Source: Chloroflexi bacterium HGW-Chloroflexi-6
GTDB taxonomy: Bacteria > Chloroflexota > Anaerolineae > Anaerolineales > Villigracilaceae
Assembly (NCBI GenBank): GCA_002840685.1
Contig: PHBU01000002.1
Coordinates: 1-64,000 of the forward strand
Length of the DNA stretch: 64,000 nucleotides
Direction: 5' to 3'
Below the pieces are notes generated by a model, which saw only the letters and a list, made by a program, of their open reading frames with translations, was not told the DNA's origin and searched no databases. The position numbers and the translations under genes are program-made. Shown in pieces: positions 1 to 64,000 of this stretch; the first letter of the stretch is position 1; each line of letters starts with the position of its first letter.

Positions 1-658
1 CGGTCAGGGCCAGGGAAGTCTTGCCCAAACCGGGACGGGCGGCCAGAACGTACAGGGCTCCGGCCTGGAAGTTGCCCAGGCGATGGTCGAGATCGATCAA
101 GCCGCTGGGCGTGCCGGGCAGTTCGCTGATCCGGCTGAGGGCATCGATCTGGTCGAAGGCCTGGCCGAGCGCATCCCGCAGCGGGACCAGCTGGCCACCG
201 GTTTCGCGCAAGATCGCCCCTTCGAGAGCGGCCACAGATTGTTCTGTGGCCAGGGGCAGTTCGAGCGCCTGATCGTTGGCCAGGCTGGCGATCTTGTTGG
301 CGGCGGTTAGCATCTGGCGCCGGACAGCGGCTTCGCGCACGATCTGGCCGTATGCATCGGCGTGCAGCGTGGTCGGGGTGGCGTTCAGCATCCCCACCAG
401 GATGGCTGCCCCGCCCACCTCCTCGAGCTGGCCTTGTTTTTCAAGGCTCTCGGAAACGGTTAGGATGTCGATCGGGACGCGGCGCTCGACGAGACGGGCG
501 AAGGCCTGCCAGACAAAGCGCAGGCGGTGGATATAGAAATCTTCCGCGGACAAAAACTCGGACAGTTCGATATAAACATCCGGGTTGATCAGGACCGCGC
601 CGATCACGGCTTCTTCGGCCTGGCGGCTGTGCGGGATGAGGTTGGTTTCGGTGGACAT
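1..658 (-). CDS. dnaB: Replicative DNA helicase DnaB (C-terminal part beyond window start)
   Basis: Reverse-strand translation MSTETNLIPHSRQAEEAVIGAVLINPDVYIELSEFLSAEDFYIHRLRFVWQAF...LPGTPSGLIDLDHRLGNFQAGALYVLAARPGLGKTSLALT; DnaB N-domain plus Walker A (ARPGLGKTSLAL). ORF is open at the window edge, so it is absent from the ORF track. Confidence 0.9.
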   Translation of the reverse strand, partial: MSTETNLIPHSRQAEEAVIGAVLINPDVYIELSEFLSAEDFYIHRLRFVWQAFARLVERRVPIDILTVSESLEKQGQLEEVGGAAILVGMLNATPTTLHADAYGQIVREAAVRRQMLTAANKIASLANDQALELPLATEQSVAALEGAILRETGGQLVPLRDALGQAFDQIDALSRISELPGTPSGLIDLDHRLGNFQAGALYVLAARPGLGKTSLALT

Positions 659-664
659 GGTTGA

Positions 665-1624
665 TTAGCTCCTTGGTTCGAAGTCTTTGATGACGTTTTC
701 TAACGTGCTTTTGAGCGACATGGATGGTTCTTGGGATTGCTCAGTGCTGGCCAGCGTGCTGGTCATGGTTTTGAGCAGCGCGCCGGGGTGGGCCACCGTG
801 AAAGGGCTCTGGTTCCAACGCTTCCAGGAGGCCTTCAGGGCAACGTCCAGGGTGGAGTTGTATTCGATGGCGAGTTTGTTCAATTTGCGAATGCCTTTGA
901 TCCAGAGTGCATACTCCCCACCCTTTTGGCCCGGATTGGGTTTCTCAGGCGGATGCAGGTTGAAAAGCGAGACGATCAACTTTGCTCCCGATTGGCAGTC
1001 TTCGGGAAAAGCCGAGATGCGATCTTCAAGATTGAACGAAGGGCGCGCGGGCGCGTCAGCGGCCATGTTCTTAATCTCCTTTAAAGAATGGTTCTCCTTA
1101 AGCGCGGATTTTCCTTGTTCGGAATTTTCCAGATTCGGAAAAATCCGTATGTGGCTTTTTTTGTTCTGTTCAGGCGTATCTTCAGCGCCTTGTTCCGGCT
1201 CTTCAACAGGCGCACCTTCAGCGTTGGCTTCAGCCGCTTTGGCGCTTGATGGTTCAAACTGTGCCAACTGATCCGGGCTTGGAAAGACGATGTAGCGGTT
1301 GCCACCCACGAAGCGATTTTTCTTATCGCGGATCCGGTAGCGCAGCAGGACACGTTGGCCATCGATCTCCAGATTGTTGAGATGCTCCAGGGCGCGTCCG
1401 ATCGTGTCCGTATTGATGCCGGTCTCCGTCCGGATCTGTTCATAACTCGGGAAGGACTCGCCTTGCGGGTTGGCATGCAAAACGATGCACATGAAGACAC
1501 CCAGCGACGCTCCTTTGAAGTGATGTAAGTGCTGGCGAAACTGAAAGCCTATTTGCATAAACAGTACTTCTGGGCTTGCATTGGCGCCAATTCCACGCCA
1601 GGAACCTGAGAAAACTTTGAACAT
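665..1624 (-). CDS. Helix-turn-helix replication initiator-like protein of the integrated element
   Basis: MFKVFSGSWRG...GVFMCIVLHANPQGESFPSYEQIRTETGINTDTIGRALEHLNNLEIDGQRVLLRYRIRDKKNRFVGGNRYIVF; winged-HTH typical of plasmid/phage replication proteins. Start chosen downstream of the iteron-like repeats; the track ORF extends through them to 1882. Confidence 0.55.
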   Translation of the reverse strand: MFKVFSGSWRGIGANASPEVLFMQIGFQFRQHLHHFKGASLGVFMCIVLHANPQGESFPSYEQIRTETGINTDTIGRALEHLNNLEIDGQRVLLRYRIRDKKNRFVGGNRYIVFPSPDQLAQFEPSSAKAAEANAEGAPVEEPEQGAEDTPEQNKKSHIRIFPNLENSEQGKSALKENHSLKEIKNMAADAPARPSFNLEDRISAFPEDCQSGAKLIVSLFNLHPPEKPNPGQKGGEYALWIKGIRKLNKLAIEYNSTLDVALKASWKRWNQSPFTVAHPGALLKTMTSTLASTEQSQEPSMSLKSTLENVIKDFEPRS

Positions 1625-1744
1625 CGAGCTACTCCATGCTTGTGTTGAAAGGCAACAGGAAGGCCGCTGCGGGGCGATGTTTTGGAGCCATAGCGCGGGC
1701 ATGTGGAGAAAATTACGCGGCTCTGTGGCCTTCCTGTTAAAGGC

Positions 1745-1825
1745 GGGTATGCGGCAGGGTATGCGGTGGAATATGCGGCAGGTATGCAGCCAGGTATGCG
1801 GCGGGTATGCGGCAGCCGCATACCC
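1745..1825. repeat. Iteron-like tandem repeats (RGGTATGCGGC), six direct copies plus one inverted copy
   Basis: GGGTATGCGGC(1745) / GGGTATGCGGT(1757) / GGAATATGCGGC(1768) / AGGTATGCAGC(1780) / AGGTATGCGGC(1792) / GGGTATGCGGC(1803) / inverted GCCGCATACCC(1815); period about 11-12 bp. Confidence 0.8.
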
Positions 1826-1878
1826 ATTTATGCTGCCTAAAAAACTCACATCACTTTTGACGGAAAACCCGAAATTGA

Positions 1879-2526
1879 TCATTCTGAGCGACCCGCTGCC
1901 AGCCCCGGAACGACCATCTCCGGAGTGGTATAGAGAGCCAGGTTCCCGGCCCGGTACTCGGCCAGAGCATAGGTTAGAAGGCAGGTCATCACCTGACCAA
2001 TGGTGATGTGGATAACGTGTGGCGCTGCCTTGTCTTTTTCGATATTCGGGATGGCATAGATGGTTGCGATGATTTCTTCGGGCAGGCGATAGTTGGCGTG
2101 CGGCTGTTCCTTGCTCTTTTTCTTTTTGGCCTTGCGGGGTGGGATGGAACGGGAAACCAGGCCACTGCCGGTGTGGGATTTCAACGTGGATGCAGATGAA
2201 ACCTGGATCGTAGGCATCTTGAGATAGCCTGCCTCGTACTCGGCCAGCGCGTAACGAAGCAGCTCGCGCGCAACCGCATCGGCCCCGCCCACCATCCCGA
2301 ACTCATCGCGGAAGTGGGCGGCCAAGTCCAGGACCGCACCCTGGATTTCTTGCGGCACACCTGCAAAGGTTTTGTTCTTATGTTTGGACTCCCACTTGCG
2401 GTCACGCTGGTGGGCTGGCTTGCGTCCCCGGCCTGGGGCAGGGGCGGGGGCTGGAATGCTGTGGACATGCTCCTGCGGGGCAGGAGGCAGTTCTTCTAGA
2501 AAGGAGCGGCGGGGTTGTTGGTTCAT
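1879..2526 (-). CDS. Hypothetical protein downstream of ParA (possible partition-accessory protein)
   Basis: MNQQPRRSFLEELPPAPQEHVHSIPAPAPAPGRGRKPAHQRDRKWESKHKNKTFAGVPQEIQGAVLDLAAHFRDEFGMVGGADAVARELLRYALAEYEAGYL...; start codon overlaps the parA stop codon. Confidence 0.6.
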   Translation of the reverse strand: MNQQPRRSFLEELPPAPQEHVHSIPAPAPAPGRGRKPAHQRDRKWESKHKNKTFAGVPQEIQGAVLDLAAHFRDEFGMVGGADAVARELLRYALAEYEAGYLKMPTIQVSSASTLKSHTGSGLVSRSIPPRKAKKKKSKEQPHANYRLPEEIIATIYAIPNIEKDKAAPHVIHITIGQVMTCLLTYALAEYRAGNLALYTTPEMVVPGLAAGRSE

Positions 2527-3311
2527 TATTTCGCGCTCCGAACGATCTTGGCCAGTTGGCGGTAAGCCAGGGCTGCCGGGTTTTCGGGATCGAACTCGAA
2601 CAGCGTTTGACTTTTGCCCGCGCACTCCTTCATGGCAGCCCGGTCCGGCACAACCGGCAGCAGCAGGTCATCCCTGAGCGAAGCGCGCATCTCCTCTAGG
2701 GCGGCGCGGTGCTCGCGCGGCATGAAGGCCGTCCCATCTCCGCGCACCATCGTTGGCAGGATGCCCAACACGCGCCCGGGCCAATTATGTTGCTCGCTCA
2801 GGGTGTGGGTCATCTTCATCATCGACCCGACGCCGCTCACACTCAAGGCTTCAGCCTGGCTGGGAATGATCAACAGATCAGCGGCCCAGACAGCCCGCTC
2901 CTGGATACCGGATGCCGATGGGTTGGTGTCAATGATGATGAAGTGCAGGTCGTGGCGCAGGAAACGTTCGAGTGTCAGGCGCACCCAGTCGATACCCCGG
3001 CCTGAGGCGTTGATCTGGGCCTGCGCGCCAGATAGCCCGGCACTGGCGGGCAGGAGCTGGATGCGCTCGCGTAGTGGTACAACCAGGCTTTGAACCAGGC
3101 TGGTTTCGGCAGCGCCCAAGCCAAGGGTAAGTAGATACGAGGCTGCGTCCGAGCGCGGGACGCCGAACAGGACGGTCAGGTTGGCCTGCGGGTCGAAATC
3201 CACAAGCAAAACGTTGCGGCCCAGATCGGCCAGGGCTTGGGCCAGGTGGGCCGCGCTGGTCGTTTTACCGACGCCGCCCTTGTGGTTGGAAATTGTGATG
3301 ATTTGAGTCAT
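2526..3311 (-). CDS. parA: ParA-family partition ATPase
   Basis: MTQIITISNHKGGVGKTTSAAHLAQALADLGRNVLLVDFDPQANLT; deviant Walker A KGGVGKTT, DFDPQANLT, DTNPSASGIQERA. Confidence 0.92.
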   Translation of the reverse strand: MTQIITISNHKGGVGKTTSAAHLAQALADLGRNVLLVDFDPQANLTVLFGVPRSDAASYLLTLGLGAAETSLVQSLVVPLRERIQLLPASAGLSGAQAQINASGRGIDWVRLTLERFLRHDLHFIIIDTNPSASGIQERAVWAADLLIIPSQAEALSVSGVGSMMKMTHTLSEQHNWPGRVLGILPTMVRGDGTAFMPREHRAALEEMRASLRDDLLLPVVPDRAAMKECAGKSQTLFEFDPENPAALAYRQLAKIVRSAK

Positions 3312-3730
3312 GGGGAACCTCCACAGAGAAATCGGGAATGAACCCAACCGGTCAACGGGGCGCTGATTTCGAGCCAGTCGCCATCGCTCTGGCCGGTTGG
3401 GGTGATGGAAACGGCTTCGGAGAGAGCGCCAAGCACGGGGGCCGTTGACCCTGCTTTGGCGCGTACATTGAGATGACCATTTTTCAGGCCGGTGCAGACC
3501 TGCCACCCCGTAGGCGGGGTGGCAGTCTTTGTCATCATTGGTTTTGATGTGGGAGCAGGGTTTGTGCTTTGGGTGTGCTCTTCGCTTGAGACCTGGGTAG
3601 CTCTGACAGGGGAGAACAGGCCAACGATGGTTGGGTCGCCGATGTGGTACATGAGTGCCAGCGTTCCAACTGCGCCGCCCAGGAATGCGACCAGGGAAAT
3701 CAGAGACAGGATGTTGCTTTTGCGAGTCAT
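3308..3730 (-). CDS. Membrane-anchored SH3b-like domain protein
   Basis: N-terminal TM segment ILSLISLVAFLGGAVGTLALMY, then WQVCTGLKNGHLNVRAKAGSTAPVLGALSEAVSITPTGQSDGDWLEISAPLTGWVHSRFL (SH3b style). Confidence 0.6.
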   Translation of the reverse strand: MTRKSNILSLISLVAFLGGAVGTLALMYHIGDPTIVGLFSPVRATQVSSEEHTQSTNPAPTSKPMMTKTATPPTGWQVCTGLKNGHLNVRAKAGSTAPVLGALSEAVSITPTGQSDGDWLEISAPLTGWVHSRFLCGGSP

Positions 3731-3998
3731 TGTGGGTCTACCTTCCGAAGTGTGGTTTTGCCGTTTTTATCGGGGGTGAAGCTTGTGCCTGGAATAATGG
3801 TCAGGGCTGCGGGCTTGCCCTGGAGCCGGATGTTCATAGTTAGTACACTGGCCTGCCGGTTGAATGCGCCCAGGGCCATCAACAGGAGCCGCACCGCTTC
3901 GTGCTCTCGCAGTGGCCGCGAGGCTCCTGTTATCTGGCGGGCCTGGATCTCTTCCGCATTCAGCCTGTGCGCCAGGGTTAGGTCGAAACCCGGCAGGC

Positions 3999-4859
3999 CT
4001 AGGAAAAATCCGGGGCACTCTCGCCAGGTCGGGCGGCTGATTTCGGCTTTCCATGTCCGTTTGCGCCAAAGGCATGCGCGGGGGCAGGTTCGAGCATCTC
4101 CGGGATGTTCAGCGGTACAGGTGTTGGGCTGTGCGGGAGTGTTTTGCGCGGGGCGTAGGTCTTTTTGGGGGTGTGGTAGTGGCGACCCTCGATCTCAGCG
4201 ATGGCCCGGCGCAGATTCTCGTATCCATACTCGGCGGCGATCCGCCGTTCCAGTTCCAGCCGGTTGCGAGCGCTGCCCAGTACACTTTCTGCCACTTCGG
4301 CGTTGCGTTCGGCCATCTCCTGCTTGGCAACCGCCACCGCGGTCAGGCGTTTGGCCTTGATATCCGGGTGAGAATAGAAGTAGACCAGAAACAGCACTGC
4401 GTGGATCGAAAGGCTGCCTGCCAGCAGTCCGAGCAGCGCTTCGGCATTGGCAATTTGTCCGCCAACGGCAGAAAACTCAGCGATGCCGATGATCACCCCC
4501 AGGCTGAAGGAGATGGCCATGCCCAGCCAGGCCACGCCGCGCATCAGTCCGCTGGCTTTGGCGTGTTGGACCGCGATCTCCCACAGGATGAAGGGGAAGA
4601 AGGTAGCCAGCACGGCAAACCAGGCCTTCCATGCTTCGCCGGTGTTTTGCATGGCGAAGTCGTAAACGCGATATTCGCCAGCCGCGAGCAGCAAGTTTCC
4701 AGCAATGAATGCGATATTGTGGGCGTTGTTCTTGAGCCAATCTGCGATCCCAACCTGCTGAACGCCGGTTTCGAACAGGGGTTCATGCTCTACGGCGTCG
4801 ATATCCTCCGGCAGGCCTTCGAAGGGGTTGCTGATGGGTGTTGTGTAACGAGTGTCCAT
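3999..4859 (-). CDS. Multi-TM membrane protein, element-associated, unknown function
   Basis: MDTRYTTPISNPFEGLPEDIDAVEHEPLFETGVQQVGIADWLKNNAHNIAFIAGNLLLAAGEYRVYDFAMQ... with several hydrophobic segments, then a coiled-coil-like charged tail. Confidence 0.55.
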   Translation of the reverse strand: MDTRYTTPISNPFEGLPEDIDAVEHEPLFETGVQQVGIADWLKNNAHNIAFIAGNLLLAAGEYRVYDFAMQNTGEAWKAWFAVLATFFPFILWEIAVQHAKASGLMRGVAWLGMAISFSLGVIIGIAEFSAVGGQIANAEALLGLLAGSLSIHAVLFLVYFYSHPDIKAKRLTAVAVAKQEMAERNAEVAESVLGSARNRLELERRIAAEYGYENLRRAIAEIEGRHYHTPKKTYAPRKTLPHSPTPVPLNIPEMLEPAPAHAFGANGHGKPKSAARPGESAPDFS

Positions 4860-4873
4860 GGTTTTTTTTTCTC

Positions 4874-5542
4874 CTATTGTGTGGTTGCTGTTGTGAAAGT
4901 CAGCCATTTCGATTGCTGGCGGACAGCGAACTGGTGGTGTGCCAGCGGAATGGTGAGTGTGGTGGGGGCGGTGAGGTTGAAGAGCGTTGTGAAGTCCGAT
5001 ATTGTGCCAACAACGATCTTGGTGAAGATGGAGCGGATGCTGCAGGCGTAACCTGGCGAAGCGCTGACGACCAGGTGAAACTGCGGGGCGTTTGCCAACA
5101 ATGATAGTGAGCGGTATTCGATGTCCCAACCTGCGCCCAGGTTATCCAACAGAATGGGCAGTCTGGGCGCGGAAGGTTTCTGCATGTGGTACTGCAGGAT
5201 GTCGCCCATCCGTTTTGGGCTGACAGCGGCGGTCATCGGGTTGATGCCGTGCCAGCGCTCTGGCGTTCTGGAGACGATGACCGCGCCAATCGATGTTTGC
5301 CTGCCTGGAAATATGGCAGTTGCCGCAATCGTTCCCAACAGGGCTTGCAGGCTGGCGGCGTGGTCACCGGTGGCCAGCATGGCCGGGCTTCTGGTGATGT
5401 TGGCGATAATCGGCAGGCCGTCTGCGGCCAGGCCGAGAGCATAGGTGTTAGGGGGCTGTGTGCTAGTTTGCAGTTGTTGCAGGGAAAGCTTGGCTGCTTG
5501 TGTTTTTGTGATTGGAGTAGACAGGCGTGATATTATTTGCAT
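4874..5542 (-). CDS. Hypothetical protein of the integrated element
   Basis: 222-aa ORF collinear with neighbouring element genes: MQIISRLSTPITKTQAAKLSLQQLQTSTQPPNTYALGLAADGLPIIANITRSPAMLATGDHAASLQALLG... Confidence 0.55.
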   Translation of the reverse strand: MQIISRLSTPITKTQAAKLSLQQLQTSTQPPNTYALGLAADGLPIIANITRSPAMLATGDHAASLQALLGTIAATAIFPGRQTSIGAVIVSRTPERWHGINPMTAAVSPKRMGDILQYHMQKPSAPRLPILLDNLGAGWDIEYRSLSLLANAPQFHLVVSASPGYACSIRSIFTKIVVGTISDFTTLFNLTAPTTLTIPLAHHQFAVRQQSKWLTFTTATTQ

Positions 5543-5748
5543 AAGTTGTGTCTCCTTCGGGAATTTATTTTGAGTTTTTCAGCAGCATCTATCTCATAAA
5601 CATCATCAAGAGCTTCAGCGAATAGTCCCGCCAGCAATGTCATGACACGATCGAAGCGACCGCGTTCAGAAGCGGTTTCGGTGCGATGGAATCTGACTTC
5701 GAATTCGCAAGTGATGATTTTTTTATACCGATAATCTACTGAGCACAT
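5533..5748 (-). CDS. Small hypothetical protein, first gene of the leftward element operon
   Basis: 71-aa ORF overlapping the next start (5542), divergent from the XRE gene. Confidence 0.45.
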   Translation of the reverse strand: MCSVDYRYKKIITCEFEVRFHRTETASERGRFDRVMTLLAGLFAEALDDVYEIDAAEKLKINSRRRHNLCK

Positions 5749-5989
5749 GGCGGTGCTTGATATTGGTGGGGGATAAGGTTGGATTCATGTTTGTATCTTG
5801 GTGTGAAAGCCGATCCGCTGGTAGAATAGAAATAGCGGCACGCAGGCGTTGAAAACGTCCGTGTGTTTTGCTGGTGACGAGCGTCCGGGCTGCCAGGCTT
5901 GAAGGACGCTCGTTTTGCAATGTGATTTGGAAAAAGAAGGATGCGGTTACATATATGCTCCAATCTCTAAATATCGCAAATATCTACTG

Positions 5990-6007
5990 CCGATAATATA
6001 TTATCGG
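5990..6007. promoter_or_regulatory. Perfect 18-bp palindrome CCGATAATATATTATCGG, candidate operator
   Basis: Exact palindrome in the divergent intergenic region between the leftward element operon and the XRE gene; a half-site CCGATAAT recurs near 5727. Confidence 0.6.
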
Positions 6008-6090
6008 TCAATGTGATTATAGCACCAGTTGTGATATTTTCAATTGTTTTGGTATCATGGAATATGAATTAATTATCACTGGAGTAAAAA

Positions 6091-6426
6091 ATGAGCAGCA
6101 AATTCTCAGAATGGCTGAACGAGCGCTTTTTAGAGTGGGAGCAACAGCAAGGAAAACGGCAAACTGTTTCGGCGTTTGCACGTTACTTGGATGTTCCGCA
6201 GTCATCGTTATCAAGTTGGATGGCGGGTGCTTATGTGCCTTCAGGGGAGAACTTGCTCGTACTTGCTTCGAAGCTTGGAACAGAAATTTACGACACTTTA
6301 GGTGTTTTGCGTCCCCCAATTGCTGACCCGGATATTATTTATATTGCTTCCGTTTGGAAAGAACTATCTGAAAACGATCGTTCAGAATTGCTTGCTACGA
6401 TCAAGCGAAAATTACCAAGTTCATAA
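6091..6426 (+). CDS. XRE/HTH-type transcriptional regulator
   Basis: MSSKFSEWLNERFLEWEQQQGKRQTVSAFARYLDVPQSSLSSWMAGAYVPSGENLLVLASKLGTEIYDTLGV; lambda-repressor-like HTH. Confidence 0.75.
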   Translation: MSSKFSEWLNERFLEWEQQQGKRQTVSAFARYLDVPQSSLSSWMAGAYVPSGENLLVLASKLGTEIYDTLGVLRPPIADPDIIYIASVWKELSENDRSELLATIKRKLPSS

Positions 6427-6450
6427 CCGGTTCAAATCGTTGAACCGGTC
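6427..6450. terminator. Perfect inverted repeat immediately 3' of the XRE gene (possible terminator)
   Basis: ACCGGTTCAA-atcg-TTGAACCGGT; no long T-tract, so terminator function is tentative. Confidence 0.4.
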
Positions 6451-6555
6451 ATTATTTTACTAATCACAGGTCACAAGGCTCGATTGAACCAGTGTCCCTA
6501 AGGCTACCCCAAAAACACTGGTTTTGAGGACAGAGGTTGCGAAATCAAAGTTGCA

Positions 6556-6599
6556 GCTCATAACCCGGAGGTCGCAGGTTCGAGTCCTGTCCCCGCAAC
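6556..6599 (+). other. 3'-half tRNA fragment (CAU anticodon, tRNA-Met/Ile2 type), att-site scar
   Basis: gCTCATAACCCGGAGGTCGCAGGTTCGAGTCCTGTCCCCGCAAC: anticodon loop CTCATAA, T-arm GCAGG-TTCGAGT-CCTGT and acceptor 3' strand CCCCGCA are present. The upstream sequence lacks matching D-arm, acceptor 5' strand and anticodon 5' stem. Confidence 0.8.
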
Positions 6600-6607
6600 T
6601 TTGAATT

Positions 6608-6635
6608 AACCGTAGTCCTTCGGGCTACGGTTTTT
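6608..6635 (+). terminator. Rho-independent terminator downstream of the tRNA fragment
   Basis: CCGTAG-tCCTTCGGG-CTACGG-TTTTT. Confidence 0.75.
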
Positions 6636-6656
6636 CGTTAGCCCGGTGGCCTGTGG

Positions 6657-6908
6657 TTGGTCAATATTCTCGATATGGATGATTATTTGATGAATCATCG
6701 TCCTTCGGGTTCGTTACCCGTGAGCAAAGCCATTGTCGGTTTTCTAAATTTCAAAACCGCCGAAGCCTATCTGATCGCGCGATCGATTCGTATCAACGCC
6801 AGCTGCAAAAGTGATTGGAATATCTGGGGGATAAAGATGTTGCCACGATCACAGTCGCCGAATTAACCCAATATTTTAGCTGGCTACGTAACGAATTTAT
6901 TTCGTGAG
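6657..6908 (+). pseudogene. Tyrosine recombinase/integrase N-terminal (SAM-like) fragment, frameshifted
   Basis: Spliced across a frameshift near 6780: SKAIVGFLNFKTAEAYLIARS-IDSYQRQLQK*LEYLGDKDVATITVAELTQYFSWLRNEFIS*; core-binding-domain pattern, one internal stop, catalytic domain missing. Confidence 0.65.
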
Positions 6909-7122
6909 ACAGTGATTTCATAAGGTAGGTTGATATAACAACGATATTATTGCGATGGCGGCGATTTTCCTATCGAAACAATTTCCAATAGATTAGTTCT
7001 GCTGATGAAAAAATATCGGATTTGAACCTCATCGGGGCCGTCAATGGTAAAAAATAGGCGGTGCTGATGCACAAAAAAAACACTCTGACCACAGAGTTAT
7101 GGTAAGGTGCAAGAATTGCAAT

Positions 7123-7158
7123 GAGATCGCTCCTGTTACAGCAGGGGCGATCTCGTTT
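7123..7158 (+). terminator. Strong hairpin, likely terminator
   Basis: GAGATCGCtCCTG-ttaca-GCAGGGGCGATCTC-GTTT. Confidence 0.5.
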
Positions 7159-7413
7159 AATTTACCCTGATTTCGCGCAGGGGTCAGGCAATTGGAAAAA
7201 GTAATTGCTAAAATGCTATTTAAATTCTCCCTCCTGGGCTGGTGTTATTTGGTCCCAAAAATCAAATTAAGCCAGATTTCCGCCATCAATAACTTTAGGG
7301 CCTCCCAAAGATCAAATGCAACAATTTTAATAGACAGTTGGAATCAAGGTTGCAGTGAGAGAATAGGGGACATAAGCACATTCATTTAGGAAAACCTTAT
7401 CACAAAGCGTTGC

Positions 7414-7980
7414 TCAGGAAGCGAGGCGCCCTTCCAGGAAATGGCGGACATGTGCCTCTGCATCCATTGGCGGCATGGAGGCGCCTCCAACAGAGTGCGA
7501 AATCATCGAGAAATAGATCAGCGGCCCGAGCAGGGATGCTACGCTGTGCAGATGGTTTTCGGACTTGAGCACACTTTCTGTCTGGTAGCGCATCAGCAAC
7601 TTCCCAATGGACTGGAACAACCCTAACGGTTGGGAGAAGGAATCAGCCAATTCTGGCGCCCGGTTGAGCTCGGCAAAGATGACAAAGAAAAAGCGCCCGT
7701 GCAGGATAACCGCTTCTTGATAAGCCTGCAGTATGCGCAGTAAATCAGCGCGAATATCGCCAGTGTATTGTGTGGAAGATTCAAAGTTGCTTTGCTCAAT
7801 CAGAGCGTTAATGGCGCGCTTGACCAGTTCGGCTTTGGTGCCATACTTGCGAAACAGGGTCACCTCGCTTACTTTGGCTGCCTCGGCAATCTGGCGAGTG
7901 GTGGCTCCGGCATAGCCGCGCTCTGCGATGGTTTCTATGACTGCCAGAAAAATTTGCAAATCAGTGATAACTTTTGGCAT
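7414..7980 (-). CDS. TetR/AcrR family transcriptional regulator
   Basis: MPKVITDLQIFLAVIETIAERGYAGATTRQIAEAAKVSEVTLFRKYGTKAELVKRAI: canonical TetR N-terminal HTH. Confidence 0.9.
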   Translation of the reverse strand: MPKVITDLQIFLAVIETIAERGYAGATTRQIAEAAKVSEVTLFRKYGTKAELVKRAINALIEQSNFESSTQYTGDIRADLLRILQAYQEAVILHGRFFFVIFAELNRAPELADSFSQPLGLFQSIGKLLMRYQTESVLKSENHLHSVASLLGPLIYFSMISHSVGGASMPPMDAEAHVRHFLEGRLAS

Positions 7981-8016
7981 GGTGTACTCCTTACAGAATT
8001 GTATCATATGTAAGTA

Positions 8017-8068
8017 TTGACTAACAATAGGGCGGGTGATATATTATTGATAGTGCTTACTATCAATA
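8017..8068 (+). promoter_or_regulatory. Promoter (TTGACT-17-TATATT) with overlapping 10-bp inverted-repeat operator
   Basis: -35 TTGACT 8017-8022, -10 TATATT 8040-8045, perfect IR TATTGATAGT-gctt-ACTATCAATA 8045-8068 just before the 8074 start; divergent to the TetR gene. Confidence 0.65.
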
Positions 8069-8073
8069 AAAAA

Positions 8074-9117
8074 ATGGAGTCCGGTATGGCAATCATCAAC
8101 CAGGTATTCAAAACCATCATGGGCGGGACAGGCAAGAAGCCCTCGCTGGATGGCGTGCTGGCAATTTTTGACCGGGAATTGGAAAACTTCCAAACCCTGG
8201 TCCAGCCTGAGCCTACATCGAAACCACGCACTCCTTTTGACAGCCCCAATCTGACCTTCGATCAGATGTATATGTCGCGCCTGAGTCTGCGCCAAATTTT
8301 GGAGTTCCTGCCGGTGATGATCCCGCTGCGTGTGCGCATGAGCCAGAGCGCGCGCTTATACGATGGCAAATTTCAGGCGAAACACTCTGAAGCCACGCCG
8401 GGGTTTTTGTCTGCACTCGAAAACATGGCGCGGACGGCGGGCGCGGCGGATATTCGCTATGTTAAAGTGCCTCGCAATGCCATTTTTCAACACAAGGGCA
8501 TCCCGCATGAGTATGCGGTGGTTATCACGGTTGAGATGGACAAGGAAAAACTATCCAATGCCCCGAGCTTTGCTGCGATGATAGAAGTTGCTAAAGGCTA
8601 TGGCAACCTGGCGCGGATTGGTAACCAACTGGCCCATTTCATGCGTCAGAACGGGTTCGCCGCCTACCCGGGCACCGCACTCGGTGGTCTGACGGATTAC
8701 ACCCACCTGGCCGAAGTCGCCGGGCTGGGAGCGATCGGCTATCACGGGCTGTTGATCAGCCCGAATGAAGGCGCACGCCTGCGCATCAACACCATCTACA
8801 CCAACATCACCAACCTGCCCATCCAGACCGCGAACAAACACCTGTGGGTGCGCGATTTCTGCGCAATGTGCAAAAAGTGTATTCGCGGCTGTCCGGTTCA
8901 GGCGATTTACGAACAGCCCCGTCCGCGCGGCGATGGTGGGATGCAGTGCATTGACCACGCCGCCTGCCGCGATTACTTCAACCAGAACTACGGTTGCGCG
9001 GTGTGTCTGACGAAGTGTCCGTTCAGTGAAATGGGCTACGAAAAGGTCAAGGCGCGCTTCAAAGGTAATCCCGATGCCCCGCAGTTCCGCATTCCGGTTT
9101 TAGAAAAAGGAGCATAA
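8074..9117 (+). CDS. 4Fe-4S double-cluster protein (QueG / reductive-dehalogenase C-terminal-like), paralog 1
   Basis: AGLGAIGYHGLLISPNEGARLRINTIYTNITNLP...FCAMCKKCIRGCPVQAIYEQ...HAACRDYFNQNYGCAVCLTKCPFSEMGY. Confidence 0.8.
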   Translation: MESGMAIINQVFKTIMGGTGKKPSLDGVLAIFDRELENFQTLVQPEPTSKPRTPFDSPNLTFDQMYMSRLSLRQILEFLPVMIPLRVRMSQSARLYDGKFQAKHSEATPGFLSALENMARTAGAADIRYVKVPRNAIFQHKGIPHEYAVVITVEMDKEKLSNAPSFAAMIEVAKGYGNLARIGNQLAHFMRQNGFAAYPGTALGGLTDYTHLAEVAGLGAIGYHGLLISPNEGARLRINTIYTNITNLPIQTANKHLWVRDFCAMCKKCIRGCPVQAIYEQPRPRGDGGMQCIDHAACRDYFNQNYGCAVCLTKCPFSEMGYEKVKARFKGNPDAPQFRIPVLEKGA

Positions 9118-9118
9118 G

Positions 9119-9766
9119 ATGAACGTTCTGGCAGAATTGCTCAGCGATGTGAAGTTTATTGTCCAGTATCGGAAAAAATATGTCCGGCTTCAGAAAGACC
9201 TGGACAGCCGAGCCCCCAAAGCCGGGGATCTGGCGCCTGACTTCAGCCTGTCTGATGTCACCGGGAAAATGAACGTGCGCTTATCCGACTTTCGCGGCAA
9301 GAAACCGGTGGCGCTGGTATTCGGAAGCTATACCTGACCGCCCTTTGTGAATGGGACCGTGCGTCTCCATGAACTCTATCAACAATATCACCAGCAGGTG
9401 CAGTTCCTGAGCATTTATATTCGCGAAGCGCATCCTGTGGATGGCTGGTGGCTGGGCAGGCGGCTGACCAGGAAGGCATTCAGGATGTTCTTTCCCCGAG
9501 CATCCATGGAACACTATGACCCGAAAACCATCGAAGAACGCCGGGCGGTTGCCGGGGAATGTGAAACAGCCCTGCAATACGGCATTCGCACTTATGTGGA
9601 TGATATGGATGACACGGTTAACACGACCTATGCAGCCTGGCCGACTCGCCTGTACCTGGTCGGGCTGGATGGGCGCGTGGTTTATGCGGGTGGGCTGGGG
9701 CCATACGGCATGAAACCAGCCGAGCTAAAAGACGCGATTGATATTTACTTGAGGAGTATTGAATGA
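9119..9766 (+). CDS. Iodothyronine-deiodinase-family redoxin, selenoprotein (Sec encoded by TGA 9335-9337)
   Basis: ORFs 9119-9337 and 9347-9766 are in the same frame, separated by TGA. Read-through gives APDFSLSDVTGKMNVRLSDFRGKKPVALVFGSYT-U-PPFVNGTVRLHELYQQYHQQVQFLSIYIREAHPVDGWW, matching the deiodinase pattern FGSCT-U-PPF / FLxIYIxEAHxxDGW. Confidence 0.9.
9351..9370 (+). promoter_or_regulatory. Candidate bacterial SECIS stem-loop
   Basis: ATGG-GAC-CGTGC-GTC-t-CCAT: 7-bp stem with one bulged U and a GU-containing loop, base 13 nt downstream of the TGA. Confidence 0.55.
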
Positions 9767-10716
9767 AGCGCATCCTGCTCTCCGAAAAAATCAAGAAAGC
9801 CCCACCCTTCCTGACCATCGAACCTTACCTGCGCGCACAGGATAAGCCGATCGCCAGCCATCCCGAAGCGCGCGAACCGCGCCTGGTGCCGCTGGTGGTG
9901 ATCGACTACGGCAGTCTCGCGGCGCGCATCAGACAGATGCGCTATATCGGTAGGTTGTTGTTTGGCGCGGTTGGTGAAATGTGGAAAAGCGCGCGCAGCA
10001 TTCGCCAAAACCCGTACAGCGGTAAAAAGACGATCGACCCGCAAACGCTGGCCGAGTTGGAAGCCTATGCCAAAAGCCTGGGCATCGCCGAAATCGGTTA
10101 TACCGTGGTTAACCCGCGCTACATCTTCCGCGGTTTTCACATCCTGTTTCTGAATGCGCTGGTATTTACCATTGAAATGGATCGCGAGAAAATCCGGCAG
10201 GCCCCCTCGATTCCGTCTTTCATCGAAGTGTTTCGCACTTACTATGAAGTGGGCGTGATCGTGAACAAAGTAGCCGATTTCCTGCGCCAGCGCGGATACA
10301 ACGCTCACGCCGGGCCAGCCGTCGGCGGGGATGTCAACTACATCCCGGTTGCCATCGATGCCGGGTTGGGCATTTCAGGCAAAAGCGGCATGCTCATCAC
10401 CCGTCACAGCGGGCCGCGCGTGCGCCTGGCCGCGGTTTACACCGACATCGAAAACCTGCCTTTTTCGCAGGAGAACCCGCATGGCTGGGTGCGCGATTAC
10501 TGCGAAACCTGCAACATCTGTATTCAGAAATGTCCAGCGGATGCGATTTACCCAGTCACGAGAACCCTGCCTGACGGTGGCCCGGCTTTCATCGATCACA
10601 CCAAGTGCGCCATGCCGTTTTCCAATGACAATGGCTGCACCTTGTGCATCAAGCACTGTCCGTTCAGCGTGGTGGAGTATGACCATTTGAAAACGAAGTT
10701 CGAAATGCAAAGTTGA
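9763..10716 (+). CDS. 4Fe-4S double-cluster protein (QueG / reductive-dehalogenase C-terminal-like), paralog 2
   Basis: AGLGISGKSGMLITRHSGPRVRLAAVYTDIENLPF...YCETCNICIQKCPADAIYPV...CAMPFSNDNGCTLCIKHCPFSVVEY; start overlaps the stop of the selenoprotein gene. Confidence 0.8.
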   Translation: MKRILLSEKIKKAPPFLTIEPYLRAQDKPIASHPEAREPRLVPLVVIDYGSLAARIRQMRYIGRLLFGAVGEMWKSARSIRQNPYSGKKTIDPQTLAELEAYAKSLGIAEIGYTVVNPRYIFRGFHILFLNALVFTIEMDREKIRQAPSIPSFIEVFRTYYEVGVIVNKVADFLRQRGYNAHAGPAVGGDVNYIPVAIDAGLGISGKSGMLITRHSGPRVRLAAVYTDIENLPFSQENPHGWVRDYCETCNICIQKCPADAIYPVTRTLPDGGPAFIDHTKCAMPFSNDNGCTLCIKHCPFSVVEYDHLKTKFEMQS

Positions 10717-10732
10717 TAGCACTGAACTTGAC

Positions 10733-11000
10733 TTAAGGCGTGTATACTTGTGTTTCGGGGCGAAAAGCCGCCCACGAAAGCCAGAAATGATTGATAGCGT
10801 GCTTTTCGGTCAGCTGCGTTCCTTGGAGTGCACCTGATGCTGCCCGGCCAAAAATATCCCACTCATTGTCGGTTTCTTTATCGCGGAAAACGCCATTGGC
10901 AAATTCAAAGGTCAGAGTTTGCCCATTCACATTGGCGGAATAGGCGGCCGCTTCCCCATTCTTTACCTGCGGGGTAAAAAAACCTTCTTGTGCTATTCTA
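10733..11000 (-). pseudogene. DUF3179-like C-terminal fragment
   Basis: AAAYSANVNGQTLTFEFANGVFRDKETDNEWDIFGRAASGALQGTQLTEKHAINHFWLSWAAFRPETQVYTP resembles DUF3179 C-termini; no N-terminal part present. Confidence 0.55.
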
Positions 11001-11019
11001 AAGGTTGGAGGAATCAACC

Positions 11020-12219
11020 ATGACCGACCCAAGACTGACCCCTGAAATCATCACCCTGTACGGCACCGGCTGGTGCCCCGATTGCAAGCGTTCGAAGCAG
11101 TTTTTTGGCGAACAACGTGTGCCCTACACCTATGTAGATGTGGATGCCGACGCCGAGGCGCTGGCCTTTGTTGAACAAACCAACAATGGGATGCGCAGTA
11201 TCCCGACGATTATTTTTCCGGATGGCGCGGTGTTGGTTGAGCCGTCGAACGCGCAACTGGCCGAGAAACTCGGTTTGCAAACCCGCGCGAGGCGCACTTT
11301 TTACGATGCGATCATCATCGGCGGCGGTCCAACCGGGCTGACTGCCGCGCTTTACCTGGCGCGTGAGGGTGCCGAGGTGCTGGTGATTGAGAAGGCCGGG
11401 CTGGGTGGGCAGGCAGGCATTACCCAGACGTTGGATAATTTCCCCGGTTTCGATGAAGGCATTGCAGGCGCAGAGTTCGCGGCGCGGCTGGCCCGCCAGG
11501 CGCAAAAGTTTGGCGCGGAGATTTTGCAGGCGCAGGAAGCTTCGGCGCTGGAGAAGGATGGCGATTACGTTTGTGTGACGACCGGCGACGGGGCAGAGTA
11601 CGGTGCGAAGGTGGCTCTGCTGGCGAGCGGGGCGCGCTACCGTCGGCTGGGCATCCCTGGCGAGGAGGCGTTGATTGGCGTCAATGTCCATTTTTGCGCC
11701 ACCTGCGATGGGGCGTTTTATAAAGGAAAGAAAGTGCTGGTAGTGGGCGGCGGCAACAGCGGTTTTGAAGAGGGTTTGTTTCTGACCAAGTTCGCCAGCC
11801 AGGTGGATATTGTCGAATTCCTGCCCAAGGTGAAGGCCAGCAAGATATTGCAAGACAAAGTAACCGAGAAAGAAAATATGTCCGTCACAGTCAATCATGC
11901 CGTGAAGGAGATGCGTATTAAGAAAAACCAGTTGGATGCCGTAATTGTGGAAGATCGCGCCACTGGTGAGCAAAAAGAGTGGCATTACGATGGTGTGTTT
12001 GTGTTTATCGGTTTCTCTCCGAACAGTGAGCTTGCCAAAGGCAAAGCAGATCTTGACCAGTGGGGGTCGGTGGTCACGGACAAGACTCTCATGACCTCAA
12101 TTCCTGGCTTGTTTGCAGCGGGCGACGTACGTGCCGGTTCCACCAAACAGGCGGCTTCGGCGGCGGGGGAAGGGGCAACTGCCGCGCTGATGATACGTCA
12201 ATATTTATCGGATAAATGA
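11020..12219 (+). CDS. Glutaredoxin-thioredoxin reductase fusion
   Basis: N-term ITLYGTGWCPDCKRSKQFF (glutaredoxin), then YDAIIIGGGPTGLTAALYLAREG...FCATCDGAFYKGKKVLVVGGGNSGFEEG (TrxR CxxC and two Rossmann folds). Confidence 0.9.
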   Translation: MTDPRLTPEIITLYGTGWCPDCKRSKQFFGEQRVPYTYVDVDADAEALAFVEQTNNGMRSIPTIIFPDGAVLVEPSNAQLAEKLGLQTRARRTFYDAIIIGGGPTGLTAALYLAREGAEVLVIEKAGLGGQAGITQTLDNFPGFDEGIAGAEFAARLARQAQKFGAEILQAQEASALEKDGDYVCVTTGDGAEYGAKVALLASGARYRRLGIPGEEALIGVNVHFCATCDGAFYKGKKVLVVGGGNSGFEEGLFLTKFASQVDIVEFLPKVKASKILQDKVTEKENMSVTVNHAVKEMRIKKNQLDAVIVEDRATGEQKEWHYDGVFVFIGFSPNSELAKGKADLDQWGSVVTDKTLMTSIPGLFAAGDVRAGSTKQAASAAGEGATAALMIRQYLSDK

Positions 12220-12259
12220 GATGGAAGCCGGGTCTACCCCGGCAAGCTGGCTACCAAAG

Positions 12260-12288
12260 AAAATCCCTGCAACCTGCGGGGATTTTTT
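12260..12288 (+). terminator. Rho-independent terminator after grx-trxR
   Basis: AAAATCCC-tgcaacctgcg-GGGATTTTTT. Confidence 0.65.
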
Positions 12289-12391
12289 GTTCTCACGGAC
12301 ATTTTGGCCCATTTTTTTGCACTTTGGTCAACGAGTGCAATTCGGATTACTTGGTCAGCATTTTAGCTACGTAAATAATGTGCGCAGACAT

Positions 12392-12805
12392 CTACTTTGT
12401 TTCTCTGGATCGATTATCCCGCTCCCAGCGCAGGATGGCCTGATTCAGCCAGGCGATGCGGTTGCCCTGTGGATTTTTCTGGCGCTCAAACTCAATCAAT
12501 CGTTCGGCGGTAGACCGGTTGCCGCCGACTTTGCTGAGCAGGTTGTTGAACAGTTCAGCCTGGTGGTTGATGGCTGCGCCGAACAAATCATCTGCCGGGT
12601 GGGGCTTGTTGATCAGTCGTCGCATCAGCGCGCCGAACCAGTTCTCTTGCCGCGAAGGAGAGCGTGGCGGCTCCTGGTCAGCCTCCGGCTCATAGATATT
12701 GACGCCGCAATTCGGACAGCGTGTCAGTTCGTAGTGGAAATATGCGCCACAACGACCACATTCGATTTCGTTCTCGGCAGGTTGGGGATCAAGACTGGTG
12801 GGCAT
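12392..12805 (-). CDS. Zinc-ribbon hypothetical protein, copy 1
   Basis: MPTSLDPQPAENEIECGRCGAYFHYELTRCPNCGVNIYEPEAD...ERLIEFERQKNPQGNRIAWLNQAILRWERDNRS; CxxC...CxxC ribbon; near-duplicate at 34975-35385. Confidence 0.75.
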   Translation of the reverse strand: MPTSLDPQPAENEIECGRCGAYFHYELTRCPNCGVNIYEPEADQEPPRSPSRQENWFGALMRRLINKPHPADDLFGAAINHQAELFNNLLSKVGGNRSTAERLIEFERQKNPQGNRIAWLNQAILRWERDNRSRETK

Positions 12806-13060
12806 GATGCATTTGCTTTCTCTTGGGATATGCACAAAATCAAATCCACGCACATTGTTGTCACTATACAACATTTCAACTGTATTTTTGCGTTAAATCT
12901 GTCCACATTCTCGGGCGGAATATCTTAAGATAAGGCGCATTGTATGCACATATACACCTGAAACCTTCACAAAACCTGGCTTTTGGGGGAAGTTTGCCAC
13001 CGAAATTATGATCGCATAACGTTAAATGCACTTGATCGGGAGACTATCCGGAATTATGAG

Positions 13061-16000
13061 TTAGTGGAACTGTTGCTTGCCCACAATCAATTGTATGTCT
13101 AGCCTGGACAGGAAAATATCGCGCAGTTCTGGTGTATTGGCGTGGTCAGCAATCAACTTCACTTCAGCACATGCCCGCTCTAGCCATTCGGTGGCAGCCG
13201 GCATATTGCCGCTTTCCCCTTCCAACCTTGCGAGAACCGCGCACATTTCCCAGGTCTCGCGGTGCGCGCCTATTTCATCGGATAAAACCAGCGCATCACA
13301 AAGCGTTTGGTACGCATTTTTTGTATCTCCAGCCGCTAATTCTATTTTTGCGCGCAAAAATAATATGCCGGGTTTGAAATGGCGCAACTTCAATTCGTCA
13401 AATTTTCCTAGCAGTTGCTCAACGCAATGGTTGGCGCACTTCAGTTCGCCATTTGCCAGCGCCAACTCTGCTTCCGCCTCCAAAATGGAATGAGTTTCCC
13501 ACCAGCCTTCATAAGTCTGCCAGTGTAGATCAAAATTCTCCCAGCCCTTTTGCACAGCCGTCTGTGCCTCTCCCAAATTCCCGCGGCGTATTTCCACCAA
13601 AGCGAGCATGGCAAAAGCGGGGCCGCGCCCGGTCAGGCTGGTCTGATCTTGATGGCTGATTGCTCTTTGAACGTGGTCGATTGCTGCATCGTAGTCGCCC
13701 AGGTCATAGTAACACCACGCCAGTTGTTGAAAAATATCGATCCATAGCCCAGACAGGAACCGGCGGGATTCATCCGATTTCAGCGCGGGTAGTAATATTT
13801 CGAACACCCGATCATATTCACCGCGCAGGATGTGGATCGCGTTTTGGGTGGTTGCCAGGGCATAGACCGATGTGGGGCTGCCCAGCACTTCGTTTGCCCG
13901 ATATGCTTCACCCAGCAAAGATGTGGCAGCATCGAAGTTCCCAGTCTCCAACTGAATGATTGCCAGGTTATGCAAACAACTTAACACTCTCGGGTGCTGA
14001 CCCAGGTCAAGGAATATCGCCATCGCTTCCGCCAGGGCTGACTCGGCTTGCTCAAGCTGACCGAGCGAGATGAACGCCACGCCAAGTTCCAGCTTGACCA
14101 AAGCCAACTGCTCGCGCCAACCAGTCTTTTTTGCTAATTCTTCAGCGGCGCGAAGATGGGCAATGGCTGGCGCAATTTGTCTGTTGCCGAATTTGTGCGC
14201 CCGTGCCAAACTCAACTCGATTTGTTGTTGTGCTTGCATATCCCCCAGCACTTGCGCCAAGGATAAAGCCTGCCCTGCCAATTCTCGTGCCAGATCTATG
14301 TTTTGTGTGTCGTAAGGCATGGGCAGCAAAACACAGCGTGCTAGAAGAGATGCCAGTTGCATTTCGTGGCTGTCACGCGCCAAAGCCTGTGTTTGCATTT
14401 CATCGTAAATGGTCAGGGCCTGGCGGTGATGAAATTCCAGTTCGTATGCCTTGCCAAGTTGCAGGTAGAGATGTTGGCAGGTTACCGTACTTGCTTCGGC
14501 TTTTGACTCGATCAAGAGCGAGCGGGCGGTTTCATAATGCCCTGTCGCAGTTGTCACTTCATAAAAGCACATGGCTTCATCGCCTGCGTTCAAACTGTGT
14601 TCAAAAGCAAATCGCCATTCCTTCGCAGATAAGGCGTGATATGCCAGTTCTGCCGAGGGGGTTTTAACTTCTGACAGCGCTGTTAAAGCCCGCCGATGAA
14701 AAACTTCGCGGCGCGCTTCGCTAATCTGCTTGTAAACGACTTCCCGTATGCGGTCGTGGGAGATGCTGTAGGGGCGGGTTTCGTTGCGGACTTCCACGAT
14801 CAGACGGGCTGACAACAGCTCATCGAGGGCATCCAGGCTGTTTTGTTCGTCAGTTCCCGAAACCTTGCGTAAAAGATCAAAACTGCAATTGCGTCCGATC
14901 ACGGCGGCAGCGGCCAATACGGCCAAAGTCGGCTGGCTTAGCCATTCGAGACGCGACAGAATCACACTCTGGATGCTGGGTGCTAATAAGCGGGAATCAA
15001 TGGATTTCAAATTATTCAATGTCGCTAGTGGGTCGAGAGTGGGGCTGGATGTTTCTGTGCCCATCCAAACCAACGCACCGTAATCTTCGAGCGAGGAAAG
15101 GATCTCAAGCACAAAAAAAGGCTGACCGTTCGTTTCCATCGTCAGCCAGGCAGAGAGGGCGGCAACGCCCTCCAGGGTTTCACCCACCAGGGATTGGATT
15201 ATCTCCTGAATCGCAGAAGCCTGTACGGGCGGCAGGGAGAGGCGGGTCACTGGGATGTCGCGGATCAAAACACTCATCCAGTCACGGAATCCAGTTGTGC
15301 GCGCAAGCGATTCCTCGCGTATCAGAACCAGAAGCAGGGTCCGGCTGTGACTGGCGCGCCAACTTCGTGAGAGATAGTGGAGCAATTCCAAAGTGCCCGC
15401 ATCAGCCCATTGCAAATCATCCATAACCAGAATCAGCGGTTTTCGCTTAGACAGGGATACGCCGAGGCGGGCAATTGCCTCGAACAACCTCGATCTGGCG
15501 GTTGCTTCGTCACCGATGGCGGCTGGCAGGTCGGGGTAGCGCTCGCGCAGTTCGGGCAGGATGCGGGTGAGTTCGGCTAGCCAGGCATCGTCGAGCAGAT
15601 CTTCCGGGGCGTTCTCGCGCTCCAGTCGATCACGTAAAGCGTCGATAATTGGCTGGTAAGGCAAGCCGCCGCTGGTTTCGTAAACCTGTCCGCGCACAAG
15701 GTCTGCGCCATGCGTACCCGCCCATTTTAGAAATTCTTCCGCCAGGCGTGTCTTTCCCATGCCAGATTCGCCTGATACCACAACAAACTGTGGCTTGCCT
15801 TCCTGCGTGAGGTGGAAGGTTTGTACCAGATTTCGATATTCATTTGAGCGACCTACAAAGGGGATGAAAAGACGGTCGCCCCGCGCCTCAGCCTGATTCT
15901 CCAATATGGATGAAGCAGTTTCGCTGGAGCGGATGTATGCCAGCACTTCTTCGGTTTCGGAGGCTGGCTCAACGCCCAATTCTTTGCCCAACAAAGCGCG

Positions 16001-16672
16001 GCAGGTTTCATAAACCTGCAAAGCGCTTGAACGATCTTGGTTGAGAAAATGCAGGCGCATTAAGCGGCGGTATGCACTTTCGTTCAAATGATCCAATGCC
16101 AACCATTGGTTGACTGTCTCGATGGCGGGGGCAATAAGATGGTTTTCGAGTTGGTGATTTGATAATCGCTCGTGGATCAGGTTAAGGCGCGCCCCAATCA
16201 CATTGCGCTGAATCACAATCCAATCGTTGAAGGCGGGCGTATCAGGCAGGGAAAAGGCTTCAAGAAAAGGTCCGCGGGCGACTGCGACTGCATTTTGCAA
16301 CAGGGTAATGGCAGGCGGCGCAAGCTGGAGCGGCTGGGTATCGGTTGTCGCTTGTGCGGCCAGGTTCAAGTCGAGAAAGGCGAGGCTTGATGCATTGAAT
16401 CGGATGCGGTCGCCTTCAATCTTTAAGAGATCATCCACACCCCATAAAGCCTGCTTGATGCGCCCGAGCGTGCTGCGCAAAGAGAACTGGGCCTGGCGGG
16501 TCCCGCTCTCGGGCCAGAAGATGGCTTGCAGTTTTTCGCGCGGGTGAGTGCCAGATTCAACTACCAGATAGACAAATAGCGCCAACGCCTTGCGGGCAGC
16601 GAATTTAACAGGTTTTCCGTTATAAAAAAACTCGGGAGCACCCAGAAGCCTTATTTCCAAACCGTCCGACAC
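13061..16672 (-). CDS. SARP/BTAD-type large transcriptional activator with AAA ATPase and TPR regions
   Basis: LEIRLLGAPEFFYNGKPVKFAARKALALFVYLVVESGTHPREKLQAIFWPES (SARP winged helix), BTAD region, GESGMGKTRLAEEF (P-loop), ILVMDDLQWAD (Walker B), TPR-like C-terminus. Confidence 0.88.
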   Translation of the reverse strand: MSDGLEIRLLGAPEFFYNGKPVKFAARKALALFVYLVVESGTHPREKLQAIFWPESGTRQAQFSLRSTLGRIKQALWGVDDLLKIEGDRIRFNASSLAFLDLNLAAQATTDTQPLQLAPPAITLLQNAVAVARGPFLEAFSLPDTPAFNDWIVIQRNVIGARLNLIHERLSNHQLENHLIAPAIETVNQWLALDHLNESAYRRLMRLHFLNQDRSSALQVYETCRALLGKELGVEPASETEEVLAYIRSSETASSILENQAEARGDRLFIPFVGRSNEYRNLVQTFHLTQEGKPQFVVVSGESGMGKTRLAEEFLKWAGTHGADLVRGQVYETSGGLPYQPIIDALRDRLERENAPEDLLDDAWLAELTRILPELRERYPDLPAAIGDEATARSRLFEAIARLGVSLSKRKPLILVMDDLQWADAGTLELLHYLSRSWRASHSRTLLLVLIREESLARTTGFRDWMSVLIRDIPVTRLSLPPVQASAIQEIIQSLVGETLEGVAALSAWLTMETNGQPFFVLEILSSLEDYGALVWMGTETSSPTLDPLATLNNLKSIDSRLLAPSIQSVILSRLEWLSQPTLAVLAAAAVIGRNCSFDLLRKVSGTDEQNSLDALDELLSARLIVEVRNETRPYSISHDRIREVVYKQISEARREVFHRRALTALSEVKTPSAELAYHALSAKEWRFAFEHSLNAGDEAMCFYEVTTATGHYETARSLLIESKAEASTVTCQHLYLQLGKAYELEFHHRQALTIYDEMQTQALARDSHEMQLASLLARCVLLPMPYDTQNIDLARELAGQALSLAQVLGDMQAQQQIELSLARAHKFGNRQIAPAIAHLRAAEELAKKTGWREQLALVKLELGVAFISLGQLEQAESALAEAMAIFLDLGQHPRVLSCLHNLAIIQLETGNFDAATSLLGEAYRANEVLGSPTSVYALATTQNAIHILRGEYDRVFEILLPALKSDESRRFLSGLWIDIFQQLAWCYYDLGDYDAAIDHVQRAISHQDQTSLTGRGPAFAMLALVEIRRGNLGEAQTAVQKGWENFDLHWQTYEGWWETHSILEAEAELALANGELKCANHCVEQLLGKFDELKLRHFKPGILFLRAKIELAAGDTKNAYQTLCDALVLSDEIGAHRETWEMCAVLARLEGESGNMPAATEWLERACAEVKLIADHANTPELRDIFLSRLDIQLIVGKQQFH

Positions 16673-16944
16673 ACAGCATCTCCTGTTTTTGTCACGCTTC
16701 TGTCACGCCCGCAAAGTAGACTTATCTTGTCGAAGTTATCTGGTTTGAAGGCTGTTAGTTAAAATTTGGCATTGGTGGGTAAAGACTTTAAAGAGTTAAT
16801 CATTATAAATTGAAAACAGTTCCCAAGACGAGAATGAGAATTTATAGTGACTATCTTTTGTAACCTGTATAAGGAAAAAATCCCGAAGCGCACCGCGGAA
16901 GATATTTTTAGTGAGGTTTGTCTATATTTTAGAAAGGTTTTGCC

Positions 16945-17181
16945 ATGTCACAACTTGCACAGTTAGGTTCGGGCACTATTTGGATTTGTCATCATTGCAA
17001 CATTTGGTGGGGCAGTGATAGTGGTCATCAGACAACCACCAATTTTTTGAAGAAGCTTGATGATGCGGGCTTATTGCCTTCCTGGGAAAATTATCGTGGC
17101 TGGCAACTAATAGAAAAGCAGGAATCGGTTTGTCTGGAATGCGGAGATCACCTCATCTTGCCCGCCTTGCAAGCAAATTAA
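16945..17181 (+). CDS. Small hypothetical protein with CxxC motifs
   Basis: MSQLAQLGSGTIWICHHCNIWWGSDSGHQTTTNFLKKLDDAGLLPSWENYRGWQLIEKQESVCLECGDHLILPALQAN. Confidence 0.45.
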   Translation: MSQLAQLGSGTIWICHHCNIWWGSDSGHQTTTNFLKKLDDAGLLPSWENYRGWQLIEKQESVCLECGDHLILPALQAN

Positions 17182-17299
17182 GGCTGTAACATCGTTAAAA
17201 CGAAAACGGCGTGAGACAACTGCCTCGAGCTGTTTTTTGCTAACCGAAAAATCTATCATAGCATCAATTTCTCTCTAAAAAATTCATAAGGAAAATTAC

Positions 17300-18334
17300 A
17301 TGGCTGACAAAATTGCTTTTGGATCACCAGGGTGTGGGTACCTGATCATTGGCGGTCTGGGTGCGGGGCTATGCCTTGCCCTGATCCTTCTTTTGAGTTT
17401 CTTCGGTATGAATTTCGCCTGGGAAACGGTTGGAGCCGGTGACGCCGTGGCTGTACAGGTGGAGCAGACTGTGGTTGCGCGGCAAACCGCCGATGCCCTG
17501 GCTGCACAACAGACCCAGGCTGCGGTTGAGCAGCAAGCCCTGGGCACGGCCCTGGCTGTACAGTTGACCCAGCTTGCGGCCCCCCAGGATGCCGCTGACC
17601 AGGATGCCGCTGCCGCCCCCGATGCTGTCGATCCCAATAGTGGCATACAGCCGATTGCTCCGGTTGCCGATCCGAACAGCGGCGAGCCTCAGGTGAGTAT
17701 CCGCTTGCAAGCAAATGTGCGCAATGGTCCCGGCATAACCTGCAAGGCGGTCAGCGCTTTGCTCAAAGATTCCGTGGTGCCGGTTTTAGCAAAAAATAAA
17801 GATGGGAGCTGGCTTCTGATTAGACTGCCAGATGGAACAAATGGCTGGGTTGCCGCTTCGGTAACCAATGCTGCGGGTGTAGACATTTCAAGCTTTTCCG
17901 TGGCGAGCAACCCCCCGGTTTGCCCGCCGCCAGCAACCGCCACCCTAACACCCACGCCCACTTCGGCCGCCGCCGCGACCGCCACTTCCACGCCAAAGAC
18001 CGCTGGTCCCACACAGTTGGAGAAGACCTCCTGGCAGGTCGACTTTGCCTTCAGTGGCGGCAGTGATCGTCTACAGGTGACGTTTACCCAAAACGGCAGT
18101 GTGCTCAGCGGTTCAAACCGCGACAACAACGCCGAGCTCGACATCATCACTAATGGAACAGTGACGGGAAACACCGTGGTGATCACCTTTACGTTGTCGA
18201 ACGCTGGTAGCCCACGCGGCAGCATTACGTGCATTGGGACGATCTCGGGTTCACCCCAGACGATCTCGGGCACGTTCAGTTCGACAGAAGCCAATGGCAG
18301 CGTTGGCCCTAGCGGAAGTTGCACCTTCCGCTAA
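17300..18334 (+). CDS. Membrane-anchored SH3b domain protein
   Basis: N-terminal TM segment, Ala/Gln/Pro-rich linker, VSIRLQANVRNGPGITCKAVSALLKDSVVPVLAKNKDGSWLLIRLPDGTNGWVAASVT. Confidence 0.7.
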   Translation: MADKIAFGSPGCGYLIIGGLGAGLCLALILLLSFFGMNFAWETVGAGDAVAVQVEQTVVARQTADALAAQQTQAAVEQQALGTALAVQLTQLAAPQDAADQDAAAAPDAVDPNSGIQPIAPVADPNSGEPQVSIRLQANVRNGPGITCKAVSALLKDSVVPVLAKNKDGSWLLIRLPDGTNGWVAASVTNAAGVDISSFSVASNPPVCPPPATATLTPTPTSAAAATATSTPKTAGPTQLEKTSWQVDFAFSGGSDRLQVTFTQNGSVLSGSNRDNNAELDIITNGTVTGNTVVITFTLSNAGSPRGSITCIGTISGSPQTISGTFSSTEANGSVGPSGSCTFR

Positions 18335-18405
18335 CGGAAGCAGTGACGTTTACCCTGGCAGCCACTCGGAGTTCTCCGGTAAACGCTGGGACTTTGGGAC
18401 TAACA

Positions 18406-18440
18406 AGAACTCCCGCTCGCAATGAGCGGGAGTTCTTTTC
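18406..18440 (+). terminator. Rho-independent terminator
   Basis: AGAACTCCCGCTC-gcaat-GAGCGGGAGTTCT-TTTC. Confidence 0.8.
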
Positions 18441-18507
18441 GTGAGCCACCAAGGTGGGCATGTATGTAGGCACACTTTTGAAGCGCGGGCGCTTGTGAGC
18501 AAAGAGA

Positions 18508-18542
18508 AACCCCGCTCATAGTGAACGGGGTGTTTTTTTTTT
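18508..18542 (+). terminator. Second hairpin with a T10 tract
   Basis: CCCCGcTCAtagTGAaCGGGGtgTTTTTTTTTT. Confidence 0.65.
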
Positions 18543-18656
18543 GGCTATTCAGCAAGGATGGAGAGTTGTAACTATTTCTGTGATGTCTCTTTGGTGTTTC
18601 TTCGGCATGATTAGGTTACGTTTATCTTGATCATTACCTTCTATCCGGAATCTGGG

Positions 18657-18992
18657 CTATGTGTATTGTTTATTTAAGCGACTCCATTCTTCTCCAGAGA
18701 TGAGATACAAATTGCGTTTATCCATCCAGGCCTGGACAATGGTATATGCAAGTGTGTTATTTCTCAGGATCACTGTTGTCAGAAATTTTAGGAGTGAATC
18801 TGCTTTAACAGTTTGCAGTGTAGCGATGGTACGCGTTGAAAAACCAATCTGTGCTAAAAGCCGGGCAGGCGCAGGTTTATGAGTGAACGCGGTCACCGAT
18901 GTTTTGTCATCATCCACGAACCTGGCAGACTTAAATTTGACGAACCGATTTTTTAACAACATTCGGGCAGCTGCAGAATTTTTTGTTGGCAT
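18657..18992 (-). CDS. Hypothetical protein
   Basis: MPTKNSAAARMLLKNRFVKFKSARFVDDDKTSVTAFTHKPAPARLLAQIGFSTRTIATLQTVKADSLLKFLTTVILRNNTLAYTIVQAWMDKRNLYLISGEEWSRLNKQYT. Confidence 0.35.
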   Translation of the reverse strand: MPTKNSAAARMLLKNRFVKFKSARFVDDDKTSVTAFTHKPAPARLLAQIGFSTRTIATLQTVKADSLLKFLTTVILRNNTLAYTIVQAWMDKRNLYLISGEEWSRLNKQYT

Positions 18993-19294
18993 TTTGTGCC
19001 TCCTTCCATGAACAAATGAGATGAGTTTGAAAATCTTACGTTGGCGATGCTGGCTTTCGGGTTGTCTCGCATTGGGGTTACTCATTTGTTTGTTGTTTGC
19101 TCAAAGGATTTGAACAACAAATCGAATTCAAATTCTTGCAAACATGGGTGTTGTCAGGCTTTTGGTTTGCCAAACAAGAAAAAGCTTCTCGTAAAAAAGT
19201 TTTTGCGCCAGCAAATAGTGTATCTGTGGTGGGTGGAATGATCATGGTGGTTTTATTGGCGGCTCCTTTCAGGTGTTGGCCGGGAAAACAAAAA

Positions 19295-19322
19295 AGCGCT
19301 CCCTGAAACTCAGGGAGCGCTG
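19295..19322. terminator. Perfect hairpin, bidirectional-terminator-like
   Basis: AGCGCTCCCTGA-aac-TCAGGGAGCGCT preceded by A-tract. Confidence 0.45.
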
Positions 19323-19448
19323 ATAAACAGGCCCAATACACCCTGGGAGCCGCGCTGCGGACAAAAAGAATCCGAACACGACCGGGAACGCAATAATATG
19401 ATTATTTTATGCGGTTTGCGAAATTTGTCAAGTTTTTCACCGCGAATA

Positions 19449-19600
19449 CAGGGCTTTCACAAAGTACGTGGAGTATCACTACAAGGCACACTTTGCCGAA
19501 GCAGTCTCCTTTTAAAATGGGAAATACCTGGTCGGGAGAAGATTGCTTTGTCGCAAACCCCATTTTCTCAATAACATTTGGCTACTTTGTGAAAGCCCTG
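19449..19600. mobile_element. Putative MITE-like element with 18-bp perfect terminal inverted repeats
   Basis: CAGGGCTTTCACAAAGTA (19449-19466) and exact reverse complement TACTTTGTGAAAGCCCTG (19583-19600); no coding content. Confidence 0.5.
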
Positions 19601-19685
19601 GTAAGGCAGGTTGGAAACGCTTACAAGGCCAACTTGCCAACACTATAGCCTGTCTGAACGCCTATTTTTAGTGGGAACACAAGAG

Positions 19686-20018
19686 TTAATTTTCTTTCTT
19701 TTTCTTCCATTTAAGAGTTATTTCATAATTTACTTCACCCCCAACCTTACCAACAGCAAAGATTCCCGCCTCCCCAATCGCCTTTAAACCAAATTTAATT
19801 TCCGCTTCATCGACATGCAAATCTTCAAACTCTCGCAAAACAGCTTTTGCAGCTGATTTAACACCTGAAAAAGATTGGATAAATTTTTCTTTTGCATCTC
19901 TTATAGTAATCTCGTTTTGCTGCTCCACCCCGAAGTTATCAGTTTCTTTTTTATCTGTGGAAGATATCTCAACTAAAACATTACCTTCTTCAAGTTCATA
20001 TTTTATGAAGTTGCCCAT
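19686..20018 (-). CDS. Trypsin-co-occurring domain 1 (Trypco1 / CU044_2847-like) protein
   Basis: MGNFIKYELEEGNVLVEISS...AKEKFIQSFSGVKSAAKAVLREFEDLHVDEAEIKFGLKAIGEAGIFAVGKVGGEVNYEITLKWKKKKEN; FGLK..GEAG..AVGKVGGE.NYEITL.W pattern. Confidence 0.75.
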   Translation of the reverse strand: MGNFIKYELEEGNVLVEISSTDKKETDNFGVEQQNEITIRDAKEKFIQSFSGVKSAAKAVLREFEDLHVDEAEIKFGLKAIGEAGIFAVGKVGGEVNYEITLKWKKKKEN

Positions 20019-20199
20019 ATAACCTCCGAATTATTGCTGATTGTAAGCGCTTATCATCCAGCTACTTATTCAAGCCTTTATTGTATGATTGCATGTATAA
20101 TTATACCAATTCATTAAAGTTTGTACTGTTTTTGATTTGGCAAATTAAAGGGTAACCTGCTTAGAGCGTTTTATGAACTTTTGACTTTGGTAAACTCTG

Positions 20200-20990
20200 A
20201 TGATGAGCAGAAAAGCCTATCCCAGTGATGTAACAGATGAAGAATTGGCCTTTGTCGCGCCCTATTTGATGTTGATGAGAGAAGATGCCCCGCAACGCGA
20301 TTATGAATTGCGAGAAGTCTTCAACGGGGTGCGGTATGTTGTCCGCACTGGATATCCGTGGCGTTCCTTGCCACACGTTTTGCCACCTTGGGTGGCAGTC
20401 TACCAACAATCACAGCGTTGGATTGCACCAAGGTGTTTGAAGCCATCGTTCACGATTTGCGAGCCCTGCTTCGCTTGGCGAAAGGCAAGCAAGAGCAACC
20501 CACCGCAGCGATTTTTGATGGCCGCACGATGCAGTCCACGCCCGAAAGCGGAGAACGTGCCGGATACGACGGGCACAAAAAGCGAAAAGGTAGCAAAATC
20601 CATCTGGCAGTAGACACATTAGGGTATCTTTTGGCTTTGCATGTTACACCAGCCAATGAGCAAGAGCGTGTCCAAGTCCAGATATTGGCTGAAAAAGTTC
20701 AGGAAGTGACCGGGAATTCAGTTGAAATTGCCTATGTCGATCAAGGCTATACCGGTGAAAATGCTGAACAAGCCGCAAAGCAGGCTGGTATTGAGTTGAT
20801 GGTGGTCAAACTACCAGAAGCAAAGAAAGGTTTCGTTCTCCTACCGAGACGATGGGTTGTTGAACGTAGTTTTGCTTGGACGGCTCGATTTCGTAGATTG
20901 GCGCGAGATTTCATGCGAGGCGCACACCTGTTTGGAGCACAAAGACATACTCTGTCTCCCAAAAGCCATCTGGGTCGCGTGGGGCGGTGA
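20200..20990 (+). pseudogene. IS5-family (DDE) transposase, frameshifted and C-terminally disrupted
   Basis: Frame 1: KAYPSDVTDEELAFVAPYL...[41 protein letters not shown]. Frame 2: [65 protein letters not shown]...[19 protein letters not shown]. Frame change near 20420; atypical C-terminus. Confidence 0.85.
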
Positions 20991-21494
20991 AGAATCACCA
21001 GAGCCTAAATACTTGTGGCGTTATCTGCATTGTTATCCAGTTGAGTATTGGTATTGTTTTGTCATGCAAAGTTTGTATTGGGCTTTGCGCATACTTAGCT
21101 CACTAGTACAGGGCGAGTGTTAGAGCGACCTGATACGGCTTATCACTTAGAATTTTGGGCGGGCACATCCAATTGGCGTTGATACATCATGCCTAGTAGA
21201 AAAACAAACGGAATTGACACCTGGAAGAGTTTGCCAAGGAATGGACGATAGTTGTGTTCGGAGTGGTACACCAACCAAGCGCCAAAAACGTGCAAAAATG
21301 CTCTTGGATGAAAAAAGGGAAAGGATGCCAAAGAATGAGTCTAGTACGCTTTGATATCGTCAAAAAAGATAAACAGGCTATCTCTGCGACTTGAAATTGG
21401 ATTATTTAGGGTCCGTTCACGCCATCGGCTAATACTAGATAGGTTCACCTAGTGTAAACTCAAAAATTTAAATATCATCTTGAACAGGCAGTTC

Positions 21495-24053
21495 ATGAAT
21501 ATCCAAAACAGCATAGTCGCAATCTTGAACAAAGAAGGCCAAATAGCAGGCACAGGCTTTCTCGTTGAAAGAAATACGATATTAACCTGTTTTCATGTTG
21601 TTGCACAAGCAAACAGCGGTCCTGGCCAACAGGTAAATGTTCGATTTGAAGCTGATAGCACGGACAAACTGGCAAATGTTGACAATAAACATTGGAGTCC
21701 AAGTGAAGAAATGGATTTAGCGGTTTTGCATATTAGTGAAACGCCTAAATCAGCTACTTATCTTCCAATTGGTATAAGCAATATTGCGGCAGGTAATGAC
21801 TTCCGCACATATGGATATGCAACTGTTGGGCGGGTACAAGGTATTGGGGCAAGGGGAAAAATCATTGACGAAGTTGATCAAGGTAAGTTACTCCAAATCA
21901 GCTCTCAACAAATAGATCATGGCATGAGCGGTGCCCCAGTAATAGATGATGTGCAACAAGCTGTTGTAGGAATAATCTCGTGGGGCAAAAGTTCTCAACG
22001 AGATCTCAAGAATAGAGATACAGTATTTGCAATTAGCTTAGGCTCAATAAGCAGTATTTGGGATAAGCTACCTGCGCCAAAGATAAGTTCGGGACAAAAT
22101 CATAACTCCACTGAAGTTATACACAACTTAAACCCACGAACAGATTTTGTTGGTAGAAACAAAGAAATTATACAGATAATCGATTGGCTACAATCTAAAA
22201 GAGCTATTTTGTATGTTTATGGGATAGGGGGAATAGGGAAAACAGCATTGGTCATTGAAAGTTGTTACCGAATCATCGAAGATGACTTTGCATCAAAAAT
22301 GGGGTTTGAATATTTTATTTGGACAAGCGCCAGAGAGAGAGAAATCGATATCGATGATATTTTAGATACGATTGCGAGAACTCAGGATAAAGTTTTTATC
22401 ACGAGACTGGATCAAGAAGATAAACTGCTAGCTATTATTAAACTTTTATCAAATCACAGAACATTATTGCTTGTAGATAACTACGAACAAATCAAAGACC
22501 CCAAAGTCATAAGTTTTCTTATAAACATTCCTTCGCCAACTAAAATAATAATAACTTCTCGCAAAAGGACCGATGATTTCCCAAATTCAAAGCGATTTCC
22601 TATTAAGCCCTTAGCAAACGAGGAAATTAACGAGCTAATACAGCTTGAACTCGATCGGCTAGGGGAAACCTATCATGATAATAATACTCTTCTGACGGAG
22701 CACTTGATCACATATACGGGGGGATTACCATTGGCCGTTAAGTGGGTTTTAGGCTTATTAGTAGACAGTGGATACTCAATTATAGAAATTGGCACCCTTT
22801 TTTCATCGGCACACGGCACCATCTTTGAGGATCTTTTTGAAAAAGCTTGGAATCTATTAAGTACTCATGAGAAAGATGCTCTCATGAGTATTGCAATATA
22901 TCCGGCATCGGTCAATAAGCTGGAGATTTCAGCAGCTTCTGATGTCAACAAAGATCAGATAGATACTGATGTAACTAGGCTAATGGAGTTATCACTTATT
23001 GAGGCGATTATTAAATCAGGAAATAGCGATATTCGGTTTTCCTTACATCCTTTCACGAGGCAATTTGCTTTAGCTAAAGCAAAAAACGAAACTGGTTTTT
23101 TTTCGAAATGCCTATTGAGAATCTCTGGGTATCTTATTGCAATTACCCAACACTTACCTAATAGCCATGATTGGAAAGATAAGATACTTACACTACACGA
23201 GGATGATATACAGATAATAATTAAGCTTGCGATTATGTTATACGAATCTAGCGAATGGGATGAACTAATAACGCTTAGAGAAAATGTCTGGTATTACCTA
23301 TCAATAAAAGGATATTGGAAAGAAAGAATAAAAATGGATGAGCTAGCCGTTAATGCGGCAGAGATTGTTGGTAACAAAACACTGCGACCTTGGGTACTTG
23401 TTCACACATTAAGTTGGATCACTTTTAAGCAAGGGCATCCTGAAATTTCAGCAGAATATTGCAGACAAGCCTTAAAAATATATCAGGAGCTAGGCAACAA
23501 AAAGGAAATCGCTTTTACGAAAGTAAGGTTAGGCTTGGTTGAGTATGAGCTTAAGAATTACATCTTAGCTGAGACTTTACATACAGATGCTCTTGCCTCT
23601 GCGCGAAAGCTAGATGATCAAGACTTGATATTATGGATACTGGGTAACCTGGGTGATATTTATTCGCATCAAGGATTATTTGAAAAGGCTAGGTCGGTTT
23701 TACATGAAGGTTTGGTAGTTGCTAATCAATTAGGCTGGCCAGTCAGAAGAGGCCTTCTGAATTATAAAATTGCATATTCTTATTTGGTCGAAGGCCTTTA
23801 TTCAAAAGCCATTGAATATTTCAAAAAATCTTTGATAATTCTAGATGTTAGCGAAGGATCACATATAGATATTGTAGCAAGAGCTAACTTGGGGCTTTGT
23901 TTATCGTTCCATAGATTAAGCCAATTTATTGAAGCGAAAGAACTTTACAATAGCACTGTAAAAGGTTTAATATCATCTCTCGATATACACGAGGAATTTG
24001 TAGTAAATATTTTACATGAACTATCTCAAGTATATGAAGTAAATAAAGGTTAG
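21495..24053 (+). CDS. Trypsin-like serine protease - NB-ARC/NACHT-type STAND NTPase - TPR fusion
   Basis: Protease triad: GTGFLVERNTILTCFHVV (His), EEMDLAVL (Asp), DHGMSGAPVID (Ser); P-loop YGIGGIGKTALV; Walker B LLLVDNYEQ; sensor KIIITSRKR; GGLPLAVKWVLG; C-terminal TPR-like repeats. Confidence 0.85.
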   Translation: MNIQNSIVAILNKEGQIAGTGFLVERNTILTCFHVVAQANSGPGQQVNVRFEADSTDKLANVDNKHWSPSEEMDLAVLHISETPKSATYLPIGISNIAAGNDFRTYGYATVGRVQGIGARGKIIDEVDQGKLLQISSQQIDHGMSGAPVIDDVQQAVVGIISWGKSSQRDLKNRDTVFAISLGSISSIWDKLPAPKISSGQNHNSTEVIHNLNPRTDFVGRNKEIIQIIDWLQSKRAILYVYGIGGIGKTALVIESCYRIIEDDFASKMGFEYFIWTSAREREIDIDDILDTIARTQDKVFITRLDQEDKLLAIIKLLSNHRTLLLVDNYEQIKDPKVISFLINIPSPTKIIITSRKRTDDFPNSKRFPIKPLANEEINELIQLELDRLGETYHDNNTLLTEHLITYTGGLPLAVKWVLGLLVDSGYSIIEIGTLFSSAHGTIFEDLFEKAWNLLSTHEKDALMSIAIYPASVNKLEISAASDVNKDQIDTDVTRLMELSLIEAIIKSGNSDIRFSLHPFTRQFALAKAKNETGFFSKCLLRISGYLIAITQHLPNSHDWKDKILTLHEDDIQIIIKLAIMLYESSEWDELITLRENVWYYLSIKGYWKERIKMDELAVNAAEIVGNKTLRPWVLVHTLSWITFKQGHPEISAEYCRQALKIYQELGNKKEIAFTKVRLGLVEYELKNYILAETLHTDALASARKLDDQDLILWILGNLGDIYSHQGLFEKARSVLHEGLVVANQLGWPVRRGLLNYKIAYSYLVEGLYSKAIEYFKKSLIILDVSEGSHIDIVARANLGLCLSFHRLSQFIEAKELYNSTVKGLISSLDIHEEFVVNILHELSQVYEVNKG

Positions 24054-24061
24054 GTGTATTT

Positions 24062-24589
24062 ATGATGCAACAGTATTCTTTGCCACAAGATTTCAAGATT
24101 TTGATACGAGAAAAGAAGCTTGAAATAATTCGAGGGGTGCTGAATTTAAGCAATGACCAAATTGATAAATATATAAAAAAAGAAAAACATCATCGATTTT
24201 CGCTAGTGGTTGCCTTTCAGAATAAAAAATTTCTAATGTTACGCAATAATTACAGAGATTTAGGCTGGGAATTGCCAGGTGGGTCGGTTGATAACGGAGA
24301 AACCTACGAAGAAGCAGCTCGTCGAGAATTACTTGAAGAGGCTGGATTTTTCACCGCGAAAGTCTTTCCTATTTGCGCAATTCTAGCGCAGGTAAATTCC
24401 CCTAAAAAAACATTATATAGCTTTGGAATAGCTTTTGCGACATTGTCTTTTGTAGATACAGGAAAAACTGAACTTCAGACCAAAGAAAAAGAATTTTTTC
24501 TTATCCAACCTGATAAAACAATGTTCGTAAATCATAAAGTGATCAATATAGCGATAAAAAAAATAATAGATTTATCATGTTTGCAATAG
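24062..24589 (+). CDS. NUDIX hydrolase
   Basis: LPGGSVDNGETYEEAARRELLEEAGF matches the Nudix box GX5EX7REUXEEXGU. Confidence 0.9.
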   Translation: MMQQYSLPQDFKILIREKKLEIIRGVLNLSNDQIDKYIKKEKHHRFSLVVAFQNKKFLMLRNNYRDLGWELPGGSVDNGETYEEAARRELLEEAGFFTAKVFPICAILAQVNSPKKTLYSFGIAFATLSFVDTGKTELQTKEKEFFLIQPDKTMFVNHKVINIAIKKIIDLSCLQ

Positions 24590-24602
24590 AATCTCAACGC
24601 CC

Positions 24603-25823
24603 ATGAAACTATTATTCGATATCAAAGAAGTAAAAGAATACATAGAATCTATTAATCAAAAGTTACATATTTTCAAGCAAGATTTTTATATTGAAGAGAT
24701 TTTGGGAGGATTTATAAATAAAATTTATCTTATAAAAGATCAAAATGGTTCTATTATCCTGAAACAGACTTGGCCTTATTTTTACACTAGTGGGCCATCA
24801 TGGCCATTGAGTTTAGCAAGATTTTCGGTAGAAGTTACTTGTTTATTGAAATTCAATGATATAGCTCCTGGTTTTTCTCCAAGAGTCATTTATCGAGATT
24901 ATTCAAACAAAATAATACTGATGGAATATTTACTCAACTATAAGAGCATAGACAATTTTATAGATAATTACTTTACTATACCTCAATTGGCTGAGCAGTT
25001 AGCTTATTTTTTGGCTCATATAACCTTCCATACATCAGATTTTTCCATAAGCAGTACATCCAAAAAGGTTCTAGCAAAGAAACTAATTAATCCATCCATA
25101 GTTAGTATCTCTGAAAATTTAGTTTTTTCAGACCCATTTATTAGGAACGAAAAACCCCTATCTAAATCTTATTTGGATGATGAAAGAAATGCCATACTAT
25201 GTGATCCCGAAATAAAATATGAACTTGCTATATTGAAGAATAGATTTATTAATTACCCTCAATCTCTTTTACATGGGGACTTGCATCAAGGCAGTATTTT
25301 ATCTAATGGCACCAATATTAAGATCATTGATCCTGAATTCGGTTTTTTAGGCCCGATAGGATATGACTTAGGTTTAGTTCTATCAACGCTAATCACATCT
25401 TTTGTAAGTTTGAGTGAAGAAAGCCCAAACACTCCCAGCATGAAAGTGTATTTTAGAAATACCATTAAGGATTTTTGGTTCAACTACAAAAAGATTTTTC
25501 TCGAACTGTGGGAGAAGGATACAACGGGCCATATGTTTAATCAAGCCTATTGGGATTTTGAAGGCGGTAATGAAAAGTTTACATGCTACAAAAATGATTA
25601 CATGATACAAATACTACAAGATTCTTGCGGTTATGCCGGAAGCAGAATACTGGCAGGTACTATTGGTAGTATCACCTTTCCCTGCATCGAAAAAATATCA
25701 GGCAGTAATAATAAAAAAAATGTCGAAATAAGAGCAATAAATATTGGTAAAAAACTTGTTTTGAAAAGAAAAAATATCAATGAAGTTAGCACAATCTTGG
25801 ATTTGATTACTGAAACGGATTAA
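24603..25823 (+). CDS. Methylthioribose-kinase-like (MtnK/APH-fold) phosphotransferase
   Basis: SLLHGDLHQGSILSNGTNIKIIDPEFGFLGPIGYDLGLVLSTLI (Brenner HGDLH, DPEF) and C-terminal CGYAGSRILAGTIGSITFPCIEKISGSNNKKNVEIRAINIGKKLVLKR, as in MtnK. Confidence 0.75.
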   Translation: MKLLFDIKEVKEYIESINQKLHIFKQDFYIEEILGGFINKIYLIKDQNGSIILKQTWPYFYTSGPSWPLSLARFSVEVTCLLKFNDIAPGFSPRVIYRDYSNKIILMEYLLNYKSIDNFIDNYFTIPQLAEQLAYFLAHITFHTSDFSISSTSKKVLAKKLINPSIVSISENLVFSDPFIRNEKPLSKSYLDDERNAILCDPEIKYELAILKNRFINYPQSLLHGDLHQGSILSNGTNIKIIDPEFGFLGPIGYDLGLVLSTLITSFVSLSEESPNTPSMKVYFRNTIKDFWFNYKKIFLELWEKDTTGHMFNQAYWDFEGGNEKFTCYKNDYMIQILQDSCGYAGSRILAGTIGSITFPCIEKISGSNNKKNVEIRAINIGKKLVLKRKNINEVSTILDLITETD

Positions 25824-25830
25824 ATTAGCC

Positions 25831-26295
25831 ATGAAGTCTTTTTTCTTAGTTCTCGCGAACTCATTAAGAAATACATTTTGGAAAATTATTGGGGCAAAAA
25901 CTGTTGGCGTAAGAATAATTGCAGTAAATAACTACGATGAAGTGTTGTTAGTAAAACACACATATAAGCCAGGATGGCATCTTCCCGGAGGAGGCATTAA
26001 GCGCAATGAAACACTTTTTGAGGCTGCAATCCGAGAGCTTTACGAGGAAACAGGTACAAAGATAACTAACATAAAATTCCTGGGGATATATAATGATTTC
26101 TCTGAAGGCAGAAATGATCACATAGTTTTGTTTACAGGAAGTGTTATTACAACTGTAACTGTAAACAGCTTCGAAATTGAGGATCTAAAGTTTTTTTCTA
26201 GAGATGAATTCCCCAAAGATTTAGATATGCATTGCAAAAATAAAATATATCAATTTCTGGATTGTGAGCCTAGTGCTCATATTGGAAAATGGTAA
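25831..26295 (+). CDS. NUDIX hydrolase
   Basis: HLPGGGIKRNETLFEAAIRELYEETGT: Nudix box. Confidence 0.88.
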   Translation: MKSFFLVLANSLRNTFWKIIGAKTVGVRIIAVNNYDEVLLVKHTYKPGWHLPGGGIKRNETLFEAAIRELYEETGTKITNIKFLGIYNDFSEGRNDHIVLFTGSVITTVTVNSFEIEDLKFFSRDEFPKDLDMHCKNKIYQFLDCEPSAHIGKW

Positions 26296-26876
26296 TGTCA
26301 GTGTTGGCTTATCTCAACTTTCATGCCCAACTGGAATGAGAATCGGAGCAGGTTGATACGGGTTACTACTTGGCGGGACACATGCCTTGGCAGGCGTTGC
26401 GGCTTTGCGTAAAACCTGAACTCTGTACTCTATGTTCCACATTCTGCACCCTAAAATCATGTAATTTCGAATTTCTTACCCCACTTGGCTACAAAAACAG
26501 ACGTTTTGTGACAGTTTTCCACCACTTTCTGCGAATCTTAGAGCCGGATTTGTGACTAGCTTATGCGGTTTCTCAAAAAATGGGGGAATGTATCGTCATT
26601 ATGGCTGGTTTTAGCGCCAAAGCGAGTGAATATTCCAAAAATCTGTATCTCAGGGGTGCGGAACATGGGCTATGGGTCAAGAAAATAACATTTTGGATGG
26701 GTTCGCCGAGCAGGCGCAAAACTAGGCTTGATTTGGGCAGGTGGAGTCGCTTGTGCATGGAAATTTGATTGTTTTTCCACGTGGTGATATGAAAATGTTT
26801 TCGAAGAGTTGTAAACCCCAGATTTTGAGGCTTACTTGCCATACCAAAATCATGCAATACACCAAGACCAAATTAT

Positions 26877-26919
26877 AAAAGTATCCTGATTGCCTGAAAA
26901 AACAAACCAGGATACTTTT
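26877..26919. terminator. Bidirectional terminator hairpin
   Basis: AAAAGTATCCTG ... CAGGATACTTTT, perfect 12-bp stem. Confidence 0.6.
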
Positions 26920-26937
26920 ATGATTTTCTATGAGCTT

Positions 26938-29900
26938 TTACGGCAACCCGAACGTTTTAACTATAAAGACCGCCATCTGTGCCCTTGTGACTGAATTCTC
27001 CGGGCAGTAGTTGCCTGCTCCACAACCACTGGTGATGCCTTCAGCAGCCAACCGCTTGATCCATCTTGCCGCCCAATAATCGGCGGGAACATCTGCAAAG
27101 CCGGAGCCATCTCCAAGGGCGGGCGGAGCATAACCAGAACCATTTTTGGCCTTAAGCAGAAAGACCGCCATTTGGGCCCGCGTTACGGGAGCTTCAGGAC
27201 AGTAGTTGCCACCTCCACAGCCGCTAGTGATGCCTTCTGCGGCCAACTGCTTGATCCATTTTGCAGCCCAATGGCTTGTTGCCACATCCCCAAAACCAGT
27301 GCTGCCACCAACCAATGGAGGCGTATAGCTTTTGCCATGCATACTCTTAAGCAGGAAGACTGCCATTTGAGCGCGAGTGACAGTGCTGTCAGGACAGTAG
27401 AGAAGGTTCGGGGTTGTAGCACAACCTCCAGTGATGCCAGCATTGTATAGGCGCTCAATGAACGACCAGGCCCAGTAAGTAACTGGAACATCTTCAAAAG
27501 TTGCTACCGGGCTTCCTGTTGAAAATGACCAAAATGCAATAATGTTGCCATTGGCATAGGTTGTCCCAGCAGCATTGCTTGCCCGAACATGCCAGTAATA
27601 CGTTGTGCTTGCCGCCAGCCTGGATAGATTGGCAGAAGTATTGGCTCCTACTGAAACCCAGTTCGAACAGGTATTATCGTCGCTTGTGTCAAAACAATAC
27701 TCATACGATGTTGCGCCACTGCTGGAACCCCATAGCAAGGCCAGGCTCGTGGATTGATCAGACGCACCATTGACCGGGGATGCTTTGTCGAAGGCACCAG
27801 GATGCGTTGTATCTGTAATAGCAGATGCAACATAATCCTGATTAACCAAAGTATTCTCCAAGCTGGTATACTGCCGATTTTCTGGCGCAAAAGTGTACCC
27901 AGTCTTTGATGGCGTTACAGTTCCACTCCAGCCAAATGGAACCGCGATAGTGTAAAGCCCCGTATCACCCGCCGTAACCACCTTCGCCTCGCCATCAACG
28001 TAACTCAAGGTGACGCCAGATGTGCCGGCGTTACCAGAAATGGTGACAAATGGCTCAAGGATAACAGGCTCGGTGGCATAAACTGGGTAAGGTTCGGATA
28101 GGTTGCCGACTCCGTCCTCGGCCACAATCCAGACCACGCGGCGTTCATCATACGTCCAGGCCAGGGTGCTGGTGTAAGGTTGCGTGACCACAGAATCCTG
28201 CATGAGCGGATCGTTGTCCAGGTGGAGTTGTGCAACTCCAGACAGATTGTTATAAGCGTAGATGTTCAAGGTGCGCTCATTGCCCTGACCTGGCTCCGCA
28301 GCGGCAGAAACATCAGGCGCGAAGGAGTCTATATAGTAAGTGGCGCTGTAAATCTCAGAGATGTTCCCGGCCGCGTCACGATATTGAACGTAGAACGTTC
28401 CTTCGGGTTGGGTTGGGTCAACTGGCACTTCGGCCGATTCGATGAAGGACTGCCAGAAAGCATCCGTCAGGTTGGGGTCGAAGCCAAAGCGGAGTTCAAC
28501 TGCATCGCGGGCAATGACCGGTTCTTCGAACAGCTGTTCCGACTGGCCACATCCCAAATCACCTTCTTCCCAACATCCCCAATCTTCCCAATAACTATAT
28601 TCCCCAAAGTACAGGGTAGTTGTGGCAGCATCCACAGGCAGTACAGATGGGTCGACATACAAGTAGCCTGCCTGAGGTTGGGTATCGTAAATAAATTGCA
28701 GAGTAGTGATACCCGATATGTTGCCGGCGTCATCCTGGAAGCGGGCATATACAGTTTTCAAGCCATCTCCGCCTTGTGGGGTGTAGTTGGCGACTGGTGA
28801 GAAGGGCTGCCACTCGGCATCTGCAAAAGCAATCTCTTCACTTAGCTGGATCTTTGACAGGCCGCTGTTGTCGTCATAGCCATCGACGAATAGGGCTACA
28901 CTACCATCTTCGGTTGCCTGGAGTGTCATGGTAGAGACTGTGTCACCAGGATCAGAACTTAGTTGCATGGCACTCATTTCGCCTGCAGATTCAGGCTGCA
29001 ATGGGATGTCATCTGTCAATAAAAGTTCGCCGCTGGGACGATGGGCATCGTACAGGATGTCGTCAAAATAAGCGGCATGTATTTTGCCATTGGAATCTTT
29101 GAAACGGGCATAGACAAAACGCGGCTCAACCGGCGAACCGGTTGTCGAGATGGTCCAGGGAAGCCTGGGGGCAAAGGGCTGCCAGGATGCACCCGTGAAA
29201 TCGTCACGGTCACTGAGCATCATTTCCACCGCAAATGGCGCGCACAGGCTCAGTGTGACAGTTACAGTGGATGTATACAGCGCGCCGTCATTGATGAGCA
29301 CCTGCGGCGCATCACAAGTCAGCTCCGGTTTTGGGTCCGGCGCCGGCATTTCGGGTTGGACGGTTGAAGGCGGGACAACCGCTTCAGGCCGCACAGCCGC
29401 TAGGAATCCCGGCTGGTGGTGGTAACTCGTGCTTCCAATCGTGGTTGTGGTAGGCAGGCCAATGCCCCCGGATGTGAACATGAGCTGGTATTGGGCCGAT
29501 TGCAAAGGCGGGGTGAGCACGCCGTTGCCAAAAACGCCAACCGGGAATCCGTAACGGTCAAAGCCGGGGATTTCCATCGGGATGGCCTGGCTGCCGGCTT
29601 CGTAGCCGTTCAACAGGGTGTATTGGGAACTGGCAGAGACCGGGGAATCGGTCACCTGCCCGAGCGTGCCGCGCGCGCTGTAGTTGTCTGAAGCGTGGGC
29701 GCCGCTGCCAGCGACGAGAACATAATCGAACAGGCGATAGTTGGACGAGTTCGGCCGGCCGGGGTTGACGTCGAAATAAATTTCGTGCCTGACAATTTCA
29801 GAAAGCAGGCCAACGCCATCGATGACCTGGGCATAGGCCGGCCAGGATTGGCGGCTGATGGCCGGGATTTGCCACAGCCGGTCAGGAGAAGGCTGCTCCC

Positions 29901-32900
29901 ACTCGGTCCAATTATGCCCATTATTCGAGAAGCGGGCAGCGTAGACGCCACTGCCCTGGTCACTGGCATCGACATTGAGCACAACCAGACTCTGGCTGGT
30001 CTCGTTGGCTCCGCTGTTGAAGGTGAAATTGACCTGCGGGGGCACGTTGTCGTAGCGCAGGATGAAGACTGTATTCCAGGATTCAGCCAGGTTGCCGACC
30101 TTGTCGACAGTGCGAACCCGCAGGTAGCCGGTACAGGCCGAATCCGCCGCGCACAAAGGCTCCAGGGCGTGATAAGAATTTGCGGTAATTAGTGTTGCAC
30201 TGGTTCCCGCCGAATTGGGCCCCCAGTAGATGTAATAGCCGGCAATGCCCGAGCCTTCATCGTGGGCAACCGACCAGGAGAAATCGGCCAGGCTGGTTGC
30301 CTTTTGCCAATCGGTGCTGATTCCAGCCGCGTGGGTGACGTCGGATGGATTCTCAGGCGGGGTGTTATCGTAGCGGAAGGTGAACAGGGTTGCCCACGAA
30401 GTCCAATTGCCGGCCACATCCTGGGTGCGGGCGCGCAGGTAGTAGGTACCGGTTGGTACACCGGCGGGGAAAGGCTTCCAAGTGAGTGGCTCGGAAGCCA
30501 GAACGTTTGTATAGCCAATCCCATTCGGGTCGCTGCCGAAATAGAGTTGGTAGCCGCGCACGCCGGAGAGATTGTCCGTGGCTGCATCCCAGGCAAAAGT
30601 GGGGATGTTGTGCGTATTTTGCCAGACATTGTTAGGCGGGCTGTTGGTTTCGCGCAGGTTGACCGGCAGGGAGGGCGGGGTGCGGTCGACCTGGAAGGCA
30701 AACGAGCGGGTAGATTCGACATTGCCAACTTTATCGAGGCTGTAATACTCGACCGTGTGCGTACCATCGCTGTCGATGGGGATAGTGGCCGTACTGCCGA
30801 TGACGGTTTGCAACGCGCCGCCATTCAGGCGATAGTGAACGCTTTGCTCGCCAGAGTGGGCGTTACCGGTGCCCCTATCAGCAGCGTTCAGCCTGACCTC
30901 GACAGGCTGGTTATACCAGGCAGGCCACAGGCTGGTATTCGCTTGCCCATTCAAGCTGGGCGTGGTGACGGGCGCGGCCAGGTCAATCAGCAAAGTAACA
31001 AGGCGGCTGGCGGCAGATTGCCCGGCCGGGTTGAATGCTGTGTATTTGTCATATACAACAAAATAAATTTCATTCCTACCACTCATGCCCGTGCGTGTAT
31101 GGCTCCAATTAGACAGGCCCGTGTGGGAACTTTGGGCGCCGCAACCATCGCCGGAGCAGCGAACTTCAATCCTGCTCAGCTGGCCTTCCGGGTCGGAGGC
31201 TGTTCCCGCAAACATCCAGGATGTTTCCCGGCTGAAAATTTGGGTCTCTGTGAGGCCATTAGATGTCTGGAAATTAATGGTCGGTAATCCATTAGGGGAA
31301 AGGATAGAGAAAGAACGTGTTGCGCTCCAGGGACTGATCGCTAATTCTGGATCGCGCGCGCGTACACGCCATTGATAGGTGCCATATTTGTAATCCAGGC
31401 TTGTAGGTCGCCACACCATCGTATCAAGCCAGGAGCTGGTAAAACTTACTTCAGATCCAATAATTTCAACCTGAAAGTTAAGATGGTTTTTTTCTGGATC
31501 ACCTCCGCTAGACCAATATAAGGTTGGCGCTTCATTGGCCTGACTGAAACCATCTTGTGGCGATTTGGAATTTGGGGAAAAAGGAGCCAAGTTACAAGCA
31601 AGAGATGAAGATGATGAACTTGCAACACCTTGCAGATTTGTTTGAGCATTGGCATCACACCTGCTGCTTAGCCCAATATAAAAATTTCCTGTTCCATAAT
31701 CCCTGATATCACTATCTTGATTTATTCGCTCTGGGTTTGTTGTGTTTGCCCAGACGACAAACTGAGTCGCTTCACAAATATGCCATTCCTGATTTTTTCC
31801 ATCTCTTTGATCCCATAAAATTAATTTTGCACCAAAATCTTTAGTGGATCCAGGAACTGCTAAAACTAGATTTGATTCTGCATGCCTGATACGAAAATCG
31901 CCATTGACCCCGTTTATAGGCTCAAGCTTCCAGAGCGCACCATCTTCTGGTGAACAGCTACGCTGAGTAACTGCTTGACCTTTCTTTGTTCCGGTCAAAC
32001 AAAATTGATTTATTGCCGGTGCCAAGTAGTAAGTACCGTTTCCAAAAGGAATAGCTAACCACCGTTGAGCAATCAATGATTTCCAAGGCTGTTGGACAAC
32101 TGGGGCATCCCAATATGTGAAGTATGGTTTCAAATGCTGCTTATCCCATGGGTCGTAAGATAATTGATTTTTTGCGGTCAGCACCATTTCATTTGAAAGT
32201 GAACGAATTAAATATGCCTTATCTTCAGACAAGCTACTACCAGGATCCAAATTCTTTGTAGGAAACTTTACTGCTTTGGGAGTGAATGGAATTGTAACTA
32301 ATGGTACCTCTACAGATTTATACAAATCAGTTACATCATAAAAATAAACCGCTTTCTCGCGTTCTTCACCGCATCCACGTCCTTCTGAGAGTGGATACTT
32401 ATAAAATGCGATTTGTGAACCAGATGGGGTTGGGCAAGTGCTATTTTTGAAAAATTGCTTACTACCAACCTGTTCTCCATTATCAATATGTTCAAGGAAT
32501 GTTGAATTATCGCTGTGATTTACTTTCCAGCGGGAAAACACTTGACCATTAATTGGAGCATAGTCAAGATTAGCATGATTCGTTTGAAGAGAAGGTAAGG
32601 GTTCTTTCGTACCATAATTAATTAAATCCATATGAACATGTACCCCATCCCAACCTCCACCACAAGCTCCTGTTGCAGCATCTTCAGCCAAGTCCGCAAT
32701 GTATTGGTTTTTTTCTACTCTCTGTACATGTGTTGGCTTAATATTGGTAATATGAACAAGCCTTACAGCCCAGCCATTTTCAAAATCTATAATTACCCAG
32801 CATTGTTGAGTGCTGCTTCTTATTATTTTTCCACTAGCAGGAGCAACGATAGGATCATAAACGATTTTGCCATTATCGTCTTTAGTGGCTTTTGGAGAAA

Positions 32901-33207
32901 TATCAATACCGGATATAACACTTGACTTTCTGTTCCATGAATGTGCAGTACCATTAAATTTTATTTCTGTGCCTTCTGGAAATGGAAATTGCAGAAAATC
33001 ATCAGGTAACCTATCCAGAATTTGATTAGCAGGCTGAATATTGACAGTAATCCGCTCTGACTCAAGTGTGTCAAAATCATTTTTTGAAGTAAATAGCTCG
33101 ATTCTTCCCTGAGCATTGGCTACTGGCCCCTGTTGCACAAGCAACAGCGCGAGAATCAAAACCATGCGAGAGGCCGTCAATAGATACCTGTAGTAAAAAT
33201 TTTTCAT
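26938..33207 (-). CDS. Giant secreted surface protein: signal peptide, M23-like region, ricin-B-like region, Ig/FN3-like repeats, three C-terminal SLH motifs
   Basis: MKNFYYRYLLTASRMVLILALLLVQQGPVANAQG signal; ISGIDISPK...GVHVHMDLINYG (M23-like); QFCLTGTKKGQAVTQRSC..LWKLEPI..DFRIRHAESNLVLAVPG (ricin-like); FEDVPVTYWAWSFIERLYNAGITGGC...VTRAQMAVFLLKSM x3 (SLH). Confidence 0.8.
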   Translation of the reverse strand: MKNFYYRYLLTASRMVLILALLLVQQGPVANAQGRIELFTSKNDFDTLESERITVNIQPANQILDRLPDDFLQFPFPEGTEIKFNGTAHSWNRKSSVISGIDISPKATKDDNGKIVYDPIVAPASGKIIRSSTQQCWVIIDFENGWAVRLVHITNIKPTHVQRVEKNQYIADLAEDAATGACGGGWDGVHVHMDLINYGTKEPLPSLQTNHANLDYAPINGQVFSRWKVNHSDNSTFLEHIDNGEQVGSKQFFKNSTCPTPSGSQIAFYKYPLSEGRGCGEEREKAVYFYDVTDLYKSVEVPLVTIPFTPKAVKFPTKNLDPGSSLSEDKAYLIRSLSNEMVLTAKNQLSYDPWDKQHLKPYFTYWDAPVVQQPWKSLIAQRWLAIPFGNGTYYLAPAINQFCLTGTKKGQAVTQRSCSPEDGALWKLEPINGVNGDFRIRHAESNLVLAVPGSTKDFGAKLILWDQRDGKNQEWHICEATQFVVWANTTNPERINQDSDIRDYGTGNFYIGLSSRCDANAQTNLQGVASSSSSSLACNLAPFSPNSKSPQDGFSQANEAPTLYWSSGGDPEKNHLNFQVEIIGSEVSFTSSWLDTMVWRPTSLDYKYGTYQWRVRARDPELAISPWSATRSFSILSPNGLPTINFQTSNGLTETQIFSRETSWMFAGTASDPEGQLSRIEVRCSGDGCGAQSSHTGLSNWSHTRTGMSGRNEIYFVVYDKYTAFNPAGQSAASRLVTLLIDLAAPVTTPSLNGQANTSLWPAWYNQPVEVRLNAADRGTGNAHSGEQSVHYRLNGGALQTVIGSTATIPIDSDGTHTVEYYSLDKVGNVESTRSFAFQVDRTPPSLPVNLRETNSPPNNVWQNTHNIPTFAWDAATDNLSGVRGYQLYFGSDPNGIGYTNVLASEPLTWKPFPAGVPTGTYYLRARTQDVAGNWTSWATLFTFRYDNTPPENPSDVTHAAGISTDWQKATSLADFSWSVAHDEGSGIAGYYIYWGPNSAGTSATLITANSYHALEPLCAADSACTGYLRVRTVDKVGNLAESWNTVFILRYDNVPPQVNFTFNSGANETSQSLVVLNVDASDQGSGVYAARFSNNGHNWTEWEQPSPDRLWQIPAISRQSWPAYAQVIDGVGLLSEIVRHEIYFDVNPGRPNSSNYRLFDYVLVAGSGAHASDNYSARGTLGQVTDSPVSASSQYTLLNGYEAGSQAIPMEIPGFDRYGFPVGVFGNGVLTPPLQSAQYQLMFTSGGIGLPTTTTIGSTSYHHQPGFLAAVRPEAVVPPSTVQPEMPAPDPKPELTCDAPQVLINDGALYTSTVTVTLSLCAPFAVEMMLSDRDDFTGASWQPFAPRLPWTISTTGSPVEPRFVYARFKDSNGKIHAAYFDDILYDAHRPSGELLLTDDIPLQPESAGEMSAMQLSSDPGDTVSTMTLQATEDGSVALFVDGYDDNSGLSKIQLSEEIAFADAEWQPFSPVANYTPQGGDGLKTVYARFQDDAGNISGITTLQFIYDTQPQAGYLYVDPSVLPVDAATTTLYFGEYSYWEDWGCWEEGDLGCGQSEQLFEEPVIARDAVELRFGFDPNLTDAFWQSFIESAEVPVDPTQPEGTFYVQYRDAAGNISEIYSATYYIDSFAPDVSAAAEPGQGNERTLNIYAYNNLSGVAQLHLDNDPLMQDSVVTQPYTSTLAWTYDERRVVWIVAEDGVGNLSEPYPVYATEPVILEPFVTISGNAGTSGVTLSYVDGEAKVVTAGDTGLYTIAVPFGWSGTVTPSKTGYTFAPENRQYTSLENTLVNQDYVASAITDTTHPGAFDKASPVNGASDQSTSLALLWGSSSGATSYEYCFDTSDDNTCSNWVSVGANTSANLSRLAASTTYYWHVRASNAAGTTYANGNIIAFWSFSTGSPVATFEDVPVTYWAWSFIERLYNAGITGGCATTPNLLYCPDSTVTRAQMAVFLLKSMHGKSYTPPLVGGSTGFGDVATSHWAAKWIKQLAAEGITSGCGGGNYCPEAPVTRAQMAVFLLKAKNGSGYAPPALGDGSGFADVPADYWAARWIKRLAAEGITSGCGAGNYCPENSVTRAQMAVFIVKTFGLP

Positions 33208-33413
33208 CTTTAAGTCTCCCGACCCGAACAAAGCGAGGAACAGGGTCAAAATTGCGCAGTTACAAACATGCTCGCCTAGTTATTAAAGCAGACCAATTGA
33301 TAACTGCTGTTGAGCACGAAAGGCAACCCAAGCTAGCCGTCCCTTTCGACGTGTTCACGCTCAGCGTAGCAACGATGCAAATTTCCGTTCGGGTTTGGCG
33401 TCAATCTATTCAA

Positions 33414-34466
33414 TTATGGAGATTGCAAGACCAGATAATATAAACAGGTCTGGTAACTATTTTCATCTTGCAAGGTCATAAGCCCTGGTTGTTGAGAACT
33501 AACAGCGCCTTTAATAGTGTGCTCTCCTGCAGGCAAAGTAATAAGGCGTTGTCCATTCAGATTGAACCATTCATTGTTTGTCGTGCTAAAAGACTGAACA
33601 GTACTAATATTATCGACGATCAAATGAAAAGATGCCTCTTTATTAAGTGTTCCTGTAGTCTGAAAATTTGCCAGTCCCACGCTCCAGACCAAAACTTGGC
33701 TGGTTTTTTCCAATGTAAAGGTTGTAGAAAGGGTTGGCACAGGTAAAGTGGCATAACCTCCTGACAACGATACAGCTTGCTGGCTTTGCAAGCACACATT
33801 ACCGTTTGGCAGGTTTATCTTTTCAGGTGAAACGCTTCCATCAGGAGGAACAAAACTAATATCAGCCCCAAGTTTGACTCGCGTTACAGATTCATTTGCA
33901 AGTTTTTCAGTTGTAATTGCAAGATTTTCCAACTTTACAGTGCTAATACTGCCATCCGGCACAGTCAAAGCCTGCACAGCAAACGGCACACTGCCCAACT
34001 GGATGCGCGGAGTCATTTCGTTATCCGTCCCAGCCGTGATTCCCAACCACAGGCTGCCATTGCTGCTGACCAGGCTTTGCGGGATAGAATTCAGGCTGCC
34101 GAGCATAACATTGAACAAGCCATCGCTAACCTGCACGCTGTTAGGGCCAGTCCAGTTTTCTTCCCACAAGGGCACACCGTCCGTTGCGGCGCTATACAGC
34201 CGAAAAACCATCGGAACGGTATTGGTAATTGGCGTTCCGGCGCTATCGGCCAGGCGTCCCTGGTAGGGCCAGGTTCCGGTGGATGTGGTTGCGCTGGCTG
34301 GCTGCTGCCAGGGCAACGCATTTGCCGACTGCGCCCAAAACAGCGTAAGAATCACCACAAAGGTGAAGATTGCGTTGCCACGTGAGGGCAACCAGGTGCG
34401 CCAGTCCACTTGTGACAAGCTTTTGAGTAATGAAAAACGGGGTTTCGTAACGGGTTGTGATTCCAT
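33414..34466 (-). CDS. Secreted protein of unknown function, tail-fibre-like repeats
   Basis: N-terminal TM/signal NAIFTFVVILTLFWAQSANA, WPYQGRLADSAGTPITNTVPMVFRLYSAATDGVPLWEENW..., VPDGSISTVKLENLAITTEKLANESVTRVKL. Confidence 0.6.
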   Translation of the reverse strand: MESQPVTKPRFSLLKSLSQVDWRTWLPSRGNAIFTFVVILTLFWAQSANALPWQQPASATTSTGTWPYQGRLADSAGTPITNTVPMVFRLYSAATDGVPLWEENWTGPNSVQVSDGLFNVMLGSLNSIPQSLVSSNGSLWLGITAGTDNEMTPRIQLGSVPFAVQALTVPDGSISTVKLENLAITTEKLANESVTRVKLGADISFVPPDGSVSPEKINLPNGNVCLQSQQAVSLSGGYATLPVPTLSTTFTLEKTSQVLVWSVGLANFQTTGTLNKEASFHLIVDNISTVQSFSTTNNEWFNLNGQRLITLPAGEHTIKGAVSSQQPGLMTLQDENSYQTCLYYLVLQSP

Positions 34467-34706
34467 AATATAGCCTCCTGTTGTATGGAAAAAATATTTC
34501 TTTTTAATGGCGGTATTCGCACGCAGTCAATTCCCCCATTCAATTTCAACCGATAAAAACTCATACCCAACTAGATTGCCCAAAAACATGAGTAATCGAA
34601 AACGCTATATTTTTATACTATGCGATATCATCCCAATCATAGTGATAAATGTCATAATTACCCGTCACTTTTCAAAAATGCAAGCGGATGTTGAAGAAAA
34701 CATCAA

Positions 34707-34748
34707 AAGAGTGATCAGGTTGCTTGTCACAGCAGCCTGATCACTCTT
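34707..34748. terminator. Hairpin terminator, 13-bp perfect stem
   Basis: AAGAGTGATCAGG ... CCTGATCACTCTT. Confidence 0.6.
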
Positions 34749-34767
34749 GAGTCTTTGCGCAAGGCGC

Positions 34768-34845
34768 TATGGTAACTCAAACGTCTTGACGATAAATACC
34801 GCCATCTGGGCATGTGTCACTGGATTCTCAGGGCGATATTTTGCG
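34768..34845 (-). pseudogene. SLH-motif C-terminal remnant
   Basis: Reverse strand reads KYRPENPVTHAQMAVFIVKTFELP*, matching the C-terminus of the 26938-33207 protein (CPENSVTRAQMAVFIVKTFGLP*). Confidence 0.7.
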
Positions 34846-34974
34846 ATTGCTCACCTGTTGGTTTTTGGTCAAGGGATGCAATTCGGATTTCTTGGCCGGT
34901 ATTTGGCTATTGGGGCGCTAATCCAGAACGCGGATGTAATGGAAATCTGCCAGCGTGAAAATGTGCGCAGCCAG

Positions 34975-35385
34975 CTACTTTGTTTCGGTAGAGCGATTGT
35001 CCCGCTCCCAGCGCTGGATGGCCTGATTTAGCCAGGCGATGCGGTTGCCTTGTGGGTTTTTCTGACGCTCGAACTCAATCAGGCGTTCGGCAGCAGAGCG
35101 GTTGCCACCAACTTTGCTGAGCAGATTGTTGAACAACTCGGCCTGGTTGATGGCCGCGCCGAACAACTCATCTGCCGGGTGAGGCTTGTTGGTCAGTCTT
35201 CGAATTAACGCGCTGAACCAGTTCTCCTGTCGCGCAGGGGAGTGTGATGGCTGCCGATCAGCCTCCGGCTCATAAATATTGACACCGCAATTCGGGCAGC
35301 GGGCTAGTTCATAATAGAAATTTGCGCCACAACGACCACATTCGATTTCGTTTTCGGCGGGTTGGGGGTCAAGACTGGTGGGCAT
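34975..35385 (-). CDS. Zinc-ribbon hypothetical protein, copy 2
   Basis: MPTSLDPQPAENEIECGRCGANFYYELARCPNCGVNIYEPEADRQPSHSPARQENWFSALIRRL...; near-identical to 12392-12805 including upstream DNA. Confidence 0.75.
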   Translation of the reverse strand: MPTSLDPQPAENEIECGRCGANFYYELARCPNCGVNIYEPEADRQPSHSPARQENWFSALIRRLTNKPHPADELFGAAINQAELFNNLLSKVGGNRSAAERLIEFERQKNPQGNRIAWLNQAIQRWERDNRSTETK

Positions 35386-35769
35386 GGGGCATTCGCTTTC
35401 TCTTGGGAATTGAACGAATTCAAATCCCTACACATTATTACCACTATACAACATTTCAACTGTATTTTTGCGTTACATTTGTCTATACTCGCGGGGAAAA
35501 ATGTTCTGACTTCGGTGCTCAAAAGGGCAACTTGTTAATGAAGATTTTCTGTATTTCCGAAAAGTCGAATTATCTCCAAAAGATAACCCACAATCCCCCG
35601 CAAATCAATTGGTCTTGCGCGGGAAGATTGTGCAGAAGTCATCGATTTTGATGTGATTTTCTATGCAATTAGCGGGGAAAAACGATTACACTTAATAGGT
35701 CTGCATATTATTTGACGGGTTGGGCGAACATTCAGATAATGTAATCTTGGTGCTTATTTTGGGTAGGTT

Positions 35770-38700
35770 ATGGATATCAAAACCAGCGTTGTCGCAATTC
35801 TGAATGACAAAAACAAAATCATGGGCACCGGCTTTGTGGCTGGCGAGAATTTGATTCTGACCTGCGCCCATGTGGTTGAGCAAGCTACGGCGGGATTGAA
35901 CGAGCGAGTGACCATCCGTTTTTCAGACAATTCAAAAACTGAAGCGACCGTTGAGCAATCATCCTTCAGCCCCAGTTACGAAAAGGATGTGGCACTCTTG
36001 CGCGTGATCTCGCTGCCACAGGGTATTCCGTTTCTTCCGCTGGGAAACGCCGCCGGCAGCGCGGGACATGATTTTTATGCCTACGGCTATGCCATTGTTG
36101 CGGATGTGCAAGGGATTGGTGCGCGCGGCAAAATCGTGGATATTGTGGATAATGGCCGCCTGGTACAGTTGACTTCGCAGGAACCCGATCACGGCATGAG
36201 CGGTGGACCGGTATTGGATGAACAACGCCAGGTGGTTGTAGGAATGATTAGTAAGGGAAAAGGTGTCATCGATAGTGATCAGAGTGTTCGCAATCTTCAA
36301 ACCACCTTTGCCATATCAATGGATTCAATCGCCAATACATGTACCGTGCTGAAATTGTTGCCGAGTGAGGGGTCAACAAATACTCAGCTTGAGTCTAATC
36401 AAGTTATTGCAGTTCCGGGCTATCCGCCCCATTATTTGCTCAGGGAGGCGGAACTACAAACGTTAGCCCGAATGTTAGTTTCTTTACCGGGGCCAAATTC
36501 TATCAATTCAAAACGCAAGATCACTGTCTTGCAGGGCATGGGTGGAACAGGCAAATCCGTTCTAGCCTCTGCCTTGGCCCAAGAACCAATGGTGCGGCAG
36601 TCTTTCCCAGATGGGGTTATTTGGCTGACTATCGGTAAATCTCCAGTGCTAGCCCAGTTGTTCGAACAGACAGGGGTTTTCCTCGGGAACAGCTCTTTAC
36701 AATATTCCAATATGGTGCTCGCCAAACAAAATTTGGGTAAGTTAGCTTCTTCCAAGGCCTGTCTTGTGATTTTGGATGATGCTTGGGATGCCTATTATGG
36801 AAATCTTTTTAGCGACATCTTTGTTGATCCTCGCGCTAGAATTTTGATTACAACGCGTGATAGCCGAATCGCATCGCTGTTAGATGCTCAAGAATACAAA
36901 CTTGATATGCTCACTGAGCAACAGTGTATTGATTTGCTGTTCAATTGGACAGGGAAGCATGATAAAGGCTATGCCACAATTGCTAAAAATTTGGGATATC
37001 TGCCTCTTGCCATCAAGCTTGCTGGAGCCAGGCTTTCTTTTGGTTTGACTGTATCCGAATGGTTACTGAAATTTCAAAATATCTCTGCGATAAAAACTGG
37101 TCGAAAGGCAATAGATCGGGACGACAGCCTGGAGACCAGTATAGAATTAAGTGTGGATGCCATATTTGGTTCAGGTGATGATCCGGGAGAAAAACTGCTC
37201 TATTACACTTTTGGCATCTTCAAAGATGATGTACGCATCCCCCAATGTGTTGTTGTTCAACTCTGGATGCAGATTAAACCTGGTATTGATGAATTTAAAT
37301 GCGAAGAGATTATTAATGATCTGGTGAGCCTGGCATTGGTTGAGAGAAATTCTACAGATCGAACCATTACTTTGCATGATCTCTTGCATGGATATAACCG
37401 TGAGAAACTTGGTGATCGGTTAAAGCAAACCCACCAAGATTTATTGCAGTCATACAATCCGAAAGATATTGCCTGGCATTTAATAGAAAATGATGAGTAC
37501 ATTTACTTCAACCTGTCCTATCACATGCTTGGAGCAGGGCGCGAAGCGCAACTATTTGATGTTTTGCTAGAAGCCCCTATCTGGTTAAACCGTTATCCAG
37601 CTGACAAACTGCGCGATGTTGAAGTTTTGCTAATTAGTATTTGGGACCTGTACAATGCCAAGTATCCGGTTCCCGCTGAGAAATTTCTTTTGAGATGGTT
37701 AAATCAACATCCCAAAAGGCGAAAAGATGCTCTTGTGAATTCCAAATTGGTTGCGGTCAAATGCGCCTACAAATCTGAAAATATTAGGATTTTGGCACAC
37801 AGCCTATGCCACAGAGATGCCATTGTGCAAGACGAGTCTGTTCGATATTTATTCTACTTGAGTCATGTGCATCCTGATTACTGTTGGCAGATCGTGGATG
37901 CGGCCAGCCAAAGTATTGTCCGTTTTGGATTACCGAATTTCCATATCGTTCGGGTGTTATTCCCTGTGGTTATGTTATTGCTAATTCAACAATATCGACA
38001 TTCACCCAGCGACCTGAATACCAATTTATTAGAAAGATACAAAGTTCTTCTAAGTTCAATGCTCAAAAAGGTGTTGTTCATAAACACCATGAGTAAATTC
38101 CTCTTTGGAGGAATTGCTAAATTCATTCGCACTATGCTTGTAAAGGCACTTAAACAATATGTTCGGCGCTTGCTTAGCCACAATCTCGATGCTATCAATG
38201 TAGATCCGCAGAAGCTCCGGATTACCACCAATTCGATTGAGGAGTTTTCGCGCTTCTTTGCTCTACCAGAAGGGGATAAGCAATTATTGCGTAGATTTAT
38301 CCCTTACCTAAACCGTAACTATGGTTCTTTATTAGATCTTAAAAATGAATCGATTGAGATTCACTGTCGAGGCGATATTCTCAGCATTGCATTGGTTAAT
38401 TTTGTTGGGATGGGACGAGCGTATGCAAATCCTGATCAAATATTTGAGTTTTATAGCTCTACGTTTCAGGGGGTACTTTCCTCCCAAGCGAATCAGTACA
38501 ATCGGATTGCGCGAGTTGCAGAAAGCATTTCACATGCCATGTATTCTGTTCTTGACCGGCAGAAACATATAAAGGATGAGTGGCTTTCATTCTCGAAAGA
38601 GTTAATCCAACAGCATATCGACAATACAGCGAAGGCATTTCAATATGGTGTTACATCAACCTCGATTGGCAAATATATCTACTATACTCCGATGTATTAT

Positions 38701-39222
38701 GGCGCCATCTGGAATCGTGTACATCCCAATGATCCCATTGATTTGATCGAAGAACTTCTATTTCGCGCTACCAAGCAGAATGATAGAGCCTTGTTGCTTT
38801 ATGTAATTGCAAGTCTTGGGGAACGAGCAACAAATCCTTCTAACTATGGCAGTATTCTCACCAGCTTAAAACCTTATCTAGATACAGCCGATGTTGAACT
38901 GCGGGATATTATGATCATGTCACTCGCGACTATTCGAAATAAGAATGCGGAGCAAGTTGATAATTTCCTAGAAATCAATAAAATGCGTCATCTTGGCGAG
39001 GTAGTTAAGCAGCGAAGTTATGATGAAAATATCACCGAATTGGCTCGCCGGTTTCACGAGTTCATCGTTGATTTCATGGCAGACGCCGATGATGAGATGA
39101 TGGAACAGGTGGTCAGTGTAACTCAAAAGGCCTTAGATATGTCATCTGTTGATGATGCTCTTGAAATAGCGATCAAGGAAATTATTAATCGGATGATCGC
39201 ACAGAACGCATTTTACGATTGA
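35770..39222 (+). CDS. Trypsin-like serine protease - NB-ARC STAND (APAF1-like) - HEAT/helical-repeat fusion
   Basis: Triad GTGFVAGENLILTCAHVV / YEKDVALL / DHGMSGGPVLD; P-loop QGMGGTGKSVLA; Walker B CLVILDDAWD; RILITTRD; GYLPLAIKLAGA; NLSYHMLGAGREAQLFDVLLE (APAF1-helical-like). Confidence 0.85.
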   Translation: MDIKTSVVAILNDKNKIMGTGFVAGENLILTCAHVVEQATAGLNERVTIRFSDNSKTEATVEQSSFSPSYEKDVALLRVISLPQGIPFLPLGNAAGSAGHDFYAYGYAIVADVQGIGARGKIVDIVDNGRLVQLTSQEPDHGMSGGPVLDEQRQVVVGMISKGKGVIDSDQSVRNLQTTFAISMDSIANTCTVLKLLPSEGSTNTQLESNQVIAVPGYPPHYLLREAELQTLARMLVSLPGPNSINSKRKITVLQGMGGTGKSVLASALAQEPMVRQSFPDGVIWLTIGKSPVLAQLFEQTGVFLGNSSLQYSNMVLAKQNLGKLASSKACLVILDDAWDAYYGNLFSDIFVDPRARILITTRDSRIASLLDAQEYKLDMLTEQQCIDLLFNWTGKHDKGYATIAKNLGYLPLAIKLAGARLSFGLTVSEWLLKFQNISAIKTGRKAIDRDDSLETSIELSVDAIFGSGDDPGEKLLYYTFGIFKDDVRIPQCVVVQLWMQIKPGIDEFKCEEIINDLVSLALVERNSTDRTITLHDLLHGYNREKLGDRLKQTHQDLLQSYNPKDIAWHLIENDEYIYFNLSYHMLGAGREAQLFDVLLEAPIWLNRYPADKLRDVEVLLISIWDLYNAKYPVPAEKFLLRWLNQHPKRRKDALVNSKLVAVKCAYKSENIRILAHSLCHRDAIVQDESVRYLFYLSHVHPDYCWQIVDAASQSIVRFGLPNFHIVRVLFPVVMLLLIQQYRHSPSDLNTNLLERYKVLLSSMLKKVLFINTMSKFLFGGIAKFIRTMLVKALKQYVRRLLSHNLDAINVDPQKLRITTNSIEEFSRFFALPEGDKQLLRRFIPYLNRNYGSLLDLKNESIEIHCRGDILSIALVNFVGMGRAYANPDQIFEFYSSTFQGVLSSQANQYNRIARVAESISHAMYSVLDRQKHIKDEWLSFSKELIQQHIDNTAKAFQYGVTSTSIGKYIYYTPMYYGAIWNRVHPNDPIDLIEELLFRATKQNDRALLLYVIASLGERATNPSNYGSILTSLKPYLDTADVELRDIMIMSLATIRNKNAEQVDNFLEINKMRHLGEVVKQRSYDENITELARRFHEFIVDFMADADDEMMEQVVSVTQKALDMSSVDDALEIAIKEIINRMIAQNAFYD

Positions 39223-39229
39223 GGATTCC

Positions 39230-39934
39230 ATGACCGACACTTATCTAAAACCGTATGCTTTGATCGATGATTCGTTCATCGAATGGCAGAAAAACTTCAA
39301 ATTTTTTCGCTTTGTGGCACGGAACCATAATTCTGCTTGGGGCGAGGGCTTTTTCAGCCGGATACTTTACAACCCTGAACTGGAAGAATATTGTGTGCAG
39401 GTGGTCAGCTATTATCGTTATCAGTTGATCCCTTTTCACATCAACGATTATCACCCGTTTTTTATCTACTATGATAAAAAAATTCAACCACTGCGTTTAA
39501 TTTATGATCCCGGACACCATAATTCGAACGTGGCAAAGATTGAAGCACAAACCCAAAATTTGACGATTATTTATCCTTGGCATCCTTTTGAATTAGGCAA
39601 AAAAAAGTTTTCGTTACCTCTTGTGCCAGTGTATCGATCATTGCACAATGATGTGCTTCTGCGTTGGTGGTTACAGCCTGGAATGCCTCAGTTCAAATTG
39701 CGTTCAAAACTTGTGGATCCCTGGCATCTAGGCCTGTTATCAAACTCTAAAATGGAGGCAGGCTCGTTTCGCGATGAAATTACTTGCCCTGTCTGTGGAA
39801 AAATCCATTTGTTCGATCGAATGGATTTTGATGGAAAAAGATTTTCGTCAACTTTTCCCTGCTGCAAAAACACAATCATTACCGCAATCTATGATCCAGA
39901 AAACATGCGCATGAGCATGGAAATTAATTCGTGA
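39230..39934 (+). CDS. Hypothetical protein with C-terminal zinc-ribbon-like motif, STAND-linked
   Basis: ITCPVCGKIHLFDRMDFDGKRFSSTFPCCKN; 8 nt after the STAND gene on the same strand. Confidence 0.6.
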   Translation: MTDTYLKPYALIDDSFIEWQKNFKFFRFVARNHNSAWGEGFFSRILYNPELEEYCVQVVSYYRYQLIPFHINDYHPFFIYYDKKIQPLRLIYDPGHHNSNVAKIEAQTQNLTIIYPWHPFELGKKKFSLPLVPVYRSLHNDVLLRWWLQPGMPQFKLRSKLVDPWHLGLLSNSKMEAGSFRDEITCPVCGKIHLFDRMDFDGKRFSSTFPCCKNTIITAIYDPENMRMSMEINS

Positions 39935-40671
39935 AAACAAAGCTATCGTTATTGCCGATATTGTTTTTGGTCTTGATAATTCCAACAGCCATTGCAGCTA
40001 TAACGGAAATCTTTAAGTCAGTGTTGATTTGGCATTTCCGGATTGTAGATTTTTTTGATCTGGTTGTTACAGCTCCCCTTTATTTTGTGTGTTTTGTGAC
40101 GATTTACTTTTTATGGGTGCAAAACACGATATCATCACCGATCAAATGGTTGTACATATTTTGTGTTGCGCTGTTTTTATATGGTCATTCCATGCACGTG
40201 ACGGCTAATGCAATTGATACATACAGTATGGAAATTCAGGGTTATCAAGATCGAATCCCACAAGATGTTTATGAATTGGTGTATTTCCTTGATGAAACCC
40301 TGTCTCATATCCTCACATTTTTTGGCCTTTATGGCTTCTTGTTATGTTTTCTATGGATTGATGGGACAACTCCAGATAATGGGGACACAAGCAACTTTGG
40401 CGCATTGCCGTTGGGAATAATTTACGGTATTGGGCAAGGTATTGCTTTAGTAGAAGCAGGGAAAGTCTGGGTTGCTGGCTTGTTCTTTATTAGTTCCGTA
40501 ATTGTTTTTTTGTTGGTAAGTATTCGTACCCATTTGGGGTTTGGCCAGCTTTTACGGAAATCGGTGGTTGTCGTACTTTTTTCTGGGATTGTGCCAGGCC
40601 AATTGTTAAGCTTGCTTGTGTATTGGTTAATATTTGGAGATTTCATCCAGCCTTCTAAACTGGGTCTTTAG
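39931..40671 (+). CDS. Multi-TM membrane protein, STAND-linked
   Basis: About 6-7 hydrophobic segments; GTG start overlaps the preceding stop codon. Confidence 0.6.
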   Translation: MKTKLSLLPILFLVLIIPTAIAAITEIFKSVLIWHFRIVDFFDLVVTAPLYFVCFVTIYFLWVQNTISSPIKWLYIFCVALFLYGHSMHVTANAIDTYSMEIQGYQDRIPQDVYELVYFLDETLSHILTFFGLYGFLLCFLWIDGTTPDNGDTSNFGALPLGIIYGIGQGIALVEAGKVWVAGLFFISSVIVFLLVSIRTHLGFGQLLRKSVVVVLFSGIVPGQLLSLLVYWLIFGDFIQPSKLGL

Positions 40672-40720
40672 TGCGATCCATAAAAAGCGAAATTGCCAGG
40701 TTGATAAAATAATTACAGCT

Positions 40721-41245
40721 ATGCCCTCAACTCCCGAATCTCTAGCTCGTGAAAACATTGACGCCCAGTTGGCCGCATGCGGCTGGATTGTGCAGGACCG
40801 CGCCCGGATGAATATGTATGCGGGGCGGGGAATTGCTGTACGCGAGTTCCCGTTGCAAACGGGGTTTGCTGATTACCTGCTGTTCGTGGATAGGAAAGCC
40901 GTCGGCGTGATCGAGGCCAAGGCGGAAGGGGTCACGCTTTCGGGGGTGGCGGAGCAGGCGGGGCAGTATTCGATCGGGTTGCCTGCGAATATTCCGCATG
41001 TGACGCTGCCGCTGCCGTTTTTGTATGAATCCACCGGGGTGGAAACGTACTTTCGGGATGAGCGTGACCCGCAGCCGTGGTCACGGCGAGTATTTACGTT
41101 CCACAGGCCGGAGACGCTGGCCGACTGGCTCGAAACGGAATCTGGCGCGGGTACGGGGAGAACGTTCCGGGCGAGATTGCAGCAGTACCCCCTGTTGAAC
41201 ACAATTGGGTTGTGGGATGCGCAGATCGAAGCGATTAACCATCGC
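40721..41245 (+). pseudogene. hsdR: Type I restriction HsdR N-terminal fragment (truncated)
   Basis: STPESLARENIDAQLAACGWIVQDRARMNMYAGRGIAVREFPLQTGFADYLLFVDRKAVGVIEAKAEGVTLSGVAEQAGQY...LWDAQIEAIN, then sequence breaks; helicase domain absent. Confidence 0.75.
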
Positions 41246-42174
41246 GATTCAGCTCTTTGAAAAAAACGGGCATGAATTTTTTGACCGTATTCATGCTGAT
41301 CTTACCCTGCATGGCCAGCACCGCGGGAACGCCAATTTCTGCCAGGCGCGGGCCAAGCGCGGCCATTGAGCCTGCGTTTTCTTTCCCGGCGCTTTCACAG
41401 GAGGCCAGCACAATCAGGCGCGGAAGACGGCTGGCTTCCAGCTCGGCAAGCTGGCTGACGAAATCTTCGGCTTTGATGCGGGCCATTTTGCCGTTTTCAT
41501 CTTCGAGAAACAAGATCGGCCCACTCTCAGCCAGCACACCATGACAGGCCAAATACAGCACATCCGCGCCATCGCGCAGCACACTAAAAATATTTTCGAG
41601 CGTGGCGCGCCGGAATTCCCCAAGGTTAGCACGGGGATTTCACCCAACGCTTCCCTGGCCCGTGTAATTTCAGCTTCCACATCCACCGGAGGCAAGCTTT
41701 TTAATAAATCCGATGGGTTTGCCGCCACGGCCAACGCTTTCAACCCACCCCTGGGCCGCAGTACCACCGGGCGGCGATCCTGGCTGGCTGGGTAGCGTGA
41801 GAGCCAGGTATTTTCGGATAGGGTCAGGGGGGTATCGTTCTGCGGGTCGCGTAATTTTTCCCAGGAAATGGCGTGCAAATCGGCCACATCGGGAGAAGTC
41901 TTCACCTGGATGCGCAACGGCGTCCCGGCTGCGACCGCCATCCATTCCCCCAGGGTGGCGCGCAGTTTCTCCGGGCCAAAACCTGGCCGGTGAGAGTCTT
42001 CCCGTAGGCTTCGGGGTCAAATTCGTCCAGCGCACCGGGGTCAATCCGCACTTCCTGTGCATCAATTTCGCGCGGGGCATCCTCTCCGGCTTTGAGAAAT
42101 CTCATCCCCAGGGTGTATTGATTGCCCGACCGGGAAAAACTCAGCACAAGTTCTGAAAATTTTTCTTCTTCCAT
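41235..42174 (-). pseudogene. CHAT-domain (caspase-like) protease, broken into three frames
   Basis: Fragments 41902-42174, 41414-41941 and 41235-41582 join into one protein with ADVLYLACHGVLAESGPILFLEDENG (His) and LPRLIVLASCESAGKENAGSMAALGPRLAEIGVPAVLAMQGKIS (Cys). Confidence 0.75.
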
Positions 42175-42396
42175 ACGGCCTCACTGGATAACAATAAATT
42201 CTTTCCCGTTCACCACAAACCGGATTGGATATCCATCCGTAGGCATCGAGGGAAGAAGCGATATTACAAATATACCCCGCACGAGTAAGAATTATAGTAT
42301 GGCAGAAAAATGAACCACCCACGAGCCAGTGATTTCTTTTATTGCAGAATTCTCCGCGCGATGTTTTTAGCCTTTATTTTTTAAAGTGAGGATAAA

Positions 42397-43440
42397 CTAT
42401 TCCCATCCTGTAACTGCAAATACATCGACTGCCTGGTTTTTGCCCTTGAAGATGACTGGCCCAAGCGCCTCGACCGGGATATCTGGCGGAAGACCATCGC
42501 GTGTGTTTTTGTCAATCAACAGCGAGCGGTAAGTAACCTTGGTGTGGGTTTCGATGCGTGACGCCAGATTGACGGTGTCTCCGATGCAAGTGTATGCCGC
42601 CCGCGTTTGGGTGCCGACATACCCGGCAATCATTTCTCCGGATGCGATTCCTATGCCAATCTGGACTCTGGTTTTATTTTGAGCAAGTTGTTGCTGATTA
42701 AAAACTTGAAGTTGATTGAGCATTTCAATGGCAGCGCGAACAGCGTGCTCACGATGCGATTCAGAGAATATTGGCGCACCGAAAACAGCCATCAGTCCAT
42801 CCCCAATCATCTGGTTTACTGCCCCGTGATTTGCACTGATGGCATCAAATACCAGGCCAAAGTAGCGGTTGAGCAGGTCGATTGTTTCTGAAGGGGTCTG
42901 GCTCTCGGCAATTGTTGTAAAGGAGCGGATGTCCGCGAACAGGACAGAGGCAACTACATTTTTGCCGCCGAGCGAAAAGCCGGTTCGCAGCAGTTCTTCA
43001 GCAACTTCTTTGGGCGCAAAAGTTCGGAAAAGTTTGCGCTGTTCATCGCGCAGGCGTTTCTTTTCCAAGCTGGCATTGACCCGCGCTTTCAGCAGAATGG
43101 GGTTGACGGGCTTGGTCAGGTAGTCTTCTGCGCCTAGTTCGACACATTTTACGACAGCGTCCAACTCTTCCATGGCCGATGTCATAATAATTGGAATTTG
43201 ACGCAAATCTACATCGTTCAGGCAGGCCTCCAAAACTTGAAAGCCATCCATGACAGGCATTTCAATATCCAGCAAGACCAGGTCGAAGGACTGGCTGCGG
43301 ATTTTGTTGAGGCCTTCGGCTCCATTTTCAGCGGTTTCAACAATGTGACCCTGGTTCTCGAGACTGCGCGAGAGAACCAGGCGGTTGACTTTGTTGTCAT
43401 CCACCACCAGCAGGCGGGCGGGTTCTGGGACAGGTTTCAT
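42397..43440 (-). CDS. Response regulator with class III adenylate/guanylate cyclase domain
   Basis: REC: LLVVDDNKVNRLVLSRSLENQGH...DLVLLDIEMPVMDGF..YLTKPVNP; cyclase: ASVLFADIRSFTTIAE...QMIGDGLMAVFGAP...GIGIASGEMIAGYVGTQTRAAYTCIGDTVNLASRIE. Confidence 0.9.
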   Translation of the reverse strand: MKPVPEPARLLVVDDNKVNRLVLSRSLENQGHIVETAENGAEGLNKIRSQSFDLVLLDIEMPVMDGFQVLEACLNDVDLRQIPIIMTSAMEELDAVVKCVELGAEDYLTKPVNPILLKARVNASLEKKRLRDEQRKLFRTFAPKEVAEELLRTGFSLGGKNVVASVLFADIRSFTTIAESQTPSETIDLLNRYFGLVFDAISANHGAVNQMIGDGLMAVFGAPIFSESHREHAVRAAIEMLNQLQVFNQQQLAQNKTRVQIGIGIASGEMIAGYVGTQTRAAYTCIGDTVNLASRIETHTKVTYRSLLIDKNTRDGLPPDIPVEALGPVIFKGKNQAVDVFAVTGWE

Positions 43441-43462
43441 TATGGATTCTTTTCTCGCCTGA

Positions 43463-43798
43463 TTATTGCTTTAAGGTATTCAACTCTTTGGCCACCAGGC
43501 GAAATTCGGCTTCAAGACGCTCCAGCCGGTCGCCAATAGACAGGTTGTTTTCGCGGCCTAAAGTTTCCAATTCTTTGGCGAGCGCTGACAGTTCCATTGC
43601 GCCAAAGGTTGCCGCATTGGATTTCATGGAATGGGCAGCCCTGCGGAAAGAATCAGCATTGCCGCTGACCAGCCCCGTGCGCATTTCATTCATCAGGGTG
43701 GGGCCATCATCCAGGAAGGCATCAATCAATTCACCGATAAAGTCACCACCGGTTGATTCTTTGAGCGAGTGAAAGGTATTCAAATCTATTTTTGGCAT
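43463..43798 (-). CDS. Hpt-domain phosphotransfer protein
   Basis: DFIGELIDAFLDDGPTLMNEMRTGLVSGNADSFRRAAHSMKSNAATFGAMELSALAKELE. Confidence 0.88.
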   Translation of the reverse strand: MPKIDLNTFHSLKESTGGDFIGELIDAFLDDGPTLMNEMRTGLVSGNADSFRRAAHSMKSNAATFGAMELSALAKELETLGRENNLSIGDRLERLEAEFRLVAKELNTLKQ

Positions 43799-46700
43799 TT
43801 AATTCTCCTGGTCCGGCTGGAAAATGGTTTTTGCCCGGGATAGCGCAGCGACCAGCTCTTCAATGCGGATTGGTTTGGCAATGTAATCGTCCATGCCTGC
43901 GGCCAGGCACATTTCCCGGTCGCCTTGCATGGCATTGGCGGTCAGACCGATGATGCGGGGTCGATGTCTGGATGTTGAAGAAATAATCTGGCGGGTGGCT
44001 TCCAGCCCATCCATCTCGGGCATCTGAACATCCATCAAGATTACATCGTATTGCTGCTGCCCGGTCATGTGCACAGCTTCGTAGCCGTTTACTGCGACAT
44101 CGGCAGCGTAGCCCATTTGCTCGAGCAAGCGTAAGGCCAGTTTCTGGTTAACCTGGTTGTCTTCTGCCAGCAAAATGTGCAGGGGATTGCGGTTCCCTAA
44201 TTCTGGGTCAAGGCGCGGACGCTGGGGTGGATTGCTTTTGGCGGTGTAAAGTTCCGGGCTGGAAAAGAGCATCACCAATGTATCAAATAACTGCGACTGT
44301 TTGAGCGGCTTGGCAAGATAGGCTGAGAACAGGTCTGCTGTGGAGCCTGAATCGGGCCGCCCAATGGAGCTAAAAAGCACGAGAGGCAATTTGGCAGTCG
44401 TTTGGCGAATGCGCGAGGCAAGCTCGACGCCGTCCATATCTGGCATGTGCATATCCAGAATGGCAAGATCGAAGGTTTCGCCGTTTTTGAGCCACTCGAG
44501 CGCCTGTTGGGGTTGGGCGGTTTCGCGCACGCGCATTCCCCACTGAGAAGCCTGCAGGTGAAGTATCTGCCTGTTGGTGGCGTTGTCATCTACAACCAGC
44601 AGGCGCTTGTTTTTTAATTCGGGTTGTACTTTGTGTATTTGATGGCGGACAAGTGACGGGTCGTTGGAGATCGCTGCCCGGATGCTGAACATGAAGGTGG
44701 AACCTGTTCCCGGTCCCTCGCTGTTGGCGGTCATTGTCCCGCCCATCAGTTCGCTCAGGCGTTTGCTGATGGCTAGCCCCAGCCCGGTGCCGCCATATTT
44801 GCGGGTGGTGGATGAATCGGCCTGGGTGAAGGCCTGGAAGAGCTGCTCCAGGTTTTTCGGCGACAGTCCGATGCCGGTATCGCGGACGCTGAAACGCAGA
44901 ACGGGAAACCGGTCTGCCTGCTTGGCGCTTCCACTTCGGCCTTTTGTTCGTTTTGGCTTTTCGACGACGCTGACTGTCAGCACAACTTCGCCCTGTTCGG
45001 TGAATTTGATGGCATTGCTGAGCAGGTTGACCAGAATTTGACGCAGGCGGGTTTCATCGCTTTCGATGACCAGCGGAACATCGCTCTCACAGTGGTAAGC
45101 CAGTTCGAGATGCTTTTTCGCGGCAGGCGCGGCAACCAGGTCGAGGGCCGATTCGATGCAATCACGCAGGTTGAAGGGCCGTGTCTCGATGTCCATACGG
45201 TTGGCTTCAATTTTTGAGAAGTCGAGGATATCGTTGATGATGGTCAGCAGGTTTTCAGCCGAGTTACGGATGGTTTCGGCGTAGTCGCGTTGTTCGGGGT
45301 CAAGTTCAGTGTCGAGCAGCAGGCCGCTCATCCCAATCACGGCGTTCATTGGCGTGCGGATTTCATGGCTCATGGTGGCCAGGAAGGCGCTTTTGGCCTG
45401 GTTGGCCGCTTCGGCGGCTTCGCGGGCGGCCCGGGCTTCACGATAGAGCCGGGCATTTTGCAGAGCCACGCTGACATTCGATGCAATGGTGCTGAGCAGG
45501 CGCTGGTCTTCTTCTCGAAAGACACCTTCTTTGGTGGTGCTTTGCACACTGACAACGCCGATGGATTTGTTGCCTATGAAAATGGGAACACCGAGATAAG
45601 AAAGCGCCTGCCTGCCGATACGTTCGATGCCAAGTTCATTTTGCAGGTTGGCTACATCTTGATTAATCAGCAGTGGTTGGCCGGCCTGAATGATTTTGCT
45701 GGTCAGGCCTTCTCCGTATGTGATTGAGTCGATGGTCTCGCCATAACAGTAGGGAAAGTTGACTCTGTTATTTTCTTCATCTAGCAGCGCTACATAAACC
45801 AGATCGGCGTGGAAAGCCACCCGGAGTTGTTCACCAATCAGGTTGATCAGGGTTTGCAGTTCCAATTCGCCAGCCAGGGCAGTGCTGATCGCATTGATGG
45901 TTGCCAATTCGTTGGCGCGCTGGTTGGTTTCATTGAAAAGGCGGGAGTTTTCGATGGCAACCGCGGCCTGGTCTGCCAGCAGATGCAAGATGCGTAATTC
46001 TTCTTTACGAAACCTGCGGCTTTTCTTAAATGAAAGATTCATGGCACCGACAACACGATGTCCGATTTTCAGGGGCATGCCAATAATTGCGCCATTGATG
46101 AGTTTTTGGTTGGTGTAGAGGGGGTGGGTGCTCATATCTTCAACGATGATGGGCTCTCTTCCCTGAACAACAGAGTAGGTTAAACCACCGCGGCGTGGCT
46201 TGCTGTACGGCTGGTTCTGTTGGCCATCTTTGTAGTAAGCAGCGCCAAACTCCAGCAGGTCTTCTTCGCTTTTATAAAGAAAAACGTGCAAGGTATTGGC
46301 ATCCTGAAAGAGGTCGAACGTATCACTCAGGATGGCATTCAGTAATTCTTGAAAATTCAAGTTGGATGTCAGGCTCAGACTGACTTTACGGACGGTCTCC
46401 AACTCAGCGGCGCGTTGCTCGGTTTCGCGTAGTAGTCGTTGGGTTTCATCGAACAAGTGTGCATTTTCAATCGCCCCGCTCATCGAATGTGCCAGAGTAG
46501 CCAGCAAGTGAACATCCCGTTCGGTAAAGGCATTTTGCTGGTAAGCCTGTACGCTCAAGATGCCCAAAACTGAATCGCCGCTAATCAGCGGCACACCCAG
46601 ATAAGATTCGTTATATTCCCGTTTTTCACCCGGAATGATGACCGGTAAAACACCCAGGGTTTCCTGTTCATGCATCGAGTTGAGCCGCAAAGGCTGGCGG

Positions 46701-47584
46701 TTGCGAATCACATGCGAGGTCAGCCCGGCTCCGTATGGGTCGGGGGGCTCATTGTGCCGGAACCCTTTTTCAACATAATAGGGGAAATGAATCAGCCCGG
46801 CCGGTTGATCGTAAAGGGCCACATAAGCAGTATCGGCCTGGAATACCTCGCGGATTTTTTCGCCAACCAGATCGCAGACTGCCTGCAGATCCAGTTTGGA
46901 TGCCAGGCTTTCCTGAATGCTATTGATGATGGACAGTTCTTTGGCGCGCTGCTGTTCGGCTTTGAGCAGGCGTTGGGTTTCATCAAACAGGCGCGAATTT
47001 TCGAGGGCTACGCCCATACTGGTGACCAGGGTTTGGAGCAGGCGCTGGTCAGATTCTGTAAAGGCATATTCCCGGTCAAGGTTTTGGAGCGAAATGATTC
47101 CCTTGACCTCCCTGGCGACCAACATGGGGACAAAAAGCACAGATTTCGGCGCCTCGCCCGAAATTGAGACCGGGTTTCCGTACTTTTTTGCGGCGACCAG
47201 GTGGTCATGATTTATCATCAGCGGCTGGCGGGATTCAAAAACATGCTTGCGAAATCCAAAAACCTGAATGGGGTCTATCTGATAGCGCACCCGGCGTTCG
47301 ATGACATAGGGATGGTATAAGAGTTGGGTCTGTGGGTCATAGACTCCAATCATGACCACCTGCGCATCGAAAATGTCGCGCAATTTATCGCCCACCAGAT
47401 CATAGATGGCTTGTAAATCCAGTTTCAGGGCAAGCCCGGCCTGAACGGAGTTAATGATATCCAACTGGTATTCACTTTGCGCCAACCTTTGTTCCAATGT
47501 TTGGACGGATAAAGTTTCCCTGGTAAGTTTGGGCGGCCCGGGTTTACGGCTCGATGGTTTTTCAAGGCTCAATTTTTTTGCCAT
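43799..47584 (-). CDS. Multi-GAF hybrid histidine kinase (GAF repeats-HisKA-HATPase-REC-REC)
   Basis: Four GAF-like repeats, [26 protein letters not shown] (H-box), [19 protein letters not shown], two REC domains. Confidence 0.92.
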
Positions 47585-50199
47585 AATGCCTCATCAACTT
47601 TTTGGCTTGCAGCGCGTTGCAATGCGGCTACGAGTTCTTTGACCTGAATCGGTTTGGACACATAATCATCCATCCCGGCGGCGATGCAGGCTTCACGGTC
47701 ACCTTGCATGGCGTTGGCGGTCATCGCAATGATCTTGGGCTGGGAAGCAGGTGACCCGTTTTGACGGATGGCACGGGTGGCTTCAAACCCATCCATCTCT
47801 GGCATTTGCACATCCATTAGCACCAGATCGTATGGTTGACGAGCGAGGGCTTCAAGTACCTCCAGCCCGTTGGCGGCCACATCGGGGCGATATCCGAGTC
47901 TTTCGAGCAGGCGCACCGCCAGTTTTTGGTTGACTGCGTTGTCTTCGGCAAGCAAAATTTTTAAGGGATTCTTTGCTGCGAATTTTGGATCAAGCAAAGT
48001 TTCTGGTGCGCCTGCGGCTGGGCCGCTGGATGTTTCTTGAATGGATAAAGCTGTGATGAGCGCATTGTACAGGCTCGATTGTTTGACCGGCTTGGTCAGG
48101 AAGGCGGCGAAATCGGTCGTTTCGCCTGCTTCGCGCCAGCCAAGCGATGTGAGCATTACCAAAGGCAGCGAAAACCCATTTGCTCGAATTTCGCGAGCCA
48201 GCTGCTGGCCATCCATGCCGGGCATGTGCATATCCAAAATGGCAATATCGTAGCGCTGTCCGCTTTTTAGCGCACCAAGCGCGGAGCTGGGATCAGGAAA
48301 TAGTACGGAAGCCATTCCCCAGGCTTGCAATTGCAGACCGATGATTCGGCGGTTGGTTTCGTTATCATCCACAACCAGCACTTGTTTCCCGCGCAGGTGT
48401 GGCAGGCTGGTTAATTTATAGCCTGGCGGCAAGGTCGCCGGCGGGGACTGGATGGTAAAGTGGAAGGTGGAGCCAATCCCATCCTGGCTTTCAACCCACA
48501 TTTTGCCGTCCATCAGTTCGCTCAATCTCTTGCTGATGGCCAACCCGAGGCCGGTGCCACCATATTTACGCGTTGTGGACGAATCAACCTGTGAAAAAGA
48601 TTGGAAAAGACGATCCATACGGTCGGGAGGAATGCCGATGCCGGTATCTCGGACCCAGAAGTGCAGATGAATGTCTCCGCTTTTTGAGGAGGGCGGCAGC
48701 ATTTCAACGCCAACTGTGATTTCACCCTTTTCGGTGAATTTCACGGCATTCCCGAGTAGATTAACGATGATCTGTCGCAGGCGGGTTACGTCGCCGAGAA
48801 TGGCTTCGGGCGTATTCGATTCAATCACGCAACCCAGTTCAAGGCCTTTTTCGGTGGCTCGGAGCGCCAGCAAGTCTATGGCCGACTCGACACATTCGCG
48901 CAGGTCAAAAGGTTGCTTTTCAAGTTCCAGTTTTCCGGCTTCTATTTTTGAGAAGTCGAGAATATCGTTGATGATGGTCAGGAGCGCATCGCCACTGTTG
49001 CGGATAGTTTCGGCATACTCGCGTTGTTCGGTGTTCAGGGATGTATCGAGGAGCAGACCGGTCATGCCGATGATGCCATTCATCGGGGTCCGAATCTCGT
49101 GACTCATGCTGGCCAGGAAGTTGCTTTTGGCCCGGTTGGCGGCTTCGGCGTTCAGCCTGGCCTGGTGCAGTTCGGTCACATGACGCCAGACCGCCAGTCG
49201 GCCTCGCAGCATCCCGCGCTGATCGTACAGGCTGGAAACGCGCAGGTCGAAATAGAACCACTCGCCATTTTTATTAATGGCAAGCTCGGTCTTGGCGTCT
49301 GCGGAGTTGTCGAGGCTGGCCAGGAAATCTGGCAGGCTGGCAAAGGCTTCTGTCACTGGCTGGCCGACAAAAGATGCCCGCTCCCGTTGCAGGTAGCTCT
49401 CAATGGTTGGGTTAACGTCGGTTACGCGGCCCTGCGTATCCAGAACGATAATCCCGTCGCTCATATTTTCAAAAACGGCATCGCGGGCGATGGGGGTCAG
49501 ATCGAGGGCGCGGTAGCGAAAGAAGGCCGAGAAAAAAGCCACACCTGTCAAAACAAACCCAAAGGGAGTCAAATCAATAGGGTGAATTGGATTTATGCGG
49601 GTGGCATACATAACACTGGTGATCACTGGCGCGAGTGCGCCCAGCATCAGTGTAATTGCCTGACCGCGATATAGGTTTTGTCGGGCCAGCGCACGCAGGA
49701 GCAGAATGACTCCGGTTACCACAAGCAAGTAACTATAAATGAGATAGAACCACCAGGCAGGTCCAAGGCTGACATCCAACAGGGTGAGTGAGCCAAAGGT
49801 TGTCAGGCCGACCGTGCCCCGCATCAGGTTGTGCCAATGGTCTGTCCAGGCCAGAAGGATGTTGGCGATTGGAGGAATGGAGAGAAGTGCAATATTGCGC
49901 CGGTTGAGAAGTTTTTCATATCCGGCGTATTGCAGCGCGAATAAGATCCATGCCAGCGGGGTGCCTGAAATTCCCAAGTAACGTATGTTTGACCAGAAAA
50001 GATACGGCTCGAGTTGGTTGCTCAAAATGCTCAGGCTGATCGCATAAGAGGCAGACCATTCTGCTGCTGAAAGCATCAGAAAAGTGAAGGTGATTGCGCC
50101 GGGAGCCGTTCGCCGCCGCCAGGCGGCATAAGCTAACGCCAACGTTACAATGGCCGAGATAAACATCAAGGCTGCATACGCGTTAGGGGACCATGTCAT
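47569..50199 (-). CDS. Hybrid histidine kinase (7TM-PAS-HisKA-HATPase-REC-REC)
   Basis: N-terminal multi-TM region, [48 protein letters not shown], two REC domains. Confidence 0.92.
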
Positions 50200-50336
50200 A
50201 GCGATAACCTATTCTCTGTTTGTGCAGCTGATATGTCAGATTCAATGTTGGCGTTTGTTTGCGGTTGTTCAATCAGTTTTATTCCCTCTAGATGGTTTTG
50301 AGCGCGGATCTCAATCAGGTTGGAGTATTTTTCGAG

Positions 50337-50550
50337 TTAAGCAGATGGTGCCAGGCGGTTAAGGGTGTCGGCCAAATCCTGGGAATCAAGCATCCGCTTA
50401 CGTTGTTGGTTACGGCCTTGCGAAAAACGCTCCCATGCGATGAAATTAAGCTCGTTCTTGCCGGGCTGTTTTGTGACCATCGAAAACAGCCTCGAATATC
50501 TGGTGCCATTTACCACGGCGGCGGATAAATTCGACCTGCTGATCGATCAT
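50337..50550 (-). pseudogene. Small frameshifted ORF, unknown
   Basis: MIDQQVEFIRRRGKWHQIFEAVFDGHKTARQ(frameshift)ELNFIAWERFSQGRNQQRKRMLDSQDLADTLNRLAPSA*; the two halves join only by a frame change. Confidence 0.3.
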
Positions 50551-50894
50551 AGCCGTGCTGACTTTCTAAGGTGAACAGCGCTCAATTGTTCTCCGGTTAA
50601 TCCAACCCATGTGGTTCTCTTCATGATTTGCCCGGATGGTGCCAAACCAGATTTTGTAATACAGATTTCAAACGGGATACTCAGGCGGGAAACCTTGCTG
50701 ATGGGCGCGTTGAAATTTGGTATGTAAGAAAACCACCAAGGCAGGTAGCAGTTGTCCGATTTATGTAATTACAGTTTACTAATTTTCCGGGTCAAAGTCC
50801 AGTGTTTTGTTGATAAAGTTTATCAAGATTGGTATTTTTGCCTGCGCTGACGGCAGTTTAACTCTTGCGAGCGGTTACTCTCCAGTGGAGTGAC

Positions 50895-51998
50895 TTAAGT
50901 GGATGAGGCAGAAATGAGCGTTCTGGTTTTTAACGCCGAGCGGATCATTAGATATTCAGCGATGTTCTCGGATGTGACGATCCCAACCAACAGCCCGGCA
51001 TGGGTGACTGGTAAAACTGGCACCCCGCTTTCCTGAATGCGCAACAGTGCGCTCTCGATCATCTCATAGCTATCGATTTCAGGCAGGTTGCTGCGCATCA
51101 CGCTGCTAACGAGTATATTTTGTCCATTCTGAGTCAAGGCAACCAGGAAATCGTCGCGGGTTACGACCCCGACCACCCGTTCGCCATCCACCACCGGGAA
51201 ATCGTGCTGAGAACCGGCCAATATTAACTGGGAGATGCGGGAAAGGCTGTCGCGCGGCGAAACTGTTTCGTAGTTGGTCAACATGGCCTGGTTAACCGGG
51301 ATTCCGCCCAGGGCATTTTTCACCTGAACCATGCTGGCTTCTTGCGAAGCGCCCATCCAGACAAAGAAGGCGATGAAGAGCAACATGGGGTTACCAAAAA
51401 GCCCGGCCAGGCCAAATATGAAGGCCATACCTTGACCGACCGTTGCCGCAATTTGCGTGGCGCGAACGTAATCCATATTGAGTGCCAAAATCGCGCGCAA
51501 CACGCGACCACCATCCATTGGAAAAGCCGGGATCAGGTTGAAAAGCACCAACGAAACGTTGACCAGCATCAGGCGTTCGATAAACGAACCGGTTGTGAGA
51601 GTTAATTGGTTAAGCGGGACAAGCGCATTGGTCACAGCCAGATAAACAAACAACACGACCGCAATCACCACATTGACGGCGGGACCTGCCAACGCCACCC
51701 ACAGTTCCTGAATTGGTTTTTCGGGCATGCGTTCCAGACGCGCCACGCCACCAATCGGGTAAAGCGTAATATCACGGGTGCGGATGTTGTACTTGCGTGC
51801 TGTGAGCGCATGACCATATTCGTGAAGGGTCACTGCCAGGAAGAGCAGCAGGATAAAAAACACGCCTTCCAGCGCGCCTATCAGTGTGCGGGTCTCCAGC
51901 CAGTACGTCCAGCCATACCAGCCAACAATTAAAAGGAAAGTTGCATGAACAAAAACATCAATTCCTGCGAAGGTTCCTAATTTCCATTGCCATTTCAT
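50895..51998 (-). CDS. Site-2-protease family (M50) metalloprotease with CBS domains
   Basis: LFLAVTLHEYGHALTARKYNIRTRDITLYPIGGVARLERMP, NLIPAFPMDGGRVLRAIL, C-terminal CBS pair. Confidence 0.92.
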   Translation of the reverse strand: MKWQWKLGTFAGIDVFVHATFLLIVGWYGWTYWLETRTLIGALEGVFFILLLFLAVTLHEYGHALTARKYNIRTRDITLYPIGGVARLERMPEKPIQELWVALAGPAVNVVIAVVLFVYLAVTNALVPLNQLTLTTGSFIERLMLVNVSLVLFNLIPAFPMDGGRVLRAILALNMDYVRATQIAATVGQGMAFIFGLAGLFGNPMLLFIAFFVWMGASQEASMVQVKNALGGIPVNQAMLTNYETVSPRDSLSRISQLILAGSQHDFPVVDGERVVGVVTRDDFLVALTQNGQNILVSSVMRSNLPEIDSYEMIESALLRIQESGVPVLPVTHAGLLVGIVTSENIAEYLMIRSALKTRTLISASST

Positions 51999-52216
51999 GG
52001 GTTTGTTACTCCAGATAGTAAGTAGTTTCTCGGTGAATTTGTATATTATTAATCCATATTTTAGCAAGAATATATTAGAAAAATGTTATAAAAATTCAAG
52101 GGTCATCAGGTGCTTACGCTGATTTACGAACATATCTTTGGAATAGCCAGCCAGGGTGTAAGTCTTGCGCAACGAGAGCAAGAATGTAGGATAATAAGAA
52201 TAAAAGGGAGACACAA

Positions 52217-52786
52217 ATGACAGAAACCCCAAAGTATTCTGTGTCAAAGAAACAAAACGAAATTGAAGTTCGGCAGTATTTCGGTTACATTCAGGCCGAG
52301 GTGACTGTCGAAGGTGAGAACTATAAATCAGCTATTGAAAGAGGGTTCAATCTTCTTGCGGGATATATTTTTGGCAATAATATTTCGAAACGGAAGATTG
52401 AGATGACCACTCCTGTCCAGGCATCTCAATCTGAAAAAATTGCCATGACTACACCGGTGACCGTCAGCGGCGAATCAAGCTTCATTGTGGCTTTCATTAT
52501 GCCTTCGGAATATACCCTGGAGACGCTGCCGCAGCCGAAAGATACCCGTGTTCACTTTACCCGCATCCCAGCCCGCTCCATGGCTGCAATTCGGTTTTCC
52601 GGATATTTCCAGAAAGATACAATCCAGAAGAACAAGCAGCGTCTCAGTCATTGGCTGGAGGTGCAAGGGTTTGAAACCGAAGGCGATTTTATCGTTGCTG
52701 GCTATAATCCTCCCTGGGTGCCGGGGTTTTTGGCGCGGAATGAAGTTCTAATCCAGATTAAGACCGATGATGATGAGAAAAAATGA
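52217..52786 (+). CDS. SOUL-family heme-binding protein
   Basis: ETPKYSVSKKQNEIEVRQYFGYIQAEVTVEG...LAGYIFGNNISKRKIEMTTPVQASQSEKIAMTTPV. Confidence 0.9.
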   Translation: MTETPKYSVSKKQNEIEVRQYFGYIQAEVTVEGENYKSAIERGFNLLAGYIFGNNISKRKIEMTTPVQASQSEKIAMTTPVTVSGESSFIVAFIMPSEYTLETLPQPKDTRVHFTRIPARSMAAIRFSGYFQKDTIQKNKQRLSHWLEVQGFETEGDFIVAGYNPPWVPGFLARNEVLIQIKTDDDEKK

Positions 52787-53184
52787 TCAAGTATTTCAAA
52801 CTCTACCTTGTTTTACTGCTATCCTTTTTCGCGATTGACATGCTTTGGCTGGGCCTGGTGGCGCGTTCGTTTTATCAACGCTCTTTGGGCTTTCTGTTGG
52901 CGCCCAGTCCGAATTGGTTTGTGGCAGCCATTTTCTATTTGCTCTTTATCGTGGGGATCTTGTTCTTTGTGGTCATTCCCGGGTTGGAAAGAAATTCACT
53001 CAAAGCCACCCTCCTGCGTGCAGCATTGTTTGGGCTGATCACCTATGCCACCTATGATCTGACCAATCTCGCGACCATCGAAGACTGGCCGGTGCTGATC
53101 ACAGTTGTGGATCTATTTTGGGGCATATTTTTGAGCGTTTCGGTAAGTTGGGTGGGTTTTATTTTTAGCAAACGGTTCAATTAA
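52783..53184 (+). CDS. DUF2177-family membrane protein
   Basis: FFAIDMLWLGLVARSFYQRSLGFLL...LFGLITYATYDLTNLATIEDWPVLITVVDLFWG. Confidence 0.85.
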   Translation: MIKYFKLYLVLLLSFFAIDMLWLGLVARSFYQRSLGFLLAPSPNWFVAAIFYLLFIVGILFFVVIPGLERNSLKATLLRAALFGLITYATYDLTNLATIEDWPVLITVVDLFWGIFLSVSVSWVGFIFSKRFN

Positions 53185-53272
53185 CGTGATAACCAGGAAA
53201 AGAAAATAGCCCATAAAGAAAACTGATGTATCCATCTCATTGCCACATTGAGATGGCCAGTCGTGGCTGTCT

Positions 53273-54610
53273 TCATTTCGTTGCCATCACACACCAGATG
53301 ATATTGCCAACATCATCGGCGACCAACAGCGCACCGTGTTTGTTTATGGTAACACCCACCGGGCGTCCCATCACATTGCCGTCCTGGTTAATGAAGCCAG
53401 TTAGAACATCCAGTGGCTCGCCCGATGGAACCCCGGCTGTGAACGGCACGAAGATGACTTTATAGCCACTGAGCGGCTTGCGGTTCCATGAGCCATGCTG
53501 CCCAACGAACATGCCATTTTCAAAACGGACCGGTAAACTGTTGCCCAGCGATGAGGCCAGCCCCAGGGAGGCCGTATGCGCCCCCAGGGCATAATCGGGC
53601 GCAATCGCCCTGGCAACCAATTCGGGGTTCTGGGGCGTGACTCGCGCATCCACATGATTCCCGTAGTAGCTGTAGGGCCAGCCATAGAAGGCGCCATCGC
53701 GGACGGATGTCATATAATCGGGCACCAGGTCGCTGCCCAGCTCGTCGCGTTCATTCACGGATGTCCATAAGGCGCTAGACTCCGGTTCCCAGGCCATGCC
53801 CACCGGGTTGCGCAAGCCGGATGCGAAGATGCGATGGCTGCCGGTTTGAGTATCCACTTCCCAGATGGCTGCGCGCCCCTCTTCTTGGGCCATGCCGTTC
53901 TCGGCAACGTTGCTATTCGAGCCGATGGATACGTACAGCTTGGAGCCATCCGCATTCGCCACCAGGTTTTTGGTCCAATGATGGTTGATCGGGCCGGCCG
54001 GGAGGTCAATGACTTTTGTGGGAGCGGCAGTGATCTCAGTTTGTCCTTCGGTATAAGGAAACCGGACGATGGCGTCGGTATTGGCAACGTAGAAGACATC
54101 TCCCACCAGCGCCATCCCAAAGGGTGAATTCAGTCCCGCGATGAACACTGTGCGCATCTCTGCGATTCCATCGCCATCGGCATCGCGTAGCAGCGTAATG
54201 CGATTGGCGCTGGGGACGGCGGCCCCGGCTTTCGCTTGTAATTGCTTGAAAACCCAGCCCTTAATTCCTTTGGCATCTTCAGGCTGGGGCGGCCCATTGC
54301 TTTCAGCGACCAGCACATCGCCATTCGGAAGCACATACAGCCAGCGGGGATGATCCAACCCTTGTGCAAAAGCGACGACCGCCATCCCCTCTGCCGCAAC
54401 CGGCTTCTCGCCCGCTGCCCAGCCAATTCCAGAACGAACATCCACGACCGGAATCAAAGATTGATCGGGTGTTGCCAGCTCAGGGTTAGGCCCAAAGCCG
54501 CTGGACAGGGGTAGGCGGGCTGCGCCACCGTAAACGATATAGCTGACGCCAAGTGCTGAAAGAATCACAAAACCTGCCAGGACAGAGAAGGCAATCGTTT
54601 TTTTGCTCAA
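53273..54610 (-). CDS. Sorbosone dehydrogenase-like PQQ/beta-propeller protein
   Basis: FAQGLDHPRWLYVLPNGDVLVAESNGP...GLNSPFGMALVGDVFYVANTDAIVRFPY...RNPVGMAWEPESSALWTSVNERDELGSDLVPDYMTSVRDGAFYGWPYSYYGNHVD. Confidence 0.85.
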   Translation of the reverse strand: MSKKTIAFSVLAGFVILSALGVSYIVYGGAARLPLSSGFGPNPELATPDQSLIPVVDVRSGIGWAAGEKPVAAEGMAVVAFAQGLDHPRWLYVLPNGDVLVAESNGPPQPEDAKGIKGWVFKQLQAKAGAAVPSANRITLLRDADGDGIAEMRTVFIAGLNSPFGMALVGDVFYVANTDAIVRFPYTEGQTEITAAPTKVIDLPAGPINHHWTKNLVANADGSKLYVSIGSNSNVAENGMAQEEGRAAIWEVDTQTGSHRIFASGLRNPVGMAWEPESSALWTSVNERDELGSDLVPDYMTSVRDGAFYGWPYSYYGNHVDARVTPQNPELVARAIAPDYALGAHTASLGLASSLGNSLPVRFENGMFVGQHGSWNRKPLSGYKVIFVPFTAGVPSGEPLDVLTGFINQDGNVMGRPVGVTINKHGALLVADDVGNIIWCVMATK

Positions 54611-54663
54611 TTTAAAATCCCATCGTAAAATTCAAGAAACCAACCTGGCGCGCAGCCGAAACA

Positions 54664-55065
54664 TTATTTTGTCGTCTTGCCATCGAAGTGTTCGTTGTCT
54701 GCTTCCGCCTCGACGCGAGTCTGGTGAATTACCCCGTCTCGATGATTCGGCGGCGCGTAAATCGTATACAGCTTCAATGGCTTGGTCGCGGATGTATTGA
54801 TCACATTATGGTGGGTGCCGGCTGGCACAATCACCGCGTCTCCTGCGCCTACCTTATGTTCCTCTTTGCCGTTGAAGACAAATTTTGCTTCGCCCGTTTC
54901 GATGCGGAAGAACTGGTCAACGCTCTCATGCATCTCATTGCCAATTTCTTCCTTCGGCTTCAAGCTCATCAAAACGAGCTGCATGTACTTGCTGGTGAAT
55001 ACTACCTGCCGGAAGTTATTGTTCTTTTCGGTAACCTTTTCAATGGAAGCAACGTAACCTGTCAT
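54664..55065 (-). CDS. Cupin-domain protein
   Basis: GNEMHESVDQFFRIETGEAKFVFNGKEEHKVGAGDAVIVPAGTHHNVINTSATKPLKLYTIYAPPNHRDGVIHQT. Confidence 0.88.
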   Translation of the reverse strand: MTGYVASIEKVTEKNNNFRQVVFTSKYMQLVLMSLKPKEEIGNEMHESVDQFFRIETGEAKFVFNGKEEHKVGAGDAVIVPAGTHHNVINTSATKPLKLYTIYAPPNHRDGVIHQTRVEAEADNEHFDGKTTK

Positions 55066-55193
55066 TTTCTTTTTCTCCTTGTTTTGAATGATGATTCTTT
55101 GCGTGTTAATCAATCCGGGGTATCAGCGGATTCGGCTTTCTTTTTATGAATATTCATTTCCTTTCGTTACGCCAGCGTCCTGGTCAGATGCTC

Positions 55194-56567
55194 TCAAAAT
55201 TGGCTGGCAGCTGAGCGGACAGCTTCAGTCATCGTCGGATACGGCAGCATTGCTTCTGCAACCATCTTGACGGTCAGGCCAAAGCGCATGGCGTAGACCA
55301 CCGGTGCAATCAGCTCGCCAGCGTTTGCTCCCAGGATATGCCCACCCAGTATTTTGCCTTTTGCATCTGCCAGGAGTTTTACACTGCCAAAGGTCTGGTC
55401 GTTGGTGATCGCGCGGTCGAGTTTGTCGAAGTTTGCGCGTCCCACACTGTATTTAATCCCGGCATCTTGTAAATCGGCCTCTGTCTGGCCGACCCTGGCG
55501 AGTTCGGGATCGGTAAATGTTACCCAGGGGATGACGCTGTCGTCGAAGGCGCGCGGTGTTTTGGCAAACGCATTGTGCGCCGCCAACTTTCCTTGACGGG
55601 ACGCCACCTGCGTGAATTGATATTTGCTGGTAATGTCACCCGCCGCCCAAATATGCGGCACATTGGTGCGCAAGCTTGCGTTGGTGGGTATACCCTCCGC
55701 CGTAAAATGAACCCCGGCTGCTTCAAGATTAAGTGCACCCAACGCGGGTCTTCGTCCCACAGCAACCAACAATTGATCCGCTGCCAGCTCATCTTCGTTG
55801 CCTTCCTGGCCCTGGATGTGGATATGCTTACCGTGCTGATCGCTTTCACCACGGTGCATCTCGGTGCCAAATTCCAGTCGGATGCCTTCTGCGGTTAGTT
55901 GCGAACACAGCGCCAACGCCAATTCAGGATCTTCGCGCGGCAATGGTTGCTGGGTGCGCTCAAGTACCACCACCTGTACACCGAAGCGGCTGAACATCTG
56001 GGCGAACTCCAGACCAATCGGGCCGCCGCCGAGTATCACCAGACGTTCTGGCAGTTTGGGCAGCGCCACGGCTTCTTCATTGGTAATGTAGCCGGTCTGC
56101 GAAAGGCCTTCAATGTCCGGGATGGCGGGGATGGTGCCAGTGGCAATCAGAAAACGTTTGCCCTGCAAGGTTTTATCCCCCACGCGGATCGTGTGCGCAG
56201 AACTGAAGCTTGCATCGCCCATGAACAGGTCGATGCCATTTGCGGCGATGCCTGCATTTGCCTGTGCAAGTGTGCCACCGCGAATGGTTTCAATCACCTG
56301 GCGGACATGCGCCTGCACCTTTGCCCAATCTGCCCCAGCTTTTGGAAAGATCAACCCCAGGTTGGAGGCGTGCTGCGCATGGTAAAGCAAGTGGGCTGTG
56401 TGTAAAAGCGTTTTGGTTGGGTCGCAGCCATAATTTAGACAGGTGCCGCCCAGTTTGTCACGTTCAATTAACGCCACGCGCTTGCCCATTTTTGCTGCGA
56501 TGTTGGCTGCTGTGCTGCCCGCGCCGCCAGCGCCAATCACAATTAGATCATATTCGTTTTTGGTCAT
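55194..56567 (-). CDS. Pyridine nucleotide-disulfide oxidoreductase (mercuric reductase/dihydrolipoamide dehydrogenase-like)
   Basis: YDLIVIGAGGAGSTAANIAAKMGKRVALIERDKLGGTCLNYGCDPTKTLLHTA; C-terminal dimerisation domain present. Confidence 0.88.
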   Translation of the reverse strand: MTKNEYDLIVIGAGGAGSTAANIAAKMGKRVALIERDKLGGTCLNYGCDPTKTLLHTAHLLYHAQHASNLGLIFPKAGADWAKVQAHVRQVIETIRGGTLAQANAGIAANGIDLFMGDASFSSAHTIRVGDKTLQGKRFLIATGTIPAIPDIEGLSQTGYITNEEAVALPKLPERLVILGGGPIGLEFAQMFSRFGVQVVVLERTQQPLPREDPELALALCSQLTAEGIRLEFGTEMHRGESDQHGKHIHIQGQEGNEDELAADQLLVAVGRRPALGALNLEAAGVHFTAEGIPTNASLRTNVPHIWAAGDITSKYQFTQVASRQGKLAAHNAFAKTPRAFDDSVIPWVTFTDPELARVGQTEADLQDAGIKYSVGRANFDKLDRAITNDQTFGSVKLLADAKGKILGGHILGANAGELIAPVVYAMRFGLTVKMVAEAMLPYPTMTEAVRSAASQF

Positions 56568-56851
56568 ACATTGCTCCAATTTCGCTCGATCCTATCCTGA
56601 TCGAAAAATGTGGTGCTACGAATCCCTTTTGGACAGCCTGAATTTTACAAAGGCTGTGGCTTCGTAGTATCGCGCATTCTTTTCTACCAAATCTGCTAGT
56701 AGGAGAGTGTTTATTTCAGCCATCTGGTGAGAAGCGGATCAAGCCAATTGAGACTGCCTGGGAAGAACGAGCCTGGCCAGCAGGGAGTTTCCACGCCCCT
56801 TGCTCATTCGAACAAGAGGCATGGATTAACTCAGATCACATTAAGGGGCAA

Positions 56852-57073
56852 CTAAGCTTTCATTTTGTGGCTGGCATCAAACGCTGCCACACGCTTATCG
56901 ATCTCTTCTGCTGCGTGCTCACGGGTGTAACCATACTTTTCCTGAAGAATACCGGTCAAGATATCGAACTTGCCGGCGGCTCGATCCAGGTCATCGTCGG
57001 TGAGTTTGCCCCACCAGGATTTGGCTTCGCCTCGAACTTGTTTCCACTTGCCTTCGACTATATCCTTGTTCAT
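56852..57073 (-). CDS. CsbD-family stress protein
   Basis: MNKDIVEGKWKQVRGEAKSWWGKLTDDDLDRAAGKFDILTGILQEKYGYTREHAAEEIDKR. Confidence 0.9.
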   Translation of the reverse strand: MNKDIVEGKWKQVRGEAKSWWGKLTDDDLDRAAGKFDILTGILQEKYGYTREHAAEEIDKRVAAFDASHKMKA

Positions 57074-57305
57074 TTTTTGATCCTCCAGATCATTTGAAAA
57101 GCTGAAAAGCTGTCCCAATTTACGCCGGCGCACAGGACAGCCCAGGTGCGCCGGATTTCATTCTGTCGTTTGACCAGGTGACATATCCGGGTGCGAAAGC
57201 GCGAGGCCATAAAGATCGGGCATTGCACTTTCGTACCTAGTCTGGCACCTTATCCTTGCGGATAAAATAGTTCGGCAGAAAATACATCACAAAGTTGCCA
57301 GGCTC

Positions 57306-57512
57306 TCAATCCAGGATAATTCCCGAATAATGTGCACTCATTTCTGCTTCGGCTTTTTCTTGGGTATATCCATAACGCTCTTGAAGAATCCCAACGAATT
57401 CTTTGCGCTTGATGCCATCTCTAGTGAGTTGGTCATCGCTGCGCTTGTCCAAACGTGTGCGAACCTCGCCGAAAAAATTTTCCCACTTTTCTTTAACAAC
57501 ACCTATCATCAT
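57306..57512 (-). CDS. CsbD-like protein
   Basis: MIGVVKEKWENFFGEVRTRLDKRSDDQLTRDGIKRKEFVGILQERYGYTQEKAEAEM. Confidence 0.8.
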   Translation of the reverse strand: MMIGVVKEKWENFFGEVRTRLDKRSDDQLTRDGIKRKEFVGILQERYGYTQEKAEAEMSAHYSGIILD

Positions 57513-57594
57513 GGCTTCTCTCCTTAAAATCTTGCAGACAAATGAATACATTTACCTTACAACAAACACACCCAGGTCACATCCATCGCCTGGA

Positions 57595-57664
57595 GAGTAT
57601 TGATCTCCACCACTTGGGGGAGATGATTACTCCCCGACCGGTGGATGTGGTCGGGGAGTAATCG
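57595..57664 (-). repeat. Double-hairpin palindromic repeat, copy A
   Basis: Reverse strand: ATTACTCCCCGACC-acatccacc-GGTCGGGGAGTAAT-c-ATCTCCcCCAagTGGtGGAGAT. Confidence 0.7.
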
Positions 57665-57769
57665 GCATATGATAGAACAAGGTCTGGCAGAACAGTTTGA
57701 GCCAAACGCGCAGCACCTTCGGTGCGTCAGTTTCGCTCTCTGGAGAAACCCAGATAAAAGGATGAAAAA

Positions 57770-58636
57770 ATGTCATTTAACAATAGATCCCGCTTGGATC
57801 CGTCTCAGGTGGAGGACCGGCGTGGCCGTGGAGCAGGGACTGCAATCGTTATAGGTGGCGGGGGGCTTGGTCTGATTCTCACGATCGTGGCGATGCTGCT
57901 CGGCGTGAACCTTACTGGCTCGCCAACTAGTGACATTGGGCAAGTGCCGCTATCTACTGAGAGCGCTGGCGGAATCAACGACCTGGAGGCGCAATGCCAG
58001 ACAGGGGCAGACGCAAATACTCGCCAGGATTGCCGCATTGTGGGTTTCGTCAACAGCATCCAATTTTTTTGGAATGATGAATTTGCCCGCCGCGGAAGCC
58101 AGTACACACCGGCCGATACGGTTCTTTTCACAGGGTCAGCGGAGGCCGCTTGTGGATATGCCAGCGGCGCAATGGGGCCTTTCTACTGTCCGACCGATCA
58201 GAAAGTTTACCTGGATCTCGACTTCTTTAATGAACTACAGACGCAATTTGGCGCCCAGGGCGGTTCGTTTGCCGAAGCGTATGTGCTCGCTCATGAGTAC
58301 GGTCATCACGTGCAGAACCTGCTTGGCGCACTTTCGGGCAGTTCATCAAATAGCGAGTCAGTTCAAACGGAACTCCAGGCGGACTGCCTGGCCGGCGTCT
58401 GGGCATTCCACGCCGCCGACACCGATTACCTGACGCAGGTGACTGATCAGGATATCGCCCAGAGCCTGGACGCCGCAGCTTCGGTGGGCGACGACCGCAT
58501 CCAGAGCGAGACACAGGGCTACGTCTCACCCGAATCGTGGACCCATGGATCGTCCGAGCAGCGTCAGGCGGCGCTTAAGGACGGTTTGCAGAGCGGAGAT
58601 ATGGCCACCTGCGAGTCGCCGGGATGGACGCCATAA
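57770..58636 (+). CDS. Neutral zinc metallopeptidase (YpfJ/KPN_02809-like)
   Basis: MSFNNRSRLDPSQVEDRRGRGAGTAIVIGGGGLG...YVLAHEYGHHVQNLLG...QTELQADCLAGVWAFHA. Confidence 0.93.
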   Translation: MSFNNRSRLDPSQVEDRRGRGAGTAIVIGGGGLGLILTIVAMLLGVNLTGSPTSDIGQVPLSTESAGGINDLEAQCQTGADANTRQDCRIVGFVNSIQFFWNDEFARRGSQYTPADTVLFTGSAEAACGYASGAMGPFYCPTDQKVYLDLDFFNELQTQFGAQGGSFAEAYVLAHEYGHHVQNLLGALSGSSSNSESVQTELQADCLAGVWAFHAADTDYLTQVTDQDIAQSLDAAASVGDDRIQSETQGYVSPESWTHGSSEQRQAALKDGLQSGDMATCESPGWTP

Positions 58637-58862
58637 ACATAAAATCGCATTTTATTCCTGAGATTCCAGCACAGTCACTTGCGCCAGACGCCGCAGGATG
58701 TGTTTGGTCTCCTGTAAAGTGAGCTGCCAGATAGATTTGACTGATTTCCTATTTGGAGAAATTGTCTTACCAGATTGAGTTCTCCCGGGATAAATTGGTT
58801 AATAGGCGGGGCTTTTACCGCGGTACTAACTGAGAATTTCGCGGATGCGGCCGCTCATTAAT

Positions 58863-59468
58863 TTATTCCTTGATTGTGTCTCGATCGCGATGGATGGGAA
58901 TAGCTGGCAGTTCTTCAATGCTGTGTTTATCCAGCTTCAGCCAGACCGAATTTTCTTCGAAGCGATCAATTTGGCTGATCGGGATGGTGATATTTTTTTG
59001 GCCCCACAAATGACCTTCGCGCAACACCAAATGAGAGATGGTATTGTCAATTGGATTGATCAGAAATTCATCCACGCGGCCCACATGGCCGTCTGTCGCT
59101 TCCACGCTGGCGCCTCTTCGAACAGCCAACTCATTGGCAGGGATATGCTCATTCTCAATCATGATAAAACCTGCGGCTGGGGTTGCGTAGGGCCAGAGCA
59201 TGGAACTGCTCATACCAGATGGAATGAATTCCACCTGGTTAAAAATGGGCAGTTTGGATAACTCTGCCTGACTGCAATTCAAGCGAATTGATTCGGGAGT
59301 GCTTTCGGCAATCCGATCAATGGGAACCAGGTATCCAGTTTCCGGGTAGGAGCCGTCTCCGACCACCACATGGGTTATTTCGTTGTTGATTGGCATCAGA
59401 ATTAAGTTGGTAGTGCGGCCACAAGGGCCATCCAAACAGCTTACTTTTACATTCAAGGGAATATCCAT
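58863..59468 (-). CDS. PRC-barrel domain protein
   Basis: Two PRC-like halves: VKVSCLDGPCGRTTNLILMPINNEITHVVV... and ASVEATDGHVGRVDEFLINPIDNTISHLVLREGHLWGQKNITIPISQIDRF. Confidence 0.7.
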   Translation of the reverse strand: MDIPLNVKVSCLDGPCGRTTNLILMPINNEITHVVVGDGSYPETGYLVPIDRIAESTPESIRLNCSQAELSKLPIFNQVEFIPSGMSSSMLWPYATPAAGFIMIENEHIPANELAVRRGASVEATDGHVGRVDEFLINPIDNTISHLVLREGHLWGQKNITIPISQIDRFEENSVWLKLDKHSIEELPAIPIHRDRDTIKE

Positions 59469-59473
59469 AAGAT

Positions 59474-59878
59474 TTACCTCTTTTCTGTAGTTGTGAATTC
59501 TGGATTTTGAACGATGAATTTTGCCGGCGTATGTTTCAGGTTTGCCATATCATCTCGGCTTCGGACCTCTTGTCCCCGGTCGTCTATTATGGCAGGCAAT
59601 TGGTCAATTCCCGGCAAATTTATGTCTTCTGGTGTTGTTCCCATCTCGGCATCCAGAAGTAAAACATTATTCTGGAATGTTTCGAACAGGGGATGGTAAC
59701 AAAGCTTAGAAATGTTCACCGTTTGCACGAATATCCACTCCAGATTCTTGGTTGTATCCTTCAGAATACGTTGCATAGCGTTCTTGTATTTGCTCACATT
59801 ACCATATGAAGAGGCCGTTCCACAGTCAGGTAATTTGAATGTGAAAATAAATCCAGCGATAATTAATCCTATAGCCAA
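59474..59878 (-). CDS. Hypothetical membrane-anchored protein
   Basis: 134-aa ORF with N-terminal hydrophobic segment. Confidence 0.4.
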   Translation of the reverse strand: MAIGLIIAGFIFTFKLPDCGTASSYGNVSKYKNAMQRILKDTTKNLEWIFVQTVNISKLCYHPLFETFQNNVLLLDAEMGTTPEDINLPGIDQLPAIIDDRGQEVRSRDDMANLKHTPAKFIVQNPEFTTTEKR

Positions 59879-59937
59879 AACTCCTCGGCTACATCCATCG
59901 GTCGGGGAGTTTGTATCTCCGCCAGTTGGGGGAGATT
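59876..59937 (+). repeat. Double-hairpin palindromic repeat, copy B
   Basis: aaaACTCCTCGGC-tacatccatcg-GTCGGGGAGT-ttgt-ATCTCCgCCAgtTGGgGGAGAT; aligns to the reverse complement of copy A. Confidence 0.7.
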
Positions 59938-60093
59938 TTATTCTTGTGACTGAGCAGAGCCTTCGAAACTATTAATGGTAAAAATGATCATCCAGGATGA
60001 AAGATGAAAAAAACACGCCAAATCGGCGCGTCTTACTAAAAGAGAGAGCCCCCTAGATTTGTGGTGAGCTTGCCATCGGGACAAGCTTTCGGA

Positions 60094-60480
60094 TTACCTC
60101 ACTCCCTGCCATAAGCGGACGATTTCCATCAGCAGGGTGACGCTCCAGACCAGAATGCTGATGCCCACGGCGGCGGAGGCGACATCCTTGATGATACCGA
60201 TTTTTTCGTTGTGACCTGCCTCCACGAAGTCGCAAAGCGCTTCGATGGCTGTGTTGACCATTTCTGCGATCAGCATCAACCCAGTGGCAACGAGGACAAT
60301 GTTGAAATCCAGCCATTGGCGGTAATAAAAACATGCTGTCAGCACCAATGCCGATAGGATAATTTCGATGGCGACGGAAGATTCGTTCAGGATGGCGTAG
60401 CGAAGGCCCGAATAGGCGATACGCAGTTTTCGAATAGGGTTGAATCCCTGCTGTCCAGTTCCAAGAAATTTATTCCGCAT
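60094..60480 (-). CDS. dgkA: Diacylglycerol kinase family protein
   Basis: FNPIRKLRIAYSGLRYAILNESSVAIEIILSALVL...LMLIAEMVNTAIEALCDFVEAGHNEKIGIIKDVASAAVGIS. Confidence 0.9.
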   Translation of the reverse strand: MRNKFLGTGQQGFNPIRKLRIAYSGLRYAILNESSVAIEIILSALVLTACFYYRQWLDFNIVLVATGLMLIAEMVNTAIEALCDFVEAGHNEKIGIIKDVASAAVGISILVWSVTLLMEIVRLWQGVR

Positions 60481-60826
60481 ATCTTTCTCCTTTATAACGG
60501 ATCATCGTTATTAACAAAAGAAACCCCGGTAGCCCTTCATGCACTGCTTATAGATAAAATTATCACATACAGACAGTTGGATGATAGTGCCGAATATCAT
60601 TCGGGATGGAACAAACATCACGCGGATAATCTTTTGTTTCTAAACACAAAAAGACTTAATGTAAACATCTCTTGTGCAGAATGATTGTACAGAAACTAAT
60701 CAAAATCGGGGCGGTTTGTGTAGGGCGGAAAGGGATTACTCATAATAGGAGCAGTGTTTTCACAAAGTAGCTTGACTAACATTTCTGCGGAATTTGTGAA
60801 AGTTCTGTATTGTAAACAGGGTCTAT

Positions 60827-60856
60827 TTGACTTTTTTTTAATAAGTTGTGTATAAT
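60827..60856 (+). promoter_or_regulatory. Sigma-70-like promoter for the ABC transporter operon
   Basis: TTGACT (60827-60832), 18-nt spacer, TATAAT (60851-60856). Confidence 0.6.
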
Positions 60857-60921
60857 TCATCTGCGCTTATTAATGTTAGGTTAATAGCGCATATCCATTC
60901 ATAATACAAAGGAATACGCGG

Positions 60922-61911
60922 ATGCCTGATGTCTTACTCGATGTTCAGGGACTGGAAACCCAGTTCCGCACGCCCGATGGTGTTGTTCATGCAGTGAATG
61001 GGGTCTCATTTTCAGTAAAGGAGGGGGAAACGCTCGGGGTAGTTGGTGAAAGTGGATGTGGAAAAAGTGTGACCATGCTGTCGGTGTTGGGGCTGATCCC
61101 CTCGCCGCCCGGAAAAGTCACGGCAGGCAAGGCATTTTTCAATGGGCATGATCTGCTCCAAATGCCCCGTGAAGAGCTTCGCCACGTGCGCGGCGCTCAA
61201 ATAAGCATGATTTTCCAGGATCCGATGACCTCTCTCAACCCGGTGTTGACGATTGGTCGCCAGTTGGAAGAGCCGCTCATACTCCACCTGGGTATGAACA
61301 AGAAACAGGCCAGCGACCGGGCCGCAGAATTACTCGAAATGGTCGGCATCCCAAACGCAAAAGACAGATTAAAAGATTATCCACACCAATACTCAGGTGG
61401 TATGCGCCAGCGCGTGATGATTGCGATGGCGCTTTCTTGCAGTCCGCAAATCCTGATTGCCGACGAGCCTACCACGGCGCTTGACGTAACCATCCAGGCC
61501 CAGATTACCGATTTGGTTAAGCGTTTGCGCGACGAAATCGGCATGACTGTCATCTGGATCACACACGATCTGGGGGTCGTGGCCAACCTGGCCAAGCGTG
61601 TGCTGGTGATGTATGGCGGCTTTATTATTGAAGAATCCCCCGTAAAAGATCTTTATGCGAACCCCAGTCATCCCTATACTATCGGACTTTTGGGTAGTTT
61701 GCCGCGTATTGATGAGGCTGAACGCCAACGCTTGTATTCCATCGAGGGCATGCCCCCAGTTCTTTATCGCAAACCTGAAGTTTGTCCCTTTGCGCCACGT
61801 TGTAAGTGGGTGATGGATCGTTGTTGGAAGGAAAACCCGATGCTGACCGAAGTTTCTCCCGAACATCGTGTGGCTTGCTGGGTGGATGTCAAAACCGGGA
61901 GGGCGCGCTAA
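60922..61911 (+). CDS. Oligopeptide/dipeptide ABC transporter ATP-binding protein (DppD/OppD-like)
   Basis: [64 protein letters not shown], oligopeptide C-terminal [14 protein letters not shown]. Confidence 0.95.
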
Positions 61912-62897
61912 TGTCCGTCGATCAGAAAGTTCTTCTTCAGGTTCGTGATCTTAAAAAGCATTTCCCCATTTACCGCGGGGTCTTCCAGCGCCAGGTTGGC
62001 GCTGTTCGCGCTGTGGACGGAATTACTTTTGATGTCCATCAGGGCGAGACGCTTGGTTTGGTGGGCGAGTCGGGTTGTGGCAAATCCACGGCCGGGCGTA
62101 CCATCCTGCAACTTTATGAACCGACTGCTGGCAGCGTGGTGTTTGATGGTGTAGACTTGGTTCACATAAAAGCGGAAGAAATGCGCCAGATGCGCCGCAA
62201 AATACAAATGATTTTCCAGGATCCTTATGCCAGTCTGAATCCGCGTATGACAGTGGGCGAAATTGTTGGCGAGCCGCTCATGGTGCATAATATGGCAAGT
62301 GGTCGGGAGATTGAGGAGCGGGTCAAGGATTTACTCGATAAAGTGAACCTGAACCCGTCTTTTTCATCACGTTATCCGCATGAGTTCTCTGGCGGCCAAC
62401 GCCAGCGCATCGGCATTGCCCGCGCTCTCGCGCTGCAACCATCATTTATTATTTGTGATGAACCTATTTCGGCGTTGGATGTTTCCATCCAGGCCCAGGT
62501 TGTGAATCTTCTTGAAGAACTGCAGCAACAATTTAATCTGACTTATATGTTTATCGCCCACGACCTTTCGATGGTGAGACATATATCAGATCGAATTGCA
62601 GTTATGTATCTGGGTGTTTTGGTTGAATTGGCGGATCGCAATACCCTTTACCATGAGCCACTGCATCCCTATAGTCAGGCTCTTCTTTCGGCGGTTCCCA
62701 TCCCGGACCCAATCTTGGAAGAGCAGAGAAGCCGTGTTATTTTGCAGGGTGATGTACCTTCCCCGGCCAATCCGCCATCGGGTTGCCGCTTCCGTACCCG
62801 TTGTCCAATCGCTGAGATCGGTTTGTGCGATCTCACTCAGCCCGAATTTCGCGAGGTGACACCAGGCCATTTTGTGGCCTGTCACAAGGTTAATTAA
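61911..62897 (+). CDS. Oligopeptide/dipeptide ABC transporter ATP-binding protein (DppF/OppF-like)
   Basis: [71 protein letters not shown]; start overlaps the preceding stop. Confidence 0.95.
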
Positions 62898-63000
62898 CAG
62901 AACCAAAGGAGGTGATTAAATCGAGCGGATATTTTGCGTTCGCTTTAATATTAATGAAGTACCCGTATCCAAATTTTAATTCAATGTGAGGAGAAGATAT

Positions 63001-64000
63001 ATGCGTAAGCTTTTTGCTCTGCTTAGTTTGCTCGTCGTAGCCAGCATTGTGCTGGCTGCCTGTGCCCCCGCGGTTGTCGAAGCGCCTGCTGAAGCGCCTG
63101 CAGCCGAAGAACCCGCTGAAGCCCCTGCTGCCGAAGCGCCTGCGGCCGAAGAACCCGCTGCTGAAGCCCCCATGGGATACAATTCTGCAGATCCTACTAC
63201 CCTGATGATTGCGACCATTGGCGAACCGGAAACTCTCGACCCCGCCCTGGCGTATGAAACCGCTGGTGGTGAGATCATCCAGAACGTTTACGAAACCCTG
63301 GTCTTCTACGATGGCGAAGCCACCGACAAATTCGTGCCCCAGTTGGCCGAATCCTGGGAAATTTCGGATGACGGTCTGGTCTATACCTTCAAAATCCGCT
63401 CCGGTGTTAAATTCCACGATGGCGCAGACATGACCGCTTCGGACGTGGCCTACTCCTTCCAGCGCGGATTGCTCTACGGTGGTTACAGCGGCCCGCAGTG
63501 GCTGTTGGCTGAACCGTTCTTTGGCATCGGCATGGATGATGTCTCCCTGTTGGTTGACGACACTGGCGCTTTGGCTGATGATGGCGAAGCCCTGGCTGCT
63601 GCTGACCCGGCTTTGTTGCTCGCTGCCTGCGAAAAAGTCACCGGCCTGATTGTGGCTGATGATGCCGCTGGTACGGTGACCATGACGCTTGCGCAGTCTT
63701 GGGGCCCATTCATTGCCACCATCGCCCAGGGTTGGGGTTCCGTCTTGGATAAAGATTGGGCCGTTGCGAATGGCGCCTGGGATGGCGATTGCGCCACCTG
63801 GCAGAATTACTATGCTGTTCCTTCCGAAAATGACCCGCTGACCACCATCGCGAATGGTACCGGCGCGTTCAAACTCGACCACTGGACCCAGGGCGAAGAA
63901 CTTGTCCTCGTCCGTAACGACAACTATTGGCGCGAACCTGCCAAACTTGAGCGCATTGTTATCAAGTCCATCGATGAATGGGGTACTCGCTTTGCCATGC
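63001..64000 (+). CDS. Peptide ABC transporter substrate-binding lipoprotein (runs past window end)
   Basis: MRKLFALLSLLVVASIVLAACAP lipobox, Ala/Pro/Glu linker, TLMIATIGEPETLDPALAYETAGGEIIQNVYETLV...AESWEISDDGLVYTFKIRSGVKFHDG (SBP family 5). Open to the window end, so absent from the ORF track. Confidence 0.93.
   Translation, partial: MRKLFALLSLLVVASIVLAACAPAVVEAPAEAPAAEEPAEAPAAEAPAAEEPAAEAPMGYNSADPTTLMIATIGEPETLDPALAYETAGGEIIQNVYETLVFYDGEATDKFVPQLAESWEISDDGLVYTFKIRSGVKFHDGADMTASDVAYSFQRGLLYGGYSGPQWLLAEPFFGIGMDDVSLLVDDTGALADDGEALAAADPALLLAACEKVTGLIVADDAAGTVTMTLAQSWGPFIATIAQGWGSVLDKDWAVANGAWDGDCATWQNYYAVPSENDPLTTIANGTGAFKLDHWTQGEELVLVRNDNYWREPAKLERIVIKSIDEWGTRFAM

Follow-up and report, generated by a model that had tools for sequence, protein, structure and literature searches.

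Does the trypsin-bearing STAND gene at position 35770 act alone, or does it supply the protease of a three-gene system together with the two small genes that follow it? The locus lies in a 64,000-nucleotide stretch of contig PHBU01000002.1 from Chloroflexi bacterium HGW-Chloroflexi-6, here called the window. In the original prediction, the protein was a modular protease effector with interchangeable sensors, the two small genes were dedicated accessories, and the membrane protein encoded by the last of them was the possible target or executor of the protease.

Organization of the locus

The three open reading frames lie exactly where the original prediction placed them (Table 1). The second gene begins 7 bp past the stop of the first, the start of the third overlaps the stop of the second by 4 bp, and the three genes form one operon. 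A terminator scan, in which sites are overall no commoner than in shuffled sequence, reveals none on the coding strand at either gene junction, and a promoter-like site, of a kind that does not exceed chance frequency, is present upstream of the first gene at 35712-35740. The operon is followed by genes for a type I restriction R subunit and a CHAT protease, and because both are truncated or broken, the locus looks like a worn defense island. The locus may also be subject to decay, since the surrounding defense genes are fragments.

Table 1. Coordinates of the 35770 locus and its downstream neighbors in the window.
Feature	Position	Strand	Evidence or remark
1150-aa protein: trypsin, NB-ARC, APAF1-like winged helix, helical C-terminal part (STAND/NLR-like)	35770-39222	+	ORF, Pfam, phmmer
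Trypsin-like protease domain, aa 1-200	35770-36369	+	Pfam match, alignment
NB-ARC NTPase, aa 248-463	36511-37158	+	Pfam match, motifs
APAF-1-like winged-helix domain, aa 476-538, with MHD-like LHD	37195-37383	+	Pfam E=0.002 (below cut-off); APAF-1 alignment reaches residue 598
Start of APAF-1 helical domain, aa 551-600	37420-37569	+	Pfam E=0.055, weak; also in the 1712-aa relative L051 (E=2e-4)
Putative C-terminal sensor, aa 601-1150	37570-39219	+	No family match, internal repeat or homologue detected
234-aa protein: C-terminal zinc ribbon (C186, C189, C211, C212), beta-rich N-terminal part (low-confidence model)	39230-39934	+	
246-aa seven-helix membrane protein, unnamed family	39931-40671	+	
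Truncated type I restriction R subunit	40721-41260	+	HSDR_N E=4e-6; 49 bp downstream of the third gene
Broken CHAT protease gene	41235-42322	-	

Domain architecture of the 1150-aa protein

The N-terminal domain, which begins at residue 1, matches Trypsin_2 above the Pfam cut-off (E=5.5e-20) and retains a complete catalytic triad (His34, Asp73 and Ser144) that is invariant across nine aligned trypsin domains. The NB-ARC match is likewise above the cut-off (E=1.5e-21), and its motifs are all intact, with Walker A (GMGGTGKS) at residue 256, Walker B (CLVILDD) within the motif at 330, the sensor ITTRDS in the motif at 358 and a GLPL-like motif at 410; the LHD motif of the winged helix is also intact. 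A STAND NTPase with intact Walker motifs and a trypsin triad in one chain are two marks of trypsin-effector STAND proteins, and the 1150-aa protein belongs among these STAND/NLR-like systems, an already known kind.

The winged-helix and APAF1_C matches both fall below the Pfam cut-offs. Human APAF-1 is the best solved relative of residues 252-598 in a phmmer search (E=3e-18), and this alignment reproduces the APAF-1 order of NB-ARC, winged helix and helical domain, of which the latter two are weak by Pfam alone. The GMGGTGKS motif and the APAF1-like helical character that had been read from the sequence are retained. The HEAT repeats that had been read alongside them are rejected, as no Pfam HEAT model matches at E<=1 and no internal repeat is detectable (best self-alignment score 43, compared with a mean of 36 and a maximum of 57 for shuffled sequence). 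The C-terminal stretch of approximately 550 residues has no Pfam family match and no homologue in 399 Chloroflexota genomes, and no full-length orthologue of the protein was found in the same set.

Part of the NB-ARC domain also aligns to AfsR, and a BTAD-AAA-TPR regulator is encoded elsewhere in the window (13061-16672), which would fit a transcriptional or developmental regulator of the AfsR/SARP type that carries an incidental protease domain and has no role in defense. However, APAF-1 matches far better than AfsR (3e-18 versus 1e-6), no DNA-binding domain is found in the 1150-aa protein, and the protease is swapped among conflict-type sensor bodies, including an EAD7 fusion, which together make such a regulator highly improbable.

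The trypsin domain is shared by different STAND bodies

The trypsin domain is homologous to that at 21495, as predicted, with 50-51% identity over approximately 190 aa (E about 1e-53) and the common motifs VQGIGARGKI and DHGMSGxPVxD; the latter domain is carried by the window protein at 21480 on an NB-ARC/TPR body. When three aligned trypsin domains were used to query 85,462 species genomes, two closer domains emerged. The nearest protease relative, from Longilinea arvoryzae, is 74% identical and belongs to a 749-aa protein of trypsin, NACHT and HEAT parts, in which, unlike in the 1150-aa protein, HEAT repeats are detected. The other, from an Anaerolineae MAG (L070), is 61% identical and is joined to nSTAND1 and 14 WD40 repeats in a 1363-aa protein. 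A third match (40% identical) has the order EAD7, trypsin and nSTAND1.

The protease clade of 51-74% identity is found on four bodies: NB-ARC/APAF1-like, NB-ARC/TPR, NACHT/HEAT and nSTAND1/WD40. In the tree, the four close trypsin domains cluster with a paralogue from the same genome (contig C28) with support 94/94, at a fork that the program marks as open and on which the C28 branch is long. The occurrence of trypsin domains of one close clade on four different STAND/sensor bodies makes it well supported that this domain is a portable effector module, in agreement with the predicted exchange of sensors. The active-site loop DHGMSG and a GMISKGK-like strand are kept within the clade, and this conservation indicates that the substrate preference is probably kept as well.

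A second type of exchange is observed in genome G483, where a 1712-aa protein (L051) aligns to residues 2-601 with 31% identity (E=7e-60) and has a different C-terminus. A shared core with differing C-termini is the usual NLR pattern, that is, a constant effector and switch with a variable sensor; such a variable sensor is also characteristic of trypsin-effector STAND proteins, and the C-terminal region of the 1150-aa protein itself has no recognized fold. The locus adds a clear example of one protease module being exchanged between four different NTPase/sensor bodies, the route by which NLR-type immunity gains its diversity.

Features of the two small proteins

The 234-aa protein ends in the CPVC...CC arrangement that had been described as zinc-ribbon-like, and its single-sequence structure model is poor (pLDDT 39). 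No relatives are found in 399 genomes drawn across Chloroflexota, in plasmids, or in a 396-genome sample of the class that was searched jointly with the 246-aa protein; there is no match in Pfam, NCBIfam or PADLOC, and the PHROG and PDB matches are only noise. A weak match in the 399 genomes, to a frame that resembles a DNA methyltransferase, and a viral match limited to a bare CPxC zinc ribbon were rejected as chance or a shared motif.

The 246-aa protein has seven predicted helices, which confirms its multi-TM nature. Five relatives of approximately 240 aa are present in the class sample and a sixth was obtained by a later search, and these form a sparse, unnamed family whose members are mostly located beside unrelated genes; weaker matches to open frames of approximately 1000 aa were set aside because they are below the level of true relatives. 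CLN6-like matches are obtained for three of six members (best E=0.009), all under the cut-off, and are regarded as a lead. The single-sequence model contains seven long helices at low confidence (pLDDT 54), and a viral fold search with this model gave no match.

Residues G85, H89, A92-N93, D121-E122, S125-H126 and E175 are invariant across distant members of the family. Because this conserved polar set falls in the predicted helices, the protein may be a membrane enzyme rather than a pore, as its residue pattern suggests. The location of a multi-TM protein next to a protease recalls the bacterial CARD-NLR systems with protease-activated gasdermins (PMC13236601), in which light the 246-aa protein would be a pore opened by proteolysis. 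This analogy is scarcely tenable, in that the seven helices and the invariant Gly, His, Asn, Asp-Glu, Ser-His and Glu form a membrane-enzyme pattern, no gasdermin, SLATT or other pore-former family matches the protein, and its homologues adjoin methyltransferase-like, phosphotransferase-like and FAD-monooxygenase-like genes.

The neighbors of the family members also include a PEP-synthase-like gene and an ankyrin-repeat protein; the methyltransferase-, phosphotransferase-, PEP-synthase- and FAD-monooxygenase-like genes were identified by reading their sequences, without a family scan. In genome G482, the relative (L093) has a 4-bp overlap with the end of a caspase-TPR gene (Peptidase_C14, E=4e-37), whose product is a conflict-type protease. 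This pairing is the single lead that could raise the interest of the locus.

Relationship of the small genes to the protease

No relative of either small gene is present alongside the Longilinea protease, none rises above noise in that genome or in the L070 genome, and none is found near the other trypsin-STANDs examined. Given their absence both beside other trypsin-STANDs and from the genomes with the closest proteases, the two genes are not conserved partners of this protease in the relatives examined. The three-gene neighborhood, whose conservation had been proposed as the check on the original prediction, is thus not conserved, in a comparison that is weak because the 1150-aa protein itself has no full-length orthologue among the genomes searched; for the same reason, both genes may have a locus-specific role. 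The description of the genes as dedicated accessories is not borne out, as the 234-aa protein lacks relatives in the 399 and 396 genomes and the 246-aa family lies beside unrelated genes. The 246-aa protein is also disfavored as target or executor of the protease by its absence from the Longilinea locus, by the mostly unrelated neighbors of its family and by its enzyme-like polar residues.

A true three-gene system would have the activated trypsin cleave the 234-aa or 246-aa protein, after which the membrane enzyme would damage the envelope or make a toxic product, with the zinc-ribbon protein as gate or adaptor. The tight spacing of the genes (7 bp and minus 4 bp), with no terminator-like site between them on the coding strand, agrees with this arrangement, as do the operons that pair a protease with a dedicated pro-enzyme in Hachiman HamM, Avs1 and canu (PMC12799240). 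Additionally, the identical 4-bp coupling in G482 places the 246-aa family behind a conflict-type protease at two unrelated loci. The lack of small-gene relatives at the other trypsin-STANDs examined and in the Longilinea and L070 genomes, the unrelated neighbors at five other loci of the 246-aa family, and the lack of any relative of the 234-aa gene in the genomes searched nevertheless leave such a system possible but rather unlikely. In a more specific form, an apoptosome-like protease would use a dedicated seven-helix membrane enzyme as its executor, with the zinc-ribbon protein as gate, and the enzyme family would have been recruited independently behind the caspase-TPR protease elsewhere. 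This form is improbable; if true, it would define a novel class of membrane effectors under proteolytic control, and proof that the 246-aa protein is the executor of the protease would establish a new mode of action for a bacterial cell-death switch.

Proposed mode of action

The reading preferred here, with a probability of approximately 0.6, is that the 1150-aa protein functions alone as an NLR-like sensor and executor, in which an APAF1-like switch drives trypsin proteolysis in response to a trigger, probably as a phage-sensing suicide switch. This reading is supported by the intact Trypsin_2 and NB-ARC domains, the APAF-1 match, the core shared with L051, the module swaps, the Trypco1 genes beside distant relatives, the tested trypsin precedents (PMC12799240, PMC13236601) and the nearby fragments of R and CHAT genes. 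Against it are the C-terminal region without known sensor fold or homologue, the winged-helix and helical matches below cut-off, the lack of an adjacent Trypco1 or pro-nuclease gene and the fragmentary state of the neighboring defense genes; the protein could instead be an NB-ARC-type regulator resembling the AfsR-like proteins.

In the proposed sequence of events, the C-terminal helical part would lock the APAF1-like NB-ARC core in a closed state as long as no trigger is encountered; the likeliest trigger is a phage protein. Binding of the trigger by the C-terminal region would induce nucleotide exchange in the NB-ARC domain and assembly of an apoptosome-like oligomer, which would gather the N-terminal trypsin domains and activate them by proximity. 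Limited proteolysis by the activated trypsin may then lead to growth arrest or death of the infected cell. Because relatives carry this protease module on other STAND/sensor bodies, a cellular protein, or one common to these systems, is a likelier substrate than the neighboring 246-aa protein. The zinc-ribbon protein and the probable membrane enzyme are probably locus-specific add-ons that may tune or localize the response.

Comparison with known systems

Trypco1 or Trypco2 genes are frequent, though not universal, neighbors of trypsin-effector STANDs. This genome has a single Trypco1 above the cut-off, encoded on the minus strand of the window (19686-20018), divergent from the trypsin-STAND gene at 21480 and with a transposase between them. 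Since another genome of the same family has the same divergent arrangement of a Trypco1 and a trypsin-nSTAND1 gene, the copy in the window probably belongs to the 21480 gene, from which the insertion would have separated it. No Trypco1 adjoins the 35770 gene, and among the more distant trypsin-STANDs of the phylum, Trypco1 genes are adjacent at five loci.

The predicted trypsin-effector conflict systems, in which Trypco domains are associated with trypsin, STAND NTPases and EADs (Kaur et al. 2020, PMC7159879), share with the 1150-aa protein an N-terminal catalytic trypsin domain on a STAND NTPase, and its relatives in the same phylum have Trypco1 neighbors or EAD7. The 35770 locus differs from them in having neither Trypco1 nor EAD, in its APAF1-like core, and in the two small downstream genes from other families.

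In Avs1 and the nuclease-protease pairs (Hachiman HamMA, Lamassu and DRT), a trypsin domain is likewise fused N-terminally to a defense protein, and the trypsin domains of Hachiman and AVAST cleave and thereby activate a partner nuclease (PMC12799240). The trypsin regions of the PADLOC RT-Protease and LmuA models match the 1150-aa protein (E=2e-14 and 4e-12, respectively), whereas Avs1b does not and matches only the 21480 protein, over its N-terminal part. In contrast to these pairs, the 1150-aa gene has no adjoining MBL-fold nuclease gene among the flanking genes from 33414 to 42322, all of which were inspected and most of which were searched against Pfam.

The CARD-NLR systems (LypABC and the Lysobacter gasdermin system) also join a trypsin-like peptidase to an ATPase domain. 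LypA is a CARD-trypsin-ATPase protein whose trypsin serine and ATP pocket are both required for lysis (PMC13236601), a dependence on proteolysis that the 1150-aa protein would share. The latter has no CARD, separate NLR gene or gasdermin; instead, protease, NTPase and sensor form one chain. Because pro-nuclease, CARD and gasdermin are all absent, the 1150-aa protein is not a member of the nuclease-protease or CARD/gasdermin systems, with which it may share a working principle.

The NB-ARC domain, the winged helix and the start of the helical domain align with those of APAF-1 from the human apoptosome. The 1150-aa protein lacks the WD40 propeller, and a trypsin domain takes the place of the caspase-recruiting CARD, such that the APAF1-like core here has its protease built in rather than recruited.

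Protease paralogues and neighbouring genes

The genome encodes a third protein with a trypsin domain, a 976-aa paralogue that retains the catalytic residues and for which Pfam gives no match across about 800 of the 976 residues. The EAD7 and FGE-sulfatase proteins listed below are additional module combinations within the same protease family as the 35770 trypsin domain. In Longilinea arvoryzae, the stretch directly 3' of the trypsin-NACHT-HEAT gene is present twice, flanking a run of N (L069:12250-14240), and the assembly may therefore be erroneous at this position.

The immediate 3' neighbour of the 35770 operon is an HSDR_N remnant, and the pieces of the adjacent CHAT-protease gene are spread across several frames. 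At the G482 locus, the end of a caspase-TPR gene and a relative of the 246-aa membrane protein overlap by 4 bp.

The sole Trypco1 copy over the cut-off in the genome and the 21480 gene (trypsin-NB-ARC-TPR) are divergently oriented, with a DDE transposase between them; the pair in genome G224 is likewise divergent, without a transposase. The genes 3' of 21480 are tightly packed and of low GC (about 31-34%), and the accessory gene sets of 21480 (NUDIX, APH-like kinase and NUDIX) and of the 35770 operon differ.

Coordinates of the features (window, unless a locus is named)
Feature	Position	Strand	Match
Trypsin-bearing paralogue	contig C28, L057:6956-9886	-	
EAD7-trypsin-nSTAND1	L071:9722-11284		
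Trypsin-nSTAND1-FGE-sulfatase	L052:7786-10428		
Type I restriction R subunit, truncated N-terminus	40721-41260	+	HSDR_N
CHAT protease, broken	41235-42322	-	PF12770, E=2e-18 (one piece)
Membrane-protein relative and caspase-TPR	L093:1541-5718	-	
Trypco1	19686-20018	-	PF19493, 62.7 bits
DDE transposase	20200-20990		
NUDIX, APH-like kinase, NUDIX	24062-26295	+
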